A stretch of 64,000 bases of DNA from positions 1,860,001 to 1,924,000 of the forward strand of contig NZ_CP132976.1 in assembly GCF_030864005.1 (NCBI RefSeq), read 5' to 3'. A model generated the notes under the pieces. That model ran no database searches and had not been told where the DNA came from. It saw only the letters and a program-made list of their open reading frames with translations. Shown here piece after piece: positions 1 through 64,000 of the stretch; positions within the stretch are counted from its first letter, which is position 1; each line of letters begins with the position of its first letter. The stretch comes from Achromobacter seleniivolatilans (lineage in GTDB: Bacteria > Pseudomonadota > Gammaproteobacteria > Burkholderiales > Burkholderiaceae_B). The translations under genes and the position numbers were made by a program.

Positions 1-443
1 ATGGCGAAGAGCGGATTGGGGCCTTCGCACCCGAGCGGGCTCAGGTATTCCTGCGCGCTGCGGTTGTAGCCGCGTACCAAACCGGCGAAGTCCGCGCCGG
101 TGAAATGGTCGCCTGCCACTAGCACGATGGTTTCTGCGTGGCCGGCTTCCAATGCCAGCCACGCGTGGCGCAGCATATTGATGGCGCTGGCGCCGCCCAT
201 CTCGTCTTGCATGCACCAGTTCAGGCGCAGTCCGAGTTGCCAGGCCAGGTCAATGGCCCGGTCCGGGCGCAGCGTGAACGATGCCACGCCCAGCCCATCC
301 ACCTGCGAGGGCGATAGATTCGCGCTGCGCAATGCGCTGCCCACCGCCTGAGCCAGTAGCCCTGCTGTCGTGCAACTGGCGTCGGGATGGCGCAGCGCGG
401 GCGTTTCGCCTACGCCGACAATGCCGGGGCCGCGCCGCGTCAT
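1..443 (-). CDS. Thiolase-fold protein (SCP2/Ltp-like), C-terminus cut by window edge
   Basis: About 147 N-terminal residues are visible, opening MTRRGPGIVGVGETPALRHP. The GxGET opening and the later segment ALEAGHAETIVLVAGDH are typical of the thiolase N-terminal half. Where biosynthetic and degradative thiolases carry the nucleophilic Cys (C-A-S-G), this protein reads G-G-A-S-A, so the usual nucleophile seems absent, as in SCP2/Ltp-type thiolase-like or retro-aldolase proteins. A Cys lies a few residues upstream, but not at the expected place. The start ATG (443-441) overlaps the stop of the transporter gene in an ATGA, so translation is probably coupled. The context of acyl-CoA synthetase plus transporter suggests a role in CoA-thioester catabolism of an imported acid. 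The family call is fairly secure; the reaction is unknown. Confidence 0.75.
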   Translation of the reverse strand, partial: MTRRGPGIVGVGETPALRHPDASCTTAGLLAQAVGSALRSANLSPSQVDGLGVASFTLRPDRAIDLAWQLGLRLNWCMQDEMGGASAINMLRHAWLALEAGHAETIVLVAGDHFTGADFAGLVRGYNRSAQEYLSPLGCEGPNPLFA

Positions 444-1753
444 TCCGTATCCTGCCGCGGCGGTTCTCGCGTCAGCAGCAAGGTCACCACTGTGACCGCG
501 GCCATGCCGACCAGGAACCACGCAACGGGCGTGGCGGATTCATATTTGCGCAGCAGCGCCATGGCGATCAGCGGCGACAAACCGCCAGCGAATACCGATG
601 CGAGTTCGTGTCCGAGCGCCAGTCCGGTGTAGCGGACTTCGGGCGGGAACAACTCGGCAAAGTATGCGGGCTGCGTGCCGATCATGGCAGCGTGGCAGAC
701 GGTATTGCCCAGGAAAAATGCCAGGAAGATCCATACGGGTTCTTTTGTTTGCACGAGCCAAAAGAATGGGAACGCGACCAGCACGAGGCCGACCGATCCA
801 ATCAAGTAGACCGTGCGCCGCCCGATGCGGTCGGACAGATGCCCGAACCACACCAGCGTGCCCAGTTCAATCAGCATGGACACCAGCACCCCGCCCAGCA
901 TGACGTCGTTGGGTATGCCCAGGAATTTGCCATAGGCCAGCGCGAACGCCAGGAAGATGTACGACCCCCCGTTCTCGGCTACGCGCAGGCCCATCGCGGT
1001 CAGCACCTGGCGCGGATAGCGGCGCAGCACTTCCACTGCGGGCATGCCACGCTTGGCGGTTTTCTTGGCTTGAACGAATTCATCGCTTTCGGGGATGTGC
1101 TTGCGGATGTACAAACCCACCCCAAAGATCAGCACGCTCAACAGGAATGGCAGACGCCAGCCCCAGCTCATGAAGGCTTCCTGCGGCAATTGCTGGGCCA
1201 GCATGAAGACGCCGGAAGACAGTACGAAGCCGCCTGCCACGCCCAACTGGCTGAAAGACGAGAAGTAGCCGCGCCGCTTGCCGCCCACGGCTTCGCTGAT
1301 CAGCAATACGCCGCCGCCCCATTCTCCGCCGGCCGCCGCGCCTTGCAGAATGCGCAGCACCACCATGGCGACTGGCGCCCATACGCCGATCTGTTCATAG
1401 GTGGGCAAAAGGCCGATCAAGAAAGTGGCCACACCCATGATTCCCAGCGTCCATTCCAGCGCCAGCTTGCGGCCGTAGCGGTCGCCGATGTGACCGAAGA
1501 TCACCCCACCCAGGGGCCGCGCCAGAAAGCCCACCGCGAATCCGGCGAAGGCGCCCATGGTACCCAGCAGCGGGTCTGTGCCTTTGGGAAAGAACAGCTC
1601 GCCAAACACCAGCGCCGCAGCCGTGCCGTAGATAAAGAAGTCGTACCATTCCATCGCGTTGCCCGCGACGGATGCCGTCACGACCCGGCGCGTGCGCTTT
1701 CGCTTCTCTTCTTCGGCGGCAGTCAAGGCCGCCCCCTTGTATGCCAACGTCAT
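440..1753 (-). CDS. MFS transporter, metabolite:H+ symporter (MHS) family
   Basis: This 437-residue inner-membrane protein has about 12 hydrophobic segments. Signatures are N-A-M-E-W-Y-D-F-F-I-Y-G at the first helix, RPLGG followed by GHIGDRYGRK in the loop between helices 2 and 3, and a second GHLSDRIGRR loop in the C-terminal half. These are typical of the MHS branch (ShiA, ProP and KgtP relatives), which imports organic acids or osmolytes with protons. The first 25 residues are charged and cytoplasmic (EEEKRKRTRR). It lies 38 bp after the acyl-CoA synthetase gene and overlaps the thiolase-like gene by 4 bp, so it probably imports the acid that the synthetase activates. The substrate cannot be read from the sequence. 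Confidence 0.88.
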   Translation of the reverse strand: MTLAYKGAALTAAEEEKRKRTRRVVTASVAGNAMEWYDFFIYGTAAALVFGELFFPKGTDPLLGTMGAFAGFAVGFLARPLGGVIFGHIGDRYGRKLALEWTLGIMGVATFLIGLLPTYEQIGVWAPVAMVVLRILQGAAAGGEWGGGVLLISEAVGGKRRGYFSSFSQLGVAGGFVLSSGVFMLAQQLPQEAFMSWGWRLPFLLSVLIFGVGLYIRKHIPESDEFVQAKKTAKRGMPAVEVLRRYPRQVLTAMGLRVAENGGSYIFLAFALAYGKFLGIPNDVMLGGVLVSMLIELGTLVWFGHLSDRIGRRTVYLIGSVGLVLVAFPFFWLVQTKEPVWIFLAFFLGNTVCHAAMIGTQPAYFAELFPPEVRYTGLALGHELASVFAGGLSPLIAMALLRKYESATPVAWFLVGMAAVTVVTLLLTREPPRQDTE

Positions 1754-1791
1754 TTTCCGCCCCTTGTCTGTTTGAATGAATCCATAGCGCG

Positions 1792-3375
1792 TTAACGCGC
1801 TACGCGATAGCCGGCGGCGTCCCGATCCCAGGTGTCGCCGGTGATACCTTCATCCCGCAAGCGGAACTTGCGGACTTTGCCGTTCTCGGTACGCGGCAGA
1901 TCGTCCAGCACGCGCAGAAAGCGCGGCACGGCGAAGTACGGCATGCGAGGTTGGCAGAAATCAAGCAGGGCCTGCGGCGTAATGGCCTGGCCGGTCTTGT
2001 AGACCAGTGCCGCCATGACTTCGTCTTCGGCCAATTCAGAACGCACGGCGTAGACCGCCGCAGTGGCCACAGCGGGATGCGCCAGCAGCACTTGTTCCAC
2101 CTCGTAGGACGAGATGTTCTCGCCACGGCGGCGGATCGCGTCTTTCATGCGGTCCAGAAAGCGGAAGTAGCCGTCGGCGTCGCGCACAACGCGGTCGCCC
2201 GTGTGAAACCACAGATTGCGCCACGCTTCCACGGTTTTGTCGGCCATGCCGAAATAGCCGGTGGCCACCGCAAACGGCGGGGTTGCGCGCAGCAACAGTT
2301 CGCCCGCTTCGCCATCCGGCACAGGCGCGTCGTTCTCGTCGGCAACGATGGCGTCGAACTCCGGCGCCACACGGCCCATCGTGCCCACACGTTGTTCGGC
2401 CAGCACGCCGCCCAGCGCAAAATTGGTTTCCGTGGAGCCATAACCCTCCAGCAGCGCGATACCCGTGCGCTCTGCAAATGCCCCGTGGAAACGTTCGGGC
2501 ACACCTGGGGCCAGCGCAATGCGCGTGCGGTGCCGGCGTTCGGAGGCGGCGGGTTCGTGAGCCAGCAGCATCGGCACCATGGCGCCCAACAGATACGTGA
2601 CGGTCGCGCCCGTGGTCTCCAACCGGTCGAAATACCGGCTGGCTGAAAAGCGTTCATCGCAGATGATGGACGCGCCCGTCACCAGCGCCTGAAAGCAAGC
2701 GTTTAACGCATTGGTGTGAAAGAGCGGCAGGCTGGTATAGAGCACGTCCGCGTCGGTGATTTCCAAATTACGCGCGGCAATCTTGCCCCACCAGTAGAAC
2801 TGCGCGTGCGGGCAGCAAACGCCCTTGGACAAGCCAGACGTGCCGGACGTATACAGGATAGCCAGCGTATCGCCTGGCCGCACATCTGCGGCGGGCGGCA
2901 AAGGCGCATCAGGCAATGGCGGCGGCGCACAGGCCGGTGCGGGCAAACCGGCTACGTCGGCCGCGTCGTCCAGCAGCCAGATCTGCCGCAAGGCCAGCGT
3001 GCCTGCCCCTGCAACGTGCTTGAATGCCGACAAGGCGGGACAGGACGCCGCGTCTGCCACCAGCAGCACGCAGCCGCTGTTACTCAGAATGTGCTGCAAC
3101 TGCATGCCGCGCGACGCGGTATTGATGGGCACCACTACCGCGCCCAGCCAGCCACAGCCCAGCACCACCGATAGGAATTCATGCCGGTTGCCAGCCATCA
3201 GCGCGACGCGATCGCCCCGTGCCACGCCCGCTGCCGCCAGGCGCGCTGCCCAGCTTGCGGCATGCACTGCGGCATCACCAAAGCGCAACGCGCCGCCCGG
3301 CGCCTGCACCCACAGCCGCTCGCCCCATCGGGCGCCCTGCTCCACCAGCAAAGACGGTAAGGTCAACGCATGCAT
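1792..3375 (-). CDS. AMP-forming acyl-CoA synthetase (CaiC-like)
   Basis: This 527-residue ANL-superfamily enzyme should convert a carboxylic acid, ATP and CoA to acyl-CoA, AMP and PPi in the cytosol. The adenylate-binding P-loop YTSGTSGLSKG is at about residues 175-185. GYGSTETN is the A5 motif and FHTGDRVVRD the A7/A8 region. RRGENISSYEVE is the hinge, and the catalytic Lys lies in RTENGKVRK near the C-terminus. Length is normal for the family. It is the first gene of a minus-strand operon with an MHS transporter and a thiolase-like protein. A LysR gene is read divergently across a 136-bp AT-rich spacer and is the likely regulator. The acid may be a carnitine-like, aryl or short branched acid; the substrate is not predictable. 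Confidence 0.88.
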   Translation of the reverse strand: MHALTLPSLLVEQGARWGERLWVQAPGGALRFGDAAVHAASWAARLAAAGVARGDRVALMAGNRHEFLSVVLGCGWLGAVVVPINTASRGMQLQHILSNSGCVLLVADAASCPALSAFKHVAGAGTLALRQIWLLDDAADVAGLPAPACAPPPLPDAPLPPAADVRPGDTLAILYTSGTSGLSKGVCCPHAQFYWWGKIAARNLEITDADVLYTSLPLFHTNALNACFQALVTGASIICDERFSASRYFDRLETTGATVTYLLGAMVPMLLAHEPAASERRHRTRIALAPGVPERFHGAFAERTGIALLEGYGSTETNFALGGVLAEQRVGTMGRVAPEFDAIVADENDAPVPDGEAGELLLRATPPFAVATGYFGMADKTVEAWRNLWFHTGDRVVRDADGYFRFLDRMKDAIRRRGENISSYEVEQVLLAHPAVATAAVYAVRSELAEDEVMAALVYKTGQAITPQALLDFCQPRMPYFAVPRFLRVLDDLPRTENGKVRKFRLRDEGITGDTWDRDAAGYRVAR

Positions 3376-3461
3376 AGCAATGCTTCCCCTGTTGTGCGGC
3401 CGCTGCCCGGCTCGGCGCGGCTCTATGGAATTAGTCTAGGAATCAACTATTTATGTGTCAA

Positions 3462-3489
3462 ATTTATAGGTATTATTTATCTTATAAAT
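3462..3489. promoter_or_regulatory. Inverted repeat in divergent LysR/acyl-CoA synthetase promoter
   Basis: The arms ATTTATA (3462-3468) and TATAAAT (3483-3489) form a perfect 7-bp inverted repeat with a 14-nt spacer. They sit in the most AT-rich part of the intergenic region, 22 bp before the LysR start. Position and dyad symmetry fit a LysR autoregulatory site, but AT-rich promoter elements can mimic it. Confidence 0.4.
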
Positions 3490-3511
3490 CAGACTCATAT
3501 CAAGGGCATGC

Positions 3512-4417
3512 GTGGACTTCGACTTGAATCTCATGCGGGTTTTCCTGACCGTGCTGCATGAACGCAGCGTGACTCGCGCAGCGCAGCGGTTGAACCTGAC
3601 CCAGCCCGCAGTCAGCTACGCGCTAGGCCGGCTGCGTGCGCAGTTTGACGATCCGTTGTTCGTGCGCACCGCCACCGGCATGCAGCCCACGCCGGTAGCG
3701 TTTGCCCTGGCTGACCCTATCGAGCGCGGCATGAACAGCTTTGCCGAGGCGGTCAGCCTGCGCCAGCAATTCGACCCGGCCACCAGTACGCGCCGGTTCC
3801 GGCTATCGATGTCCGACATCGGCGAAATGGTGTTTCTGCCGCTATTGATGGAGCGCGTACACGCGCTGGCGCCACGCTTGCAGGTCGAAGTGGTGGAGAT
3901 TGCGCTGGAACAGTTACCCCACGCCCTCAAGGACGGTGAAGTGGACCTGGCGATTGGCAATCTGGCCGGCCTGGGCCGTCACACCTGTCACGCTGATCTG
4001 TTTACCGAGCGCTACGCCTGCATGGGCCGGCGCGGTCATCCCGTGCTGTCGGCGGGATTGACACGCGGCCAGTTCAAACGGCTGGATCACATTCTGGTGG
4101 CGTCGCGCGCCAGCGCGCACCGGCTGCTGGACGATGTGCTGGGCGAAGCCGGATTGCATCGGCAGCCCTACCTGACGCTGCCGCATTTTTCGGCCGCGGC
4201 CGAGATCGTGCGCCGCACCGATCTGACCGTAACGCTGCCGCACCGGGCGGCCATCTGGTTCAACCGCGACAAGGCCTTTGACATCCGCCCCCTGCCTATC
4301 CTGCTGCCGCCGTTGAGCGTGACGGTGCACTGGCATGCGCGCTTTGAAAGCGACCCGGGCACGATGTGGTTGCGCAGGCTGGTCGTTGACACGCTGGCTG
4401 ACGCCAAGCCCTCTTGA
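3512..4417 (+). CDS. LysR-family regulator of the adjacent acyl-CoA operon
   Basis: This 301-residue transcription factor has an N-terminal winged helix-turn-helix (SVTRAAQRLNLTQPAVSYAL, about residues 20-40), followed by a LysR-type effector-binding domain. The segments DPLFVRTATGMQPTP and DLAIGN are characteristic of the NodD/LinR-like LysR branch. A GTG start is used: AAGGG lies 5 nt upstream at 3502-3506, and the overlapping ATG at 3508 is out of frame. It is divergent from the acyl-CoA synthetase operon, the usual arrangement for a LysR that controls its neighbour in response to a pathway substrate. Confidence 0.9.
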   Translation: MDFDLNLMRVFLTVLHERSVTRAAQRLNLTQPAVSYALGRLRAQFDDPLFVRTATGMQPTPVAFALADPIERGMNSFAEAVSLRQQFDPATSTRRFRLSMSDIGEMVFLPLLMERVHALAPRLQVEVVEIALEQLPHALKDGEVDLAIGNLAGLGRHTCHADLFTERYACMGRRGHPVLSAGLTRGQFKRLDHILVASRASAHRLLDDVLGEAGLHRQPYLTLPHFSAAAEIVRRTDLTVTLPHRAAIWFNRDKAFDIRPLPILLPPLSVTVHWHARFESDPGTMWLRRLVVDTLADAKPS

Positions 4418-4517
4418 TTCGATCGATTTATGCAACAGACTCTGCCACTATCACCCGTTTATCTGATCAATATCTGAAACTAGACTGGCTCCATTCCTAC
4501 TTCACCCGGAGCCCGTC

Positions 4518-5411
4518 ATGTCCTTGTCTTCCTTCTCCCTACGCCGTCTGCTGATAGCTGCCACGATCGCCGCCCCCCTCTTGTCGGGCGCGTCCCACGC
4601 CGCCGGAACCGATCTGACGCTGACCCACTTCAACCCGGGCAACGACGCTATTTTTCAAGTGTCTTCCGTGCTGGTCAGCGGCCAGAAAGAAGCCATTCTG
4701 ATCGACGCGCAATTCGGCAAATCGCAGGCGGAAAAGGTGGTGGCCATGGTTCGCGCAAGCGGCAAGAAGCTGACCACTATCTATATCAGCCATGGTGATC
4801 CGGACTTTTACTTCGGGCTGGACACGGTGCTTGCAGCCTTCCCCGACGCCCGCGTTGTCGCTACCGAACCGACGGTGCGGCACATCAAGGAGACCGTGGA
4901 CGGCAAGCTGGCGTTCTGGGGTCCCAAGCTGGGCGCGGACGCGCCGGGCAAAGCTGTCATCCCGCAAGTGCTGCAAGGCCATACGCTGACGCTGGATGGC
5001 CAGAAGCTGGAAATCACCGGCCTGGACGGCCCGCAGCCCGACCGCAGCTTTGTCTGGATTCCGTCGTTGAAGGCCGTGGTTGGCGGCGTGGTGGTGTTTG
5101 GCAATCTGCATGTGTGGATGGCCGACACGCAAACGCCCCAATCGCATCAGGACTGGCTGGCCACGCTGTCGCGCATTGAAGGCTTGAAGCCCACGACCGT
5201 AATCCCTGGACACTATGCCCCCGGTGCGCCGCTGACCGTCGAGTCCGTGCAATATACGCAGGGCTATATCCGCGCCTTTGACGCGCAAACCGCCAAGGCA
5301 GCCGACAGCGCCGCGCTGATCGCCGCCATGAAAAAGCAGTACCCGAATGCCGGCGCCGCAGCGTCGCTGGAGATCAGCGCCAAGGTCGCCAAGGGCGAAA
5401 TGAAATGGTGA
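4518..5411 (+). CDS. Exported metallo-beta-lactamase-fold protein with degenerate metal motif
   Basis: This 297-residue protein has a Sec signal peptide (cleavage predicted after A-S-H-A, about residue 28), so it should be periplasmic. The MBL fold is indicated by SVLVSGQKEAILIDAQFG, a metal-motif strand at residues 91-100 and PGHYAP at 230-235. The canonical HxHxDH is changed: the strand reads S-H-G-D-P-D-F, so the second His is Asp94 and the final His is Phe97. His92, Asp96, His198 and His232 remain. It may bind a single or different metal, or have a modified hydrolase activity. CGGAG at 4507-4511 is a good ribosome site 6 nt before the ATG. A factor-independent terminator follows at 5484-5506. 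No operon partner is apparent. Confidence 0.82.
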   Translation: MSLSSFSLRRLLIAATIAAPLLSGASHAAGTDLTLTHFNPGNDAIFQVSSVLVSGQKEAILIDAQFGKSQAEKVVAMVRASGKKLTTIYISHGDPDFYFGLDTVLAAFPDARVVATEPTVRHIKETVDGKLAFWGPKLGADAPGKAVIPQVLQGHTLTLDGQKLEITGLDGPQPDRSFVWIPSLKAVVGGVVVFGNLHVWMADTQTPQSHQDWLATLSRIEGLKPTTVIPGHYAPGAPLTVESVQYTQGYIRAFDAQTAKAADSAALIAAMKKQYPNAGAAASLEISAKVAKGEMKW

Positions 5412-5483
5412 TAAGCTCTGCCCGTGGCTATGGGAATCCTTCCTTCTACCCTAGATAACCTAGGGTTCCCGCTTTCCGCACCG

Positions 5484-5506
5484 CGCCTGCCATCGGCAGG
5501 CGTTTT
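5484..5506 (+). terminator. Rho-independent terminator after the MBL-fold gene
   Basis: The arms CGCCTGCC (5484-5491) and GGCAGGCG (5495-5502) form a perfect 8-bp GC-rich stem with a 3-nt loop, followed by TTTT. A second perfect inverted repeat just upstream (ACCCTAG 5448-5454, CTAGGGT 5460-5466) has no T-run. The terminator lies inside the longest possible reading frame of the next gene, which argues for the downstream start at 5523. Confidence 0.8.
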
Positions 5507-5522
5507 CCATTCTGCCGGCACC

Positions 5523-7610
5523 ATGAATCCTATCTATCTGCGGCGCCGTAGCCGCCTGCTTTTGGACAAGACCCCGCCCGCGCCTGATGAAGCCGGCGCC
5601 GTGGTGACGGCCGTCGAACTGGCGGCGATTCAGGCGCAGGCCGAAGAACTCGGGTATGTGTTGTCGGATGCGGTCGTTGAACGGCTTGGCGGATGGCCCC
5701 TGCCCGCCGTCACGCAAATGGGCAGGCTCTTGCTGAAGACCCTGCGCCAGATGACGGGCGCGCACCGTCCGCACCGGCCGCTGTACCCGGACTTTCCGCG
5801 TCAGGTGCAAGGTCTGGACGATGCTCAGCGTTATCTGGACGCCATCCATCATTACCTGACGCTGCGCCGCATGCCCGGCGACGGCTCCACCCGGCCGCCG
5901 CTGCTCCATGGCCGCAGCCCGCGCATCATCGAGTTGGGCGACGCGGCCGATTGCGACGCCATCTTCACGCAGCTGGCGGCATCAGCCACATCGCTATCTG
6001 ACGAAGACCGCGATGATCTGAGCTGGTATGTGAAGCAGTACCGCGCAGACATTTTCCGGCTGATTCCCGAACAGATTCCTTTCAAGGAAAACCTGGCGCA
6101 TCTGGCGGCAAACCTGCTGCGGCATGTGCCTGGGCCTGCCACCGACGAATTCCTGCGCCAGCGCATCGATACCGCCACCGACGTGCTGCGGCTGGCGGTG
6201 GCGATGGCAGGCGGCGATGCTTCGCTGGCCGCGCCCGCGCGATTCAAATCGATGCCGCGTTCGCGCCGCAAACTGCTGTTGAGCCTGATCGAGCGCCATC
6301 CCAACGCCGCCGAAGACATGCGGCGCTGGGGCGAACGCTGGAAGCGCCTGGGCGAATACCTGCACCCCGGAGAGTTCGCGGAACGTTACCCTCGCACCTA
6401 CGCAGCGTTTGGCCTGTTGCGCAGCGGCAAACCCGCCCCCACATTCAACAGTGCCGTCGAAGGTTTGCTGGCTGACGGACAAATCCACAACGCCGTCACG
6501 CGGCTGGAAAGCCGCCCTGGTGAATTGGCGCGCCGCATGGACCACTTGCTGCGCACGGCTGCCGACCCGGCTACCGTGCTGGCGGGTTTTGCCCGCGTGG
6601 CGGATCAGGTGTCAACGCCGGTGCTGCTACAGCTTTATACACATGCCGCGCACCGCGGCGGGCCTACGCCACTGCGCACCTTCTATCCCAAAGGAGACGT
6701 GGCGAAGGTCTACGCCATTGCCGACGCCCGCGCGCCCCTGCCCGAGGGTTGCGCCGATGCGCTCGCAGCCCTGTGCAAGAGCGCTCTGCTGACGCGCTTT
6801 GCGGCATTGCCGCCGCTGGGCGAATGCTATGTCGATCCTGCACTGCGCGAGCATACGGCGCCGCTTGCCCAGCGATCCGCCTCGCGCAGCTTGCGCACAT
6901 TGGGCCGCGGCAGCAGCCTGCCCCTGCCGGACGCTGACTTTGTACGTTTGTTCCTGTGGTGGAAGAACGGCTCGGCCGGCCGTGCCGACGTTGATCTGTC
7001 GGCCGCGATGTTTGGGCCCGATTTCAACTTCATCGATGCCCTGACCTATTACCAGCTGCAAAGCTATGGCGGCTACCACAGCGGCGACATCGTCGATGCC
7101 CCCGATGGCGCGGCAGAATTCATCGATCTGAATCTTGAACGCCTGCGCGGACGCGGCGTGCGTTTCGTGGTGATGGTGCTGAACAGCTACACCTTGCAGC
7201 CCTATTGCGATCTGGCCGAGTGTTTTGCCGGCTGGATGTCGCGGCAGGACACCAATTCCGGCGAACCGTTCGAGCCGCGCACCGTCATGGACCGCATCGA
7301 TCTGGCGTCCAACACGCAGATCAGCCTGCCCTTGGTGCTGGACCTGCAAGACCGCTGCGTGCGCTGGATGGACGTGGCCTTGCGTGCGCAGCCGCGCATG
7401 AACAACGTCAAGAACAACCTGAGCGGCGTATCCCTGATGCTGCGCGCGCTGTTGACCCGGCCGCAGCCTGACCTGCACACGCTGTTCACGCTGCATGCCC
7501 AGGCGCGCGGACGCATTATTGAGGATGTGGAGGCCGCCCAGACGGTATTTTCCGTGTCGGCCGGCATTACGCCATTCGACACGGACCGGATACGCGCGGA
7601 CTTCCTCTAG
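5523..7610 (+). CDS. Large TerD-like-domain protein (MXAN_6230/SCO0854-like)
   Basis: This is a 695-residue cytoplasmic protein if started at MNPIYLRRRSRLLLDK; the reading frame is open upstream to 5424, but a terminator lies there. The first two thirds are helical with no recognised catalytic motif. The C-terminal third has TerD-like signatures: LPLPDADFVRLFLWWKN, then VDLSAAMFGPDF, HSGDIVDAPDGAAEFIDLNL and RFVVMVLNSYTLQPY. This combination resembles the MXAN_6230/SCO0854 group, usually annotated as RING/TerD proteins near tellurite-resistance and stress genes. I see no Cys-rich RING segment. No other ter gene is nearby, so it is an orphan. Function is unknown, possibly Ca2+-linked stress or nucleotide signalling by analogy to TerD proteins. 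Confidence 0.65.
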   Translation: MNPIYLRRRSRLLLDKTPPAPDEAGAVVTAVELAAIQAQAEELGYVLSDAVVERLGGWPLPAVTQMGRLLLKTLRQMTGAHRPHRPLYPDFPRQVQGLDDAQRYLDAIHHYLTLRRMPGDGSTRPPLLHGRSPRIIELGDAADCDAIFTQLAASATSLSDEDRDDLSWYVKQYRADIFRLIPEQIPFKENLAHLAANLLRHVPGPATDEFLRQRIDTATDVLRLAVAMAGGDASLAAPARFKSMPRSRRKLLLSLIERHPNAAEDMRRWGERWKRLGEYLHPGEFAERYPRTYAAFGLLRSGKPAPTFNSAVEGLLADGQIHNAVTRLESRPGELARRMDHLLRTAADPATVLAGFARVADQVSTPVLLQLYTHAAHRGGPTPLRTFYPKGDVAKVYAIADARAPLPEGCADALAALCKSALLTRFAALPPLGECYVDPALREHTAPLAQRSASRSLRTLGRGSSLPLPDADFVRLFLWWKNGSAGRADVDLSAAMFGPDFNFIDALTYYQLQSYGGYHSGDIVDAPDGAAEFIDLNLERLRGRGVRFVVMVLNSYTLQPYCDLAECFAGWMSRQDTNSGEPFEPRTVMDRIDLASNTQISLPLVLDLQDRCVRWMDVALRAQPRMNNVKNNLSGVSLMLRALLTRPQPDLHTLFTLHAQARGRIIEDVEAAQTVFSVSAGITPFDTDRIRADFL

Positions 7611-7613
7611 TAG

Positions 7614-8546
7614 CTAGCCGATAGCTGCCAGCATCAGATCCAGGTTTTGCACCGCCGCCCCGGACGCGCCTTTGCCCAGGTTGTCGAACACAGCGGTCAG
7701 CAACACCTGACCGTGCTGCTCGTTGCCGTAGACCGCCAGCCGCAGATCATTGGTGCCATTGAGCGCCTGCGGGTCCAGGTTCGTATGCGCCGCCGCTTCC
7801 TGGCGCGGCACCACTTGCACGTGCGTCGTGCCAGCGTAGTGCTGTTGCAGGCAGTCATGCAGTTTCTGGCTGCTCACGCCCGCAGGCAACAAGCGCAATT
7901 GCAGCGGAATGGTCAGCACGATGCCTTGACGGAAAGCGCCATATGCCGGCACGAACACGGGACGTTGAGTAAGACCCGCGTGGCGTTCGATTTCCGGCGT
8001 GTGCTTGTGCGCCAGCCCCAGCCCGTAGAGCTGAAACGCCGGACCCTGCACGCTGCCTGAACCTTCGTACGCCTCCACGCTGGCGCGGCCGCCGCCCGAA
8101 TAACCCGAAACCGCATGCACCACGGCCGGATAATCCGCTGGCACCAGACCCGCTTGCACCAAGGGGCGCAGCAAGGCGATTGCTCCCGTGGGATAGCAGC
8201 CCGGGTTGCTGACACGCAAGGCGTTGGCGATCAGCTTGGCCTGTCCCGCATCCATTTCCGGAAATCCATACACCCAGCCCGCGTCGGTGCGATGGGCCGA
8301 GCTGGCGTCGATGACGCGTACCTTGGGGTTGACGATGGATGCCGCGGCCTGGCGCGCGGGTTCATCCGGCAAACACAGAATCGCGATGTCGCAAGCGTTG
8401 ATCGCGTCCGCACGGCGTTGCGGATCTTTGCGTTCGGCGTCGGGCAGCGTCAACAGCTGCAAGTCCGTGCGACCGTTCAGGCGCTCGTGAATTTGCAGGC
8501 CGGTAGTGCCTTGGTCGCCATCGATAAAAACCAAAGGATGAGTCAT
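7614..8546 (-). CDS. argC: N-acetyl-gamma-glutamyl-phosphate reductase, short type
   Basis: This 310-residue cytosolic enzyme catalyses NADPH-dependent reduction of N-acetylglutamyl-5-phosphate to the semialdehyde in arginine synthesis. The N-terminal Rossmann segment begins [17 protein letters not shown]. The catalytic Cys is in [12 protein letters not shown] and the active-site His in the [12 protein letters not shown] region. Length and the [10 protein letters not shown] opening match the shorter type-2 ArgC family. The frame extends 17 codons upstream, but the ATG at 8546 is preceded by GGAG with good spacing and is the start used in the family. It is divergent from a LysR gene and ends 3 bp from the convergent TerD-like gene. 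No other arg genes are present here. Confidence 0.93.
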
Positions 8547-8644
8547 GACGCGCTCCGTCCCAATCTGGGATACAGGGGGTGGTGAGTGGGTAGGCATCCA
8601 TCATCGATCCGCAGCCAAGATAAGAAAAGTCGAATATTATGACT

Positions 8645-8666
8645 GTTCAATTCAGCTTTTCTGAAC
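8645..8666. promoter_or_regulatory. Nested inverted repeats between argC and LysR
   Basis: GTTCA (8645-8649) pairs with TGAAC (8662-8666), and TTCAG (8651-8655) pairs with CTGAA (8661-8665). They lie immediately before the LysR start at 8677, so either could be the LysR operator for the divergent pair. The repeats are short. Confidence 0.3.
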
Positions 8667-8676
8667 GATAAATCCT

Positions 8677-9588
8677 ATGCGTGAAATCAGTCTGGACCGC
8701 CTGCGCACGCTGGTCGCCATTGCCGATCTGGGTTCGTTTGCGGATGCTGCCCGCGCACTGCATCTGGCCCCGCCCACCGTCAGCCTGCACGTTGCTGACC
8801 TGGAAGCGCGGGTCGGCGCGCCTTTGCTGACCCGCAAGCGCGGACAAGTGCGGCCCACGTCCATCGGCGACACGCTGCTGGAACGGGCGCGCCGTCTGCT
8901 GGCCGAGGCGGATCAGGCGTTGGATGATGTGCAGCGCCAGGTGCAAGGCTTGGCAGGCCGCGTGCGGCTGGGGGCGTCTACAGGCGCGATTGCGCACTTG
9001 CTGCCGCAAGCGCTGGAAACGCTGGGCCGCCATCATCCCGGGATCGACGTGCAGGTGGCGGTGCTGACCTCGCAGGAAACCCTGCTGCGCCTGAATGACG
9101 GGAGCCTGGATGTGGGGCTGGTCGCTTTGCCACAACCGCCCATCGAGGGCTTGGTGATCAAACCCTGGCGCCGTGATCCGGTCATGGCGTTCTTGCCGGC
9201 CGGCTGGCTTGCGCCTGCCCGCATCACGCCGGCATGGCTGGCCGAGCGGCCGCTGATCCTGAATGACGCCAGCACGCGGCTGTCTCGCCTGACGGCCGAG
9301 TGGTTCGCCGCTGCTGGCCTGAACCCGCGCGCCCGCATTCAGCTGAACTACAACGATGCGATCAAAAGCTTGGTGGCGGCCGGTTACGGCGCTACGCTGC
9401 TGCCCCAGGAATCGACTGCGCCGCAGCCCGATCCGCGCATCATCACGCGGCCGCTGCGGCCCGCGCTGTGGCGTCCGCTAGGCATTGCACATCGGGCCGA
9501 AAAAGTGGAGCGCGCCACTCAACACGTACTGGACGTGTTGTGGGAATTGCGGGCGGCAAGCAGCGCGCGGACCGCGGCAGATCAATAA
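8677..9588 (+). CDS. LysR-family regulator divergent from argC
   Basis: This 303-residue regulator has an N-terminal helix-turn-helix in SFADAARALHLAPPTVSLHV and a substrate-binding-like effector domain (LGASTGAIAHLLPQALETL, DVGLVALPQPP). The start codon is ATG, but no clear Shine-Dalgarno precedes it. The gene is divergent from argC over a 130-bp spacer, so it may control argC, although a dedicated LysR for argC is not the usual arrangement. It ends 18 bp before the convergent ClC channel gene. Confidence 0.88.
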   Translation: MREISLDRLRTLVAIADLGSFADAARALHLAPPTVSLHVADLEARVGAPLLTRKRGQVRPTSIGDTLLERARRLLAEADQALDDVQRQVQGLAGRVRLGASTGAIAHLLPQALETLGRHHPGIDVQVAVLTSQETLLRLNDGSLDVGLVALPQPPIEGLVIKPWRRDPVMAFLPAGWLAPARITPAWLAERPLILNDASTRLSRLTAEWFAAAGLNPRARIQLNYNDAIKSLVAAGYGATLLPQESTAPQPDPRIITRPLRPALWRPLGIAHRAEKVERATQHVLDVLWELRAASSARTAADQ

Positions 9589-9606
9589 CGCTGCCCGCCC
9601 ACAGGT

Positions 9607-11427
9607 TCAGGAAGCGCGGCGGAAATACGCGGTGCGCTGGCTCTCTTCGCGCAACCTGCGGGCACGCGAGCGGAACAGATCTTTGCGGCCCACAATGCCC
9701 AACAGCCGGCCGCTGGCGCGATCCACAATAGGCACGCGGCCCACGCCGGTAAGCGCCATGCGATCCGCGATACGGCTAGCCAGTTCGTCTGGATACCCCA
9801 CGACCAGTTCGCGGCCTTGCAATGCGCCGGCCAGACTACGCTCATGACCACCAGCCTCCAACGCCCACGCCAGCGAATCGGCGCGCGTCACCTCGCCCAC
9901 CACCACGTTTTCGGCATTCACCACCGGATAGCTGGTGTGTACCGGGTGCAGCGTCGTGAAATGCGCAATGGCCTGTTCTACCGTCTGCGTGCCGGCCAGC
10001 GTTTGCACCGGCTGCGTCATCAGGTCTGCCACACGCTGCAACTCGAAAGGGTCCACGTGGTATTCACGGCTGATGTGGTGGCCGCGACGGGCGATCTTCT
10101 CGGTCAGAATCGAACGCTTCAGCAGCAGCACCGTCACGCCATAGGCAAATACGCAGGCCGATAGCACAGGCAGCAGCGCCCCCATATTGCCAGTCAGTTC
10201 CACCGCAAATAGCGTTGCCGTCAGCGGCGCGCGCATGGTGCCGCCCATCATCGCGGCCATGCCCAGCAGCGCCCAGAAACCCGGTTCCGCCTGCGGCAGC
10301 CAAGGGGTTGCCAACGCGCCCATCGCACCGCCAAAGATCAGCAAAGGCGCCAGCACCCCGCCTGATGTGCCGGAACCCAGCGCGATTGACCAGATCAATA
10401 CCTTGACCACCAGCAAAACCAGCACCGCCTGAAACGCCAGGTCGCCCGCCAGAAGATGGCGGATGTTGTCATACCCGACGCCCAGCGCGGCGGGATCAAT
10501 CAGGCCGCCGATACCAATAGCCAGGCCGCCGATCGCCGGCCACCACATCCAATGCAGTGGCAGCTTTTCAAACAGGTCCTCGGCCGTGTAGACCAGCGAC
10601 GTCAATACGCCGGAGCCCAGGCCCGACAGCACGCCGACCGCTGCGCAGGCCAACAGGTGCCACGGCGTGAACGTCAGCGCCCCCGAATAGGCAAAGATCG
10701 GTCCGGCATCCAGCAGGTAGGCGCGCGCCGCTCCCGCCACCAGCGCCGCCATTGCCACGGGCAGAAAACTGCGCGGCTTCCATTCGAACAGCAGCAATTC
10801 CACGGCCAGCAGCACCGCCGCCAGCGGCGTCGCAAAAATGGCGGTCATGCCCGCTGCTGCCCCGGCCACCAGCAAGGTCTTGCGCTCGGCATCATCCAGG
10901 TGAATGGTTTGGGCCAGCAGCGAACCAATCGCGCCGCCGGTCATGATGATGGGGCCTTCCGCGCCGAACGGACCGCCCGTGCCGATAGACACGGCGGACG
11001 ACACCGGCTTCAGGATTGCCACCTTGGGCTGAATGCGGCTTTTGCCGATCAGAATGGCCTCCATGGCTTCAGGGATGCCGTGGCCGCGAATCTTTTCAGA
11101 ACCGTAGCGCGCCATCAGGCCGATGATCAGGCAGCCCGCAACCGGTATGGCAACCGACGCCCAACCCAATTGCCCGTCCGTGATGGGCATGTCCGCAAAC
11201 GAGAACTGGCCGTGATAGGCCAGATTGGTACATAAGGCGATCAGTCGCAACAACGCCCACGCTGCCGCCACGCTGGCCAAGCCCACGGGAATCGCCAGCC
11301 CCATCAAGAGCACGACGCGGCGGTCGGTGGTGAAGTCGCCCAGCCGGCTGGCGGCGGGATGGGGGGATGAAGAAGAGCGGGTTGCCGGCTTTCCATCAGC
11401 TGGCGCGGGATGCAGTACAGAAGGCAT
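9607..11427 (-). CDS. ClC-family chloride channel/transporter with C-terminal CBS pair
   Basis: This 606-residue membrane protein has about 450 residues of ClC core followed by two CBS domains. ClC anion-site motifs visible are GHGIPEAME (GSGIP-like), GPFGAEGP (GKEGP-like, holding the external gating Glu) and GSGTSGGVLAPLLIFGG (GxFxP-like region). The CBS part runs from VADLMTQPVQTL to RVPIVDRASGRLLGIVGRKDL and probably senses nucleotides or ionic strength. The product should move Cl- or another anion, possibly fluoride or nitrate, across the inner membrane. The gene is divergent from a MarR regulator whose promoter carries an operator-like motif that is repeated before the HPP-CBS gene. Confidence 0.9.
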   Translation of the reverse strand: MPSVLHPAPADGKPATRSSSSPHPAASRLGDFTTDRRVVLLMGLAIPVGLASVAAAWALLRLIALCTNLAYHGQFSFADMPITDGQLGWASVAIPVAGCLIIGLMARYGSEKIRGHGIPEAMEAILIGKSRIQPKVAILKPVSSAVSIGTGGPFGAEGPIIMTGGAIGSLLAQTIHLDDAERKTLLVAGAAAGMTAIFATPLAAVLLAVELLLFEWKPRSFLPVAMAALVAGAARAYLLDAGPIFAYSGALTFTPWHLLACAAVGVLSGLGSGVLTSLVYTAEDLFEKLPLHWMWWPAIGGLAIGIGGLIDPAALGVGYDNIRHLLAGDLAFQAVLVLLVVKVLIWSIALGSGTSGGVLAPLLIFGGAMGALATPWLPQAEPGFWALLGMAAMMGGTMRAPLTATLFAVELTGNMGALLPVLSACVFAYGVTVLLLKRSILTEKIARRGHHISREYHVDPFELQRVADLMTQPVQTLAGTQTVEQAIAHFTTLHPVHTSYPVVNAENVVVGEVTRADSLAWALEAGGHERSLAGALQGRELVVGYPDELASRIADRMALTGVGRVPIVDRASGRLLGIVGRKDLFRSRARRLREESQRTAYFRRAS

Positions 11428-11481
11428 AGCGGGTGCGTTGAGAAGGATTAATGAGCAGGGATTTGCGTTTTGTCATTTATA

Positions 11482-11500
11482 TCGTATCACGACATATATT
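11482..11500. promoter_or_regulatory. Operator-like site 1 (TCGT-N4-CGACATAT) in ClC/marR promoter
   Basis: TCGT at 11482-11485, four bases, then CGACATAT (11490-11497) and ATT. The same pattern recurs at 12011-12029 before the HPP-CBS gene. The core TCGT-ATC-ACGA is a perfect dyad, and matching continues imperfectly outward for about 10 bases per side. It lies 12 bp before the MarR start and overlaps a TATATT likely -10, so MarR binding could repress both directions. Confidence 0.62.
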
Positions 11501-11512
11501 AGAATCGACCGG

Positions 11513-11959
11513 GTGAACGCATCCTCCCCCCCTACCGCCCTGACGCCGGCCGACTACGAGCTGCTGGCCGACTTCCGCTACGCGCTGCGCACCTTTGCCG
11601 CCTTCAGCGAAGGCGCTGCCGCCGAACTGGCCCTGACCCCGCAACAACATCAGACCCTGCTGGCCATCAAGGGCACGCGCAAGAGCGCGCCTGACCGCCG
11701 CGGCCTATACGTGGGAGAAATCGCCGATCGCCTGCTGATCCGTCCGCACACCGCAGCCGAATTGGTCAGTCGTCTGGCGCGCCTGGATCTGATCAGCCGC
11801 GAAGCCGACCCCGAGGATGGGCGGCGGGTTGAGGTCGTGCTGACGCCGAAAGCCGAACGCATGCTGGAAGAATTGTCGGCCTCGCACCTGGAAGAACTGC
11901 GCGCAATGCGCCCCTTGTTGACCCGCTTATTGACCCGCATCGGCGGTGGCGCCCTCTGA
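11513..11959 (+). CDS. MarR-family transcriptional regulator
   Basis: This 148-residue protein starts at a GTG (MNASSPPTALTPADYELLAD). The longer upstream frame would run through the promoter and is rejected. The MarR winged helix is seen in LTPQQHQTLLAIKG, YVGEIADRLLIRPHTAAELVSRL (recognition helix) and the wing SREADPEDGRRVEVVLTPKA. It lies between a divergent ClC channel and a co-directional HPP-CBS protein. The same motif precedes both transcription units, so it probably controls all three genes. The ligand is unknown. Confidence 0.87.
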   Translation: MNASSPPTALTPADYELLADFRYALRTFAAFSEGAAAELALTPQQHQTLLAIKGTRKSAPDRRGLYVGEIADRLLIRPHTAAELVSRLARLDLISREADPEDGRRVEVVLTPKAERMLEELSASHLEELRAMRPLLTRLLTRIGGGAL

Positions 11960-12010
11960 TCCAAACGGAATAAGCTCATAGCTGGCAGTCAGCCGGTGCG
12001 TGATAAATTG

Positions 12011-12029
12011 TCGTCCCGCGACATATTTA
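12011..12029. promoter_or_regulatory. Operator-like site 2 (TCGT-N4-CGACATAT) before HPP-CBS gene
   Basis: TCGT (12011-12014), CCCG, CGACATAT (12019-12026) and TTA repeat the arrangement at 11482-11500. The local dyad is TGTCG/CGACA around TCCCG. It is 21 bp before the proposed TTG start. This suggests shared MarR control and argues that the coding region does not begin at 11996, although the frame is open there. Confidence 0.6.
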
Positions 12030-12049
12030 CAACACGCGAGGAGATCGTT

Positions 12050-13198
12050 TTGGGTTTGGCAATGAAGCGCTGGTTGGGCTCGTTTGCCCCAGCGCCAGTG
12101 GGCGTGAATGGGCGCGAAAAGCTCTATGGCGCGTTGGGCGCGCTGGTCGGATTGTTTTGCACGGAATGGGTGGGCCACCACGCGCTGGGCAGCGCCAACC
12201 CCTGGTTTATTGCGCCGATGGGCGCGTCCGCCGTGCTGCTGTTCGCCGCCCCCGCCAGCCCCTTGGCCCAGCCCTGGTCCCTGATGGCAGGCAATCTGGT
12301 GTCGGCCGTGATTGGCGTGTTCTGCGCGCAGATGATTCCCATGCCGGGCATCGCAGCCGCCGCCGCCGTAGCGCTGGCCATTGGCGCCATGTTCAGCCTG
12401 CGTTGCCTGCATCCTCCCAGCGGAGCAGTTGCGTTGACGGCAGTCTTGGGCGGTCCGGCAGTGGCCAGCCTGGGTTATGGCTTTGTGCTGTGGCCAGTGG
12501 CCTTGAATTCCCTGATCCTGCTGTGCATTGCCGTGGCGTTTAACGGCGTGCTCAAGCGCAACTATCCGCGCCGCCATGCCGATCCCGCCGCTGGCCACAA
12601 TACGCGCGACGCGGCTCCCAGCGCACGCCTGGGCTTTAGCCGAGCCGATCTGGACGACGCGCTACGCCAGCGCGGCGAACTGCTGGACATCAGCAAAGAA
12701 GACCTGGAAGCCATCGTGCTGGAAGCCGAGCTGCGCGCCAGCCTGCGCCGCTTTGGCGATATCTCGTGCGCCGACGTGATGTCGCGCGATGTGGTGACGG
12801 TGCAAGAACAAGACCCGCTGGATTACGCCATTCGACTCTTCGAAAAACACCGGGTGCAGGCGCTGCCGGTTCTGGACTCCGCAGGCCGTTACGCGGGCAT
12901 GCTGGCGCAAGGCGACGTGCTTGCCCGCAAAAGCCGGCTTACGTCCATTCAAGCGGATGCGCCCGACCTGCTGGTGGCCGACTGCATGCGCAGCGAAGTC
13001 CCCTTCGCCACGCCTGACCTGCCCGTAATCGAGCTGGCACGCCCTATGTCCGACAGCCTGCATTGCGTGCCGGTGCTGGATGCCGCGCGCAATCTGCATG
13101 GGCTGATCACGCAATCAGACTTGGTCGCGGCCCTGTATCAGATCGCGGTGTCGGCCAGTTCGCAGGGAACCGCGCCCGATCACCGGCAGGCGGCCTGA
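12050..13198 (+). CDS. HPP-family membrane protein with C-terminal CBS domains
   Basis: About 382 residues. The N-terminal half has four hydrophobic helices including the family signature RCLHPPSGAVALTAVLGG. The C-terminal half carries two CBS repeats (CADVMSRDVVTVQEQDPLDYAI and VADCMRSEVPFATPDLPVIELA). A plant chloroplast HPP protein has been linked to nitrite transport; the bacterial role is not settled. The start is a TTG at 12050, placed 6 nt after GAGGAG (12038-12043); the in-frame ATG at 12062 is the alternative. Like the ClC protein upstream it couples a membrane part to CBS domains, and both promoters carry the same operator-like element. Confidence 0.8.
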   Translation: MGLAMKRWLGSFAPAPVGVNGREKLYGALGALVGLFCTEWVGHHALGSANPWFIAPMGASAVLLFAAPASPLAQPWSLMAGNLVSAVIGVFCAQMIPMPGIAAAAAVALAIGAMFSLRCLHPPSGAVALTAVLGGPAVASLGYGFVLWPVALNSLILLCIAVAFNGVLKRNYPRRHADPAAGHNTRDAAPSARLGFSRADLDDALRQRGELLDISKEDLEAIVLEAELRASLRRFGDISCADVMSRDVVTVQEQDPLDYAIRLFEKHRVQALPVLDSAGRYAGMLAQGDVLARKSRLTSIQADAPDLLVADCMRSEVPFATPDLPVIELARPMSDSLHCVPVLDAARNLHGLITQSDLVAALYQIAVSASSQGTAPDHRQAA

Positions 13199-13210
13199 CC
13201 CGCGTGCCGC

Positions 13211-13228
13211 CCTCCGTAGCCATACGGA
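13211..13228. promoter_or_regulatory. Response-regulator-type palindrome before the kinase gene
   Basis: CCTCCGTA (13211-13218), GCCA, TACGGA (13223-13228). The dyad TCCGTA-N4-TACGGA recurs, extended to 9-bp arms, at 15345-15366. It lies 38 bp upstream of the kinase start, which suggests autoregulation by the FixJ/NarL-type regulator of the operon. Confidence 0.62.
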
Positions 13229-13265
13229 TTCCTGTCCGCACTGCCCGCAAGGCATAATTTCAGGC

Positions 13266-14702
13266 GTGAATCCCCTATCGCGCGCACGCGCCCTCTTCTG
13301 TTGGCTGGTCCTGTTTTTCCTGGGCGCCGTCTGGATTGCCCGGCAAGAATACGTAGATCTGTACGACCGCTTCTTCCAAAGCACCAGCGTCGCCCAGCGC
13401 ATGTTGAGCCAGAAAACGGTGCAGCACGAAGCCGTGCTGGCAACGCTGGCTGCCTTGTCGCATCCCCCCACGCCTGAACGCCTGTACCCCAGTCTGCAAC
13501 CCGCCATGCCGCAATTGCTGGGCCTGGGTTATCTGCCCGACGGCGCCTGGACGGGCAGCCTGGCCGAACCGCCCGGATTGCCTGCCGCGCTGGAACGGGC
13601 GCGCCAATTGGGCCGGGCCGTAACCTTGCCATTGGACGCCGCGCGCTACTGGCTGGTGGCGCCGTCCAGCTGGAGCTTGCTGCTGGACGCCCGCCAATTG
13701 GTGCCGGCCGCCGACTTCCCGCCCGGGCTGGCAAATTTGACGTTGATGGTCAATCAAACGCCGCTGACGCTGCTGGACAAGCAGCCGTCCGACGCTTTCG
13801 GCTTGACCATGGCGCTGCAAAAACCGTTGGGTGCGGCCAGTCAGCCGTTTCAGATGCGCAGCACGCGCACGCTCACGCCCGCCTATTGGCCATGGACGGC
13901 CTGGCTGGCCTGGGCGATTGCCAGCGCCTTGCTGGTGGCGGGCGCCGCAGCTTGGCAGCGGTCACGCGCCGAGGCTCGCAGACAGCAGGAACAGGTGCGC
14001 CTGGCCGCCATGGCGCGGTTGAGCACCTTGGGGGAAATGGCTGCGGGTATCGCCCACGAACTGAACCAGCCGTTGACCGCCATCCTGGCGCACACCCGCG
14101 CCGCAGAACGGCTGCTGGATGACGAAGACGAACGCCCCGCCGTGCGCCACGCGCTGCTGGCCAGCGCGGAACAGGCCAAGCGCGCTGCCGACATCATCAG
14201 CCGCATGCGCGCGCTGGTGCAGCCCAGTTCCCCGGCCCGCCGCGAAGCCCTGGACCCCGACGCGCTGGTGGCATCGCTGCGTTTTCTGCGTGAACCCGAC
14301 CTGACCCGTCAGGGCATACGCCTGAGCTGGCACAACGCCAGCCCCGGCGCGCGGCCGCTGGGCGACCGCGTGGCGCTGGAACAGATTCTGCACAATCTGG
14401 TGCAGAATGCCGCCGACGCGCTTGCTACTGCCGACGGGCCGCGCCGGATTGCTCTGGAAGGCCGTAGCGTTGGCGACAATTATGTATTCAGCGTCAGCGA
14501 CACCGGTCCCGGCATCGCTGCTGACGCCCTGCCCCAGCTATTCGCGCCCTTCTACACCACGCGGGCGCAAGGCATGGGTTTGGGCCTGGCCTTGTGCGAG
14601 ACGCTGGCTGGCTCCATGGACGGCCGCATCGCCGCCCGCAATCTCAGTCCGGCCGGCGCGTGTTTCACGGTCAGCCTGCCGCGCTCTGGAGCCACTGCAT
14701 GA
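13266..14702 (+). CDS. Sensor histidine kinase with periplasmic sensor domain
   Basis: This is a 478-residue inner-membrane kinase started at GTG. One membrane helix is at about residues 9-25, a periplasmic sensor follows to about 207, and a second helix is at 208-231. The phospho-acceptor His264 lies in GEMAAGIAHELNQPLTAI. ATP-binding N, G1 and G2 boxes are VQNAADAL, DTGPGIA and TTRAQGMGLGLAL. The sensor domain is not recognised by motif; the topology resembles DctB/FixL-class kinases without a PAS domain. It overlaps the regulator gene by 4 bp (ATGA). The palindrome at 13211-13228 lies in its promoter. Confidence 0.9.
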   Translation: MNPLSRARALFCWLVLFFLGAVWIARQEYVDLYDRFFQSTSVAQRMLSQKTVQHEAVLATLAALSHPPTPERLYPSLQPAMPQLLGLGYLPDGAWTGSLAEPPGLPAALERARQLGRAVTLPLDAARYWLVAPSSWSLLLDARQLVPAADFPPGLANLTLMVNQTPLTLLDKQPSDAFGLTMALQKPLGAASQPFQMRSTRTLTPAYWPWTAWLAWAIASALLVAGAAAWQRSRAEARRQQEQVRLAAMARLSTLGEMAAGIAHELNQPLTAILAHTRAAERLLDDEDERPAVRHALLASAEQAKRAADIISRMRALVQPSSPARREALDPDALVASLRFLREPDLTRQGIRLSWHNASPGARPLGDRVALEQILHNLVQNAADALATADGPRRIALEGRSVGDNYVFSVSDTGPGIAADALPQLFAPFYTTRAQGMGLGLALCETLAGSMDGRIAARNLSPAGACFTVSLPRSGATA

Positions 14703-15328
14703 ATGCCACCGAAAAAACCTCGCGCGATCAATCTCCGCTGGTGTATCTGGTGGACGACGACGACGCCGTGCGCGACGGGCTGGGGCTGCTCTTGCGCAGT
14801 GTGGGCCTGCGCAGCGCTGGTTTTGGCGACCCGGCCGCTTTCCTGGCGCAACTGACAGCGCAGGCCATCGGCTGCGTGGTGCTGGACATCCGCATGCCGG
14901 GCATCAGCGGGCTGGACGTATTGAGCCAGTTGGCAGAACAATCGGACCTGCCCGTAGTCATGCTGACGGGCCACGCCAACGTGGACCTGTGCCGCCGCGC
15001 CTTCAAGGGCGGCGCCATGGAATTCCTGCAAAAACCGGTGGACGACGATATTTTTCTGGACGCCGTGCAAACTGCCGTTCGCACCCACATCGCCAGCCGC
15101 GAACGGCTGGCTGTGACCCAAGCCGCCAGCGAGCGGCTGGCGCGCTTGTCGGGGCGCGAACACGAGGTGCTGGAACGCATCGTGCAAGGCATGAGCAACA
15201 AGGAAATCGCGCGCGAATTCGATCTGTCGCCGCGTACGGTGGAAACGTATCGCGCCAATGTCTTCACCAAACTGGAAGCCGATTCACTGGCGCAACTGAT
15301 CCGCCAGTACGCCACCTTGCTGGACTGA
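14699..15328 (+). CDS. FixJ/NarL-type response regulator
   Basis: This 209-residue protein begins MNATEKTSRDQ. The receiver has the acidic pocket VDDDD (residues 18-22), phospho-acceptor Asp63 in VVLDIRMPG, Thr in VMLTGHANV and Lys in FLQKPVDDD. A LuxR-type helix-turn-helix follows (LSGREHEVLERIVQGMSNKE, SPRTVETYRANV). Its ATG overlaps the kinase stop codon, which fixes the start. The regulator probably binds the TCCGTA-N4-TACGGA palindromes at 13211 and 15345, since LuxR-type domains recognise such symmetrical sites. Confidence 0.92.
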   Translation: MNATEKTSRDQSPLVYLVDDDDAVRDGLGLLLRSVGLRSAGFGDPAAFLAQLTAQAIGCVVLDIRMPGISGLDVLSQLAEQSDLPVVMLTGHANVDLCRRAFKGGAMEFLQKPVDDDIFLDAVQTAVRTHIASRERLAVTQAASERLARLSGREHEVLERIVQGMSNKEIAREFDLSPRTVETYRANVFTKLEADSLAQLIRQYATLLD

Positions 15329-15344
15329 TCCCGGAATTCCGCCC

Positions 15345-15366
15345 GCCTCCGTAACGCTACGGAGGC
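15345..15366. promoter_or_regulatory. 9-bp perfect palindrome before the GlcG/HbpS-like gene
   Basis: The arms GCCTCCGTA (15345-15353) and TACGGAGGC (15358-15366) flank ACGC. It begins 17 bp after the response-regulator stop. No T-run follows, so it is less likely a terminator. It shares CCTCCGTA-N4-TACGGA with the site before the kinase gene, and lies 100 bp before the next start, a sensible activator distance. Confidence 0.62.
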
Positions 15367-15465
15367 GCAAGCGTAATCGGGCGTATACCGCTCCGCGCGT
15401 CTTTTGGCCACACTGACTGCTCCTACCGCACGTTTAAAAACGTCTCCAAAATAAGGATGCAGACC

Positions 15466-15954
15466 ATGAACCGGATCACGCTTGCCACCCTGATGTCCAC
15501 CTTGGCTTTTGCTGGCGCCGCCAATGCCGCCGTGTTGAGCGAAAGCAATCTGTCGATGGCCGACGCGCAAAAACTGGCCACCGCCACCGTGGCCGCCTGC
15601 CAGGCCAAGGGTTATAACGTCAGCGCTTCGGTCGTGGACCGCGCCGGCTTGCTCAAGGCATTTGCACGCGCCGACAACGCCGGCCCCCACACCATTGAAG
15701 CCAGCCGCGCCAAAGCCTTCACCGCCGTGTCCGCCAAGACGCCGACGCTGGCCATGATGGAAAACGCGCAGAAAAACCCCGGCGCGGCCAACCTGACCGA
15801 CATCCCGGGCTTCCTGCTGCTGGGCGGCGGCGTGCCGATCAAGGCTGGCGCCAATGTCATCGGCGCCATCGGTGTTGCTGGCGCGCCGGGCGGCAACCTG
15901 GACGCCCAGTGCGCAGACTCCGTGCTGGAAGAAAACGCCGCGCTGTTCAAGTAA
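15466..15954 (+). CDS. Secreted GlcG/HbpS-like (DUF336) protein
   Basis: This 162-residue protein begins MNRITLATLMSTLAFAGAAN and has a signal peptide cleaved near A-N-A-A. The fold family is indicated by LSMADAQKLATATVAACQAK, SASVVDRAGLLKAFARADNA, PGFLLLGGGVPIK and IGAIGVAGAPGG. Relatives include HbpS of Streptomyces, a haem-binding accessory of the SenS/SenR two-component system, and GlcG. The ATG at 15466 has AAGGA 8 nt upstream; the ATG at 15458 overlaps that site and is rejected. It follows a kinase/regulator pair, and the shared palindrome suggests it belongs to their regulon, either as output or as an accessory sensor. Confidence 0.85.
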   Translation: MNRITLATLMSTLAFAGAANAAVLSESNLSMADAQKLATATVAACQAKGYNVSASVVDRAGLLKAFARADNAGPHTIEASRAKAFTAVSAKTPTLAMMENAQKNPGAANLTDIPGFLLLGGGVPIKAGANVIGAIGVAGAPGGNLDAQCADSVLEENAALFK

Positions 15955-15961
15955 ATCGCGG

Positions 15962-17128
15962 TCAGGCGGCTGCTGGCGCGCGCACCGCGCGCAAGCCCGC
16001 CCAGACACCTGCGAAGCAGGCGGCGCCGAAGATCCATCCCGACAGCGCGCCTGCCATCACCCCCGACAGCAAAGTGCCCACGGTGCATCCCAGTGCCGTC
16101 ATCCCGCCCCAGCCCATCAGCACGCCGCCCCCAAAATTGCGGGCGATGTCTTTCAACGATGGCAGCTTGGGCCGGAAAGCGCCCGCCGCAAGAGCCGCCG
16201 ACCACGCCCCCGCCACCAGCGCCAGCACAAACGCGCCGTTGTTCGACAACAGCACGCTTTTGACCACCGTAGCGCAGCCGGCAAAGGTGTCCAGCCCTTC
16301 AAGGCGGCCAGGCAGCCATCCGGTAGACGACGCCACGGTTCTTGCCACGCTGCCCAGTTCCGCCGTGACGCCCAGCGGGGCAATGCGCAAATAGGCGATC
16401 ACGCCGATAAACCCTACCAAGATACCGCCCACAGCCGGTGGCCAGCGATCCCGCAACACCGCGAGCCAAGGCGACGTAGCGGCTTGGGCCGCAACGGGTT
16501 TCGCACCGCCCCGCCGGCTGACCGCCCAAGCCAGCGCCGCCAGCACTACGCCTTGCAGCAGCACCGTGCCGCCATAACCGAGTTGTTGCGGCAGCCACAC
16601 CACCGGCGCTTCCTGGATCCATGCCAGGTAGAGCGTGTTCCAGGTTGCGAACCCCAGCACAAAACCCAGGCCCGCCCCCAGCAACGCAAACGGCGATGCC
16701 AGCGCCCCTTCGCCCAGCCGGTAGAAATGCGCGCTGATGCATGATCCCGACACCCGCATGCCCACACCAAACACAAACGCCCCGGCAACCAACGCCAGGC
16801 TCACCGGACCGATGTGCGCGCCGGGCGGCAAACGGTCCGGCGATGGCACCGGCAGAAACGCGCCGAACACCGCGTGGTAACCCAAGGTGCCCGCGCCCAG
16901 CGCGATCAGCACCGCGTACATGCCGGCCGTCTCCTTGCGGTCGATAAAGTCGCGGGCAATGCAGTAAAAGCAGAAGCGCGAGCGTTGCAGCACAATGCCG
17001 AACGCCGCGCCCAGCAGCACGGATAGCGACAGGCTGCGTCCGGCCTCAGGCAGGGACGCCAGCAGCCAGGCTGCAACAAAAACGGCCGCCAGCACCGTGG
17101 CGGCCGAAACATAGCGCAGGGTGCTCAC
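15962..17128 (-). CDS. YeeE/YedE (TsuA-like) thiosulfate/sulfur transporter
   Basis: This 388-residue polytopic membrane protein has two homologous halves. Conserved Cys motifs of the YeeE/TsuA family are visible: SRFCFYCIARD, GSCISAHFYR, FAGCATVVKS and ALGCTVGTLLSG. In TsuA, cysteines relay thiosulfate through the channel. The gene begins at a GTG directly after the rhodanese stop codon, so the two are one operon. Thiosulfate or a related reduced sulfur species is the likely substrate, supported by the partner enzyme. It ends 7 bp from the convergent GlcG/HbpS-like gene. Confidence 0.86.
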   Translation of the reverse strand: MSTLRYVSAATVLAAVFVAAWLLASLPEAGRSLSLSVLLGAAFGIVLQRSRFCFYCIARDFIDRKETAGMYAVLIALGAGTLGYHAVFGAFLPVPSPDRLPPGAHIGPVSLALVAGAFVFGVGMRVSGSCISAHFYRLGEGALASPFALLGAGLGFVLGFATWNTLYLAWIQEAPVVWLPQQLGYGGTVLLQGVVLAALAWAVSRRGGAKPVAAQAATSPWLAVLRDRWPPAVGGILVGFIGVIAYLRIAPLGVTAELGSVARTVASSTGWLPGRLEGLDTFAGCATVVKSVLLSNNGAFVLALVAGAWSAALAAGAFRPKLPSLKDIARNFGGGVLMGWGGMTALGCTVGTLLSGVMAGALSGWIFGAACFAGVWAGLRAVRAPAAA

Positions 17129-18055
17129 TCAGGTCTTGCCCCACACGGTGCCCGACGGATTACTGATGGGCGATCCGACGCTATTGCCGTATTCGGTCCA
17201 GGAGCCGTCGTAGTTGCGCACGTCATAACCCAGCAGCTTGCGCAGCGCGAACCACGAATGGCTGGAGCGCTCGCCAATGCGGCAATACGTGATGATGGGC
17301 TTGCTGCCATCCACGCCAGCGGCCTGATAGATCGCCTTCAGCTCGGCTGCCGACTTGAACGTGCCGTCTTCAGCTACCAGCTTGCTCCACGTCACGTTGA
17401 CGGCACCCGGCACGTGTCCAGCCCGCACAGCCAGTTCCGGCACGCCATTGGGCGCAAAAATCTTGCCGTTGTATTCATCGGCCGAACGGATGTCCACCAG
17501 CACGCCCTGCTTGTCGTTGCGCGCCACGGCCAGCACGTCTTGCAAGTGGGCGCGCAAGGCCGGATTCGGCTGTTTGATCTGGGCGGTGCCCGCCGTTTGG
17601 ATCTTGGCGCTGTTCGATAGCGGCCGCCCTTCGGCTTCCCACTTCTTGCGCCCGCCATCCAGGATCTTCACATTGTCGATGCCATAGATATCAAAAATCC
17701 ACGCGCCCCAAGCCGCGAACCAGTTGTTGTTGTCGCCGTACAGAATCGTGGTGGTATCGGCGTTGATTCCCGAACGCGCCAGCAGCGCCTGGAATTGTTT
17801 GGGCGGAGCAATATCGCGATTCACCGTATCGACCAGATCGGTATGCCAGCTGACATTGGCGGCGCCGGGAATGTGGCCGCGTTCAAACAGGCCAGGGTTG
17901 ACGCTGACCTCCACTACCCTCACCTTCGGGTCGTTCAGGTTTTTTTCCAGCCACTCGGTCGTGACCAGATATTTGGCGTGCTGCGCCGTCGCCGGAAAGG
18001 AAACGACGGTTGCCAGCGCGGCAAAGACGCCGAGCAGCAGTTTGCGTGCGGACAT
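17129..18055 (-). CDS. Exported thiosulfate/mercaptopyruvate sulfurtransferase (tandem rhodanese)
   Basis: This 308-residue protein has a signal peptide (FAALATVVSFPATAQ, cleavage about residue 24). The N-terminal rhodanese domain is inactive: its loop reads LYGDNNNWFA. The C-terminal domain has the active Cys in ITYCRIGERSSHSWF. Such two-domain SseA-type enzymes move sulfane sulfur from thiosulfate or 3-mercaptopyruvate to an acceptor. Periplasmic location and the adjacent YeeE-type channel suggest handling of thiosulfate before or during uptake. The divergent neighbour begins 185 bp away. Confidence 0.88.
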   Translation of the reverse strand: MSARKLLLGVFAALATVVSFPATAQHAKYLVTTEWLEKNLNDPKVRVVEVSVNPGLFERGHIPGAANVSWHTDLVDTVNRDIAPPKQFQALLARSGINADTTTILYGDNNNWFAAWGAWIFDIYGIDNVKILDGGRKKWEAEGRPLSNSAKIQTAGTAQIKQPNPALRAHLQDVLAVARNDKQGVLVDIRSADEYNGKIFAPNGVPELAVRAGHVPGAVNVTWSKLVAEDGTFKSAAELKAIYQAAGVDGSKPIITYCRIGERSSHSWFALRKLLGYDVRNYDGSWTEYGNSVGSPISNPSGTVWGKT

Positions 18056-18239
18056 GAGACTTCTCCTGAGTACGGCTACTGTTGAGCCTTTGAAACCCGG
18101 ACGATATCGGTCTGCCCGCGCCGCACGAACGACTTTGTTTTTATATTCTGATTACTGATTCAGGTAGTTGTCAGCAACCGCAGCCCGAACACAATGCCCC
18201 TCGGCTTACTATTGCCTTGCCCCAGCACTGCCTTGAACA

Positions 18240-19652
18240 ATGACCTTGCAGCCAGTCCCTCCATTGCTTGATGCCACCCTGATAGCGGTCGCCCGCCGCT
18301 ATCGCGTGCCTGCGATGCCTGCGGCAACGCCCACCATCCATCCCGCTGCGGCGCTGGGCATAGTGATCGAAGAGGCCCGCAAGGCCGTGGCTTTTGGCAC
18401 ACCTCCGGAGGCCGCTCTAAAGCACCAGTTCATCGATGCGCTGGCGCGCATGATTCATGAAGCGATGGCCCCGGATCGCGGCGACCCGGCCTTTCAGGCC
18501 ATGGTGCTGCGCAAGCGGTCGGCGCAGGTGCAGGAATACGCATCGCTGGCCGCGCACGCGGATCAGGACCGACGCGACATCCAGGCAAGCGCTAACAATC
18601 TTGCCCATCCGGCCAAACTGCTGCGCATGCCGGCAGGCCCGCTGCGTGATGCCTTGGCACAATTGCAGGAAGCCGCGTCCTCGGCATCCTGGCCCGCACT
18701 GTCAGAGATCGCAACGCGGATTCGCGCTATGCCTGACGTCAGGAACACGGCACGGGTCCAGCAGGGTTTGACGCGGCTGATCCAAGGCGCGGCGCTTGCG
18801 CGCCTGCAACGGCTGGATGAGTTGTCGGCTGATGAACAGGTCCGAACGTACCAGACGCTATGGAACCGCTTTTCCCATCGTCCGGGCAGCCCTGAAGCCC
18901 TATCGGTAGGGAATGCCGCGCAGCAGCGCGGCGCGGCCGTTGAAGCCCTGACGTCCCAGGCGCTCGAAGCGCTGGCGCGGCGGCTGGATGACAGCGAACA
19001 CACGCCGGGACGCTATCGCGTCGTTACCTCGATGCGCGTGCCAGCGTCTATTCCCGGCAGCGCTGACCATGCCAAGAGCGAGTGGGACGCCGTCTTGCTG
19101 CGACTGGCACAGAACGAGAACGCCGAACCGGTCTGGGACGTGTGCCTGCTTGCGGAAGCGAAGGCGTCCGTTGACGCGGCAACGACAGACCTGCCCCGCC
19201 TGTTGCGCGGATTGCATCTGCTGGCGCACGCCGAAGAAAATGCGGTTTATTCCTTTCAAAGCAAGCAAGGGCTCGTTCCTTTGCGCGGCGCATCGCTACG
19301 CGCGCTGACTACCGACGAACCGGCCCTGGCCCGAACCGTTCTGTACTGTTGCAACGCACCGGCCGACGCCTGGCCGCGCCTGCTCACTACGTCAAGCCGG
19401 ATGCAACTGCTAGCTGCACCCGCCAGCGTGGAATTCGGATGCGCGGTGGCGGAGCAGCGATCCGCCGATTCTCTACAGCTTCTGCCGATATGGGACGCGC
19501 TACTGGAATCGCCAAAATGGGCGTCAGTGTTGAACCAATACCTCATGCTGCGGCAGGTTCGTGAGCTGATGGTTCATACGGACGATTTGCTGGCGGCGGT
19601 CGCTTTGAACCCCATCGCCGACATGGCGCCGCCCAAAGCCTGCGGTGTGTAG
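18240..19652 (+). CDS. Uncharacterised protein with PD-(D/E)xK nuclease-like motif
   Basis: This 470-residue cytoplasmic protein has no signal or membrane helix. The N-terminal 220 residues are mostly helical. The C-terminal part has a helix with Glu235 (GAAVEALTSQALEAL), then Glu281-Trp-Asp283 in a strand (SEWDAVLL), and Glu306-Ala-Lys308 at the end of the next strand (DVCLLAEAKAS). This order (E, D, ExK) matches the core of restriction-endonuclease-fold nucleases. I infer a DNA-processing role; the motif is short and could be chance. It starts 185 bp from the rhodanese gene and overlaps the 3' end of ligD tail-to-tail by 79 bp. The reverse frame is clearly LigD, and this frame has normal codon use to the end. 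Confidence 0.6.
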   Translation: MTLQPVPPLLDATLIAVARRYRVPAMPAATPTIHPAAALGIVIEEARKAVAFGTPPEAALKHQFIDALARMIHEAMAPDRGDPAFQAMVLRKRSAQVQEYASLAAHADQDRRDIQASANNLAHPAKLLRMPAGPLRDALAQLQEAASSASWPALSEIATRIRAMPDVRNTARVQQGLTRLIQGAALARLQRLDELSADEQVRTYQTLWNRFSHRPGSPEALSVGNAAQQRGAAVEALTSQALEALARRLDDSEHTPGRYRVVTSMRVPASIPGSADHAKSEWDAVLLRLAQNENAEPVWDVCLLAEAKASVDAATTDLPRLLRGLHLLAHAEENAVYSFQSKQGLVPLRGASLRALTTDEPALARTVLYCCNAPADAWPRLLTTSSRMQLLAAPASVEFGCAVAEQRSADSLQLLPIWDALLESPKWASVLNQYLMLRQVRELMVHTDDLLAAVALNPIADMAPPKACGV

Positions 19653-22153
19653 TCATCCCACGGCGCGTTAGCCACGTCCAATCGCGTATGGATATTGCTG
19701 ATGTTCCAATGCGCGCCGCCGCTGATTTTTTCCAGTTCGTCCCATGCGACCGGAACGGAAACCCCCAAGCCGGGACGCGCGCGTGCAGACCATGCCGCCA
19801 CGGTCGTCGCCCCAAAACCATTGCGCAGATAATCGGCAAAGATTTTCCCGACGCGATTGGAAGGGCCGCTTTTCGCCACGAATAGCTGCGGCAGCGTTTG
19901 GGCCAGATGACGCACAATCGCTTGCGAAAATGCCTTCACGGTGTCCCAGTCGTATTGCCTGCGCAACGGAACGACAACGTGCAAGCCCTTTCCGCCACTG
20001 GTTTTCAACCATGCGCGCAAGCCCAGCTCTTCCAGCATTATCCTCACCAGCTTGGCCGCTTGCCGCATAGAGGTCCAGGCCACCCCTGCACCTGGGTCCA
20101 GGTCGAATGTCATCCGGTCGGGTTTTGCTATGGCGTCTTTCGTGGCGTTCCAGGTATGGAACTCCACCACATTCATCTGCACGGCAGACATGACAGCTTC
20201 CAGCGTGGCAACTTCCAACAGCGGCGCGTGGCCAGGGTCCAGATGCACGGGCAGCGTCAGGACGCCGGGCATGTCGGATTCAAGGTGCTTTTGAAAAAAC
20301 AACTGCCCGTCAATGCCGGACGGCGCCCGCAGAAATGACACGGGACGGGCTTTGAGATGATGCAGCAGCAAAGGCGCCACCAAGCCGTAATAGCGAGCCA
20401 GATCAAGTTTGGTGCCGCCCGTTGATGCGTCGATGATCCGATCCGGATGCGTCAGCTTGCCCGGCTTCAAACGGCCGGCGGCAGGCACGGCGCTTGCGTT
20501 GCCCGCCGGCGCTTTCACGTCTTTCGCGTGGACCGTCTTCTCTCGGGTGATGTTGCGCGCCGGCTTGTCCTGCCGCAACCCGCGAAAGACAGCATGGCGT
20601 ATGTGCCCGCCATCGGTCCAATCTCCAAACGAGACCTCGGCAACCACTTCGGGCCGCACCCACTGCACGCCTTTGCCTTCTGCTGCCGCTACCGCCACGG
20701 GCTTTGCGTCAGTCTTGATCCTGGCCAGTTGTTCTTGCAGATGCCGCAAGCCCTGGTCATCAAAGCCCGTCCCTACCTTGCCCGCGTAGCGCAGCGCGCC
20801 ATCCGCCTCGTGTACCGCCAGCAGCAGCGCGCCCAGCCCGACTCGTCCGCCCTTGGGCGCGGTGTAGCCCACGATCACGAATTCCTGACGCTGCGCGCAC
20901 TTGACCTTGATCCAGCTATCCGTGCGGCGTGACACATAGGGGGAAGACCGGCGCTTGGCCATAATGCCCTCAAGCCCCATTTTGCAGGCGGACGCGACGA
21001 GCTGGTCGGGCGCCACATCAAAGTCCTCACTGAATCGCAGGCACTCAGCATCGCCAGCGGCCATCAGTTGCGCCAGCAATCCCCGGCGCACTGTCAGCGG
21101 TTCCTGCCTCAAGTCGCGCCCGCCGATAAACGGCAGGTCGAAGGCATAAAAAATGATGTCTCTGGTGCGCTCGCTATCGAAGGCATTTTGCAGCGCCTGA
21201 AAGCTGGGCACGCCGCTATCGTTCAGCACCACCACTTCGCCATCGACCCAGGCGCATTGCGACGGCAATTTGCGGAACGCGCCGAGCAGATGCGGCATCT
21301 TCTCGCTCCAATCGTGGCCATTGCGCGTGTAGAGCTTGACCCCGGACGCATCCAGGCGGGCCATCAAGCGGTAGCCGTCGAACTTCACTTCGTAGAGCCA
21401 ATCCGCCGCGCCGCCAGGCACGCCGTCGGCCAACGTCGCAAGCTGGGGTTTCATTGAATCAGGAAGGTCAGCAGCCTGGCCGGGCAGCGGCTCGTCATCG
21501 GACGTTGGCGCTTGTTTGCGTTTGGACGCTTTGGCGTTGGCGCGGGAGTTGGAATTGGAGTCGGCTGTGGTCTTGGCTTTGGTCTTGGACACCCGCTTAC
21601 GCAGCGGAACGACGCTATCCGGCATCTCATCCACGACACTGAACTCGCGTTCAGCCCGGGCATGGCCGTCCCTGTCCTTGATCAGCAACCAGGCCGGCTG
21701 CTTATCGGTTTCTTTGCCTTTCATGCGCACAAGCGCCCAGCGTCCCTGCATTTTTACGCCATGCAGATCAAATTTCAGATGCCCTGCCCGATAACCCTCG
21801 AGGGCGTCGCCAACCGGCGTCCAACTGCCCTCGTCCCAGATGATCACCTTGCCCGCGCCGTATTCGCCCTTTGGGATCTGGCCTTCGAACTCGTTGTAGG
21901 CGATGGGATGATCCTCAACCTGCACGGCCATGCGCTTGACCGACGGATCGTAGCTGGGGCCCTTGGGTACCGCCCAGCTCTTCATGGCGCCGTCCAGCTC
22001 CAGCCGAAAGTCGTAGTGCAAGTGGCTGGCCCAATGCTTCTGAATGACAAACGCCCTCGCTTCCTCGTTGGCCTCGCCACCGTCGGCTGGCTCCGAGGTC
22101 ACCGCGAAATTGCGCTTTTCGCGGTACTTTTTAAGGCTGTCGGTCATGGTCAC
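19574..22153 (-). CDS. ligD: Multifunctional ATP-dependent DNA ligase D of NHEJ
   Basis: This 859-residue protein has the Pseudomonas-type order phosphoesterase, ligase, polymerase. The 3'-phosphoesterase is at about residues 30-175 (His40, His44, His46 in QKHWASHLHYDFRLE). A Lys/Ser/Asn/Ala-rich linker spans 185-225. The adenylating Lys257 lies in EVKFDGYR, with ligase motifs to about residue 540. The primase-like polymerase spans about 565-850, with metal ligands Asp684 and Asp686 in FDLDPG and a later SGGKGLHVV. It repairs double-strand breaks with Ku, including end cleaning and ribonucleotide fill-in. Its ATG overlaps the ku stop codon by 4 bp, so the two are co-translated. The 3' end overlaps the convergent nuclease-like gene by 79 bp. 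Confidence 0.97.
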   Translation of the reverse strand: MTMTDSLKKYREKRNFAVTSEPADGGEANEEARAFVIQKHWASHLHYDFRLELDGAMKSWAVPKGPSYDPSVKRMAVQVEDHPIAYNEFEGQIPKGEYGAGKVIIWDEGSWTPVGDALEGYRAGHLKFDLHGVKMQGRWALVRMKGKETDKQPAWLLIKDRDGHARAEREFSVVDEMPDSVVPLRKRVSKTKAKTTADSNSNSRANAKASKRKQAPTSDDEPLPGQAADLPDSMKPQLATLADGVPGGAADWLYEVKFDGYRLMARLDASGVKLYTRNGHDWSEKMPHLLGAFRKLPSQCAWVDGEVVVLNDSGVPSFQALQNAFDSERTRDIIFYAFDLPFIGGRDLRQEPLTVRRGLLAQLMAAGDAECLRFSEDFDVAPDQLVASACKMGLEGIMAKRRSSPYVSRRTDSWIKVKCAQRQEFVIVGYTAPKGGRVGLGALLLAVHEADGALRYAGKVGTGFDDQGLRHLQEQLARIKTDAKPVAVAAAEGKGVQWVRPEVVAEVSFGDWTDGGHIRHAVFRGLRQDKPARNITREKTVHAKDVKAPAGNASAVPAAGRLKPGKLTHPDRIIDASTGGTKLDLARYYGLVAPLLLHHLKARPVSFLRAPSGIDGQLFFQKHLESDMPGVLTLPVHLDPGHAPLLEVATLEAVMSAVQMNVVEFHTWNATKDAIAKPDRMTFDLDPGAGVAWTSMRQAAKLVRIMLEELGLRAWLKTSGGKGLHVVVPLRRQYDWDTVKAFSQAIVRHLAQTLPQLFVAKSGPSNRVGKIFADYLRNGFGATTVAAWSARARPGLGVSVPVAWDELEKISGGAHWNISNIHTRLDVANAPWDDYTPQALGGAMSAMGFKATAASKSSV

Positions 22154-23088
22154 GCCGCCTTACGCGCTTTGCTGGGTGCCTTGGATGCTTTCGCTGGCGT
22201 TTTCTTTGCGGCCGTTTTTTTCACCGCCGCCTTTTTGGGCGTCGCCTTTTTAGCGGGCTCTGCGCTGGACTTCGCTGCCTTCTTGCCGCCTGCCGCCCCC
22301 TTCAAGCTGCGTTGCAGCAACTCCGTCAGATCAATCACATTGTCTGCATAAGCGGGCGCTTCTTCCTGAGGCTCGACCACCGTTTCGGTTTTGCCTGCCT
22401 TCACCTTCTTTTCCACCAGACCCATTACTGCCGCCTTGAATTCATCTTTGAATTCATCAGGGTCCCAGTGACCGGACATGTCTTCCACCAGCATCTTGGC
22501 CATCTTCAATTCGCTGGCGCTAGGGGTCATGTTCTTGGCGCCCGCCTTGGGCAGATCCAGTTCGTCCACGGATTTGACGTCGTCGCCCCATCGCATCAGA
22601 TTCAGCACCAGCGCGTCTCCCAGCGGAATCAGCGCCGCCAGATGTTGCTTGGTCTGGATAACGACTTTTGCGATACCGATCTTGCCCGTTTTGGTCAGGG
22701 TGTCGCGCAGCAAGGCATAGACTTTCTGCCCTTTGTTGACGGGCGCCACGTAATACGGGCGCTCCAAATAAACAAAGGACACGTCGGCCGCGTCCACAAA
22801 CTGCTGGATTTCAATGGTTTGCGTGGTGCGTGGATACGCTTCGGCGATCTCATCAGGGCAAATGATGACGTACTGACCGTCTTCATACTCCACGCCCTTC
22901 ACGATGTTGTCTTTGTCGATTTCCTTGCCGGTACGCTTATTGATGCGCTTGTACCCGACAGGGTCCATCGACCGCTTATCCAGCCAGTCAAAATCCACGC
23001 CCGATTCGGTCGTAGCGGTGTGTAAACCGACAGGAATGTGGACCAAACCAAAGGAAATAGCCCCCTTCCAGATGGTTCTTGTTGCCAT
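22150..23088 (-). CDS. ku: Ku-type DNA end-binding protein
   Basis: This 312-residue protein opens MATRTIWKGAISFGLVHIPV, the conserved start of bacterial Ku. It forms a homodimeric ring that binds double-strand ends and recruits LigD. The core Ku domain ends near residue 255 (NVIDLTELLQRSL). The last 50 or so residues are a Lys/Ala/Pro-rich histone-H1-like tail with repeated K-K-A/T units; such tails help DNA binding and stretches of nucleoid. It is the first gene of a ku-ligD operon; the intergenic region 23089-23523 presumably carries its promoter. Confidence 0.97.
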   Translation of the reverse strand: MATRTIWKGAISFGLVHIPVGLHTATTESGVDFDWLDKRSMDPVGYKRINKRTGKEIDKDNIVKGVEYEDGQYVIICPDEIAEAYPRTTQTIEIQQFVDAADVSFVYLERPYYVAPVNKGQKVYALLRDTLTKTGKIGIAKVVIQTKQHLAALIPLGDALVLNLMRWGDDVKSVDELDLPKAGAKNMTPSASELKMAKMLVEDMSGHWDPDEFKDEFKAAVMGLVEKKVKAGKTETVVEPQEEAPAYADNVIDLTELLQRSLKGAAGGKKAAKSSAEPAKKATPKKAAVKKTAAKKTPAKASKAPSKARKAA

Positions 23089-23523
23089 GATTGCCTCCCT
23101 GACGCAAAGGACGGCGCATGCGCCGCCTTTGCAGGACGCCCGAGTGCTCTCAGGCTGCCGCGGTCAATCAGCAAGTTTCATGCCTGCATTGCGGTGCATT
23201 GCGGCGATCTCCAAGGTCGGCGCTGCCCCGCCCTCACCCGCCACAGATTCGAAAACTTGCAAGTGACTGGCCATGCAATCAGAAGGGAGGGACTCTGCTA
23301 TCTGCGAATCAGCTTTCAACACAGAAACGAATGAATCTGCTACCAGCAGATTTCCTCATTTTGTGCAAAACCCTATCTAGGACAAGGCCTATGGTTTTTC
23401 TTTCAACAGGTGGATATCTTCGACAAGCGTGACGATCAAGAAAGAACGAGTCGAATCAACGTCGGCTGAAACAGATACAGAAGTACTGAGCGCGTCCGAT
23501 CACTAAATAATTAGAGGCATGGA
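23089..23523. other. Gene-free stretch between ku and the low-GC gene pair
   Basis: These 435 bp separate divergent ku and the L,D-transpeptidase-like gene. Base composition falls from the GC-rich ku side to roughly 45 % GC by eye near 23300. Open frames here are short and do not resemble genes. No integrase, IS end or clear att repeat is seen. AGAGG at 23513-23517 is the ribosome site of the next gene. Confidence 0.5.
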
Positions 23524-24105
23524 ATGTCTGAGCAACGATATACGGCCAATGGAACTTCTGGGTGGCTAAGAGTGAAACTACAGCCATCCGGCAAAGAAAT
23601 ATCATTGCCGGAGTATCTAAAAGTAAAATACGAGGGTTCGTCGGGCGGGCGAGACACTTTCGTTGTGCAAGAGGGAGTGCATGCCGGGAAAAAATGTTCG
23701 GTCATCACTGGCTATCTCAAAATCGGCAATCCTGGATACAAGCCAGCGGCTCGCTTATCCTTCAGTTTGAATGGTGAACTGCTTACATATCCCGGCGGCA
23801 GGATAAAAGCGATTACCTCAGAGACTAACTCCATACCTGTCGGAACGTACCCCATTCAAATTCCAGACTTCCCACACCCTGGAGGCTCGAATTACACAAG
23901 CCGGTCAGATTATGCAAAAAGTTGGTTTTATCTTGGAATAGGAAATGCAGTCGCCTATAACAATGACCGATATCTACATCCAGGCGCAGTCAGCGCGGGT
24001 TGCATTACAGTTGATGCAAACAAATGGACGGATCTTTATCGTCATCTAATTCTTTGCAGAGGGAATGATGGAAAAACGGTCGGCACTGTCACGGTTGTGG
24101 CTTAG
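23524..24105 (+). CDS. L,D-transpeptidase-like protein without signal peptide
   Basis: This 193-residue protein lacks a signal peptide. The C-terminal half has an L,D-transpeptidase-like active-site layout: ITSETNSIPVGTYPI, then His152 in YLHPG, then Ser157 and catalytic-type Cys160 in VSAGCITVD. Enzymes with this H...SxGC pattern form or cleave peptidoglycan cross-links. Lack of an export signal and overlap with a gene for an exported protein resemble secreted peptidoglycan-targeting effectors (for example Tlde-type T6SS effectors) with immunity proteins. No VgrG, PAAR or Hcp gene is nearby. GC content is about 45 % by eye, against roughly 63 % around it, suggesting transfer. AGAGG lies 6 nt before the ATG. 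The fold call is moderate; the effector role is inference. Confidence 0.62.
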   Translation: MSEQRYTANGTSGWLRVKLQPSGKEISLPEYLKVKYEGSSGGRDTFVVQEGVHAGKKCSVITGYLKIGNPGYKPAARLSFSLNGELLTYPGGRIKAITSETNSIPVGTYPIQIPDFPHPGGSNYTSRSDYAKSWFYLGIGNAVAYNNDRYLHPGAVSAGCITVDANKWTDLYRHLILCRGNDGKTVGTVTVVA

Positions 24106-24616
24106 CGCATTCTTGGTATGGGCGGGGCCTGTTTACAGTGACTCCTTATCAGGAGAGTTTTTAACGCAGAAGCAGCTGACTAAGCCTGAAGTAATTACCA
24201 AATGGCTACAGGACAATCCGGAAGGCGTCGACAAAAAAGGCGCTGCATTTTCCTTTGACGAGGGTTTGAAATACAAACGCAGGAAGTATTGGTCCGCCGC
24301 CGCCAAATCGTTTGGGGAAAGCGCCATTCGCTATCCAAGTCCGCAAGTATTGACTGAATACGCAATGGCTAATCTTTACATGCTGGGGGAAATCCGAACT
24401 CAAAAAGGAAACACACAGCTTGGAGTCGAAGCCGATATTAACTATGCCATCATGCAGTACCGCTCCGTCATGGCAGCAGATAAAACGCTCAACGCTTTAT
24501 CTGAAGCTGAAAAAATTCAGATAAAGGAAAACATAGAATGCTTGACGGATTATTTGAAGACACGGCGAGCATCTCGTGAGTGCCAGCCATTAAAGTATTA
24601 TGGATTAGCACCCTGA
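24068..24616 (+). CDS. Small exported protein, possible immunity partner
   Basis: This 182-residue protein begins MEKRSALSRLWLSAFLVWAG, a signal peptide cleaved near V-Y-S, so it should be periplasmic. The mature part is helical and may hold one TPR-like unit (FDEGLKYKRRKYWSAAAKSF, YAMANLYMLGE). No family is recognised. It overlaps the L,D-transpeptidase-like gene by 38 bp, and AGAGGGA at 24057-24063 lies in the upstream coding region; an ATG three bases earlier at 24065 is the alternative start. Tight overlap, a periplasmic address and the same low GC make it a plausible antidote or adaptor for the upstream enzyme. This is inference. Confidence 0.7.
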   Translation: MEKRSALSRLWLSAFLVWAGPVYSDSLSGEFLTQKQLTKPEVITKWLQDNPEGVDKKGAAFSFDEGLKYKRRKYWSAAAKSFGESAIRYPSPQVLTEYAMANLYMLGEIRTQKGNTQLGVEADINYAIMQYRSVMAADKTLNALSEAEKIQIKENIECLTDYLKTRRASRECQPLKYYGLAP

Positions 24617-24757
24617 TTTGAAACGAACTTGTCGCCGCATCTGCTATTTTTGGCGCCCACCCGAATTAGGTCATGAAGACAGGCTTCTGCGGCAGACTGA
24701 TACCGCATTGGCCTTTCATGTACGAACCGCGTGACGTCTATCGCGAGGCCGCCCGAC

Positions 24758-25636
24758 TCAAACGGCGCCCACGCCCGCTATGCCGTTCAGCTCGCGAACT
24801 TCGTCTTCAGGCAGATGCAGATTGGCAGCAGTCAGGTTCTCTCTCAGATGTGCCACCGAAGACGTGCCCGGAATCACCAGGATGTTGGGCGCGCGCTGCA
24901 ACAACCACGCAATCGCCACCTGCATCGGCGTCGCGCTCAAGCGCTGCGCAACCTGCGTCAGGGTTTCGGACTGCAAGGGCGTAAAACCGCCCAGCGGAAA
25001 ATAGGGCACGTAGGCAATACCATCTTGCGCCAAAGCATCGATCAAGGCGTCGTCTTCGCGGTGCGCCAGGTTGTACTGATTCTGCACGCAAACGATATCG
25101 CACAGACTGCGCCCTTCCTGGATCTGCGTGGCCGTCACATTGCTGAGTCCAATGTGACGCACCAGGCCGCGTTGTTGCAGACCGATCAGCGCGGATAGCG
25201 GTTCTGCTATCGAACCTTCTTCCGGCCCATGCACACCGTACATCAGGCGCAGGTTGACGACATCCAGCGTCTCCAGCCCCAGATTGCGCAGGTTATCTTC
25301 CACCGCGCGTTCCAACTCAGCGCCGCTGTCGGCGCGTATCCATGACGCGTCTTCGCCGCGCCGCGCGCCAATCTTGGTGACCAGCACCAGATCGTCCGGG
25401 TAAGGCGCCAGCGCCTCGCGGATGATCTGGTTGGTGACGTGCGGGCCGTAGAAATCGCTGGTGTCGATATGGTTGACACCACTGGCGACCGCCTCGCGCA
25501 ACACGGTCAATGCCGCGTCTCGGTTGCGCGGCGGCCCAAAGACGCCCGGACCCGCCAGTTGCATTGCGCCATAACCCAGGCGCGTGACCTGCTTGCTCCC
25601 AAGTGCGTAGGTACCTGCTTGCTGAATCGGCTGCAT
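24758..25636 (-). CDS. Aldo/keto reductase (YdbC-like)
   Basis: This 292-residue cytosolic NADPH-dependent oxidoreductase has a TIM-barrel. AKR signatures are GYGAMQLAGPGVFGPP, HIDTSDFYGP (catalytic Asp and Tyr), LVTKIGARRG (catalytic Lys), IGLSNVTATQI and VIPGTSS near the NADP 2'-phosphate pocket. The strand that carries the catalytic His in classical AKRs reads VVNLRLM here, as in YdbC-type reductases. The physiological substrate is unknown. It is a single-gene unit downstream of the TonB receptor gene, with a 161-bp gap. Confidence 0.9.
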   Translation of the reverse strand: MQPIQQAGTYALGSKQVTRLGYGAMQLAGPGVFGPPRNRDAALTVLREAVASGVNHIDTSDFYGPHVTNQIIREALAPYPDDLVLVTKIGARRGEDASWIRADSGAELERAVEDNLRNLGLETLDVVNLRLMYGVHGPEEGSIAEPLSALIGLQQRGLVRHIGLSNVTATQIQEGRSLCDIVCVQNQYNLAHREDDALIDALAQDGIAYVPYFPLGGFTPLQSETLTQVAQRLSATPMQVAIAWLLQRAPNILVIPGTSSVAHLRENLTAANLHLPEDEVRELNGIAGVGAV

Positions 25637-25797
25637 AGGAAATCTCCAGAGTGATCCGCAAGCTTAGTCTTTTCCCGAGCCCTGGATAATCGGGCAAAAC
25701 ATCACCGGGTTCAATGCCGGGCGTCAACGAAGCAGGCCCATGCGCAAGAGCATGAGCCTTATTTGCGCCGCACCCGTTTAGCGGGCCATACGGCGAA

Positions 25798-28350
25798 CTA
25801 GAACGTGCCGCGCAGCGTCAGGTAGTAGCTTCGCGGTTCACCATAAAAGTTTCCGCTGGCGCTGGTGCCCACGCCGGAGTAATAGTGCTTGTCGAACAGG
25901 TTATTGACGTTCAATGCCACCGACCACTGCGGGTTGATGCGGTAGTCCACGCGGGCGCCCCATACGGCGTAACCGGCCTGCGAGAACTTGAAGGGCACGT
26001 CTTCGCCATCCCACTGCCCGGTCGCTGCGTTGTAGGCTGTTGCCGTTCCGCGGACAAACGTCGCGCTTTGCGCCGTCACGCCGCCGCCCAGCGACCACGC
26101 GTTCAAGCCGTCGGGCAGCCGATACGTACTCCACAGCTTGATCATGTGCCTGGGCGTAATGGTGCTGAACGACTCCTTGGCCTGCTTATCGGCATTGTGG
26201 TTGTACGTGTAACCCGCCGACAGTTGCCACCCTGGCGCCACCTCGCCCGCCAGTTCGGCCTCGAAGCCTTCGCTGACGATCTTGCCCTGGTTGATGTAGC
26301 AGCAGTTGAACGCGCCCCACGAACGCGGATAGCGCGGGTCTTCCGCTGCGGCGCCCGTTTGTTCGATGCGGTAAACGGCAAAGGTGGCATTGGCGCGCCC
26401 GCCAAACACCTCGCCCTTCAAGCCCAGCTCATAGTTCTTGGCTTTTACCGCATCCAACGGCGTGCCGGGTTCCGGCCCCTTGCGCTGCATGTACTGCGGC
26501 TTGAAGGTCTCGGCGTAGCTGGCGTAGACGGTCCAGTCTTCCAGCACGTCGTAAGTCAGGCCAACATACGGGGTAAAGACGTCCGACTCTTTAAGATGCC
26601 GCAGACCAGAGCGGTAGCCGCTGCCGTTGGTTTCCCAGGAATCGCTTTTGTACGAGTAGTTGGAGTAGCGGCCGCCAGCAATCAGGTGGGTAGCTTCCGT
26701 CAGACTGAACCGGGCCATGCCGTAGAAGGCTCGCTTTTCAGTGGTGTAGTAGCTGTCTTTAAGCGGCGTCGCCTCAAGGTCGGCCGCCGGCCACACGGGA
26801 TTGAAGACATTGACCGGCTCGCCTTGATAGCCGTAGTACTGCGATGAATCCGCCTTGCCGCGCTGGTAATCCGCGCCAAGCATGAACGTATGCCGCAAGC
26901 CAAACGCATCCACTGCGCCTTTCACGTTCACATCCAACGCCAGCCGGTTCATGTCGTTGACTTCGGGGAAGGTGTACAGATAGTTGCCCTGCCCCGAGAT
27001 GGGATCGACGCCGCCATAGCCGTAGGCGCCAGAGTGGTCACGGCGCATGGTGGAATACAAGGCATTGGCGTTGACTGACCACTTGTCATTGAAGCGGTGT
27101 TCCAGTTTGGCGTAGACCTCGCGGGTACTGTCATGCGTATAGGCCCAGGGCGGAATCAGCGCGGTCTTGCGCGACAGGCCCAGGTCGGCGCCGTTGCTGT
27201 AGCGCGGCAACCCTGCGAAATCGGGAATGCCGTCACCATCCTGATAACTGGCGCCCAGCGTCAACAAGGTCTGCGGCGTCAGGTCGAACTCCAACGATCC
27301 ATAGACCAGGCGCGTGCGCATCTTGGCCGTGTCGTAGAAATAGTCGCGGTCCTGATAGGCCACGCCCGCGCGGCCGCGCAGCGTAGCGCTGGCATTGAGC
27401 GCGCCAGTGATGTCGCCTTCGACGCGGTAATTGTTCCAACTGCCGATGGAACTTGAAAAACTGCCTTGCGTCTCGGCCTTGGCACGTTTGCGCACCAGAT
27501 TGACCGTGCCGCCTGGGTCGCCAGTGCTGGAAAACAAACCATCCACGCCGCGCAAGAATTCAACATGGTCGTACTGCGCCATGTCGATCTGGCTGATGGA
27601 GCCGAACCCGTTCATCGCGGACTCCATCGGCGCACCGCCATCGATCTGCACATTGCTGACAGCGAAACCGCGCGAATAGAAGTTGGTGTCGTTGCCCAGC
27701 GAAGAACCTGCGCTGTTGCCAGCACGTTGCAGCGTTAATCCAGTCGTTTTGTCCAGCACGTCGGACAGCGTCGTCAGGTTTTGGTCTTCAATGCGCTGCC
27801 GCGTGATCACCGTGACCGAGTGCGGGACTTCGCGCAACTCCTGCCCCTTGGCCAGCGACACACGGCTGGCAGCGTACGATCCCGACCCTTCCGTGGACGA
27901 ATCGCCATATCCCGACACGGTCACGGGAGCCAGTTGTGTCACGCCCCCCTGTTCACGCGCCGCGCGGCGCAGGCTGTATTCGCCGCTGGTATCGCGTATG
28001 GCTTCCAGGCCCGTTCCCGCCAGCAGCGCCGATAACGCTGCGCTGGCGCCGTATTCACCCTTGAGACCCGCGCTGCGCAGCCCTGCGGTCAATTCGCCAT
28101 TGACCGCGATCTGCACGCCGGACTGCGCGCCGTAGCGGCTTAGCGCCTGATCCAGACTGCTGGCCGGAATGTCATACCGGATCATCCCGTTGGCGACGGT
28201 GGCGGCTTGGGCGCGCACGTCGGGTCCCCACGCTGCCAGGCCCACCGCTGGCAGCAACAAGGCATAGGCCAGCGGCGTCAGACGGGCAAGGCGCGGCGCC
28301 GGGCGGCGCTTGGATGAAGTGTGAGATGTCTGCGGGGAGGCAGGCGCCAT
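25798..28350 (-). CDS. TonB-dependent siderophore receptor with signalling (STN) domain
   Basis: This 850-residue outer-membrane receptor uses the ATG at 28350, with AAGGA 8 nt upstream; the frame is open another 83 codons into the promoter. A signal peptide (LTPLAYALLLPAVGLAAWG) is followed by a secretin/TonB N-terminal signalling domain (about residues 50-125, IPASSLDQALSRYGAQSG). The plug follows (VPHSVTVITRQRIEDQNLTT, FLRGVDGLFSSTGDPGG) and then the beta-barrel ending in YLTLRGTF with a C-terminal Phe. This is the FpvA/FoxA-like ferric-siderophore class. It is third in a FecI-FecR-receptor set and should signal siderophore binding to FecR. The siderophore is not predictable. Confidence 0.92.
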   Translation of the reverse strand: MAPASPQTSHTSSKRRPAPRLARLTPLAYALLLPAVGLAAWGPDVRAQAATVANGMIRYDIPASSLDQALSRYGAQSGVQIAVNGELTAGLRSAGLKGEYGASAALSALLAGTGLEAIRDTSGEYSLRRAAREQGGVTQLAPVTVSGYGDSSTEGSGSYAASRVSLAKGQELREVPHSVTVITRQRIEDQNLTTLSDVLDKTTGLTLQRAGNSAGSSLGNDTNFYSRGFAVSNVQIDGGAPMESAMNGFGSISQIDMAQYDHVEFLRGVDGLFSSTGDPGGTVNLVRKRAKAETQGSFSSSIGSWNNYRVEGDITGALNASATLRGRAGVAYQDRDYFYDTAKMRTRLVYGSLEFDLTPQTLLTLGASYQDGDGIPDFAGLPRYSNGADLGLSRKTALIPPWAYTHDSTREVYAKLEHRFNDKWSVNANALYSTMRRDHSGAYGYGGVDPISGQGNYLYTFPEVNDMNRLALDVNVKGAVDAFGLRHTFMLGADYQRGKADSSQYYGYQGEPVNVFNPVWPAADLEATPLKDSYYTTEKRAFYGMARFSLTEATHLIAGGRYSNYSYKSDSWETNGSGYRSGLRHLKESDVFTPYVGLTYDVLEDWTVYASYAETFKPQYMQRKGPEPGTPLDAVKAKNYELGLKGEVFGGRANATFAVYRIEQTGAAAEDPRYPRSWGAFNCCYINQGKIVSEGFEAELAGEVAPGWQLSAGYTYNHNADKQAKESFSTITPRHMIKLWSTYRLPDGLNAWSLGGGVTAQSATFVRGTATAYNAATGQWDGEDVPFKFSQAGYAVWGARVDYRINPQWSVALNVNNLFDKHYYSGVGTSASGNFYGEPRSYYLTLRGTF

Positions 28351-28495
28351 GGATAGGATTCCTTTGCTGTAGCTTGTGGTTGGAGCGAAGCCCAGCACGG
28401 GACCCACATCATGTTTGTCTCGACTTGCTTCGACTCCTAAGCCGGACAAGTTTGAGAAAACTGCCAAGTATTTTGTAACAGCACGCCGTACGCCA

Positions 28496-29536
28496 TCAAC
28501 GCGCGGCGATCGTGACCCAATAGCGCGTGTACCGATGCACGCGCAGCGGCAAACGCCGCTCCAGGGATTCCAGAATGCGGTCCGTGGGGTCCGGACCATT
28601 CAACGGCCACGCGCCCGTAATGATCAGATTGCCGACTTCGGGCGCGCAGCGCAGCCGCCCTGGCCGGTAACGCGCCAGGTTCTCGACAAAATCCGCCAGG
28701 CGCATGCCGGCGGCGGTCAGGCTGCCGCCCGCCCAGGATTGACGGTTTTCATCCAACGCCACCACGGGTTCGATACGCAAACGGCTAAAGCGCGTCTGCT
28801 CGCCTGCACGCAAGACCATCATGGCGCCCGCCGCCGCATCCGCATTGCGCACCTGAACCTGACCTTCGTGGACCGCCACGCTGGTCACGTCATAGTCGCC
28901 GCCCGCGGACGGGCCGCGCCAGACTGCATAGCGGGTGCCGATGGGCTGCAAGGTTCCCTCGCGTGTACCCACCACGAACGGCCGCCCCGCCCTGTCAGGC
29001 GCGGTCGTCACCATGACCTCGCCTTGCAGCAGCACGATGCGCCGCTCGCCACCCGAGTACTGGACGTTCACCGCAGTAGCGGTGTTCAGCTGCAAACGCG
29101 TACCGTCGGCCAGCGTCACGTCGCGCAACTCGCCTGACGACGTACTCAAGTCAGCGGTGAGCGTGCCGAATTGCGTGCGCAACATGGCCTGCTCTTGCAC
29201 GCCGTACCAGCCAAGGCCGCCCGCGCCCGCCCAGACCAGCGCCTTCAATGCGCGGCGACGATGCGACAGGCTGCTGGCCCGGGCCAGCGTGCTTCGGGCC
29301 GCCAAGGAGTCGATGCGGGCGGCGCCGCGGCTGACCGTTGCATTCAAGGATTGCAGCCGCTGCCAGGCGCGGTCGTGATCAGGATGCGCCTGCCGCCAGC
29401 GCGCACAGGCCGCCTCGTCTGCAGCGGTATGTACACCAGAGGCCAGCCGCACGTACCAGCCAACGGCCTGTTCGACGATCGCTTCGGCCACCGCGCCATC
29501 GGCTGCCGCACGGCCAGACGCGACGCCTTCAGACAT
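28496..29536 (-). CDS. FecR-type anti-sigma/transmembrane signal protein
   Basis: This 346-residue protein has an N-terminal DUF4880 domain (IVEQAVGWYVRLASG, WRQAHPDHDRAWQRLQ), a single membrane segment near residues 95-112 preceded by RRRALKAL (twin-arginine-like), and a periplasmic FecR domain (LADGTRLQLNTATAVNVQYS, LLQGEVMVTTAPD). It relays the receptor signal and holds or activates the sigma factor. It overlaps the sigma gene by 8 bp and ends 146 bp before the receptor start. The RR-x-x-L-K-like sequence at the membrane segment fits the Tat-dependent insertion reported for FecR proteins. Confidence 0.92.
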   Translation of the reverse strand: MSEGVASGRAAADGAVAEAIVEQAVGWYVRLASGVHTAADEAACARWRQAHPDHDRAWQRLQSLNATVSRGAARIDSLAARSTLARASSLSHRRRALKALVWAGAGGLGWYGVQEQAMLRTQFGTLTADLSTSSGELRDVTLADGTRLQLNTATAVNVQYSGGERRIVLLQGEVMVTTAPDRAGRPFVVGTREGTLQPIGTRYAVWRGPSAGGDYDVTSVAVHEGQVQVRNADAAAGAMMVLRAGEQTRFSRLRIEPVVALDENRQSWAGGSLTAAGMRLADFVENLARYRPGRLRCAPEVGNLIITGAWPLNGPDPTDRILESLERRLPLRVHRYTRYWVTIAAR

Positions 29537-30038
29537 ACAGCGCCTTATAGCAATGCGTCACGGCCAGCGTCATCGCTTTCTGGACGCGATTGACACTGAC
29601 ACCCAACTGTTCAGAAATTTTCGGATAGCTCAGGCCATCCAGTTGCGACAGCAGAAAGCACTCGCGGACCATCGCCGGCAGCCCGTCCAGCAGGCGAGCG
29701 ATTTGCTCCAGGGTTTCCAGAATGATGGCTCGCTCTTCCAGCGAAGGCTCCACCAGTTCCGGCCGGTTTGCCAGGACTTCAAGCCAGGCTTTTTCCAGTG
29801 CGCGGCGGCGCCAGTGGTCATTGACCAGGCCGCCTGCAATCACCGTCAAGTAGGCCCGTGGCGATTGCAGCCCCTCGCTCAAGCCGCGGCGCAGCACACG
29901 CAAAAAGGTGTCATGCGCCAGATCCGCGGCCTCGAAAGAGTCGCCCAGTTTGCGGCTCAACCACGTTTGCAGCCAACCATGATGGTCGGCGTACAACGTC
30001 GCCACGCTTTGCGGACGGCTCTCTTCGGGAACAATCAT
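29529..30038 (-). CDS. FecI-type ECF sigma factor
   Basis: This 169-residue sigma factor contains region 2 (VATLYADHHGWLQTWLSRKL, DLAHDTFLRVL) and region 4 (LLSQLDGLSYPKISEQLGVS, VNRVQKAM). It belongs to the iron-starvation FecI/PvdS group and should transcribe the TonB receptor gene when FecR is triggered. A Fur-box-like dyad lies at 30101-30115, about 63 bp upstream of the ATG, so expression is probably iron-repressed. Confidence 0.93.
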   Translation of the reverse strand: MIVPEESRPQSVATLYADHHGWLQTWLSRKLGDSFEAADLAHDTFLRVLRRGLSEGLQSPRAYLTVIAGGLVNDHWRRRALEKAWLEVLANRPELVEPSLEERAIILETLEQIARLLDGLPAMVRECFLLSQLDGLSYPKISEQLGVSVNRVQKAMTLAVTHCYKALYV

Positions 30039-30100
30039 GATGGGTTTCGGGCGGCGGCGCGACGAGGGAAACAGACGGCGGCATCTTACTGCTAATGGGA

Positions 30101-30115
30101 ATTGTTATCAACAAT
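30101..30115 (-). promoter_or_regulatory. Fur-box-like dyad upstream of FecI gene
   Basis: ATTGTT (30101-30106), ATC, AACAAT (30110-30115) is a perfect 15-bp dyad set in AT-rich sequence resembling the Fur hexamer array. It lies just upstream of the sigma factor, where Fur sites are normally found for such genes. Confidence 0.55.
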
Positions 30116-30158
30116 AAGCCCGCCGCCCAAGCGTCTTGTCGCGCCCGCGCCACCACCC

Positions 30159-32366
30159 CTAGCCCGCCGCGATCAGCCTGATATCTGCACTGCCATCACG
30201 TTGCAGCTGTTCGACCAGGCCCAGCTCCCAATCCAGATATTCCCTGAAACCCTGATCGCGTGCCGACAGATCGTCAAACAGATATGGGCTGATGCTTTGA
30301 TCGTCATCGCCCGTCAGCACGCCGGCCGAACCCGTGGCCAGGTCCAGGCCCTGCGTCTTCCAGGCGCGAGTGCCGCCCAGCAGGTATTGAACCGCGCGCT
30401 TGCCGCGCCACGCCAACTCTGCCGCCACCACGCTGGCCAGCACGCCATCGGACGACGTCAGCACAATGGCGCGGTGATCGTCTGGCGACAAGAACTCGGC
30501 CAGACGGTCGGGCGCCGAAAAGCGCGCGCCGGGCACGTGACCGCGCTCATAGGCAATACGGGATTCCACGTCAAACACGATGGCTTCGCCTCCATCCAGC
30601 ACGGCGCGCAATGCCTGCGCGTGCACCCCCGCCGCATCCGGGCGATGGCGCAGCACACGGCGCGGTTCAGCGCCACTTTGCAACGCGGCAAGCGCGGGCG
30701 GCTGATAAAGATAGACTTCAACCGCGCCCAACTGCGCGAGCCACGCCCCGGTTGTCAGCGCCCGCACCCCATCCCAATCGGCCAGCACCACGCGAGCGCG
30801 GCGCGTCGCCAGGTATTCATCCGTGGCTTGCACCAGCTGGCCGCCGGGCGCCCAACGCCAGCCTTCAAGGTGGCCGGTTTCATATTCTTCACGCGTGCGC
30901 ACATCAAACTTGTAGAGCGTGCGCGTGCCCTGCTCTGCCTCAAACGACTGAAGCGTCGCCGCGTCGATATAGCCAATACCCGCGCGCTGCGCAACATCGC
31001 GGGCCTGCTCGCGCGCGGCGGAAAGCGAGGCCGCGCCGGGTTCAGGCAACGCGGCATGGCGGCCATAGGCCAACTCACGGCCCGACAGCAACCATTCCAT
31101 GGTGCCGTTACGCAGCGAGGCGACGCGGTTTGGGATACCGGCATCAATCAGTGTCTGCGCGCCGACAATGCTGCGCGTGCGGCCGGCACAGTTCACCACC
31201 ACAAAGGTCTTGGGATCGGGCGCCAGTTCGCGGATGCGATAGACCAGTTCCGCACCGGGCAGGCTGTGCGAAAAAGGCAGAGTGAAATTGTGGAATTCCT
31301 CTGGCGTGCGGCTGTCCACCACCACGATGTCGTCGCCGCGAGCGACGCGCTCGTGCAGTTCATCCACATCGATCCAGGGCGTGTGTTTTTCGTGCTCGAT
31401 GACTTCGCCAAACGCTTTGCTGGGCACATTGGTGCCGGAGAACAGCTCGCGGCCCTCTCGTTCCCAGCCATCGGTGCCGCCCGCCAGCACCGAGATATCC
31501 GTCCAGCCCAGACGCGTCAGCTTGGCGGCAGCCTGATGCGCCTGAGTTTCGTCGTCGTCCACCAGCACAATACGGGTGTTGCGGCGTGGCACCAGGCGGT
31601 CCGCCAGCAGTTCCAGCCGCCACAGCGGCGCGGGCACCGCGTTCAACAAATGACGGCGGGCATAGCGGCCGGCCTCGCGCACATCCAGCACGGCGACCTC
31701 TGCATCACCACGCAACTCGTCCTGCAATTGCTGCGCGGTCAAGCGCGCATGATAGATCGCGGCAGGCGGAGAAAACGTGCGGTACGTGCCGCCTGCCGTG
31801 CTTTCAAACACCACGCGGCCATGCAGACGGTCCAGCGCCAAACCATAAAAGTGCAGATGCGCGCCAGGCTGATCGCCCACCAGCTCGATGGTGTGGACGT
31901 CGCCCGGGCCTAACACAATTGAGTTGCCCGGCCCCACGTCCACGCGGCGAACGTGGGTCAGTACATCGCGCAGCGGATCGGCGCTGGATGCGCGCGTATA
32001 GACTTCGTTGCGTTCGTCACCCGCCACACCCGCAATGATGGCCCAGGTGGTGTGGTCATGCGGCGGTTGCGCCTTGCCCGGTTCGCCCAAGGACAGATAC
32101 AGCGCATAACCGCCATCGATGTCTTCGGCCAGCCGGTAGATGGAAGTGGGACGGCCCGGCACCACGGAAAAGGCGTCTGCGGGAAAAAGCTCGCGGCGCT
32201 GGCCCAACCCCTCCAGCAGTTGTGCCACCTGTTGCAATTGTTCCAGGGTGGCGTGCGCGGCGTCAGGCGCCAGCTGACGGGCCTGTGCAATGAAAGCGCT
32301 GACCGCTTCAGCGCGTTCGGTGTGTGTAGAGCGGGCCGTAGCGGCCGGCTGGGTAGATGTGCTCAT
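30159..32366 (-). CDS. Cysteine-dioxygenase-like cupin fused to four rhodanese domains
   Basis: This 735-residue cytosolic protein has five domains. Residues 1-200 are a thiol-dioxygenase-type cupin with metal ligands His103, His105 (PPHDHTTW) and His172 (HLHFYG). Rhodanese-like domains follow at about 208-310, 328-432, 465-565 and 585-675. Only the second keeps the catalytic Cys (Cys393, VVNCAGRTRS). The first has Asp near residue 270 (LVDDDE), the third Asp530 (LADWDG) and the fourth Ser638 (LTSSDG). The cupin is related to the stand-alone cupin at 35093-35722. The enzyme could oxidise a thiol or persulfide and pass sulfane sulfur through the single active rhodanese; this resembles ETHE1-rhodanese persulfide fusions in logic, not in fold. 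It follows the CysB-like gene by 107 bp. Confidence 0.85.
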   Translation of the reverse strand: MSTSTQPAATARSTHTERAEAVSAFIAQARQLAPDAAHATLEQLQQVAQLLEGLGQRRELFPADAFSVVPGRPTSIYRLAEDIDGGYALYLSLGEPGKAQPPHDHTTWAIIAGVAGDERNEVYTRASSADPLRDVLTHVRRVDVGPGNSIVLGPGDVHTIELVGDQPGAHLHFYGLALDRLHGRVVFESTAGGTYRTFSPPAAIYHARLTAQQLQDELRGDAEVAVLDVREAGRYARRHLLNAVPAPLWRLELLADRLVPRRNTRIVLVDDDETQAHQAAAKLTRLGWTDISVLAGGTDGWEREGRELFSGTNVPSKAFGEVIEHEKHTPWIDVDELHERVARGDDIVVVDSRTPEEFHNFTLPFSHSLPGAELVYRIRELAPDPKTFVVVNCAGRTRSIVGAQTLIDAGIPNRVASLRNGTMEWLLSGRELAYGRHAALPEPGAASLSAAREQARDVAQRAGIGYIDAATLQSFEAEQGTRTLYKFDVRTREEYETGHLEGWRWAPGGQLVQATDEYLATRRARVVLADWDGVRALTTGAWLAQLGAVEVYLYQPPALAALQSGAEPRRVLRHRPDAAGVHAQALRAVLDGGEAIVFDVESRIAYERGHVPGARFSAPDRLAEFLSPDDHRAIVLTSSDGVLASVVAAELAWRGKRAVQYLLGGTRAWKTQGLDLATGSAGVLTGDDDQSISPYLFDDLSARDQGFREYLDWELGLVEQLQRDGSADIRLIAAG

Positions 32367-32472
32367 AAGATGACCCGGACTTCCTAGGATGAAGAGAAGG
32401 TCAGCCTACGTCCGCCTGCCCCAACCGGACAACGTAGAAATGTGACTATGGATATGCGGCGCCTACCAAACG

Positions 32473-33402
32473 CTAGGCTTCGCCCTTGAGCTCGCGTTCT
32501 ACGACTTCACGCGTCAGGGTCGGCACAAACATCTCGACAAAATGGAAAGCGTAGCCTCGCAGCCACGCGCCGCGCCGGATGGCCAACCGCGTCAGGTTGA
32601 TCTCGAAAAGATGGCGCGCATCAATGGCGCACAGGCGCGTATCGCGCTCTGCATCCCAGGCCACCGCCGCCACAATACCCACGCCCAATTCCAATTCCAC
32701 ATAGGTCTTGATCACGTCCGCATCCATGGCGGTCATGACGATATCGGGCGTAATGCCGGCACGTGCGAAGGCTTCGTCGATGTGCGCCCGCCCTGTGTAG
32801 CCGTGCCCATACGTAATGATGGGGTAGCGCGACAACTGCGACAGGCTGACGCCGTCATGCTGACGTTCAAGAGGATGACCGCGAGGCACGATGATGCTGT
32901 GGCTCCAGCGGTAGCACGGCAGATTCACCAGGCCCGGGTAGTCCGCCACGGCTTCGGTCGCAACGCCGATATCGGCCTCGCCTTCCAGCAGCATTTCCGA
33001 TACCTGCTTGGGCGAACCTTGGTGCAGATGCAACACCACATCGGGATAGCGCTGACGAAACTCCTTGATGACGGGCGGCAGCGCGTAGCGCGCTTGCGAG
33101 TGCGTGGCCGCAATCGACAGCACTCCGCTGCGGCTATCGGCGTATTCCGCGCCCGCATGACGAATGTTGTCGGCGCATTGCAGAATCTGTTCAACCAAGG
33201 GCAGAATCAGTTCGCCCGGCGGCGTCAGGCCGATCAGGCGTTTGCCCGAGCGCACGAATATATCTACCCCAACCTCTTCTTCAAGTTCGCGGATCTGGCG
33301 GCTGACGCCGGGCTGCGACGTGTGCAGGCTTTCGGACACATCGGTCAGGTTGAAATCCTGGCGCACGGCTTCACGCACGGATCTGAGTTGTTGGAAGTTC
33401 AT
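32473..33402 (-). CDS. CysB/Cbl-like LysR regulator of sulfur genes
   Basis: This 309-residue protein has an opening nearly diagnostic for CysB/Cbl: MNFQQLRSVREAVRQDFNLT and LHTSQPGVSRQIRELEEE. The effector domain includes IAATHSQARYALPPVIKEF, the CysB inducer-binding Thr/Gln segment. Such regulators activate assimilation of sulfate, sulfonates or thiols during sulfur limitation, with O-acetylserine, N-acetylserine or APS as ligands. It lies within the sulfur gene block, 7 bp after the VOC gene and upstream of the cupin-rhodanese gene. It is the probable local regulator of the block; whether it is the genome's main CysB cannot be decided here. Confidence 0.9.
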   Translation of the reverse strand: MNFQQLRSVREAVRQDFNLTDVSESLHTSQPGVSRQIRELEEEVGVDIFVRSGKRLIGLTPPGELILPLVEQILQCADNIRHAGAEYADSRSGVLSIAATHSQARYALPPVIKEFRQRYPDVVLHLHQGSPKQVSEMLLEGEADIGVATEAVADYPGLVNLPCYRWSHSIIVPRGHPLERQHDGVSLSQLSRYPIITYGHGYTGRAHIDEAFARAGITPDIVMTAMDADVIKTYVELELGVGIVAAVAWDAERDTRLCAIDARHLFEINLTRLAIRRGAWLRGYAFHFVEMFVPTLTREVVERELKGEA

Positions 33403-33408
33403 CGCGCC

Positions 33409-33759
33409 TCAGCCCAGTATGGCCAATTGATTGCCAGAGGGATCTTTCACATACATAACGCGCGGTACGGCGTCGGGTAAGGAACAGACCGGGTGATGGC
33501 CGGCCAGACGCAAGCGCGCCAGGATCTCGTCATAAGCGTGGGTTTTGATGGCCAGATAATCGGGTTTGACGGCCCGGCTGACTTCGGTCACGGGCGACAG
33601 CGACAAGGTGGCGCCACCCAGCGCATAAAGCAGGCGCTGGTCATCGGCGCTGTCCATTTCGTCCAGACCGATGACGCGCTGATAGAACTCGCGGACGGCA
33701 TCGAGCCGGCGCGACAAGAAGGGAAGCTGTACCGAGTCAATCGAGAGAATAGAAGACAT
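33409..33759 (-). CDS. VOC (glyoxalase/dioxygenase-fold) protein
   Basis: This 116-residue protein starts at MSSILSIDSVQLPFLSRRLD; the frame is open 17 codons upstream. Two beta-alpha-beta-beta-beta units are indicated by AVREFYQRVIGLDEM, YALGGATLSLSP and MYVKDPSGNQLAIL, the last carrying the typical metal-ligand strand. Members include glyoxalases, ring-cleavage enzymes and binding proteins; the role here is unknown. It lies between the C-S lyase gene (122-bp gap) and the CysB-like gene (6-bp gap), so it shares the sulfur transcript or begins a new one. Confidence 0.8.
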   Translation of the reverse strand: MSSILSIDSVQLPFLSRRLDAVREFYQRVIGLDEMDSADDQRLLYALGGATLSLSPVTEVSRAVKPDYLAIKTHAYDEILARLRLAGHHPVCSLPDAVPRVMYVKDPSGNQLAILG

Positions 33760-33881
33760 GTCCTGCTTCCAGCCGTGAAACAGGACAAATTCTAGTACCC
33801 GAAGGTACAACCGGACAAAGAGGTTGTAATTGCTTCTACATAGCCAGAAACCCTAAAGAAATTGGCTTATTTGCATATACC

Positions 33882-35096
33882 TCAAGCGCTGCGGCGCAAT
33901 GCGTCGCGTGTCGCGGTGAAGGCGCGTTCCAGGTCATCGATCAAATCCAGGGGGCTTTCCAACCCGATATGCAGCCGCACGACGGACTGTTTGTTTGTGC
34001 CATCTTGCCAATGGCTGTGCTCGGCCAGCCGCGCGGGCGCGGCTTCCAGCGCCAGGCTTTCATAGCCGCCCCACGATGCGCCTATCGAGAAGTAGCGCAG
34101 CGCATCGATGAAGCGCGCGGCGGCGGCAGCGTCAGGATGCTGGAACGCAAAAGACACCAGGCCGCTTGCGCCGCTGAAGTCGCGCTGCCACAACGCATGG
34201 CCGGGATCTTGTTCCAGCGCCGGGTAAAAGACACGCGCCACATCGTCATGCCGCGACAAATACTGCGCCACGGCCAACGCATTTTCTTGATGACGCGCCA
34301 AGCGCACGTCCAGCGTGCGCAGCCCGCGCAGCGTGAGATAGGCATCATCCGCGCCGACCGACAAGCCTAGCGCGTCGTACGTGACGCCAATCTTCTTCGC
34401 CAATTCAGCGCTGTCCACGGTGACGACGCCCATCATCACGTCGGAGTGCCCCGCCAGATACTTGGTCGCGGCCTGGATCGAAATATGCGCGCCCAGCGCC
34501 AACGGCTGGTAATACAGGCCGCCGCTCCAGGTGTTGTCAGCCGCCACCAGCACGCCGTGGCGGCGCGCGACTGCAGCAAGCGCGGGCAGGTCCAGCACTT
34601 CGTACAGCAAGGAGCTGGGCGATTCCAGATAGAGCAGCCGCGTGTTCGGGCGGATCAACGGTTCCAGATCGTCTTTCGTGGCTGAAAAGTATTCAACCTC
34701 GATGCCGTAGCGCTGTAGCAGCGCCTGATCCACCCGGCGCACCGGGGAATACACGCTGTCTGCCACCAGCGCGTGCTCGCCCGGCGCCAAGGTGGCCAGC
34801 AGCACCAGCACAATCGCCGACAGGCCCGACGGCGCCAGCACTGTGCGATAGCCGCCTTCCAGCGATGCCACGGTTTCTTCCAACGCCTGATGCGTATCCA
34901 GGCCATGACGGCCATACGTCGCCACCCTGCCCCCGGCCGCACGCTGCTGATTCAGCGCGGCGTGAGCCGCCGTATCGGCAAAGCGCACCGTGCTGGTACG
35001 CACGACAGGCACGTTGACGGGGCCGGACCCGTCTTTCAGCTCGGGTGATCCGGCATGCACCAGCCGGGTTTGAACACGGGCGAGGTCGAGGCTCAT
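33882..35096 (-). CDS. metC: Cystathionine beta-lyase-type PLP C-S lyase
   Basis: This 404-residue Cys/Met-metabolism PLP enzyme has the PLP Lys in AATKYLAGHSDVMMG and the phosphate/ring contacts in YGRHGLDTHQALEE, LAPSGLSAIVLV and ADNTWSGGLY. In this family ATKY-x-x-GHSD marks MetC-type beta-lyases, which release a thiol, pyruvate and ammonia from cystathionine or other S-substituted cysteines. It overlaps the cupin gene by 4 bp and lies in an operon with an amino-acid ABC importer, so the natural substrate may be an imported thioether amino acid instead of cystathionine. The symbol denotes the family. Confidence 0.85.
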   Translation of the reverse strand: MSLDLARVQTRLVHAGSPELKDGSGPVNVPVVRTSTVRFADTAAHAALNQQRAAGGRVATYGRHGLDTHQALEETVASLEGGYRTVLAPSGLSAIVLVLLATLAPGEHALVADSVYSPVRRVDQALLQRYGIEVEYFSATKDDLEPLIRPNTRLLYLESPSSLLYEVLDLPALAAVARRHGVLVAADNTWSGGLYYQPLALGAHISIQAATKYLAGHSDVMMGVVTVDSAELAKKIGVTYDALGLSVGADDAYLTLRGLRTLDVRLARHQENALAVAQYLSRHDDVARVFYPALEQDPGHALWQRDFSGASGLVSFAFQHPDAAAAARFIDALRYFSIGASWGGYESLALEAAPARLAEHSHWQDGTNKQSVVRLHIGLESPLDLIDDLERAFTATRDALRRSA

Positions 35097-35722
35097 GCGC
35101 GCACCTCTTGGCCGGGCTTCATTTGCGTGGTGTTGTAGTTCAGGATCTGTCCCGTCTCCAAGTCAATGCCTATGCGGCCCGACAGCGTTTCCAGAGGCTG
35201 GCCGTAAAGGTGAAAGTGCAAGGTCGGCGTGTCGCCCGTCACGTGAATGCTGTGGATGTCGTCGGGCAGAAACGATACCGACTGCCCAGGTTGCACAACG
35301 ACTTCTCGCACCTGTTCAAGCGTTGCGCGACCGGCTTGTGAGCCATCGTCGCTGCGCCGGTAGACGCGATTCAATTCTTGGCCGGACAGCGCCACGATGC
35401 AGGCCCATGTCGTGTGGTTGTGCGGCAGCGTGGTCTTGCCCGGGTTGATGGAATTCAGATAAAGCGCGGGGACGCCAGGCGCTGCCTCGGGATTGAGACG
35501 GTAGCGCGTGGATGCGCCCACGCCTTGCCCGGCCTCGGGCGGCGGAAATTCCGTCACGGGAAACAGTTCCTGCCGCTGCGCCAGCTGTTCCAGGCGGGTC
35601 GTGACTGCGGCAAGCTGCTCGCGCGTCACGGGTTCTGCTGCCTTCAGCAAGCGTTGGATATCGGACAGGGCCGCCTGCACATGCTGGCGGCGTTCGGCGG
35701 TAATCGCGGATTCAGTGCTCAT
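35093..35722 (-). CDS. Cysteine-dioxygenase-like cupin
   Basis: This 209-residue cytosolic cupin starts at MSTESAITAERRQ. Fe(II) ligands are predicted as His101 and His103 (LPHNHTTW) and His171 (LHFHLYG), the 3-His arrangement of thiol dioxygenases, which oxidise cysteine or 3-mercaptopropionate to the sulfinate. It is a paralogue of the N-terminal domain of the cupin-rhodanese protein at 30159-32366; both share PH-x-HTTW and the H-x-Y-G strand. Tight coupling to the C-S lyase suggests it oxidises the thiol product. The substrate is inferred. Confidence 0.82.
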   Translation of the reverse strand: MSTESAITAERRQHVQAALSDIQRLLKAAEPVTREQLAAVTTRLEQLAQRQELFPVTEFPPPEAGQGVGASTRYRLNPEAAPGVPALYLNSINPGKTTLPHNHTTWACIVALSGQELNRVYRRSDDGSQAGRATLEQVREVVVQPGQSVSFLPDDIHSIHVTGDTPTLHFHLYGQPLETLSGRIGIDLETGQILNYNTTQMKPGQEVRA

Positions 35723-35740
35723 GGATAACTCCAAAGGGAT

Positions 35741-36631
35741 TCACACTGCCAGGCGCAGCGGATCGAAAGTCAGATAGGTTTCTATGGGATCAGGCGCCGT
35801 CTTGCGCGCCGCCGATGCGCCGGATGAACGTTGCAGAAAGGCCCGGGTCCGTTCACTGTCAGGCGATCCAAAAATTCGCGCAGGCGGACCGGATTCAACA
35901 ATGTGACCGGCTTCCGTGAAGTACACGGTGTCACTGACCTCTTCGGCAAAGCGCATTTCATGCGTAACCAGCATGCAGGTCAGGCCGTCCTGCACCAGGT
36001 CCCGGATCACGGTCAGGACCTCTCCCACCATCTCGGGGTCCAGCGCGGAAGTCACTTCATCAAACAGAATCAGTTCCGGCTGCATGGCAAGCGCGCGCGC
36101 AATCGCCACGCGCTGCTGCTGCCCGCCCGACAATTCGCCGGGGTATGCGCCTTCCTTGTGCTCCATGCGCACCTTGGCCAACAGTTCACGCGCCCGCGCT
36201 TCGGCCTTGGCACGCGGCTGCCCACCCACTTTCACGGGCGAGATCACCAGGTTTTCAAGCACGCTCAAATGCGGAAAAAGGTTGTATTGCTGGAATACGA
36301 ACCCCACGCGCTTGCGCAGCGCAATGAAGTCCGCCTCCGTCTTCAATCCGTCTACCTGCACCCCGCTGACTTCAATCGTGCCGCGCTGCGGCCGCAACAG
36401 GCCCGTGATGCAGCGCAGGATGGTGGATTTGCCAGAACCCGAAGGGCCGATGATGGATACCGCCTGGCCCTGTTTGACCTCGACGTCGATGCCCTTTAGC
36501 ACCTCGGTCTGGCCAAACGCCAGGTGGACGTCGCGCAAGCTGACCAGCGGCGAACTATCGGAAGCCGCAGCCGAGGCCTGCGCGCTTGCTTGGAATGAGG
36601 CGGCGCGCGCCTCGAAATCAATGATGCTCAT
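35741..36631 (-). CDS. Amino-acid-type ABC transporter ATPase
   Basis: This 296-residue polar-amino-acid ABC ATPase has Walker A GPSGSGKST, Q-loop FVFQQYNLFPHLSV, signature LSGGQQQRVAIARAL, Walker B LILFDEVTSALDPE and switch His in VTHEM. Relatives are GlnQ/HisP/TcyN. About 30 extra N-terminal residues (ARAASFQASAQASAAASD) precede the core. The ATG at 36631 overlaps the permease stop by 14 bp; the upstream in-frame extension lies inside the permease gene and is rejected. Confidence 0.93.
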   Translation of the reverse strand: MSIIDFEARAASFQASAQASAAASDSSPLVSLRDVHLAFGQTEVLKGIDVEVKQGQAVSIIGPSGSGKSTILRCITGLLRPQRGTIEVSGVQVDGLKTEADFIALRKRVGFVFQQYNLFPHLSVLENLVISPVKVGGQPRAKAEARARELLAKVRMEHKEGAYPGELSGGQQQRVAIARALAMQPELILFDEVTSALDPEMVGEVLTVIRDLVQDGLTCMLVTHEMRFAEEVSDTVYFTEAGHIVESGPPARIFGSPDSERTRAFLQRSSGASAARKTAPDPIETYLTFDPLRLAV

Positions 36632-37445
36632 GGCGTCGTTCCAGATACCGCGTCCAACGCGCGATGGGATAGCAATAGGCGAAAAACAGCGCCAATAGCG
36701 TGAAATAGACAAGAATGGTGAAGTCGCTGCGGGCGACAGTGTTACTGGCCACGGTGGCGGTATCCACCAGATCGTGCACGCCCACCAGCGATGCCAGCGA
36801 CGTGCTCATCGTGATGCTGGCGTACAGATTCATCCACGACGGCAACATGCGGCGCACACACTGCGGCAGCACGATCATGCGAAAGATCTGCGTGCGCCTG
36901 AAAGCGAGCGACTGCGCGGCTTCCCATTGCGCGCTGGGTATCGACTGGATCGCCCCGCGAAAGATCTCGGCCACGTTGGCGCTGGCGGGCAGCCCCAGAC
37001 CGATCACCACTTTGATCCAATCCGGAAACGGAAGATTCCAACCGCCCAGATTCAATTCAAAGGGGAAGACATACGTTGTGAAATAGACCAGCACCAGAAT
37101 GGGCGCATTGCGAAACAGCAGCACGTAGGCGCGCGTCAGGCGGCGCAATACACGTGACGGCGACAGCGACAGCGCTCCCACCACCAGCCCCGCAATCGTG
37201 CCCAGCGCCATCGCCAACACACTGATCTGGATGTTCACCCCCAGCCCGCGCAACAAAGCCGGCGACCAGTGCCACAACGCCTGGACGGCAGCCGGCGTGG
37301 TGCCGGTAACCGCCCACCCCACGCCCAGCGCCACCAATGCCAGCAGCAGCACAAACCAGGGATCACGCAGCACGGCGGACAGCAATGCGGGCAGCGTCGC
37401 CTGCGGCCGGGCTCGGCCGGCGTTCAAGACCAGATCATTGGCCAT
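36618..37445 (-). CDS. Amino-acid-type ABC permease, second subunit
   Basis: This 275-residue inner-membrane permease of the HisM/GlnP class has about five helices. The coupling EAA loop reads QWEAAQSLAFRRTQIFRMIVLPQ. The motif LLFRNAPILVLVYF is typical of the family. With the neighbouring permease it would form a heterodimer. It overlaps the upstream permease gene by 11 bp and the ATPase gene by 14 bp. Confidence 0.92.
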   Translation of the reverse strand: MANDLVLNAGRARPQATLPALLSAVLRDPWFVLLLALVALGVGWAVTGTTPAAVQALWHWSPALLRGLGVNIQISVLAMALGTIAGLVVGALSLSPSRVLRRLTRAYVLLFRNAPILVLVYFTTYVFPFELNLGGWNLPFPDWIKVVIGLGLPASANVAEIFRGAIQSIPSAQWEAAQSLAFRRTQIFRMIVLPQCVRRMLPSWMNLYASITMSTSLASLVGVHDLVDTATVASNTVARSDFTILVYFTLLALFFAYCYPIARWTRYLERRHEHH

Positions 37446-38172
37446 AGCCGGGCATCCTCAAACGTTCTTCCAGCCACCGACCGCCCACGCTGACCAGCCA
37501 GGTCAGCAGGCCGAAATACAGCAGGATCAACAGCAGCAGTTCCAGCACGTTGTCGCGATGCGACCAGATCATGATGGATTCATAAGTGACATCACCGACG
37601 GCAATGGCCGAGGCGATCGCCGTCATCTTCACCAGATCCACCAGGTTGTTGACCAGCGCGGGTAAAGCAAAGCGCACGGCCAACGGCAGTTGCACCTGCG
37701 TCAGAATCTGCCGCCGCGAAAATGCCAGCGAACGGGCGGCTTCCATCGTGACCGTTGGCACGGCCTCGATGCCAGCGCGCAGGGCCTCGGCATGAAACAC
37801 GCCTTTGTGCAGCGCCACCACGATCACCACCCACGCAAAGGGCGTGATCGGATTGCCGCCGCCCAGCTTTTGCGTGATCAGCATGTTCAACACCAGAAAT
37901 GCGCAGTACAGCTGCACCAGCGTCGGCGTATTGCGGGTGACTTCCACAAAGGCTTGCAGCGGCCGCGCCAGCCACGGGCGGCCGCTGGTGAGCGCAGCGG
38001 CGATCAGCACGCCGAACACCAGGCTGACCGGAATCGTCCACGCGCACAGCTGCAACGTCACCAGCAGGCCGTGTCCGAACGCGGACAATTCGCCCGGGTC
38101 CATGACAAAGCTGTAGTTAAGGCCCAGGGGTTTGAAGAACGCTACCCAGGCCTGCAGAACCGAATCCATCAT
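37435..38172 (-). CDS. Amino-acid-type ABC permease, first subunit
   Basis: This 245-residue permease of the same class has FVEVTRNTPTLVQLYCAFLV, the family signature of the first helices, and the EAA loop MEAARSLAFSRRQILTQVQLPL. It pairs with the permease encoded next to it and the ATPase at 35741. Its start overlaps the aminotransferase stop by 4 bp, so transport and metabolism genes are translationally coupled. Confidence 0.92.
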   Translation of the reverse strand: MMDSVLQAWVAFFKPLGLNYSFVMDPGELSAFGHGLLVTLQLCAWTIPVSLVFGVLIAAALTSGRPWLARPLQAFVEVTRNTPTLVQLYCAFLVLNMLITQKLGGGNPITPFAWVVIVVALHKGVFHAEALRAGIEAVPTVTMEAARSLAFSRRQILTQVQLPLAVRFALPALVNNLVDLVKMTAIASAIAVGDVTYESIMIWSHRDNVLELLLLILLYFGLLTWLVSVGGRWLEERLRMPGYGQ

Positions 38173-39416
38173 GCGGCGGCCTCCAGCGCCGTGACCGCGG
38201 ATAGCGCCGCCACGGCGCGATGGATGCGTTCAATGGCCGCGTCGATGTTCGTATCGGACGCCGCAAAAGACAGCCGCAGATACGGCGACAAACCATAGGC
38301 CGCGCCACGCACGATTGCGACGCCCTCGGACTCCAACAACCAGTCGGCCACATCGCCATCATGTTCAATGGGCCTGCCATCGGGGCGCAAGGCGCCAATC
38401 AATCCGCCAACTCCGATCCACGCAAAGAACGAACCTTGCGGCGCGTGCACCTGCAAACCCGGCACGCTGCCCAGCCCGTCCTCCACGCGTTGCGCGCGTC
38501 GCGCATACGCTTGGCGGGCGGTCTCGACGAACCCGTCCGCCACGCCCTGCAGGGCGGCCAGCGCGGCCGCCTGGCCCAAGGAACTTGGACCCGACGAGAC
38601 CTGTGACTGCACGGCTTCCAGCACGTGAATCAAGGGTTTGGGCCCGGTACCCCAGCCGACGCGCCACCCGGTCATCGCATAGGCTTTGGATACCCCATTG
38701 ACGATCAACGTGCGATCGATCAGGTCTGGCGCCACGCGCAGCAGATGCGCGGGCGGCTGGCCAAACCAGATTTCTTCATACATTTCGTCCCACAGCACCA
38801 GCACCTGCGGCGCGTCGCGCAGCACCTGCGCCAAAGCCGCAAGCTCTTGCGCCGTATAGACCGCGCCGGTTGGATTGCCCGGCGAATTCAGGATCAGCCA
38901 CTTGGTGCGCGGCGTGATGGCATCGCGCAAACCCTGCGGCGTGAGCTTGAAACCGTCTTCGGCCCGCGTGTGCGCTATGACGGGCACGCCGCCATTGATG
39001 CGCACAGCATCAGGAAAGGTGGGCCAGTACGGCGCGGGCACGATGACCTCGTCTCCCTCATCCAGGGTTGCATTCAACGCCAGGTAAATGACCTGCTTGC
39101 CGCCATTGGAAATAATGACGTTCGCGCCATCCACGTCCAGCCCATGGCGTTCGCGGTAGCCATCAGCCACTGCGCTACGCAGCGCGGCCGTGCCGGCAGT
39201 GGGCGTATATTTGGTCTTGCCCTGGTCCAGCGCCGAAATCGCAGCAGCCTTGATAGACGCCGGGGTATCGAAATCCGGTTCGCCGGACGTCAGCACAATA
39301 ATGGAACGGCCTGCTGCTGCCAGCTTGGCCGCGCGCGCGCCAGCGGCGGCAATGGGCGACAGCTCGGCGCTACGCGCGCGTCGTGACAGCACGCCAGGGA
39401 ACAAAGAGTCAGTCAT
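38169..39416 (-). CDS. Class I PLP aminotransferase (aspartate-aminotransferase-like)
   Basis: This 415-residue fold-type I aminotransferase has the PLP Lys in NGVSKAYAMTGWRVGWGTG. Other signatures are LTSGEPDFDTP, YTPTAGTAALRSAV, NSPGNPTGAVY and WDEMYEEIWFG. Relatives are AspC/PatA type aminotransferases. Its neighbour on one side oxidises a 2-hydroxy acid to a 2-oxo acid, so the pair could convert an imported hydroxy acid to an amino acid for the C-S lyase, or run in reverse. It overlaps both neighbours by 4 bp. Confidence 0.9.
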   Translation of the reverse strand: MTDSLFPGVLSRRARSAELSPIAAAGARAAKLAAAGRSIIVLTSGEPDFDTPASIKAAAISALDQGKTKYTPTAGTAALRSAVADGYRERHGLDVDGANVIISNGGKQVIYLALNATLDEGDEVIVPAPYWPTFPDAVRINGGVPVIAHTRAEDGFKLTPQGLRDAITPRTKWLILNSPGNPTGAVYTAQELAALAQVLRDAPQVLVLWDEMYEEIWFGQPPAHLLRVAPDLIDRTLIVNGVSKAYAMTGWRVGWGTGPKPLIHVLEAVQSQVSSGPSSLGQAAALAALQGVADGFVETARQAYARRAQRVEDGLGSVPGLQVHAPQGSFFAWIGVGGLIGALRPDGRPIEHDGDVADWLLESEGVAIVRGAAYGLSPYLRLSFAASDTNIDAAIERIHRAVAALSAVTALEAAA

Positions 39417-40837
39417 GACAATACCTTTCCGGGATTCATCAGGTTCAAAGGGTCTAGCGCCTGCTTGATGCGGCGCATCAGCGCCAGCTCCAACGGGCTC
39501 TTGAAATGGGGCAAGGCATCGCGCTTGACTTGCCCGATGCCGTGTTCGGCGCTGATCGAGCCGCCCTGCGCATGCGCCTGGGCATGCACCACGTCATGGA
39601 TGCGGTCTTCGAGCGCAAACAGATGGCGCACCGCACGAGCCGGGTCGTGCGACACGTTGTAGTGAAGATTGCCGTCGCCCAGATGGCCGAACGCCATCGG
39701 CCGCAGCCCGGGGTCCAGCGCTTGCAAGGCGTCTGCTGTGCGGCGCAGAAACGCTGGCACCCGCGAAATCGGCACGGAGATGTCGTGTTTGACGTTGCCG
39801 CCGTCCCGGGCTTGCGCCACGCCGATGGCTTCATCGCGCAGGCGCCAGAACGCGCCGGACTGTTGCAGGTTGTGCGCGATCACCGCGTCTGCCAACAAGC
39901 CTGATTCCAATGCTTGTTCCGCCAGGCGCAGCAGTGCCGCGCCTGCGCCGTCAGGCGCTTCGGACGACGCTTCCAGCAGCGCGTACCAGGGCTGCGCCAA
40001 GCCGGGCAGCGGCTGTGCTTGTTCCGGCACATGCCGGGCAACCAGTTCCAGCACCGGCTGGCCGATCAGTTCGAAGCCTGTCAACGCAGCGCCCAGGCGC
40101 TGGCGGGCCAAAGACAGAAACGCCAACGCCGCATCGATAGACGGAAAACCGACAAACGCGCTGCCCTGTCCCGCGGGCAAGGGATAGAGCTTGAGTGTGG
40201 CGGCAGTGATAATGCCCAGCGTGCCCTCACTGCCGATATACAGATCCCGCAGCGAATATCCGGTGTTGTCCTTGCGCAAGCCGCGCAAGCCATTCCAGAC
40301 CTCGCCTTCGGCCGTCACCACTTCCAGGCCCAAGGTCAGTTCACGCGTGTTGCCATAGCGCAGCACCTGCGTGCCGCCCGCATTGGTCGACAGATTGCCG
40401 CCGATGGTGCAACTGCCTTCTGAACCCAGGCTGAGCGGAAACAAACGGTTGGCCTGCCGCGCAGCGTCCTGCACAGTGGCCAGCACACAGCCCGCCTGCA
40501 CCGTAATCGTGTCGTTGTCGGTGTCCAGTTCCAGCACCCGGTTCAAGCGGCCCAACGACAGCAGGACGGCATGGCCGCTCTGGTCCGGCGTCGCGCCGCC
40601 CATCAGCCCGGTATTTCCGCCCTGCGGCACCACTGGCACGCCGGCCGCATGGCACAGCCGCAGCACGGCGGCCACTTCCTGGGCGTCGGCGGGCCGGACC
40701 ACCGCAATCGCTTGTCCGTGCAGGCGGTGGCGGTGATCGGTCAGATACGGCGCGGCATCCGCGCCCGTCCAGACCCAGTCCTGCCCCAGTCTGGCGCGCA
40801 AGGCGCCCAACAACGCGTCTGCGGTGGCCGTCGTCAT
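39413..40837 (-). CDS. FAD-linked D-2-hydroxyacid dehydrogenase (GlcD/D2HGDH-like)
   Basis: This 474-residue vanillyl-alcohol-oxidase-type flavoprotein has its FAD site in VVPQGGNTGLMGGATP, LSLGSEGSCTIGGNLSTNAGG and YIGSEGTLGIITAATLKLYP. The C-terminal cap includes GHLGDGNLHYNVS (metal-binding His) and ISAEHGIGQVKRDAL. Such enzymes oxidise D-2-hydroxy acids to 2-oxo acids. Placement between the aminotransferase and the binding protein, with ATGA overlaps on both sides, makes it part of the sulfur operon. D-lactate, D-2-hydroxyglutarate or a sulfur-bearing hydroxy acid are possible substrates. Confidence 0.9.
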   Translation of the reverse strand: MTTATADALLGALRARLGQDWVWTGADAAPYLTDHRHRLHGQAIAVVRPADAQEVAAVLRLCHAAGVPVVPQGGNTGLMGGATPDQSGHAVLLSLGRLNRVLELDTDNDTITVQAGCVLATVQDAARQANRLFPLSLGSEGSCTIGGNLSTNAGGTQVLRYGNTRELTLGLEVVTAEGEVWNGLRGLRKDNTGYSLRDLYIGSEGTLGIITAATLKLYPLPAGQGSAFVGFPSIDAALAFLSLARQRLGAALTGFELIGQPVLELVARHVPEQAQPLPGLAQPWYALLEASSEAPDGAGAALLRLAEQALESGLLADAVIAHNLQQSGAFWRLRDEAIGVAQARDGGNVKHDISVPISRVPAFLRRTADALQALDPGLRPMAFGHLGDGNLHYNVSHDPARAVRHLFALEDRIHDVVHAQAHAQGGSISAEHGIGQVKRDALPHFKSPLELALMRRIKQALDPLNLMNPGKVLS

Positions 40838-41697
40838 GGCTTGGCCTGCGCCTCGGGCGGCGCGCTCTCAAACTTGCCGGTCTGAGCGTTGGCACTGGCT
40901 TCTTTCAGGTAGTCGGCCGGCACGCCAAAACGTTCTGCCTGCTTCACCAGCAAGCCCGACTTGTGCCAGTCACGGATCACGCCGTCGACAAAAGCGCGCG
41001 TGTCGGCTTCATTGCGGCGCGTCCAGATCACCGTGGGCGACGGAATCAGCTGGGCTGAGGTTGCCAGTTCAAAGTCTGCCCATTGCTGACCATTGGGGCC
41101 ATGCAGCGTTTCGTACAGCGCCGGTTGAATATGGACCGACGCATCGCAGCTACCGCCCTTTAGCGCCAGCAGCGATTCGGGAATGTTGCGCAGGCCCTTG
41201 ACGACCGCGCCATAGGTGTCCTGCAAGGGCTTGGCGAAGTTGCTGCCTTGCGACACGCACGCCACCTTGCCCTTCAGATCTTCCCAGCGCTTGATCCCGC
41301 TTTTCTTGGACACCATGGCAGCTCCGCCCACCAGGTTGTACGGGGTAGGCGCGTAGCTGAGAATCTCACTGCGTTCTTGCGTCCATTGAATATTGGCGAT
41401 CAGCAGGTCCACCTTGCCGGCCTGCAGGAACTGCACACGCGTGGACGCCGTGACCGGCACCGTTTCCAGTGTCACGCCCAGGCGTCGCGCTATGTCCTCA
41501 CCCAACTCGGTCTGAAAGCCGCCCACCTTGCCGGTGGCCGGGTCCAGCAGGCCAAACGGCGGGCTGGCCCCGTCCACGCCAATGGCGATTTTTCCGCGTT
41601 GCTTGATCTTGTCCAGCGTCGCATCTGCCTGCGCCACGCCGCAAGCCAGGCTTGCCAGCGCGACGGCAGCAGCGATTTTCATCTTTGATACTTTCAT
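40834..41697 (-). CDS. Periplasmic amino-acid-type solute-binding protein 1
   Basis: This 287-residue family-3 solute-binding protein has a signal peptide (KIAAAVALASLACGVAQAD). Signatures are IKQRGKIAIGVDGASPPFG, GFQTELGEDIARRLGV and VDLLIANIQWTQERSEIL, where the usual Thr-rich contact is replaced by IQWT. It feeds the ABC importer encoded downstream. It is paralogous to the binding protein at 41729-42565, 31 bp upstream, with shared ADATLDKIK-x-RG and NP/TQERAEIL-like segments. Confidence 0.92.
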   Translation of the reverse strand: MKVSKMKIAAAVALASLACGVAQADATLDKIKQRGKIAIGVDGASPPFGLLDPATGKVGGFQTELGEDIARRLGVTLETVPVTASTRVQFLQAGKVDLLIANIQWTQERSEILSYAPTPYNLVGGAAMVSKKSGIKRWEDLKGKVACVSQGSNFAKPLQDTYGAVVKGLRNIPESLLALKGGSCDASVHIQPALYETLHGPNGQQWADFELATSAQLIPSPTVIWTRRNEADTRAFVDGVIRDWHKSGLLVKQAERFGVPADYLKEASANAQTGKFESAPPEAQAKP

Positions 41698-41728
41698 CTT
41701 GAATATCCGTTCTGTTCCGGGCTGATGC

Positions 41729-42565
41729 TCAGCTGCCCTGCTTGTATTTCGCGTTCAATTCCTGCAACAGCGGCTGCGGCGGCTCGATACCCAAGCGCTT
41801 TTCCGTTGCGATCAGCCAGCCCTTGCGGTGCCAGTCCTGCACCACCTTGTCTACGGCGGCAATCGTGTCGGCCTCGCCCTTGCGCGTCCAGACGACGGAA
41901 TTGGCGGGCAGCACTTCGGTCGCTATAGGCGCGTGGTAGTCAGCCCATTCCGGATTGGTGCGCAGCAAGGGGTGGATCAAAGTGGAGTCGTGCACTGCCG
42001 CCACGCATTGGCCGCCGCGCAGCGCCAACAGCGAGTCCGACGAGCTCTTGTAGCCCTTGACCACGGCGCCATAATCAGCCGACAACGGCCGCGCAAAGCT
42101 GCTGCCCTGCGATACGCACACGGGCTTGCCGCGCAGGTCTTCCCATTTGGTGATGCCGCTGGTTTTCAAGGTGGCAGCCGCGCCGCCCACCCGGAAGAAC
42201 GGCGTGGGCGCATAACCCAGGATTTCGGCGCGTTCAGGATTCAGTTCCATGGATGCGATCAGCAGATCCACCTTGCCGGAGATCAGGAATTGCGTGCGCG
42301 TGGCGGTTTGCACCTGCACCAGCTCCGCCTTTACACCCAGGCCCTTGGCCAGTTCCCTGGCCAGTTCGGGGTTCCAGCCCACCAGTTGCTGCGTGGCAGG
42401 GTCCAGCGAACCGAACACGCCGCCGTTGGCCAACACGCCAATGGTGACGGTGCCGCGTTCCTTGATTTTGTCCAGCGTGGCATCGGCATGCGCCATGCCG
42501 CCTGCGAACGCCAGCGCCAGCGTCATTGCGGTACGGGCCGCGCCCAGAGTCTTGCGAGTTGCCAT
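41729..42565 (-). CDS. Periplasmic amino-acid-type solute-binding protein 2
   Basis: This 278-residue family-3 binding protein begins MATRKTLGAARTAMTLALAF, with a signal peptide ending M-A-H-A. The frame is open upstream, but the ATG at 42565 places the signal peptide correctly. Mature features are IKERGTVTIGVLANGGVFG, NPELARELAKGLGV and VDLLIASMELNPERAEIL. It is a paralogue of the next gene, so one importer may serve two related ligands. It is the first gene of the run; a 240-bp spacer with a terminator separates it from the Bug receptor gene upstream. Confidence 0.9.
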   Translation of the reverse strand: MATRKTLGAARTAMTLALAFAGGMAHADATLDKIKERGTVTIGVLANGGVFGSLDPATQQLVGWNPELARELAKGLGVKAELVQVQTATRTQFLISGKVDLLIASMELNPERAEILGYAPTPFFRVGGAAATLKTSGITKWEDLRGKPVCVSQGSSFARPLSADYGAVVKGYKSSSDSLLALRGGQCVAAVHDSTLIHPLLRTNPEWADYHAPIATEVLPANSVVWTRKGEADTIAAVDKVVQDWHRKGWLIATEKRLGIEPPQPLLQELNAKYKQGS

Positions 42566-42757
42566 GTTGTTATCGAGTCGAGTGCATTGAACGGAGGTCC
42601 ATGCTGCGTGCCGCAAGCTCGCATGACAAAGAAGACTTTCAGATATGAATATGCGGGGCGCGGCGCTCCCTGGGGAAACCGTCGATGCGCACATAACCAT
42701 ATGACGCAGAAGGGGTTTCGCTGCCGTGATTCGGCTGAAAACAGGCGGCTGAAATAG

Positions 42758-42782
42758 AAAAAGGCGCGGTCTGCTCCGCGCC
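42758..42782 (-). terminator. Rho-independent terminator after Bug receptor gene
   Basis: On the minus strand GGCGCGG and CCGCGCC pair around a 6-nt loop (42763-42782) and are followed by TTTTT (complement of 42758-42762). It closes the TauD-Bug transcript, so the binding-protein gene at 42565 should have its own promoter in 42566-42757. Confidence 0.8.
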
Positions 42783-42805
42783 TATTCTGTGGTTTTTCTA
42801 CCGCC

Positions 42806-43828
42806 CTACTTCAGCTTCACATCTGCCGATGCAATCACGCGCCGATAGGTCGCAATATCGTCGCGCACCGTCTGGTCCACGGCTTCAGGCGCCGTAGCGG
42901 CGATCGTGAATCCCAGGTTCTCCAGCAGCGCAGCGGTCTCGGGTTCGCGCAGCACGGCCACCACATCCCGATTGATCCGGTCGACGATCACGCGCGGCGT
43001 CGACGCGGGCACCGAAAAGCCCTGCCAGCTTTCGACCACATAGTCAGCCAGCCCGGATTCCTGAATCGTTGGCACATCAGGCAGTGCCTTGGAGCGATAC
43101 GGCGTGGTGACCGCCAGCGCCACCAGCTTGCCGTTGCGCACGTTTTCGGTCGCTGCGGCCAGCGTGATCAGCATGGCGTCCACGTGGCCGCCCAAGACGT
43201 CCAGCGTGGCCGGGCCGCCGCCAGGGTATGGAATCTGATTGGTTTTCGCGCCAATGCGCTCGTTCAGCAGCTCCACCGCCAGATGCTGCAAACTGCCTGT
43301 GCCGCCTGGCAATGCCAGCGAGATCTCGCCAGGACGCTGCCTGACAAGCGCCACGAACTCCTGGAAGGTCTTGATGCCCAGGCCCGGCCGCACCACCAGC
43401 AATTGCGGGTTGACGACGGCCTTGGTCACGCCTTGCAGGTCTTTGACCGGGTCGTAAGGCAACTTGCCCGGTTGCAGGGCGTTGAGCGATAACGCATCGC
43501 CTCCCAACAACAAGGTGTAGCCGTCACCGCGCGCATGGGCGACCGCGGCATTGCCAATGGCGCTGCTGGCGCCTGGCTGGTTTTCAACCACCACGCTTTG
43601 ATGCCACTTCTCACCCAATTTCTGCGCCACGGTACGCGCCAGCTTGTCGGCGCTGCCGCCCGCCGAAACCGGGACGATGATCTTGACCGGCCGATTCGGA
43701 TAGCGGTTGGCATCTACACCGGGCACCGGAGCAGAGCCTGCAAAGTTGCTCAGAAGCCCTGCTCCCAGCACTACGCCCACAATCAGTCCCAGCGCCGCCC
43801 TGATGGCGGATTTACGCTTGATGCTCAT
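42806..43828 (-). CDS. Bug-type tripartite-tricarboxylate solute receptor
   Basis: This 340-residue periplasmic binding protein has an N-terminal hydrophobic signal (AALGLIVGVVLGAGLLSNFA). Bug motifs are YPNRPVKIIVPVSAGGSADK, VVENQPGASSAIG, IPYPGGGPATLDVLGGHVD and KALPDVPTIQESG. Bug proteins capture carboxylates or amides for TctAB-type carriers or act as sensors. No TctA/TctB genes are nearby, so it is an orphan receptor. It overlaps the TauD-like dioxygenase by 4 bp, which suggests it binds the dioxygenase substrate, perhaps a sulfonate or carboxylate. Confidence 0.92.
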   Translation of the reverse strand: MSIKRKSAIRAALGLIVGVVLGAGLLSNFAGSAPVPGVDANRYPNRPVKIIVPVSAGGSADKLARTVAQKLGEKWHQSVVVENQPGASSAIGNAAVAHARGDGYTLLLGGDALSLNALQPGKLPYDPVKDLQGVTKAVVNPQLLVVRPGLGIKTFQEFVALVRQRPGEISLALPGGTGSLQHLAVELLNERIGAKTNQIPYPGGGPATLDVLGGHVDAMLITLAAATENVRNGKLVALAVTTPYRSKALPDVPTIQESGLADYVVESWQGFSVPASTPRVIVDRINRDVVAVLREPETAALLENLGFTIAATAPEAVDQTVRDDIATYRRVIASADVKLK

Positions 43829-44754
43829 GCCGCGGCTCCGGTATCCACGCCAAAGGCGCTGAACGGCTTGCCGAGCACCGCGTTGGAATGCCTGCCTTCA
43901 ACACCCACCGGCACATCGCCTTCAAGCGTGATGCGATACAGCACGCGTTCAGTATCCAGATAGGCAAAATCGCCCGGCCCCTGGTGCGCGGTTGCACGGT
44001 TATCCCAGAACGCTATGCTGCCCGGCTGCCAGCGGAAGCGCACGGTGTATTCGGGCCGGGTAATTTCTTCGAAGAACAAATTCAGCAGATGACGGCTTTC
44101 TTCCTCGTTCACATCTTTGATGCGGCGCGTGAAACCCGGGTTGACGAACAACGCGCGCTCACCCGTTTCAGGCAAAACGCGCACGACGGGATGCTCGGAC
44201 ACCAAGGGGCTTGCCTGAACGCGCTGCGCATAGACGGTCTGGTTTTCAAAGTCGCCGTTGTAGCCCCCGAACTGGTGTCGCGCCCACAGGCCGTCCGCCA
44301 GCGCGCGCAACGCCGGCGACAAGTGTTCGTAGGCTGCCACCAGATTGGTGAATATCGTGTCGCCGCCATAGGCGGGCACTTGCAGACCCGCACGGAGAAT
44401 GGACCCCGCCGGCGGGTTGACCACGCCCGTCACGTCGGTATGCCAGCGTTCACCGCGGCGGCCGGTCGTGGACTTGGATGAAATGGTGCGGATTTGCGGA
44501 TAGCCTTCAGGCGGATTCGCATCGTAGGGGTGCGCGGACGTTGGCCGGCCGAAGTACTGTGCAAAAGCCAGATGCTGCGCGTGGTCGATGTGCTGATCGC
44601 GGAAGAACACCACCTTCCAGCGCAATAGCGCGGCCTTGATCTGATCAACCTCGTCATCCGTCAAGGGCTGCGTCAAATCCACCCCGTGGATCTCCGCGCC
44701 AGTGAAGACGGAAAGCGGCCGGACGTCCAGCCGCGTGCGTTCTAAAGTGGTCAT
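43825..44754 (-). CDS. TauD/TfdA-family Fe(II)/2-oxoglutarate dioxygenase
   Basis: This 309-residue cytosolic enzyme has iron ligands His105 and Asp107 in ERWHTDVTG and a distal His in NRATAHQGPGDF. The 2-oxoglutarate-binding Arg is in RVLYRITLEG. The family releases sulfite from taurine and other sulfonates, or cleaves aryloxyalkanoates and sulfate esters. Length and the WHTDV motif are typical. It starts the TauD-Bug transcript and is adjacent to a cysteine-related cluster, so a sulfur-scavenging role is likely. The exact substrate is open. Confidence 0.88.
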   Translation of the reverse strand: MTTLERTRLDVRPLSVFTGAEIHGVDLTQPLTDDEVDQIKAALLRWKVVFFRDQHIDHAQHLAFAQYFGRPTSAHPYDANPPEGYPQIRTISSKSTTGRRGERWHTDVTGVVNPPAGSILRAGLQVPAYGGDTIFTNLVAAYEHLSPALRALADGLWARHQFGGYNGDFENQTVYAQRVQASPLVSEHPVVRVLPETGERALFVNPGFTRRIKDVNEEESRHLLNLFFEEITRPEYTVRFRWQPGSIAFWDNRATAHQGPGDFAYLDTERVLYRITLEGDVPVGVEGRHSNAVLGKPFSAFGVDTGAAA

Positions 44755-44872
44755 GTGCTACCCCTGTCTGTGTACCTTAAAAACAGAATAGGTGCGTCGC
44801 ACAGCCTCAACAAATACCGATACGCAATGTGAAAATAGCCTGATGCTGCCGCGTACCGGACGAGGCTCCAAC

Positions 44873-45775
44873 CTATGCCGGGTGCTTTTCCGTCAGAAAC
44901 GCCAGCATGCGCCGCGCCAATTCGCGTGGCTGTTCCTCGGGCAAATAATGGCCGCAGTCTTGCAACACCCCGCCTTGAAGATTTAGCGCAAGCGGCTTCA
45001 GTGCCTGATGCAAATCCGGCGCACTGCCCTGATCACCGCCCAGCGCCAGCACGGGCAAAGTCAGCGGTTTGTCGCGCAGTTCGCGGTTCTGGGCCGCGTC
45101 TTCATTGGCGGCGCGGTAGTAGCCCAGCATGCCGCGCAAGCCGCCCAACGTTTGATAGACACGTTCGTATTCATCAATGTCGGCGCGGCTGAATACGCCG
45201 GGCTTGTTCGCGGTTTTGCGTGAAAAAAACCATTCGATCAGGATGCGTTCGCGACCGGCCAGCAATGCTTCGGGCAGATCGGGCACGCTGTTGAACAAAA
45301 AGTGCCAGCTCTTCCAGTTGTCAGGCCCCAATTCAATCGATGGCTTCAACGTCACGCCAGGAATGTTCGCATCCAGCAGCACCAGGCGCTCGACCTCGCC
45401 GGGATAACGCGCCGCATAGGGATAGCCGACCCAAGCGCCAATATCGTGGCCCGCCAACGCATAACGCGTAAGGCCCAATGTGTGGAACAGGGCGCGCAGC
45501 CTCTCGCCCGTTGTGCGCGTATCGTAGCCGTCCAGCGGTTTGTCCGAGTCACCCTGACCGGGCAGGTCCACCGCGAAAACGCGGAAGTATGGCGCCAGCA
45601 GAGGCATCACGCGGCGCCAGGCATACCAGCTCTGCGGAAAACCCGCCAGCAGGATTAGTGGCGGGCCGGAGCCCCCCACCACCACGTGATAGCCCAAGCC
45701 ATCCACCCGCACCCTGCGGTGTTGGAACGTCACGCCGTCCAGCGTAAAGGCATCTGCATTGATCAATGTGTTCAT
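44873..45775 (-). CDS. Alpha/beta hydrolase (epoxide-hydrolase/dehalogenase-like)
   Basis: This 300-residue alpha/beta hydrolase has an oxyanion segment LLAGFPQSWYAWR and the nucleophile elbow AGHDIGAWVG with Asp as nucleophile. The catalytic His is in QDCGHYLPEEQP. Nucleophilic Asp places it with epoxide hydrolases and haloalkane/haloacetate dehalogenases instead of Ser esterases. It is downstream of pcp by 15 bp, so the two are probably cotranscribed; the functional link is unclear. Confidence 0.88.
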   Translation of the reverse strand: MNTLINADAFTLDGVTFQHRRVRVDGLGYHVVVGGSGPPLILLAGFPQSWYAWRRVMPLLAPYFRVFAVDLPGQGDSDKPLDGYDTRTTGERLRALFHTLGLTRYALAGHDIGAWVGYPYAARYPGEVERLVLLDANIPGVTLKPSIELGPDNWKSWHFLFNSVPDLPEALLAGRERILIEWFFSRKTANKPGVFSRADIDEYERVYQTLGGLRGMLGYYRAANEDAAQNRELRDKPLTLPVLALGGDQGSAPDLHQALKPLALNLQGGVLQDCGHYLPEEQPRELARRMLAFLTEKHPA

Positions 45776-45790
45776 CGTCTATTGCCCCAA

Positions 45791-46438
45791 TCAATGCAGC
45801 GCGCCGCCGACCGCTTTGATGTCGTTTTCCACCGATAGCGCCGTCGCCACCATGATCTGCACGCCGCGCACCAGCACGTCTAACGCCAAGCTCGGTTGGC
45901 CGGGGTGGCGCGTCGCCATTTCGGGCAGATAAGGCACGTGTACAAAGCCGCCGCGCAACGAAGGCCGTTCGGTCGCGATGTAGTGCGCCAGCCCGTAAAA
46001 GATGGTGTTGCAGTTGTAGGTGCCCGCTGTCGACGACACCGATGCAGGCACGCCCCCCGCATGCAAATCGCGCACGATCGCCTTGATGGGCAGCGTTGAG
46101 AAGTACGCGGCCGGCCCCCCCTGAACGATAGGTTCATCTACGGGCTGATGGCCTTCGTTATCGGGTATGCGCGCATCCACTACATTGATCGCTACCCGCT
46201 CCACCGAGATATCGCTGCGCCCGCCCGCCTGCCCCAAGCAAATAACCAGATCGGGCTGCACCTCTACGATCGCCTGCCGCAACACACCGACCACCTTGCC
46301 GATGACGCAAGGCAGCTGGCGCGCCACCAGGCGGGCGCCATTCACGGTCTGCCCGTCCAGAAGGCGCGCGGCCTCCCAGGACGGATTCAGCGTTTCGCCA
46401 TCAAATGGTTCGATTCCGGTGATGAGTACGATGGGCAT
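45791..46438 (-). CDS. pcp: Pyrrolidone-carboxylate (pyroglutamyl) peptidase
   Basis: This 215-residue cytosolic Cys peptidase (family C15) removes N-terminal pyroglutamate from peptides. The triad is Glu80 ([10 protein letters not shown]), Cys143 ([13 protein letters not shown]) and His167 ([11 protein letters not shown]), at the spacing expected for the family. The N-terminus [20 protein letters not shown] is typical, which favours the ATG at 46438 over the upstream ATG. It is divergent from a LysR gene. Confidence 0.94.
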
Positions 46439-46499
46439 TGCAGGTTCCTTTTTTGTATCCATGCCGAACATGGTAGAAGCCACGCAATGAATTGTTGAA

Positions 46500-46527
46500 A
46501 TCGATAATTGTTATTCGTAATATTGAT
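46500..46527. promoter_or_regulatory. Imperfect inverted repeat between pcp and LysR
   Basis: ATCGATAAT (46500-46508) and AATATTGAT (46519-46527) match as a dyad at 7 of 9 positions with a 10-nt spacer, in an AT-rich promoter 4 bp before the LysR ATG. This is a plausible LysR site. Confidence 0.38.
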
Positions 46528-46530
46528 CAC

Positions 46531-47457
46531 ATGAATTTATCTGCTGTGGACCTCAACTTGCTCGTCGCGTTCGAAGCGCTGTACGAAACGCGCAATGTCA
46601 CGCTGGCTGGCCAGCGCATTCATCGCGCCCAGCCCTCGGTCAGCAGCGCGCTGAACCGTTTGCGCCGCGTTTTCAATGACGAACTATTCCTGCGTACGGC
46701 CGACGGCATGCAGCCCACGGCACATGCCACCGCGCTGATGCCCGCCATCAGCAGCGCGCTGGACCAGATTCGCCGGGCGCTGGAACAAGGCGCAGGCTTT
46801 GACCCAACTGCCGCGCATGGCAGACGCTTCACCCTGGCCGCCAGTGACTACGCCGATGTGGTCATCGTTCCCCATATCGTGGCCCGATTACGGCGCGAAG
46901 CGCCTACCGCCGATTTGCGCGTGGCGCGGCTGGACCGCAGTCTGATTTACGAACAGTTGGACAACGGCACCGTCGACATCGCCATTGGCGGGCACCTGAC
47001 GCCGCCCAAGCGCATGCGCGTCACACCCTTGTACGAAGAGCGCTTCGTGTGCATTGCCGACAAACAGCACCCGGGCCTGCGCGGCCGCAAGCTGAACCTG
47101 GACCGCTATGTGGCGTTGCCGCACGCCTTGTTTGCGCCGAGTGACGACGGTTCAGCGCGCGGCGTGGTGGATGCCAGTCTGGCAAAACTGGGGCGCAAGC
47201 GCCGTGTGGCCTGCACCTTTGCGCATATTGTCGCCCTGCCCCACGCCGTCGCCGGCACCGATTTGATCGCCACCCTGGCGCGGCGGGCGGCGCTGCGGCT
47301 GGCGGGCAGCCAAATTACGCTGCGGCCGCTTCCGCCCGAGATTGACCCCGGTCCCTTTGGCATCGACATGGTCAGCAGCCGGCGCGCGCCGGCAGACGCC
47401 GCCCTGGCATGGTTGCAGGACCTGATCAGCAATGCGGTCAAGGATCTGGGCGCCTGA
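46531..47457 (+). CDS. LysR-family regulator divergent from pcp
   Basis: This 308-residue regulator begins MNLSAVDLNLLVAFEALYET; 13 upstream codons in frame lie in the promoter. The helix-turn-helix is NVTLAGQRIHRAQPSVSSAL. The effector domain shows the NodD/LinR-like features DELFLRTADGMQPT and DIAIGGHL. It is probably the regulator of the divergent pcp-hydrolase operon. It ends 3 bp from the convergent lipoprotein gene. Confidence 0.88.
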   Translation: MNLSAVDLNLLVAFEALYETRNVTLAGQRIHRAQPSVSSALNRLRRVFNDELFLRTADGMQPTAHATALMPAISSALDQIRRALEQGAGFDPTAAHGRRFTLAASDYADVVIVPHIVARLRREAPTADLRVARLDRSLIYEQLDNGTVDIAIGGHLTPPKRMRVTPLYEERFVCIADKQHPGLRGRKLNLDRYVALPHALFAPSDDGSARGVVDASLAKLGRKRRVACTFAHIVALPHAVAGTDLIATLARRAALRLAGSQITLRPLPPEIDPGPFGIDMVSSRRAPADAALAWLQDLISNAVKDLGA

Positions 47458-47460
47458 CGG

Positions 47461-48144
47461 CTACAGCCCGGGCACCGTGTCAAAGCCCGAGAAGAACGCG
47501 CAGTGGCCCGGATAACCGGGCCGCGCGTCGCAGGCCTTCAGGCAGCCCGGCTTGCCGCCAGGAAAGCTGGCCGCAACCGACATCCCGAAACCATACGTGG
47601 GCGTTGTGACGTCGAAACTCGTTTCGCACACTTGTTTGGTGGTGTATGTGAACGTCATGCCTTCACGACGGCCATTGACTGTGAATGCCACCTGGAAACT
47701 GTCCAGGCTGCGCCAACCTTCGCGCGGAAGCACCAGAAATCGATAACGCTTTTCGTCCAGGCGCTGGCCAAAAATTTTCAGTTTGGCGGTGGTCGAATCT
47801 ACCTTTGGTGACGGATATGGCAAGGCCAGCAGCGCCCGCGGGTCCCCCAGCACTCCCAGATCAAACCCCACTCCCTTCTGATAGAACGGAACGTCGATGC
47901 TGGGATAGCCGGAATATTCAACGCGCGGCTCGCCCCCTTCGTAGGAATTCATCTTGGGCTCATAGTCCGGCGTCTGCGCAAAAGTCACGTCTACGGTCAG
48001 CACAACGTCTGCCGGATTGGCGTCTTCGGCGCGCACGTGCTTCTCGAAGATACCGCCCCGGCTTACACACCCGGCAAGCAGCACGGCCAGCGCCAGCGGC
48101 AACAGTTGCGCGCGCCGGATCATACGCAGAGCATTCAGCATCAT
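47461..48144 (-). CDS. Uncharacterised lipoprotein
   Basis: This 227-residue protein begins MMLNALRMIRRAQLLPLALA and has a lipobox LLAGC near residue 26, so it should be lipid-anchored. The mature part has SGYPSIDVPFYQKGVG, a long beta-rich region and paired Cys residues near the end (GCLKACDARPGYPGHC). I do not recognise the family. AGGAG precedes the ATG by 8 nt within the end of the upstream gene. It is coupled to the periplasmic protein gene at 48146-49033, and the two probably act together in the envelope. Confidence 0.75.
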   Translation of the reverse strand: MMLNALRMIRRAQLLPLALAVLLAGCVSRGGIFEKHVRAEDANPADVVLTVDVTFAQTPDYEPKMNSYEGGEPRVEYSGYPSIDVPFYQKGVGFDLGVLGDPRALLALPYPSPKVDSTTAKLKIFGQRLDEKRYRFLVLPREGWRSLDSFQVAFTVNGRREGMTFTYTTKQVCETSFDVTTPTYGFGMSVAASFPGGKPGCLKACDARPGYPGHCAFFSGFDTVPGL

Positions 48145-48145
48145 G

Positions 48146-49033
48146 TCACCGCTCCTGTTTGATCGGGGCGGAAAGCAATCCCTGCCCAATGAGTTGCCAG
48201 CCGTCTTTGCTTTGCTGCCATCGGAAATTCCGGTTGATCCATTCCGCTTTCAAGTTGTCGTAAAGACGGCGCTGATCGATGCGCTTGCCTTCGTCCAACG
48301 CCTTCTTGGCGATGGCGGAGCTTTCATCCCACGCGGCTTTGAATGCCTTGCTTTGCAAGGCGCGCGTGAATGGCACGCTGGCGTATGGCCCTTGGCCGGC
48401 CGCGCTCAGGCGGATTTCATTGTCCAGCAGCAACGCGCCGCTGCCATTGTCTGGCGACACGGACACCAGCCCGGGCACAGATTGCAGGTATTCCTTGGGC
48501 CGCAAATGTTCAAACCACAACACTTGGGCCGTAGACGTCACCAACGCGCGCGAGCCCGCCGTGAACAGCAGCACGTCCTGCCTGCCCGGTTGCGCCAGCC
48601 CCATATCCGGGTCGCGCACGTCCACAGTGGGACTCAGCACGCGCGCAAGCGGCGTATCGTTTTGCACCGCGATCAGTATTGTGCCCACGCCCATGAAGTC
48701 GTTCGACACGGCCAGCAACACGGGCTGACCGCCGATCATCGGGCCCAGTGGCTTCACCGAAATGAATTCATAGGCGTTCAAGGGCCGATAGGCGCGTCCA
48801 CGGTATTGAATCTGGCGCAGCCGGGAGCCTTGGTTTCCTACCAGCTGAAAATCGCCTAGCGACTCGCTGACCTTGCCGTACCCGGGAGCGGGCGCAGGCG
48901 CAGTGGTCTGAGCCTGCGCGGCAAGCGGCATCAAAAGGGTCAACACCAGCGCAATATGCGCGCAGGCGGCAAATCTGCGGACGGCAACGGTCTGAATCAA
49001 AGAGGGCACGGCTTCCTTGGCGGGCAGGCGCAC
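48146..49033 (-). CDS. Uncharacterised periplasmic protein
   Basis: This 295-residue protein has a signal peptide (AHIALVLTLLMPLAAQAQ). No family is recognised. The middle part contains IGGQPVLLAVSNDFMGVGTI and VLLFTAGSRALVTSTAQVLWFE, suggesting a beta-rich fold. The start shown is a GTG; a downstream TTG is possible because the ribosome site is weak. Its stop codon lies 1 bp from the lipoprotein start, forming a two-gene operon. Confidence 0.72.
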   Translation of the reverse strand: MRLPAKEAVPSLIQTVAVRRFAACAHIALVLTLLMPLAAQAQTTAPAPAPGYGKVSESLGDFQLVGNQGSRLRQIQYRGRAYRPLNAYEFISVKPLGPMIGGQPVLLAVSNDFMGVGTILIAVQNDTPLARVLSPTVDVRDPDMGLAQPGRQDVLLFTAGSRALVTSTAQVLWFEHLRPKEYLQSVPGLVSVSPDNGSGALLLDNEIRLSAAGQGPYASVPFTRALQSKAFKAAWDESSAIAKKALDEGKRIDQRRLYDNLKAEWINRNFRWQQSKDGWQLIGQGLLSAPIKQER

Positions 49034-49087
49034 ATAAACAGAGAGCCCGCATTCTAGGCCAGATGCCAGGAACCGATGGCCGCGCCG

Positions 49088-50251
49088 TTACGCGCTGGTC
49101 AGTTGCACTACGCAGTCCGCGTTTACCGCGTTCAAGTCCACCACGCCCAGCAGCCCCATATTGCGCCGAACTTCTTCAACGATCAGCGCAATCGCATGCG
49201 CCACGCCGTGCTGGCCCCCTACCGCCGCCGCATAGTTGAACGGCCGCCCCACGAAAACGCAACGCGCCCCCAGAGCCATCGCCTTCAACACATCCGAGCC
49301 GCGCCGCACGCCGCTATCAAGCATCACGTCGATGCCGCCCGCTGCCTCGACAATGGCGGGCAAGGCTTTCAATGGCGAAATGCTGCCGTCCAACTGCCTG
49401 CCGCCATGATTCGACACGATGATTCCATCCATACCTTGCGCACGTGCCGCACGCGCATCGTCCGGATGCAGAATGCCTTTGATCACCATCTGGCCCTTCC
49501 AGCGCCGGCGGATTGCCGCCACATGCTGCCAGTTCAAATGACCGCGATCCGAGAAATCGCGCAGCACATTGGCTGACAGGATCGGCGCGCCACGCGTCGC
49601 ATAGTTGTTTTCAAAGTGCGGCATGCCATGGCGCAACAGTGTGCGCAGAAACGTGCCGAACAGCCATCGCGGATGCGTTATGCCTTGCCAGGCAAGTCCC
49701 ACACTGGGACGCAATGGCGTGGAGAAACCCGCGCGCACATTGTTCTCGCGATTTGCAGCAACAGGCGTATCTACCGTCAACACCAGGGTAGACACGCCCG
49801 CCGCCGCAACGCGATCGATCAGCGCGGAAATCTGCGCATCATCGCCGGGCAGATAGGCTTGGAACCAGGTTCCAGGCGCGGCTTGCATCACGTCTTCCAG
49901 ACGGATCAGAGAGGACCCGCTCATGATGCACGGCACACCGGCCTCTGCTGCCGCGCGGGCCAGCACAATGTCTCCGCGATAGCTGGACAAGGCAGAAATA
50001 CCCATCGGCGCGACGCCCACCGGCGCGTTGTATTCACGGCCCAGCACCGTGGCGCGCGTGCTGCGCGCCGACACATCGACCAGCACTTTTGGCCGGAAGC
50101 CATATTGCGCAAAGGCGGATCGGTTACCGCGTTCAGACTGCCCGTCTTCCACGGCGCCCGACACATAGGCATAAATGGGTTTGGGCAGACGCTTCCTGGC
50201 CGCAGCCTGGAAATCATGCAGACTGAGCAAGTGGCGCAAGGGGTCGGACAT
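49088..50251 (-). CDS. FMN-dependent alpha-hydroxyacid oxidase/dehydrogenase (LldD-like)
   Basis: This 387-residue TIM-barrel flavoenzyme opens MSDPLRHLLSLHDFQAAARK. FMN and active-site motifs are VAPMGISAL, the catalytic His and Arg in VSNHGGRQLDG, and DSGVRRGSDVLKAMALGA. It oxidises an L-2-hydroxy acid such as lactate, glycolate or mandelate to the 2-oxo acid. GGAG lies 8 nt before the ATG at 50251; a 9-codon upstream extension is possible but unneeded. It is divergent from a LysR gene, beyond which lie a D-2-hydroxyacid dehydrogenase and a Bug receptor, so the locus appears to process hydroxy acids. Confidence 0.9.
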   Translation of the reverse strand: MSDPLRHLLSLHDFQAAARKRLPKPIYAYVSGAVEDGQSERGNRSAFAQYGFRPKVLVDVSARSTRATVLGREYNAPVGVAPMGISALSSYRGDIVLARAAAEAGVPCIMSGSSLIRLEDVMQAAPGTWFQAYLPGDDAQISALIDRVAAAGVSTLVLTVDTPVAANRENNVRAGFSTPLRPSVGLAWQGITHPRWLFGTFLRTLLRHGMPHFENNYATRGAPILSANVLRDFSDRGHLNWQHVAAIRRRWKGQMVIKGILHPDDARAARAQGMDGIIVSNHGGRQLDGSISPLKALPAIVEAAGGIDVMLDSGVRRGSDVLKAMALGARCVFVGRPFNYAAAVGGQHGVAHAIALIVEEVRRNMGLLGVVDLNAVNADCVVQLTSA

Positions 50252-50341
50252 GCTGGGGCTCCTGGCGGCGGCTGGCAAATGGGTGGCAGCCGCAAGATGA
50301 CAACGATGATGGCGGATGACTATAGGCGCGCACCCTGTTTG

Positions 50342-50358
50342 AATAAAGTGACTTTATT
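50342..50358. promoter_or_regulatory. 17-bp perfect palindrome between hydroxyacid oxidase and LysR
   Basis: AATAAAGT (50342-50349), G, ACTTTATT (50351-50358) is a perfect dyad 47 bp before the LysR start in the divergent promoter. A direct repeat TACGCTT follows (50362-50368 and 50371-50377). A LysR operator is the likely role. Confidence 0.58.
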
Positions 50359-50405
50359 GACTACGCTTATTACGCTTTTATTCACCCTCACCTCCACCCG
50401 CCCCC

Positions 50406-51305
50406 ATGACGCTCAAGCAACTCGAAGCCTTTTACTGGGCCGCCACGTGCAAGAACTTTGCCATTGCCGCCAATCGGCTGAATATCTCGGTGTCGTCGCT
50501 GTCCAAGCGAATTGGCGAGCTTGAGGCATCCATTGGCGCCGATCTGTTCAACCGCAGCGCGCGCAGCGCCACGTTGACAGCGCTGGGTGAACAACTGGTG
50601 CAGCACGCCAAGGATCTGCTGCGCAATGCAGACCAGTTCATGCAGCAGGCCAATAACAATCTGGCGTACTCCGGGCGCTGCCGTTTCGGGGCGGGCGAGC
50701 TCACCTCGCTGACCTGGATGCCGCGATTGATTGAAGCGATCCAGCGCGCGCACCCCAATCTGCTCGTGGAGCCGTTTGTAGGCGTGGGCGAACTGGTGGA
50801 ACAGGGCCTGGAAGAAGGCGATCTGGATTTCGCGGTGATCGCCGGGCCGTCTACACGCGCGTCGATCGCTTCTCACCTGATCGGCAGCGCCGAATTCGAA
50901 TGGGTCGCATCGCCGCGCGCAGTACCGAATCCCGCCGCCCTGACGCCCGCGGACTTGCCCGGGCTGACTCTGATCACCCAGCCGCAAAGCTCAGGCGCGA
51001 TCCGCATGCTGGACGACTGGCTGACCGAACAAGGCGTGTCGCCAGGCCGCAATCAGTGTTGCAACAGCTGGGGCGCCATTGCGGGCATGCTGCGCCAGGG
51101 CTTGGGCCTGGGTTTTCTGCCGACCGCCTGGGCGCATATCCTGATTCAACGCGGCGACCTGCGTCGCCTTCCAGGTTTCCCGCCTCTGCGGCCGTTGCCA
51201 TACACCTTTGAGTGGCGCCGGGACGACACTCGCCCCATGCTGCACACTCTGCGCGTGCTGGCGCAAGACACATTGGAATTCAGCGCGCCCGCCGGAATGG
51301 TGTAA
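50406..51305 (+). CDS. LysR-family regulator of the hydroxyacid cluster
   Basis: This 299-residue regulator begins MTLKQLEAFYWAATCKNFAI, with helix-turn-helix AANRLNISVSSLSKRIGELE. The effector domain shows FGAGELTSLTWMPRLIEAI and DFAVIAGPS. It is divergent from the FMN hydroxyacid oxidase and precedes the D-2-hydroxyacid dehydrogenase in the same direction (187-bp gap), so it may control both. The palindrome at 50342-50358 lies in the shared promoter. Confidence 0.9.
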   Translation: MTLKQLEAFYWAATCKNFAIAANRLNISVSSLSKRIGELEASIGADLFNRSARSATLTALGEQLVQHAKDLLRNADQFMQQANNNLAYSGRCRFGAGELTSLTWMPRLIEAIQRAHPNLLVEPFVGVGELVEQGLEEGDLDFAVIAGPSTRASIASHLIGSAEFEWVASPRAVPNPAALTPADLPGLTLITQPQSSGAIRMLDDWLTEQGVSPGRNQCCNSWGAIAGMLRQGLGLGFLPTAWAHILIQRGDLRRLPGFPPLRPLPYTFEWRRDDTRPMLHTLRVLAQDTLEFSAPAGMV

Positions 51306-51492
51306 AGCCCCCACTGTGTCGGAAAAGTATTTCATTTGATAGAAAATTATTCGCTTTATCTCCATATTCTGCGCAGGTAGAGTCGCTGCATAAGCTGACC
51401 CGCCCTACCTGGAGACAACGCGCAATGCCGGTATTTTCTGCTCCCCTGCCCCTGAGCCCCAACAGGTTTGCCGTCCACGCCAGGGGCGCGCT

Positions 51493-52530
51493 GTGACAAA
51501 TCCCCTGCAAAACAAAAGACTCTGCCGGCTGGATCTGTGGCTGAACCCGGTGTTCGACCAGATCATCAGCGCTGAACCCGGCATCGCGCTGTCGGTGCTG
51601 CCCGCAAGAGGCGACGATGCCCGCACACTGGCTGGCTTGAAAACCGCTCACGCCTATCACGTGTCCGCCGCGAAAGACGAACTGCCCCGGCAGTGGTTCG
51701 TCAGTGCAGAACTGATCGCGCAATGCCCTGATCTTGTTTGCGTATCTTCTGGCGGCGCTGGCTATGACACGGTTGATGTGCCTGCCTGCACGGCAGCCGG
51801 CATCGCCGTCGTAAACCAGGCCGGCGGCAATGCCGCGTCGGTCGCGGAACACACCTACGCCTTGTTGTTGGCCGTGCAACGCCGCGTGGTCGAATCGCAC
51901 AACCGCCTGCGCCACGACTCGGGTTTTTCACGTGAAGACCTGATGGGCCATGAAATCAATGGCACCGTCATCGGGCTGGTCGGCCTGGGACAGATTGGCA
52001 CACGCGTCGCCCGCATCGCTCAAGGCTTTGGCCTGCGCGTGATCGCGCATGACCCCCTGCTGGATGCAGAGACCATCCGCCAACGGGGAGCCGAACCGGT
52101 CAGTCTGGCCGACCTGCTGGCCCAATCCGATGTGGTGTCTTTGCACTGCCCGCTGGACGCGTCCACACGCGGCCTGTTCAACGCGGCCGCCTTTGCTGCA
52201 ATGAAACCCGGCGCCGTGTTCCTGTCGACCGCACGCGGCGGCATCCACGACGAAGACGCGCTTTATGACGCACTGCGCGGCGGCCACCTGCGCGGCGCCG
52301 GCCTGGACGTCTGGCAACAGGAACCGCCGCCCGCTAACGCGCCGCTGCTGGGCTTGCCCAACGTCGTCGCCACCTTTCACACGGCGGGCGTTACCCACGA
52401 GGCGCGGCGCAATGTGGCGCAGTCTTCTGCGGCCCAACTTGCCGCCATGCTGCGAGGCGAACGCCCGCCGCAACTGATCAACCCCGAGGTCTGGCCAGTG
52501 GCCGCGGAGCGCATCGCAAAACTGAAGTAG
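51493..52530 (+). CDS. D-isomer-specific 2-hydroxyacid dehydrogenase
   Basis: This 345-residue NAD(P)-dependent enzyme starts at GTG (MTNPLQNKRLCRLDLW). The Rossmann fingerprint is VIGLVGLGQIGTRVA. The catalytic Arg is near ARGGIHDEDAL, the Glu in VWQQEPPPANAP and the His in FHTAGVTHEA, where HxxG is typically CGxHxxG. It reduces a 2-oxo acid to the D-2-hydroxy acid or the reverse. A Bug receptor gene follows after 71 bp, suggesting the receptor binds the same hydroxy or oxo acid. Confidence 0.88.
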   Translation: MTNPLQNKRLCRLDLWLNPVFDQIISAEPGIALSVLPARGDDARTLAGLKTAHAYHVSAAKDELPRQWFVSAELIAQCPDLVCVSSGGAGYDTVDVPACTAAGIAVVNQAGGNAASVAEHTYALLLAVQRRVVESHNRLRHDSGFSREDLMGHEINGTVIGLVGLGQIGTRVARIAQGFGLRVIAHDPLLDAETIRQRGAEPVSLADLLAQSDVVSLHCPLDASTRGLFNAAAFAAMKPGAVFLSTARGGIHDEDALYDALRGGHLRGAGLDVWQQEPPPANAPLLGLPNVVATFHTAGVTHEARRNVAQSSAAQLAAMLRGERPPQLINPEVWPVAAERIAKLK

Positions 52531-52601
52531 GCACTAAGTCGTACCCCCGACACAAAACAGCGCGGCACAAAGCCGCCGACCCATCCCGCGAGGAGACAAC
52601 C

Positions 52602-53600
52602 ATGCAACACCCCCACAAGCGCCGCACGCTGCGCGTCTTGGCCATAAGCGCTGCGCTGCTGACAGGCGCCACGTTCTTGAACGGTGCCGCCCAAGCCGCC
52701 GGTTACCCCGAACGCCCCATCAACCTGATCGTGTCTTACGGTCCGGGCGGCGGCACGGACCTGGTGGCGCGCATGCTGGCGCCGTTCCTGCAAAAGTACC
52801 TGGGTAACGACGCCCGCATCGTGGTGCTGAACCGCCCGGGCGCGGGCGGGGCAATCGGATTTACCGAGCTGGCCCGTGCGCAAGCCGACGGCTATACCAT
52901 CGGCTTCATCAATACCCCCAATCTGCTGACCATCCCGATTGAACGCAAATCCGCCTTCTCTTGGCAAAGCTATGACCTGCTGGGCAACCTGATCGATGAT
53001 CCGGGCGCCTTCACGGTGCGTAACGACAATCCGTTGAAGACGCTCGCAGACCTGTCCGATTACGCCAAGAAAAATCCGGGCAAGGTCACCGTGGGCACCA
53101 CCGGCACGGGTTCGGACGATCATCTGGCCATGCTGCGGTTTGAGCGTTCATCCAACACGCAACTCAGCCATATCCCCTACAAGGGCGCGGGCGAAGTGCG
53201 CGGCGCCCTGGCTGGCGGCGAAATCACCATCGGCGCCATCAACGTCGGCGAGGCATTGCAGTATCAGAAAGGCGGCACCCCGCTGCGCTTTCTAGGCCAG
53301 ATGGGCAAAACGCGCTCGGCAGCGCTGCCGGATGTACCCACGTTCAAAGAACAGGGTTATGACTTTGAACTCGCGTCGTTGCGCGGACTGGCCGCGCCCA
53401 AGGGGTTGCCAGAAGAGGTGCGCGGCAAGCTTGTCAGCGCGTTGAAACGCACTGTGGACGATCCGGAGTTCCAGGCCAAGGCCAAGGAAATGTTCGCTCC
53501 GCTGCGCTATCTGCCGCCCGCTGAATATGCCAAGGAGCTGGCGGCAGGTGAAGCAGAGTTCCAGCAATTGTGGAAAGCCGCGCCCTGGCTGGACAAATAA
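52602..53600 (+). CDS. Bug-type tripartite-tricarboxylate solute receptor
   Basis: This 332-residue protein has a signal peptide ending A-A-Q-A. Bug motifs are YPERPINLIVSYGPGGGTDL, VVLNRPGAGGAIGFTELA, SHIPYKGAGEVRGALAGGE and ALPDVPTFKEQGYDF. GAGGAGA (AGGAG at 52591-52596) is a good ribosome site before the ATG. It follows the D-2-hydroxyacid dehydrogenase. No TctA/TctB carrier is in the window, so it works with a carrier elsewhere or as a sensor. Confidence 0.93.
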   Translation: MQHPHKRRTLRVLAISAALLTGATFLNGAAQAAGYPERPINLIVSYGPGGGTDLVARMLAPFLQKYLGNDARIVVLNRPGAGGAIGFTELARAQADGYTIGFINTPNLLTIPIERKSAFSWQSYDLLGNLIDDPGAFTVRNDNPLKTLADLSDYAKKNPGKVTVGTTGTGSDDHLAMLRFERSSNTQLSHIPYKGAGEVRGALAGGEITIGAINVGEALQYQKGGTPLRFLGQMGKTRSAALPDVPTFKEQGYDFELASLRGLAAPKGLPEEVRGKLVSALKRTVDDPEFQAKAKEMFAPLRYLPPAEYAKELAAGEAEFQQLWKAAPWLDK

Positions 53601-53623
53601 GCCTGGGCGCAGCGGGCAAGTGA

Positions 53624-54457
53624 TTACTTGGGCTTGACGTCTTCGCCGGCATAACCGTCGATGTAGGCGCGGCCCGAGCAACGCACCATCGCCACGCAGG
53701 CCGGCGCGCCGGTCTTCGTGGTGCAGGTGGCGCGCGATGCTTCAAGTGCGGCGGTCGGGTCGGTGTTGAGCGCCGTGAAACGCGTGCCCCGGCCCTCACT
53801 GCCCTTCACCCAAGCCAGGCCAACGCAGGTTTCTTGATAGGTCAGAACCTTGCGGCAGTCCTTGCAGTCTTCCCACTTCAACAACGTGTTGATCGCCTCG
53901 GATTCAGCGGGGTAACCGTCCGAATAGACCAGGCCGCCGTCGGCGTTTTCAGCAACTGCGCCCCAATAGGCGCGGTCGTTCAGCTTGGCGGACAAGGCTT
54001 CCAGATCGGCCGGTTTGGCACGTTTGGGCGCCTGCATGTCAGCTTCGCTATACCCCGGGCCTACGCACAGCGGCATCGTCACCAAGCGGCATTTGCCGTC
54101 AGGGCTGCCTGCCGTGCAACGGCGCATGGCTTTTTTCGCGGACAGCTCGGGCGACACGCTATTGCCCGGAAACAGATCGTGGCGGCTGTTGCGCGCATAC
54201 GCCAGGCAACTATCCGAGAACCAGTTCAGGCTTTTGCATTCCTTGCCGCCCTGACGGCGGCATTCGGCCAACGCCGCTGCCTCCGCCTCTTTCTGCGACG
54301 TCTCGGGCAAGGCCCAGTACGTCTTATCGTGATTGCCGTCGGTGGCAATGCCGCCATACAGTTTTTCGGCGGCGCCGGCCGGAGACGCCAGGCCCGCCAT
54401 CAAAGCAAGAGCGGCAAATGCAGCGCGGATCAAAGGTAGGAATCGGGCAGGCATCAT
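53624..54457 (-). CDS. Exported protein with tandem DUF4189-like domains
   Basis: This 277-residue protein has a signal peptide (AALALMAGLASPAGA). Two related Cys-rich halves follow. Half one runs from LYGGIATDGNHDKTYWALP through ECKSLNWFSDSCLAYA to KCRLVTMPLCVG. Half two runs from YWGAVAENADGGLVYS through CRKVLTYQETCVGLAW to CVAMVRCSGRAYIDG. Each half has paired Cys probably forming disulfides, a pattern seen in DUF4189 proteins. Function is unknown. It is a single gene, convergent with the Bug receptor gene 23 bp away. Confidence 0.7.
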   Translation of the reverse strand: MMPARFLPLIRAAFAALALMAGLASPAGAAEKLYGGIATDGNHDKTYWALPETSQKEAEAAALAECRRQGGKECKSLNWFSDSCLAYARNSRHDLFPGNSVSPELSAKKAMRRCTAGSPDGKCRLVTMPLCVGPGYSEADMQAPKRAKPADLEALSAKLNDRAYWGAVAENADGGLVYSDGYPAESEAINTLLKWEDCKDCRKVLTYQETCVGLAWVKGSEGRGTRFTALNTDPTAALEASRATCTTKTGAPACVAMVRCSGRAYIDGYAGEDVKPK

Positions 54458-54781
54458 CGTCGGAGGTCGGAGTCTGGTGGATTTGGCGGGACGATCTTAG
54501 CAAAGAGCCCCCCTGCTCCGTCCCCCTCAACATGTGCTCGACAGGCATATTACGTAACAAATTTCACACTTCCCAAAGGGGATACTGGCCCCGTTTTCCG
54601 GTAAAAATGTCGGACTTTTCTTAAGCAGGCCGTAAGCTCTCGGCGACTGGATTAACCCAGCACGCGCCACGGCCCGCCCTGTCGGTTGTCACGAACAGAA
54701 ACAAACGCACCTCCGGCTCGCGACCTGCTCCCGCGAGTCAACGCGATTGCCCGGCCAGTCACGGAGCATGGATAGCTGACC
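54458..54781. promoter_or_regulatory. Divergent intergenic region, 324 bp
   Basis: It separates the DUF4189-like gene from a lipoprotein gene. There are AT-rich promoter-like stretches near 54550-54625 (ATTACGTAACAAATTTCACA, TTTTCTTAAG). No gene, tRNA or clear operator dyad was found. Confidence 0.4.
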
Positions 54782-55348
54782 ATGAAGACACAGAAGAACC
54801 ATCCCGGCACCCTCAAGCCGCGCCTGATGACGGCATGTGTAGTTGCCGCCGCCGCCAGCCTGAGCGGCTGCGCGCCGATGCCGACCGGCGGGAGCTCGTC
54901 ATTGCCGTCGCTGAACGTGTTCAAGAACGGCTTGTCGTTTTCGCCTAGCGTGAACGTCGCCAAGAACATGGAAGGCCGCTCCATCAACGACGCCATCGCC
55001 GCGCTTGGCGAGCCGTCAAAGAAACGCCCCATCGGCAACACGATGGAACTTGAATGGTCTGACTACCAAACGGCTCCCTACACCGAATGGGTGACGACAG
55101 GCAGCAGCCAGCAAGTGGTGGGCATGATTGCCGCCACCAACACCACGGCAGCCACGCCCGTCTTCCAGACCAACACCACTGGCCACTACCAGAACCGGTC
55201 CCGGACCTACGAATGCACGGTGCTGATGCGTATGCAAGACAGCGTCATCATCAGCTCCAGCGTTGAAGGCAACGTGTGCCCGGAATTCATCGGGGCATTG
55301 CGTAAATGGGCGGGCGAAAATGAAGCGCGTAATTACGTTGTGAAGTGA
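54782..55348 (+). CDS. Small uncharacterised lipoprotein
   Basis: This 188-residue protein has a lipobox S-L-S-G-C near residue 30, so it should be anchored to a membrane. A segment EGRSINDAIAALGEPSKKRP resembles the start of SmpA/OmlA-like or BLIP-like lipoproteins that begin with a regulatory helix and 'GxP' turn. The rest contains two Cys (TYECTVLMRM, EGNVCPEF) that may pair. No family is assigned. No operon partner is evident; the next gene begins 324 bp on. Confidence 0.65.
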   Translation: MKTQKNHPGTLKPRLMTACVVAAAASLSGCAPMPTGGSSSLPSLNVFKNGLSFSPSVNVAKNMEGRSINDAIAALGEPSKKRPIGNTMELEWSDYQTAPYTEWVTTGSSQQVVGMIAATNTTAATPVFQTNTTGHYQNRSRTYECTVLMRMQDSVIISSSVEGNVCPEFIGALRKWAGENEARNYVVK

Positions 55349-55672
55349 TCCCGTTCGGCGCCACGGCCTGATTGCGGCCGTTCTTGCAGGCCAGTTTTTG
55401 CCGTGGTTGAGCCCACGCCGCAGCCCAAAAAGCCGTTGGTACGTCCAACAGTACATGCTGTTTCAAGTGTGACGCCAGCCCGTTTCGCTCCCCGGAGCAA
55501 GCGTTGCGCGCCTGACGCTTAAAGCTGTTATTAAGCCGGCGTGACTACAATTTCTGCAGTGCCGGACGAAGGCCCGAAACGACGATTTTCCGATCGTCGT
55601 TTCATTGAATCGGGACCCCGCCCGCACCCGCCGATTCACCGTAGTCTTCAACGCTTTTCCGGTTCGTATTTC
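55349..55672. other. Gap holding a strong 11-bp stem-loop
   Basis: 324 bp lie between the lipoprotein and transglutaminase-like genes. CCACGGC near 55360 and GCCGTGG near 55400 form a distal stem that may terminate the lipoprotein transcript. GAAACGACGAT (55576-55586) and ATCGTCGTTTC (55593-55603) form a perfect 11-bp stem with loop TTTCCG and no T-run. The latter lies in the leader of the next gene if its start is 55673. Confidence 0.55.
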
Positions 55673-56854
55673 ATGCCGTATCGTCAGCATTACCCGAATC
55701 ACGCCGGTCTGGGCGGTATTCGTATTAAGCCGCCCGAGTCTCGTCAGGCGGCCTACGCGCTGCAAGGGCTGGAGCGCTTTCTGTCAGGATTGGCGCTACG
55801 GAATGCGGTAAGTTGTTCCGGCCTTGCAGGCGTCTCGCCAGGGGCTCATGCCTGGCTGAAGGCGGCCTTTGCGGGCGCAGCGCTACCCGGGCATGACACC
55901 ACCGGGGTGGCGCGGGTCCTGCAACTGCACACCTATACAAGCGATGCAGACCTGGACCGCGAGATCGTGCTGGCGATGCTGGCCAGCCCTGTCGCCTTTA
56001 CCTTTCCCAATATTCCGGAATTGGAGTCGGCGGTACGCATCCGCCGCTACATCGTCCAGGCCGCCCGCAAGACGGCCCTGGCCTTCGACACCATCCATGC
56101 CGAGCGCCCCGAAGACTATTGGACCTATGACGAAACGCGCGGCTTCACCGTGCTGCCCGGCCGCTCGCTGATCGATGGGCTGCGCAAAGCCACTCAGCCC
56201 GAGGCCTCCGGCCAGTTGTACGCGTTCTCATGCTACCGGGCGACGGAATACGTGACGGTGCTGGGTATTGCGCAAGAACTCCAGCATGCCAACCCTGAAC
56301 TGGCCGGCCGCTTGCAGCGCCAGTGGGAAACGCGCGCCGTCATGTCGGGGCGTTTCCATGACGCGTTTTTGCATGAATACGGTTCCATGGCCGAACCCTT
56401 GCCGCAGCGCTTTTATGTACCGGGCGACAGGCTGTGGTTCCGCAATCCGGATTCCGCATCTTCCGATGTCGAAGGGTACGAGGGCTCCTGGGTTTTTTAC
56501 CTGGGCAACGGTCAATTCAATAATTTCTGGGAACGCGGCAGCCCCTACACGCTGACATCCAAGTGCGTGGAGATCTTCCACTGGCGTCACGGCCTCTGCA
56601 CAGATGCGGCGGGCAATGCTTATATCGACGAGCAAATCGTCAAGGAACACGTGCGCCGGACTTTGGCCGACCCCGAAGCCACTGCCGCCGTGCTGGACCG
56701 CATGATGCGCATCCGCGATCCGCAGGGTGTGTATGAAGAAGGCGGTTGCATTGACGCCACGCGCGAGCGGGTTCGTTGGGTGCAGGCCGAGCACTCGGAC
56801 ATCGTGCTGCCTGAATATCCGCAACCTGCCGCGATGTGGTCTATTGCGGCCTGA
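55673..56854 (+). CDS. Bacterial transglutaminase (Tgl)-like protein
   Basis: About 393 residues from MPYRQHYPNHAGLGGIRIKP; a GTG at 55541 would add 44 residues across the stem-loop and is less likely. Neither start has a good ribosome site. The middle part resembles Bacillus Tgl: a candidate nucleophilic Cys187 (YAFSCYRATEY), then PGDRLWFRNPD at 250-260 and a G-x-EGSWVFYLGNGQF stretch at 268-282, comparable to GD-x-x-x-F-x-NPD and G-x-EN/EG in Tgl. If so it would form gamma-glutamyl-lysine cross-links or deamidate Gln. No signal peptide is seen. The target is unknown; the family call rests on motif resemblance only. Confidence 0.55.
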   Translation: MPYRQHYPNHAGLGGIRIKPPESRQAAYALQGLERFLSGLALRNAVSCSGLAGVSPGAHAWLKAAFAGAALPGHDTTGVARVLQLHTYTSDADLDREIVLAMLASPVAFTFPNIPELESAVRIRRYIVQAARKTALAFDTIHAERPEDYWTYDETRGFTVLPGRSLIDGLRKATQPEASGQLYAFSCYRATEYVTVLGIAQELQHANPELAGRLQRQWETRAVMSGRFHDAFLHEYGSMAEPLPQRFYVPGDRLWFRNPDSASSDVEGYEGSWVFYLGNGQFNNFWERGSPYTLTSKCVEIFHWRHGLCTDAAGNAYIDEQIVKEHVRRTLADPEATAAVLDRMMRIRDPQGVYEEGGCIDATRERVRWVQAEHSDIVLPEYPQPAAMWSIAA

Positions 56855-56883
56855 GCGGCACCTGACGGCACAAGACCGCGCTT

Positions 56884-58083
56884 TCAGCCGGTCTGTCGTT
56901 CTGCCGCCGTCTGCGCCTGTTCCAGACGATTCCCGCCCAGCGACTTAGCCCGGTACAAGGCGCGGTCCGCGGCAGCAAGCCCATCGGCAAGCGGCGGCAC
57001 ATCGTTCTGGTATTGCGCAAGCCCAATGCTGACCGTGGCCGATATTCCTAGGCTGCTTGTCCCGCGGGATACGTTTTCCGCGAAACGCGTGCGGACCGCG
57101 TGGCCCAGTGATCGGGCGTGAAGCGCGCTCTCGCCTTCCAGCAATGCGGCGAACTCTTCCCCGCCAATACGCGCAAGAATGGCCTCGGGCCCCAATACAC
57201 TGCGGGCCACTTCGGCGAATGACTTCAACACGCTGTCGCCGGTCTGGTGACCGTATTGATCGTTCACGGCTTTGAATTGATCCAGGTCGAAGGCAAGCAC
57301 CGACACCGGCGCGCCCCCTGCCTCAACAATTCGCGCGCCCTGCTCAAAGAACCATCTGCGATTGCCCAGACGGGTCAGGTAGTCAGTCTGCGACTCCAAC
57401 AAAAGTTGGCCATGAGTTTCGTCGCGCACCAGCTTGAGCAGCGTCATCGGCAAGATGACGGAATACAGAGCGCCTTCGTAGACGGTGAGCTTGCTGGCAA
57501 TAGACTGTATCGCCAGACCGTACTCCGACACGAGCCACGGCAGCAGGAATGCGCGACCGGTGTAGAGCAGCGCATGGATGCCCGCCACGGCCACAACGAT
57601 GTACCGCGCCTTCAGCGGTTTCATCGCGTCGCAGCGCAACATCTCCCAGGCCGTCACGGCGCTGATAAGCGCGATAGGGATCGAGCTGATGTAGTTCCAC
57701 ACAACTTCCTGCCATCGCACGCCGGCGACAGCCCACACTACCGCCATCAGCAACAGCAAACCTGTGGACGCTGTGCGGTACTGGCGATTGCTCAACGCGG
57801 CAATTCCGTTAAGGATCAACAGATAGCCGCTAAGAATGACAAGATTGCTGATCGGGGACGCCAGCGCAACGGGCATGTGGCGGCGAAGCAGAATCGCGGC
57901 GCAACCCATCGCCAGCGTCGCGAATCCGGCCGCCAGAATCCGCAGTGCTTTGCTGCGGGTGGGATTGGTCCGATGCTCCCAGAACGTCATCCCGGCACTG
58001 GCGAGAAGTGTTCCGATTGCAATGAAGTAAAGGGTAAGAAGGTCGACGTACATCAAGGATGTAAAGGTAGCGGGCCGATCCAT
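56884..58083 (-). CDS. Membrane-anchored diguanylate cyclase (GGDEF)
   Basis: About 399 residues. The N-terminal half has about six hydrophobic helices and the C-terminal half a GGDEF domain. The active site is GGEEF in ILARIGGEEFAAL, an allowed variant, preceded by LDQFKAVNDQYGHQTGD. I see no RxxD inhibitory site immediately before GGEEF. It synthesises cyclic di-GMP from two GTP in response to an unknown membrane signal. No EAL domain is present. It is divergent from the secreted-protein gene at 58382. Confidence 0.93.
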   Translation of the reverse strand: MDRPATFTSLMYVDLLTLYFIAIGTLLASAGMTFWEHRTNPTRSKALRILAAGFATLAMGCAAILLRRHMPVALASPISNLVILSGYLLILNGIAALSNRQYRTASTGLLLLMAVVWAVAGVRWQEVVWNYISSIPIALISAVTAWEMLRCDAMKPLKARYIVVAVAGIHALLYTGRAFLLPWLVSEYGLAIQSIASKLTVYEGALYSVILPMTLLKLVRDETHGQLLLESQTDYLTRLGNRRWFFEQGARIVEAGGAPVSVLAFDLDQFKAVNDQYGHQTGDSVLKSFAEVARSVLGPEAILARIGGEEFAALLEGESALHARSLGHAVRTRFAENVSRGTSSLGISATVSIGLAQYQNDVPPLADGLAAADRALYRAKSLGGNRLEQAQTAAERQTG

Positions 58084-58381
58084 CGCGGCAGCCGCCGGAT
58101 TTTACGTTGAAAACCGGGGGGCTAGCGCAGCTTTCATCCACCTGCTGTACGCCATGCCTGGCCGGTTTCCGGGCGGCAGGCCTCGCCATTGCCGACCTAT
58201 GCAAGCGACCTGTCTCATGTCAAAAATCCGATATGTAACGGCACAGCAATGGCTGAAATATCGTGAAGCATGGGCCACATAATCGCGCCGTATACTCCCG
58301 TCCGCCGCTGCAAATCCCGTTATATGCAGAGCAAACACGCACATTTATTAAAAAGAAAATCGACAGGAAGGTGCTCGACTT

Positions 58382-59308
58382 ATGACGACTATTCTGAAGG
58401 CTAGCCCCGTTTTCCAACGCCGTGGCGTTCACAAAGCAATCACGGGCATGCTGGTCTGCGCTGCGGCCGCGCTATGGGTTCCAGCGATGGCGCAGCCAGT
58501 ATCCGAAGCCAACGCGCCAAAACAGAATACCGTCAATAGCTCGGGCGCCCTCGGCGCGAAAACCAAGGTGACGCCGCCCGACCCCGCCACCGTTATGTAT
58601 TTCACCTATGACATCGATGGCAAGGGCGCCACGACTTATGAAGTGACAAATGGCAGCGTCGCCACATATTGGTATGGGCATGCCTTTGAACACGGAGGCA
58701 AACAGTATTACACGGGGTTTTCCTGGGATACCGCCGACCGTTATGGCAAACCCGGCGAAGACAACGTCGGCCCCGACACCCAAGCCAACATAGCCGAAGT
58801 CACCTTCATCCTGGCAAACGAATCGGCTGAAAAACCTTGGAAGTTCCGCGGCATGGAGCACACCATCGGCATGTTCGGCGCGTATGAAAAGGGGCCTGAA
58901 GTCGACACGAATCGCAAGGCGATTGAATATCGCGCCCCTTCCGGAAAGCTCGTGCTCGCGGTGCCGACCATCACCTTTGCAACGGGTTCCAGCATTGAAG
59001 GCTACGAGTTGCTGATGTTCAACCCGACGCGCCTGGAAGTCGAAAGCAACGACAACGTCTGGAATTACGTCGGCAATATCATCACCGGCGAAGACAACGC
59101 GGCCGCCTGCGATAACGGCGCCGTCATGCCCTGCATCGGGAACTCGGGTGAACTGACTTTCACGCAGGGCAAAGATGACATGCCGCAAGCCACCGTCAAA
59201 ATGAGCGGCACCACGTCTGCAGGCCCGGACAAAACCCGCAAATTCGGCCCCGCCGACACGCAGACCTACGTCTACGATTCCAAAAGCAAGGCTTACGTCA
59301 GCCGTTGA
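58382..59308 (+). CDS. Uncharacterised exported protein
   Basis: This 308-residue protein has a signal peptide (TGMLVCAAAALWVPAMAQP). The mature part is rich in Thr, Asn and Gly, with no recognised catalytic motif. Segments such as MYFTYDIDGKGATTYEVTNG and FSWDTADRYGKPGEDNVGPD look beta-rich. One Cys pair (AACDNGAVMPCIG) may form a disulfide. AGGAAGG lies about 8 nt before the ATG. It stands alone, followed by a stem-loop. Function is unknown. Confidence 0.7.
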   Translation: MTTILKASPVFQRRGVHKAITGMLVCAAAALWVPAMAQPVSEANAPKQNTVNSSGALGAKTKVTPPDPATVMYFTYDIDGKGATTYEVTNGSVATYWYGHAFEHGGKQYYTGFSWDTADRYGKPGEDNVGPDTQANIAEVTFILANESAEKPWKFRGMEHTIGMFGAYEKGPEVDTNRKAIEYRAPSGKLVLAVPTITFATGSSIEGYELLMFNPTRLEVESNDNVWNYVGNIITGEDNAAACDNGAVMPCIGNSGELTFTQGKDDMPQATVKMSGTTSAGPDKTRKFGPADTQTYVYDSKSKAYVSR

Positions 59309-59317
59309 ACTTTATTT

Positions 59318-59347
59318 GGTCTGATGTCTGCGCGGGGACGTCAGACC
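59318..59347 (+). terminator. Probable terminator stem-loop after exported protein gene
   Basis: GGTCTGATGTC (59318-59328) and GACGTCAGACC (59337-59347) pair at 10 of 11 positions with an 8-nt loop, starting 9 bp after the stop codon. Only TT follows, so it may be factor-dependent. Confidence 0.55.
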
Positions 59348-59393
59348 TTAATCGCGCAGCATTTTGCTTGCCTGCCGTCACTTGCCCAATAAT

Positions 59394-59412
59394 GAGAATA
59401 ATTGCTATTATC
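59394..59412 (+). promoter_or_regulatory. Fur-box-like site before second FecI gene
   Basis: GAGAATAATTGCTATTATC agrees with the 19-bp Fur consensus at 13 of 19 positions by hand comparison. It lies 38 bp before the proposed sigma-factor start, so iron should repress this module. Confidence 0.65.
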
Positions 59413-59449
59413 GCGAGTTAGGTCAGCCCTGCTCCGTATCCCGCCCGCT

Positions 59450-59950
59450 ATGTCTCGTCCGCCCATGCCAAAGAAAGGCTGGCTCGCTCACTATCGCGAG
59501 TTGTTCGGATCATGGCGGCGCAAGCACTCGCAAGATGGCGAAGACGCGATTCAGGATGCCGTGGTCAATATGCTGGAAAACGGCCTGCGCGGCGTTGATG
59601 ACCCTCGCGCGTATTTGTCCCGCAGCACAGCCAACGGTCTGATAGACCGTCACCGCCGCCGTTGCGTGCTGGATTTTCGTCCGTTGGACGAATTGGCTGA
59701 GGACGAGCATCCCTGCGTGCAAGACGGCCAAACATCAATCTATACGGCAGAGTTGCTGGACGCGCTGATGGCGGCCTTGCAAGAGCTTCCGCTAGTTTGC
59801 CAGCAGGTTTATATCCGCCACCGCCTGGAAGGCTGGACTCACGCCGAAATCGCGCTGGATCTCGGCGTGTCGCGCAGCATGGTGGAAAAACACATGAACC
59901 GCGCGCTGTTCCACATTCATGAGAGGTTACAAAAGTACTCGCCGTATTGA
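59450..59950 (+). CDS. FecI-type ECF sigma factor, second module
   Basis: This 166-residue sigma factor has region 2 in DGEDAIQDAVVNMLENGL and PRAYLSRSTANGLIDRHRRR, and region 4 in VYIRHRLEGWTHAEIALDLG and SRSMVEKHMNRAL, typical FecI sequence. The ATG at 59450 (MSRPPMPKKGWLAHYREL) is chosen because the upstream start at 59402 would fall inside the Fur-box-like site. It is followed by FecR after 88 bp and a TonB receptor, all in the same direction. Confidence 0.92.
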   Translation: MSRPPMPKKGWLAHYRELFGSWRRKHSQDGEDAIQDAVVNMLENGLRGVDDPRAYLSRSTANGLIDRHRRRCVLDFRPLDELAEDEHPCVQDGQTSIYTAELLDALMAALQELPLVCQQVYIRHRLEGWTHAEIALDLGVSRSMVEKHMNRALFHIHERLQKYSPY

Positions 59951-60038
59951 CTGCGGTGATCACCGCGCTCATTCGTCTTCATAGATGAGAGGGTGCGAAA
60001 ATCCATGTATTTCCTGATGTGCTGCCTGTCATTTGCCA

Positions 60039-61034
60039 ATGACCCTTGAAGATCCGAATTCCTCTGACGATTTGCGCCGGTGTGCCGTGCATTGGCTCAC
60101 CCGGATACAGTCGGGTGACGCGACGCACGAAGAGGTTGACGCGTGCGCCGCTTGGCGACGCGCCGATCCCGAGCACGACCGGCTATACCGCAGCGTGGAA
60201 TTCTTCTGGGAAGCGTCCCGACAACTGCCCGAAAAAAAGCTGCGGACAATTCTGGCGCAGGGCGTAGCTGCGCAATCAGCGCCGCTGCACCTATCCCGGC
60301 GACGGTTCGGCTTTGGGGTGGCGGGCGCCTGCGTCGCCGCTACCGCTGCCGTCGTGGTCCTGCCGGTGATATTTACCGCGGCGCCCCAATACGAAGCGTC
60401 GGTCAATTCGCGCGACCTGGGCAGCCGGAAGACCGTATTGCCGGATGGTTCATCCCTGAACCTGAACGTAGGCACCCAACTGAATGTGGCACTTTACGAC
60501 CAGCAGCGCGTCGTCGAACTGACATCGGGCGAGGTCTTCTTGTCCGTCCAACCCGATCCGGCGCGCCCTTTCATTGTCAAGGCGGGCGGAACCGTCGTCA
60601 CCGTGACGGGCACCCGGTTCAACGTCCGGCGCGACGACAGCCAAGTAAAGGTCGCCGTAGAGTCCGGCTCCGTGTCGGTGTCGGCGGGCCGCTGGTGGAA
60701 TAAAGCCAATCGCAACCTGACTGCCGGCCAATCCGTGAACGTTGGCGCAGACGGCGAGGTCAGCAGCGTCGCGACCGCCAACATCGCGAATGTCACGGCT
60801 TGGCGCGAGGGAAAAATCGTCTTCGACAATGCGCCGCTGGAATATGCCGTGTCGGAGATAAACCGCTATTTGCAGCATCCCGCAAAACTGGATGCGCCTC
60901 GCTTGCGTGACTACCGCGTGGCAGGCGTTTTCAGCATCAACGATCCGGAATCCATGCTGGCCGCGTTGCCCGCCATCGCCCCAGTCCGGCTGCAACACCA
61001 GCCCGACGGCCGCGTCCAGATCCTGCCGCGCTAA
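60039..61034 (+). CDS. FecR-type anti-sigma/transmembrane signal protein, second module
   Basis: This 331-residue protein begins MTLEDPNSSDDLRRCAVHWL. Its N-terminal DUF4880-type domain (VDACAAWRRADPEHDRLYRS) is followed by a membrane segment preceded by a twin-arginine motif SRRRFGFGVAGAC, which fits Tat-dependent insertion reported for FecR. The periplasmic FecR domain has LPDGSSLNLNVGTQLNVALY, LTSGEVFLSVQPDPARPF and FNVRRDDSQVKVAVESGSV. A TTG two codons upstream is the alternative start. It transmits the signal of the receptor gene downstream. Confidence 0.92.
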   Translation: MTLEDPNSSDDLRRCAVHWLTRIQSGDATHEEVDACAAWRRADPEHDRLYRSVEFFWEASRQLPEKKLRTILAQGVAAQSAPLHLSRRRFGFGVAGACVAATAAVVVLPVIFTAAPQYEASVNSRDLGSRKTVLPDGSSLNLNVGTQLNVALYDQQRVVELTSGEVFLSVQPDPARPFIVKAGGTVVTVTGTRFNVRRDDSQVKVAVESGSVSVSAGRWWNKANRNLTAGQSVNVGADGEVSSVATANIANVTAWREGKIVFDNAPLEYAVSEINRYLQHPAKLDAPRLRDYRVAGVFSINDPESMLAALPAIAPVRLQHQPDGRVQILPR

Positions 61035-61105
61035 ACGCGGCACGCCCCCGCCCTTCCCTTCAAGCGCTAGCTGGCGCCATGGCCGCCATTTGCTTTGCGT
61101 AGTTA

Positions 61106-61124
61106 CAAAATAGTTCTCGTTTTC
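61106..61124. promoter_or_regulatory. Weak Fur-box-like site before TonB receptor
   Basis: CAAAATAGTTCTCGTTTTC agrees with the Fur consensus at 11 of 19 positions and is AT-rich against its surroundings. It lies 141 bp before the receptor start. Receptor promoters of FecI systems can also be read by the sigma factor alone, so this is tentative. Confidence 0.35.
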
Positions 61125-61264
61125 ATTGGGGTGTTTCCGTGGCCCATCCGTCTTTCTGTATGAGGGGGCATTCTCTGCATGGCGGATAGTGCCTCGGGAG
61201 AAACCTTGGCCAAGGGTTATGGCGCATCTGCGTCGATCGTTATCTGATCTGGAAACGGAATACC

Positions 61265-63667
61265 GTGAAAACCGAAGTACTACGCAACGCCCGCGTTTCG
61301 CGCGCACCTTTGGCCGTTGGCGCATTATCGATCTCACTCGCGCTTGCGCTGGGCATCGCGCCGCCGCAAGCCAACGCGCAAAACACTGCCGTCCAAGTCG
61401 CCATTCCCGCGCAGCCGCTAGGAAAAGCGCTGCTGCAATTGGGAAGGCAGACGTCTCTACAGATTTTTTATGCTCAAGAACTGGTGCAGGGTCTGAGCGC
61501 ACCAGCGGTCTCCGGCAGCTTGACGCCAGAACAAGCGCTGCAACAGCTTCTTTCGGGCACGGGGATTGAGTATTCGCGGCAGGATAATAACGTGACGCTG
61601 TCCCGGCCAGCCGCCACGGGCGCAACCGTGTTGGCGCCGGTAACCGTGGACGGTATATATGGCGCAACCACCGAAGGAACCGGCTCCTATACCGTGCGAG
61701 AAACAGCTGCCGCGACCGGGCTGAAGTTATCTCCGCGCGAGACCCCTCAGTCCGTTAGCGTCGTCACCCGCCAGGAAATCGAAGATCTCAATCTCACGAC
61801 GTTGGGCGAATCGTTCAAGAACGTGACCGGCATCGTGACGTCTACGTCTGATGTAGACCGCACCGATATTCATTCGCGCGGATTCTTCGTCGATACCTAC
61901 CAATATGACGGCGTACCGGTATCGACCAAGAACGACTTTTTTGGCACGTCTAATTTTGACCCTGTTCTATACGACCGCATCGAAGTCGTTCGCGGCGCCA
62001 CGGGGCTCATGACAGGCGCGGGCAATCCCGGCGCATCGGTCAACCTGGTGCGCAAGCGCGCTTCCAGCAAAGTGTTCACGGGCGCATTGGGCGCGGGCAT
62101 CGGCTCCTGGGATCACCATCGCGCCACGGTGGATTTGTCGACGCCTCTTAATGCAGAGGGTTCCGTGCGCGGCAGAGTGTCGGGCATGATGGAAGAACGC
62201 GATTCCTACCTGGACCGCTACCACACGCGCAACAGAGCCATGCTGGCCACGGTGGAAGCAGACCTGACGGCCAACACGACGCTCAGAATCGGATACGAGC
62301 ATCAGGCCAAGCGGCCCACCGAAGTGACGTGGGGCGGCCTGCCCATGCTTTACAGCGATGGATCGGCTGCCAGCTGGTCGCGGCATTTCAGCATTGGCGC
62401 GGACTGGACCACCTGGAACACCACCAGCGACACGGTTTACGCATCCCTGGACCACCAATTTTCCAATGGCTGGACGCTCACCGCCAATGCCAGCCGGCTC
62501 GACAGCAAATACAACTCCAAACTGCTCTACTTGCTGGGCCAGCCCGACCGCGTCACAGGCGAGGGGCTAGGCGCGTTTGCGAACCGCTCCAAGCAAGAAT
62601 TCGATCAGAACAGCGGCTCTATCCAGGCGTCTGGACCTTTCGAACTCTTCGGCCGTCAACACGAAGCCGTAATCGGACTGATGGGTAGCAACTCCCACTA
62701 TCGGGCCGGATATTATCCTGTGCTGTCGACGGGACCGATCGGCAATATTTTTGCGTGGGATGGCTCTTATGCCGAGCCGACGTGGGGCGACTTCGGTAGC
62801 GTGCCCACGGAGGTGACGCAGCAAACCGCTGTCTACGGCGCTGCCCGCTTCGCCTTGAGCAATTCGCTCAAGCTGATCGTTGGCGGCAGGCAAAACCGCT
62901 GGACGCGCGAGAACGGCGCGGACAGCATGAAGCACAACGTATTCACACCTTATGCGGGACTGGTCTACGACTTCAATGAGGTCTATTCGGGTTACGTCAG
63001 CTACACGGATATCTTCCAGCCTCAGTCATACCGCGATGCCAGCGGCGGCTTTTTGGACCCGGTTGTCGGCAAGAGCTACGAAACCGGCATCAAGGCGGAT
63101 TACTTCGAAGGAAAACTGACCACCTCGTTCTCGGTATTCCGTATCAAGCAGGACAACGTGGGGGAGAGAGACGGCGAGAACTTCGTTCCTGGCACGTCTG
63201 AATTCGCCTATCGCGGCACCAAAGGCCTGACCAGCGAAGGGTTCGAGTTGCAAGCATCGGGCGAACTGACCGCGGGCTGGCAACTGTCGGCGGGCCTGTC
63301 ACGTGCCCTGGTCCGCAATCCTGACGGCAGCCGGTACACGCCCTACCGCCCGCAGAATCTGGCGCATCTGTTCACGACATACCGCGTGCCCGGCACATCG
63401 GGAAAGCTGACCGTAGGCGGCGGCATGCAATGGCGCAGCGCCGTCTACATCGACCAGACCACCTCACGCGGCGTCAAAGCACGCCGGGAGCAAGGCTCGG
63501 TAATGGTGGCCAACCTGATGGCCAACTACCGCTTCACGCCGAACCTGTCGGCGCAGCTCAACGTCAGCAATCTGCTTGACAAGAAGTACTTCAACCTCAC
63601 GGGAGACGGCCAGGGGTTCTATGGCTCGCCCACCAAGACGATGCTGACGGTCAAATACGCATTCTGA
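61265..63667 (+). CDS. TonB-dependent siderophore receptor with STN domain, second module
   Basis: This 800-residue receptor starts at GTG (MKTEVLRNARVSRAPLAVGA). The signal peptide ends near A-N-A-Q. The STN signalling domain spans about residues 40-120 (IPAQPLGKALLQLGRQTSLQ, FYAQELVQGLSAP). The plug has TPQSVSVVTRQEIEDLNLTT and VVRGATGLMTGAGNPG. The barrel ends LTVKYAF with the C-terminal Phe needed for Bam insertion. It belongs to the FpvA-like siderophore class and would sense and import a ferric siderophore distinct from the first module. A 15-bp stem-loop follows. Confidence 0.93.
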   Translation: MKTEVLRNARVSRAPLAVGALSISLALALGIAPPQANAQNTAVQVAIPAQPLGKALLQLGRQTSLQIFYAQELVQGLSAPAVSGSLTPEQALQQLLSGTGIEYSRQDNNVTLSRPAATGATVLAPVTVDGIYGATTEGTGSYTVRETAAATGLKLSPRETPQSVSVVTRQEIEDLNLTTLGESFKNVTGIVTSTSDVDRTDIHSRGFFVDTYQYDGVPVSTKNDFFGTSNFDPVLYDRIEVVRGATGLMTGAGNPGASVNLVRKRASSKVFTGALGAGIGSWDHHRATVDLSTPLNAEGSVRGRVSGMMEERDSYLDRYHTRNRAMLATVEADLTANTTLRIGYEHQAKRPTEVTWGGLPMLYSDGSAASWSRHFSIGADWTTWNTTSDTVYASLDHQFSNGWTLTANASRLDSKYNSKLLYLLGQPDRVTGEGLGAFANRSKQEFDQNSGSIQASGPFELFGRQHEAVIGLMGSNSHYRAGYYPVLSTGPIGNIFAWDGSYAEPTWGDFGSVPTEVTQQTAVYGAARFALSNSLKLIVGGRQNRWTRENGADSMKHNVFTPYAGLVYDFNEVYSGYVSYTDIFQPQSYRDASGGFLDPVVGKSYETGIKADYFEGKLTTSFSVFRIKQDNVGERDGENFVPGTSEFAYRGTKGLTSEGFELQASGELTAGWQLSAGLSRALVRNPDGSRYTPYRPQNLAHLFTTYRVPGTSGKLTVGGGMQWRSAVYIDQTTSRGVKARREQGSVMVANLMANYRFTPNLSAQLNVSNLLDKKYFNLTGDGQGFYGSPTKTMLTVKYAF

Positions 63668-63690
63668 CCCGTAGCGCTTGCCTGCCCCGC

Positions 63691-63732
63691 CTGGCAGCCC
63701 GGAACCGCCAAAAGGACGTTCCGGGCTGCCAG
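63691..63732. terminator. Long stem-loop between TonB receptor and FUSC-like gene
   Basis: CTGGCAGCCCGGAAC (63691-63705) and GTTCCGGGCTGCCAG (63718-63732) form a perfect 15-bp stem with a 12-nt loop. No T-run follows on either strand. It lies between convergent genes and probably ends transcription from one or both sides, or stabilises mRNA ends. Confidence 0.6.
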
Positions 63733-63781
63733 GGCTTATGTTGATGCTCGACGCCGCGAGCACCGTGATGCCCTATCCGGA

Positions 63782-64000
63782 TCAAGCCCCACCCGCCGGA
63801 AAATTCAGCTTGCGAGTCGCCAGCATCACTGCCGCCAGCACCACAATGCCGATCAGTATCCCCGACAACCGCATCAACGCGGGCACAGGGTCTGCGGACC
63901 ATTGATGATCCTGCACAAACACCATGATGAACGCGATGGTGAATTGCCGGCCCACATAGCTCGCGCCTTCAGCCCCGGACTGCACATGGCACCCCACCCA
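63782..64000 (-). CDS. C-terminus of probable FUSC-type membrane protein, cut by window edge
   Basis: The last 72 or so residues are visible; the frame is open to the window edge. GASYVGRQFTIAFIMVFVQD followed by PALMRLSGILIGIVVLAAVM matches the late helices of fusaric-acid-resistance/aromatic-acid-exporter (FUSC) proteins, where Y-x-G-x-Q and R-x-x-G-x-x-x-G recur. The remainder lies outside the window, so the family call is tentative. It converges with the TonB receptor gene. Confidence 0.5.
   Translation of the reverse strand, partial: WVGCHVQSGAEGASYVGRQFTIAFIMVFVQDHQWSADPVPALMRLSGILIGIVVLAAVMLATRKLNFPAGGA

Follow-up and report, generated by a model that had tools for sequence, protein, structure and literature searches.

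What does the operon at 30159-42565 of this stretch of Achromobacter seleniivolatilans DNA import, and what does it do with the sulfur that it appears built to release? The window, meaning the whole 64,000-nucleotide stretch analysed here, holds 12 minus-strand genes between these positions (42565-30159 in transcription order), and all 12 that an earlier note on this DNA had named were found, so that the operon is real. Read in the direction of transcription, they encode SBP1, SBP2, D2HDH, AT, permease 1, permease 2, the ATPase, Cup, MetC, a VOC-like protein, a CysB-type LysR regulator and RhodCup. The note's remark that most of them overlap by 4-14 bp is true narrowly, since six of the 11 junctions do so (by 4, 4, 4, 11, 14 and 4 bases) and the other five are gaps of 31, 18, 122, 6 and 106 bases. 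Its family labels are backed by profile matches for most genes, the VOC label being the weak one. The genes and elements are listed below from upstream to downstream.

43825..44754, minus strand: TauD-family dioxygenase (PF02668), overlapping TctC by 4 bases
42806..43828, minus strand: TctC/Bug-type carboxylate-binding protein (PF03401)
42762..42783, minus strand: terminator-like hairpin between TctC and SBP1, dividing the upstream TctC from the operon
42627..42654, minus strand: control element before SBP1, GCATATTCATATCTGAAAGTCTTCTTTG
41729..42565, minus strand: SBP1, family-3 solute-binding protein, first gene (SBP_bac_3, 2.1e-16)
40834..41697, minus strand: SBP2, second family-3 binding protein (SBP_bac_3, 5.3e-22)
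39413..40837, minus strand: D2HDH, FAD D-2-hydroxyacid dehydrogenase of the D-2-hydroxyglutarate dehydrogenase type (PF02913, FAD-oxidase_C; PF01565, FAD_binding_4)
38169..39416, minus strand: AT, class I aminotransferase (Aminotran_1_2; closest among solved structures: aspartate aminotransferase A, 6F77, and B, 6F35)
37435..38172, minus strand: ABC permease 1, polar amino acid type (BPD_transp_1; HEQRo_perm_3TM above cut-off)
36618..37445, minus strand: ABC permease 2, polar amino acid type (BPD_transp_1; HEQRo_perm_3TM above cut-off)
35741..36631, minus strand: ABC ATPase (ABC_tran; best model L-cystine TcyN, below its equivalog cut-off)
35093..35722, minus strand: Cup, thiol dioxygenase of the CDO/MSDO superfamily (8VNI, the mercaptosuccinate dioxygenase MSDO, 5.5e-46; residues; tree)
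33882..35096, minus strand: MetC, PLP C-S beta-lyase of the cystathionine beta-lyase type (Cys_Met_Meta_PP; TIGR01324, 388.1 against a cut-off of 365.9)
33409..33759, minus strand: small VOC-like protein (PF00903, 20.1 bits, just under the cut-off of 20.6)
32473..33402, minus strand: LysR regulator, CysB family (PRK12684, 454.8 against a cut-off of 402)
32430..32457, minus strand: control element before RhodCup, GCATATCCATAGTCACATTTCTACGTTG
30159..32366, minus strand: RhodCup, fusion of a thiol-dioxygenase cupin domain with four rhodanese domains (four Rhodanese stretches; 1YT8, 6e-106; 8VNI, 2e-34)

The gene-order comparison for which the note called indicates that this grouping is not due to chance, because the gene set and its order are found again in other Achromobacter, and in other Burkholderiales the set returns in rearranged form; the VOC-like gene was seen, among the loci of our table, only in Achromobacter. 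The hairpin marks an upstream boundary, in a region where such structures are common by chance (24 found against 15.2 expected in shuffles). In other genera, relatives of TctC (45-60% identity) nevertheless lie next to RhodCup or next to the ABC operon, and TctC is therefore probably an associated receptor of the system. Membership of the TauD gene is uncertain: it occurs in nine of the 29 genus loci, some of them incomplete, and in none of the table's other loci. The downstream FecI/FecR/TonB receptor genes (25798-30038) were considered as part of the unit and rejected, given that no close match lies 3' of RhodCup in other genus loci; relatives there reach only 26-39% (L039, L040 and L071). 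An Rfam search of the window returned no family at or above its cut-off.

The note had also held that no characterised pathway resembles this one, which proved too strong. As described in PMC5373536, the MSDO locus of Advenella mimigardefordensis DPN7T (MIM_c37410-37480) comprises LysR, Msdo, cystathionine beta-lyase, rhodanese and a PAAT-type ABC transporter, and msdo of V. paradoxus B4 also clusters with rhodanese and cystathionine beta-lyase genes. The core kit of our operon, with a LysR regulator, a CDO-family dioxygenase, a cystathionine beta-lyase, a rhodanese and an amino-acid ABC transporter in one cluster, is thus that of a published mercaptosuccinate locus, although D2HDH and AT are not named there and the rhodanese is listed as a gene of its own. 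A further difference is that the pocket pattern of Cup departs from that of MSDO and that the Achromobacter genome carries a separate MSDO-type locus (L057). Since Cup also forms a group of its own, the operon is an expanded paralogue of the MSDO locus that probably serves a different thiol. The exact 12-gene set, which adds D2HDH, AT, another binding protein and a fused cupin-rhodanese, was not found in searches of open-licence PMC papers, which likewise yielded nothing relevant on cupin-rhodanese fusions, bacterial mercaptolactate operons or carboxymethylcysteine use.

Other known systems share single features with the operon. In Pseudomonas, PMC12947264 places a 3-mercaptopropionate dioxygenase gene before a thiosulfate sulfurtransferase gene, apparently in one transcription unit. 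The same link between a CDO-family dioxygenase and a thiosulfate sulfurtransferase is seen here, the rhodanese part of RhodCup matching 1YT8, which bears that name, but two genes there are one fused gene here and the cupin of RhodCup is closer to MSDO than to 3MDO. Persulfide dioxygenase-rhodanese fusions also join a dioxygenase and a rhodanese in one chain; their dioxygenase is of the metallo-beta-lactamase type, whereas that of RhodCup is a cupin. The breakdown of S-(2-succino)cysteine by 2SL or YxeK provides a precedent for an acidic cysteine S-conjugate as a bacterial sulfur source (PMC9706529); the source is of the same type but the enzymes differ, and the words dioxygenase and cystathionine and the stem mercaptosuccin- do not occur in that text.

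How the unit is controlled was approached through a conserved DNA element; this element and the TctC link are absent from the earlier note. The genome's two best sites for it lie before SBP1 and before RhodCup, although the pattern was derived from these same two sites and the count of two strong sites in the genome's own search is therefore circular. Within the genus, a first and stricter plain-text pattern found the element upstream of SBP1 in 25 of 27 stretches and of RhodCup in 20 of 29, and a matrix built from these loci and applied to a wider zone gave a site scoring at least 20 before SBP1 in 26/26 and before RhodCup in 29/29. With an Achromobacter-only matrix, the best site fell in the promoter zone of RhodCup, TctC, SBP1 or Cup in 29 of 37 non-genus loci, compared with 1.8 on average and 8 at most for 200 column-permuted matrices (zones make up 4.1% of the sequence; loci over 10 kb, either strand accepted; L097, L120, L122, L126, L128 and L130 were too short). 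This comparison beyond the genus is free of the circularity noted above. The eight failures were L113, L103, whose site lies outside the zone at 257 bases before TctC by ORF start, and the mostly alphaproteobacterial or distant loci L125, L131-L133, L135 and L136, whose promoter zones hold no element.

The regulator itself falls below the CysB and Cbl equivalog cut-offs. That it is the genome's only CysB-type gene was rejected, a second one (49% identical) lying at G000:C1:3380336; a scan of the neighbourhood of that gene gave no element above threshold. LysR relatives with at least 50% identity within the fetched locus are confined to the genus and L120 and L142, yet the element is present in an Acidovorax genome whose best LysR relative reaches only 46%. 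The operon and RhodCup are probably both switched on via the 28-base element, by the CysB-type LysR or, in other genomes, by a relative of it encoded elsewhere, and the copy of its own that RhodCup possesses means that this gene probably has its own promoter as well. Judged from these sites, the operon and RhodCup are probably co-regulated across several Burkholderiales genera.

Clues to the substrate come from residues that may bind a second acid group, which are kept in three of the enzymes, D2HDH, AT and Cup. Human D-2-HGDH binds the distal carboxylate through Lys401 and Asn443 (PMC7801405), and in an alignment to 6LPN, D2HDH retains the equivalents of R386, K401, H434, H441, N443, E475 and H476. 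It has Gly at Thr390 and Phe at Tyr432 of the human enzyme, so that specificity for 2-hydroxyglutarate is not implied, and 3PM9, the closest relative of known structure, has the acid pocket too, which makes this pocket a family trait and not one specific to the operon. AT retains a Lys aligned with Lys109 of 1BKG, which we count as an acid-tail residue.

Cup lies below its Pfam cut-off yet is clearly related to MSDO. Both Cup and the RhodCup cupin are similar in sequence to solved members of the CDO-type thiol dioxygenase superfamily and retain the three iron-binding His residues, as well as His and Tyr from the SHY motif, the Ser of which is His in both, as in 8VNI. In a tree of 45 of the 124 cupin rows, Cup forms a branch apart from MSDO (support 93/95). 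The MSDO pocket pattern consists of the Arg60 equivalent, Leu at +2 and Arg before H-L-H-M-Y; Cup keeps the first and has Arg at +2 and Leu before the motif, and thus by tree and residue alignment it neither groups with 8VNI nor shows the MSDO pattern. It also retains the equivalent of 3MDO Arg168. We take the Arg column to be the presumed counterpart of Arg60 of cysteine dioxygenase from the column shared with the 3MDO Gln, in an alignment composed of other sequences than cysteine dioxygenases, and some Cup rows of the locus table (e.g. L119, L124 and L127) are absent from it.

RhodCup has a single Cys (393), which sits in the loop CAGRTR, the one catalytic Cys loop among its four Pfam Rhodanese stretches. 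Across fused cupin-rhodanese rows, the loop reads CAGRTR or CAGRAR in 71/71, the MSDO Arg position is hydrophobic in 71/71, and exactly one Cys is present in 51/71 (L077 of Bordetella is left out of the cupin residue, loop and Cys rows, and L128 and L141, equal in length, are one contig that enters the cupin and Cys rows twice). RhodCup lies next to a MetC relative even in Stella, an alphaproteobacterium. MetC itself keeps the active-site residues seen in 1CL1, with the roles that we presume for them, and scores below the cut-off of every PRK beta-lyase model listed.

Gene content across loci is nested in the way that a linear pathway predicts. Counts refer to the 44 of 78 table loci that hold SBP1 and permease 1, the window's own locus excluded, and are raw, with kinship ignored; loci that end at contig ends or at the 10 kb flank drop out (e.g. 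L038 and L104, both with D2HDH and AT), and the table omits the named Achromobacter loci L073, L075, L076, L078-L094 and L100, probable repeats of other genus loci. D2HDH is found in 10 of the 30 loci with AT and in none of the 14 without it, SBP2 in 26/30 and 0/14, respectively, and MetC in all 44. Cup is missing from 13 of the 44, which suggests that oxidation by Cup is dispensable (L056, with a cupin of the MSDO residue pattern, is among the 31 counted as having Cup).

Taken together, these observations point to a sulfur-scavenging regulon that imports acidic S-conjugates of cysteine and the corresponding 2-hydroxy analogues and removes their sulfur, a prediction to which we would give slightly less than an even chance. 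The substrates would be thioethers or disulfides with a carboxylated tail, together with deaminated 2-hydroxy (3-thiolactate) analogues, and each step is read from family, residues and gene content. SBP1, SBP2 and the ABC transporter would import them; D2HDH would turn the D-2-hydroxy acid into a 2-oxo acid, which AT would aminate to the L-cysteine S-conjugate; MetC would release pyruvate, ammonia and a mercapto-carboxylate by beta-elimination; and Cup would oxidise the thiol to a sulfinate, from which sulfite would be lost. RhodCup, with its predicted iron thiol-dioxygenase domain and one persulfide-carrying Cys, may finish or detoxify the sulfur, either by converting thiol or persulfide to sulfite or by combining sulfite and persulfide into thiosulfate. 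The note's own chain, from hydroxy to oxo to amino acid and on through C-S cleavage to thiol oxidation, gains from the nested content, the catalytic residues and the CysB-family regulator, its claim of novelty aside. Several points run counter to this reading: the genome encodes five other D2HDH homologues (three at 46-62% identity) and seven other MetC homologues, and Cup is not constant. The binding proteins, paralogues about 50% identical, also fit awkwardly. An Asp in family-3 binding proteins presumably anchors the alpha-amino group, and it is SBP1, with V or A there in the listed SBP1-type rows and the paralogue alignment, and not SBP2 that lacks it in Achromobacter, the opposite of what is expected were SBP2 the hydroxy-acid carrier (as a control, an open frame was present in 5 of 15 SBP paralogue loci, four of these five with Asp).

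The optional status of Cup beside a constant RhodCup and MetC pair fits an alternative centred on sulfane sulfur, which we regard as possible, if doubtful. Here cystine or the cysteine-mercaptolactate disulfide would be imported and MetC would make a persulfide, D2HDH and AT would link 3-mercaptolactate, 3-mercaptopyruvate and cysteine, and the rhodanese loop would take the sulfane sulfur for the fused cupin to convert to sulfite. The sole Cys of RhodCup in its rhodanese loop and the hydrophobic residue of fused cupins at the MSDO Arg position agree with such chemistry, as do the best ATPase score against cystine TcyN and the second-best scores of both binding proteins against a cystine model. 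However, no cystine ABC transporter equivalog cut-off was reached (ATPase, 298 against 406; binding proteins, 82 and 61 against 312; permeases, 99 and 71 against 300), and for the permeases the top-scoring models are those for ectoine. The amino-anchoring Asp is absent from SBP1, residues suited to a second acid group are present in Cup and D2HDH, and a search of open-licence PMC papers yielded none on a cupin-type persulfide dioxygenase.

That the operon is instead a second mercaptosuccinate system, acting on S-(2-succino)cysteine or mercaptosuccinate with Cup as a diverged MSDO yielding succinate and sulfite, seems rather unlikely to us. Its appeal lies in the core kit shared with the MSDO locus of PMC5373536, in Cup being nearest to 8VNI with both Arg equivalents kept, and in the TctC-type receptors near both kinds of locus, but the genome already has L057 with the MSDO residue pattern and no control element above the reporting threshold, and Cup stands on its separate branch with its two exchanged pocket residues. 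A general amino-acid salvage operon for sulfur starvation, lacking one dedicated substrate, would suit the CysB-family regulator, the broad families and the variable gene content; we consider it improbable, as a conserved element with only two strong genome sites and the nesting of D2HDH on AT suggest a specific pathway.

Several features of the desulfuration system proposed here are new: the nested gene content, the element before the operon and RhodCup, the single-Cys fusion protein and the second-acid-group residues in three enzymes. More speculative, and unlikely as we judge it, is that the operon marks an unrecognised pathway for a natural pool of 2-hydroxy (3-thiolactate) S-conjugates, that the Cup branch adds a third functional class to the small-molecule thiol dioxygenases, and that RhodCup is a cupin-type persulfide dioxygenase in which an iron cupin turns Cys persulfide sulfur into sulfite. 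Gene content, together with the conserved DNA element, defines a probably co-regulated unit across several Burkholderiales genera, Cup and the single-cysteine RhodCup fusion are two candidate additions to the small family of characterised thiol dioxygenases, and the operon gives a route to its substrate via induction and growth. Mercaptosuccinate loci may have as their natural substrate a cysteine S-conjugate rather than the free thiol, which may explain their C-S lyase and amino-acid transporter.

The twelve minus-strand genes described in the earlier note are all present and encode, in order, SBP1 and SBP2 (family-3 solute-binding proteins), D2HDH (an FAD D-2-hydroxyacid dehydrogenase), AT (a class I aminotransferase), two permeases, an ATPase, Cup (a thiol-dioxygenase cupin), a MetC-type lyase, a VOC-like protein, a CysB-type LysR regulator and RhodCup (a thiol-dioxygenase cupin fused to four rhodanese domains). 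Most of these genes were said to overlap by 4-14 bp, and 6 of the 11 junctions do so; the other five are without overlap, with gaps of 122 bases upstream of the VOC-like gene and 106 bases upstream of RhodCup.

Operon, control element copies and upstream genes (window positions).
42565 to 30159, minus strand: operon of twelve genes, all in one direction
42627-42654: control element copy, 0 mismatches to GCATATNNATANNNGNANNTCTNCNTTG
32430-32457: control element copy, 1 mismatch to GCATATNNATANNNGNANNTCTNCNTTG
42806-43828: TctC/Bug receptor gene, just upstream of the operon
43825-44754: TauD-family dioxygenase gene, overlapping the TctC gene by 4 bases

MetC (388.1) and LysR (454.8) score above the cut-offs of the cystathionine beta-lyase (365.9) and CysB-family (402) models, respectively, the VOC-like protein falls below that of the glyoxalase model (20.1 versus 20.6 bits), and no family model is above cut-off for Cup. 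By far the closest solved relative of Cup is the mercaptosuccinate dioxygenase (MSDO) 8VNI (5.5e-46), with cysteine and 3-mercaptopropionate dioxygenases ranking behind. The N-terminal domain of RhodCup also matches 8VNI (2e-34), and its residues 214-732 are similar to 1YT8 (6e-106), which bears the name thiosulfate sulfurtransferase. In many loci of other genera, a relative of the TctC receptor (45-60% identity) is found next to RhodCup or at the head of the ABC operon. Such receptors can serve organosulfur acids, since parts of PMC8102459 report a TctC protein of V. paradoxus TBEA6 to be involved in thiodipropionate uptake. Downstream of the operon (25798-30038) is what looks to be a standard iron-uptake cassette, with genes for a FecI-type sigma factor, a FecR regulator and a TonB siderophore receptor. 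On the upstream side, at a distance of a few kilobases, there is a gene for an FMN-dependent alpha-hydroxyacid dehydrogenase (49088-50278).

The earlier note knew of no characterised pathway with this exact set, but the core kit is already known from the MSDO locus of Advenella mimigardefordensis, as described in parts of PMC5373536. There, MIM_c37410-37480 comprise LysR, Msdo, a cystathionine beta-lyase, a rhodanese-related sulfurtransferase and a PAAT-family amino-acid ABC transporter; growth on mercaptosuccinate was impaired by deletion of msdo and likewise of lysR, and the apparent KM of Msdo is 0.2 mM. The same source states that msdo of V. paradoxus B4 clusters with rhodanese and cystathionine beta-lyase genes. 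These two precedents already link the core kit to the breakdown of organic thiols, and the window operon, which shares this kit, would work alike. We nevertheless refrain from classing the operon as an MSDO locus, because Cup lacks the MSDO residue pattern and falls outside the MSDO branch.

At the alignment column that we take to be cysteine dioxygenase Arg60, the MSDO-type cupins (11 rows, including that of locus L056) have Arg, followed by Leu (one Met) at +2 and by Arg before H-L-H-M-Y, whereas the 33 operon Cup rows keep the first Arg, have Arg at +2 and replace the Arg before H-L-H-M-Y with Leu. In fusion cupins the Arg60 position is hydrophobic in 71/71 rows (I, V, L or F), and the +2 residue is Arg in 65 and His in 6. 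All 124 aligned domains, among them 3-mercaptopropionate dioxygenase (3MDO), retain the three ligand His residues, the His of SHY and an Arg in line with 3MDO Arg168, a residue whose role is described in part of PMC8050391; the Tyr is retained in 123. A tree built from 45 rows of this alignment places each of the Cup, fusion and MSDO groups on one side of a branch (supports 93/95, 82/99 and 67/74). Judged from sequence, the operon is a predicted paralogue of the MSDO locus with its own dioxygenase pocket, and from this pocket pattern and separate branch the thiol used by Cup is probably another one that also bears a carboxylate. The window genome has a separate MSDO-type locus, L057, near C1:4866500 (G000:C1:4856801-4876800), with Cup, MetC and rhodanese relatives plus TctC, and its cupin shows the MSDO residue pattern. 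A genus relative (G016, L059) has two back-to-back MSDO-type loci that differ in gene order and transporter (ABC versus TctC). In another Achromobacter locus (L053; G032:C4, about 420131-420511), the Cup matches are split and incomplete, so that the gene looks broken, and the other operon genes are present.

Aligned with the D-2-hydroxyglutarate dehydrogenase 6LPN, D2HDH keeps the equivalents of Arg386, Lys401, His434, His441, Asn443, Glu475 and His476, with Thr390 replaced by Gly and Tyr432 by Phe (numbers assigned by hand on this alignment). According to parts of PMC7801405, the distal carboxylate is held in D-2-hydroxyglutarate dehydrogenase by Lys401 and Asn443, both of which are replaced in most of the lactate and glycolate enzymes compared there. 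Because 3PM9, the nearest solved relative of D2HDH, also keeps both equivalents, and the window genome has three other homologues (46-62% identity), these residues are characteristic of the family as a whole. In AT, the residue opposite Lys109 of the aspartate aminotransferase 1BKG is likewise a Lys, and MetC keeps the 1CL1 residues that we take to be catalytic. The single Cys in the 735 residues of RhodCup, Cys393, lies in CAGRTR; this rhodanese loop recurs in 70 of 71 fused rows (CAGRAR in the other), and exactly one cysteine is found in 51. In such binding proteins, an Asp usually anchors an alpha-amino group. SBP1-type rows have Val or Ala in its place, and in SBP2 the Asp is present in Achromobacter but replaced by Ala in Cupriavidus, which suggests that ligands of the Asp-less proteins are held otherwise than by the alpha-amino group. 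In the window this applies to SBP1 but not to SBP2, which runs counter to the simplest assignment.

The element GCATATNNATANNNGNANNTCTNCNTTG lies upstream of both SBP1 and RhodCup across the genus, and is retained at RhodCup where that gene stands apart from the operon (genus genomes L038, L051, L052, L067 and L071). Shuffles of the window gave 0.01 expected matches, and the whole genome holds three more sites, with 3 mismatches each, versus two matches for the reversed pattern as a control. Because the pattern was derived from the sites in which it was searched, a matrix built from Achromobacter sites only was run on 37 loci longer than 10 kb, all outside the genus. In 29 of them the single best site, on either strand, fell within 300 bases before RhodCup, TctC, SBP1 or Cup, compared with a mean of 1.8 and maximum of 8 for 200 column-permuted matrices and 2 for the reversed matrix. 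The matrix found no site above the reporting threshold in L057. A third, much weaker window match (45749-45778, plus strand; 12.6 versus 39.4 and 37.6) coincides with the beginning of an alpha/beta-hydrolase gene and precedes a LysR gene at 46492. We infer that the operon's LysR binds the element. Of eight other genomes searched, six have relatives of this LysR at 56-71% identity, and a Bordetella genome has one of 89%; the best Acidovorax match is only 46%, and the relatives in two Cupriavidus genomes (58 and 56%) are hardly closer than a second CysB-type gene (53 and 55%).

The comparison of gene order across genomes proposed in the earlier note shows the genes recurring within Achromobacter and in other genera, with nested content. 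Of the 78 loci tabulated, 44 have SBP1 together with permease 1. All 44 contain MetC and 30 contain AT; D2HDH (10) and SBP2 (26) occur always with AT, and the 31 with Cup include loci that have AT and loci that lack it. Fisher tests, uncorrected for relatedness, gave 0.018 for the dependence of D2HDH on AT and 2.7e-8 for that of SBP2, and steps of the nested series are found side by side within Achromobacter. In Variovorax, Acidovorax, Paracidovorax, Delftia and Cupriavidus, operon genes are mostly on the opposite strand to RhodCup inside the fetched 20 kb, and RhodCup adjoins a 44-45% MetC relative in two Stella genomes and one other alphaproteobacterial MAG contig. That the constant pair is RhodCup and MetC, not Cup, speaks for the main alternative, a cystine/mercaptolactate sulfane route, which we consider unlikely. 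Nesting is the pattern expected if each gene added extends upstream a linear route, which would run from hydroxy acid to oxo acid to amino acid and then C-S cleavage. The data establish which genes are present, their recurrence and nested content, the conserved residues and the common element; the individual reactions, the substrate and the regulator are predictions from these. In the best-supported account, which we hold tentatively, the operon would import acidic cysteine S-conjugates and their 2-hydroxy analogues and remove their sulfur, with sulfite as the end product.
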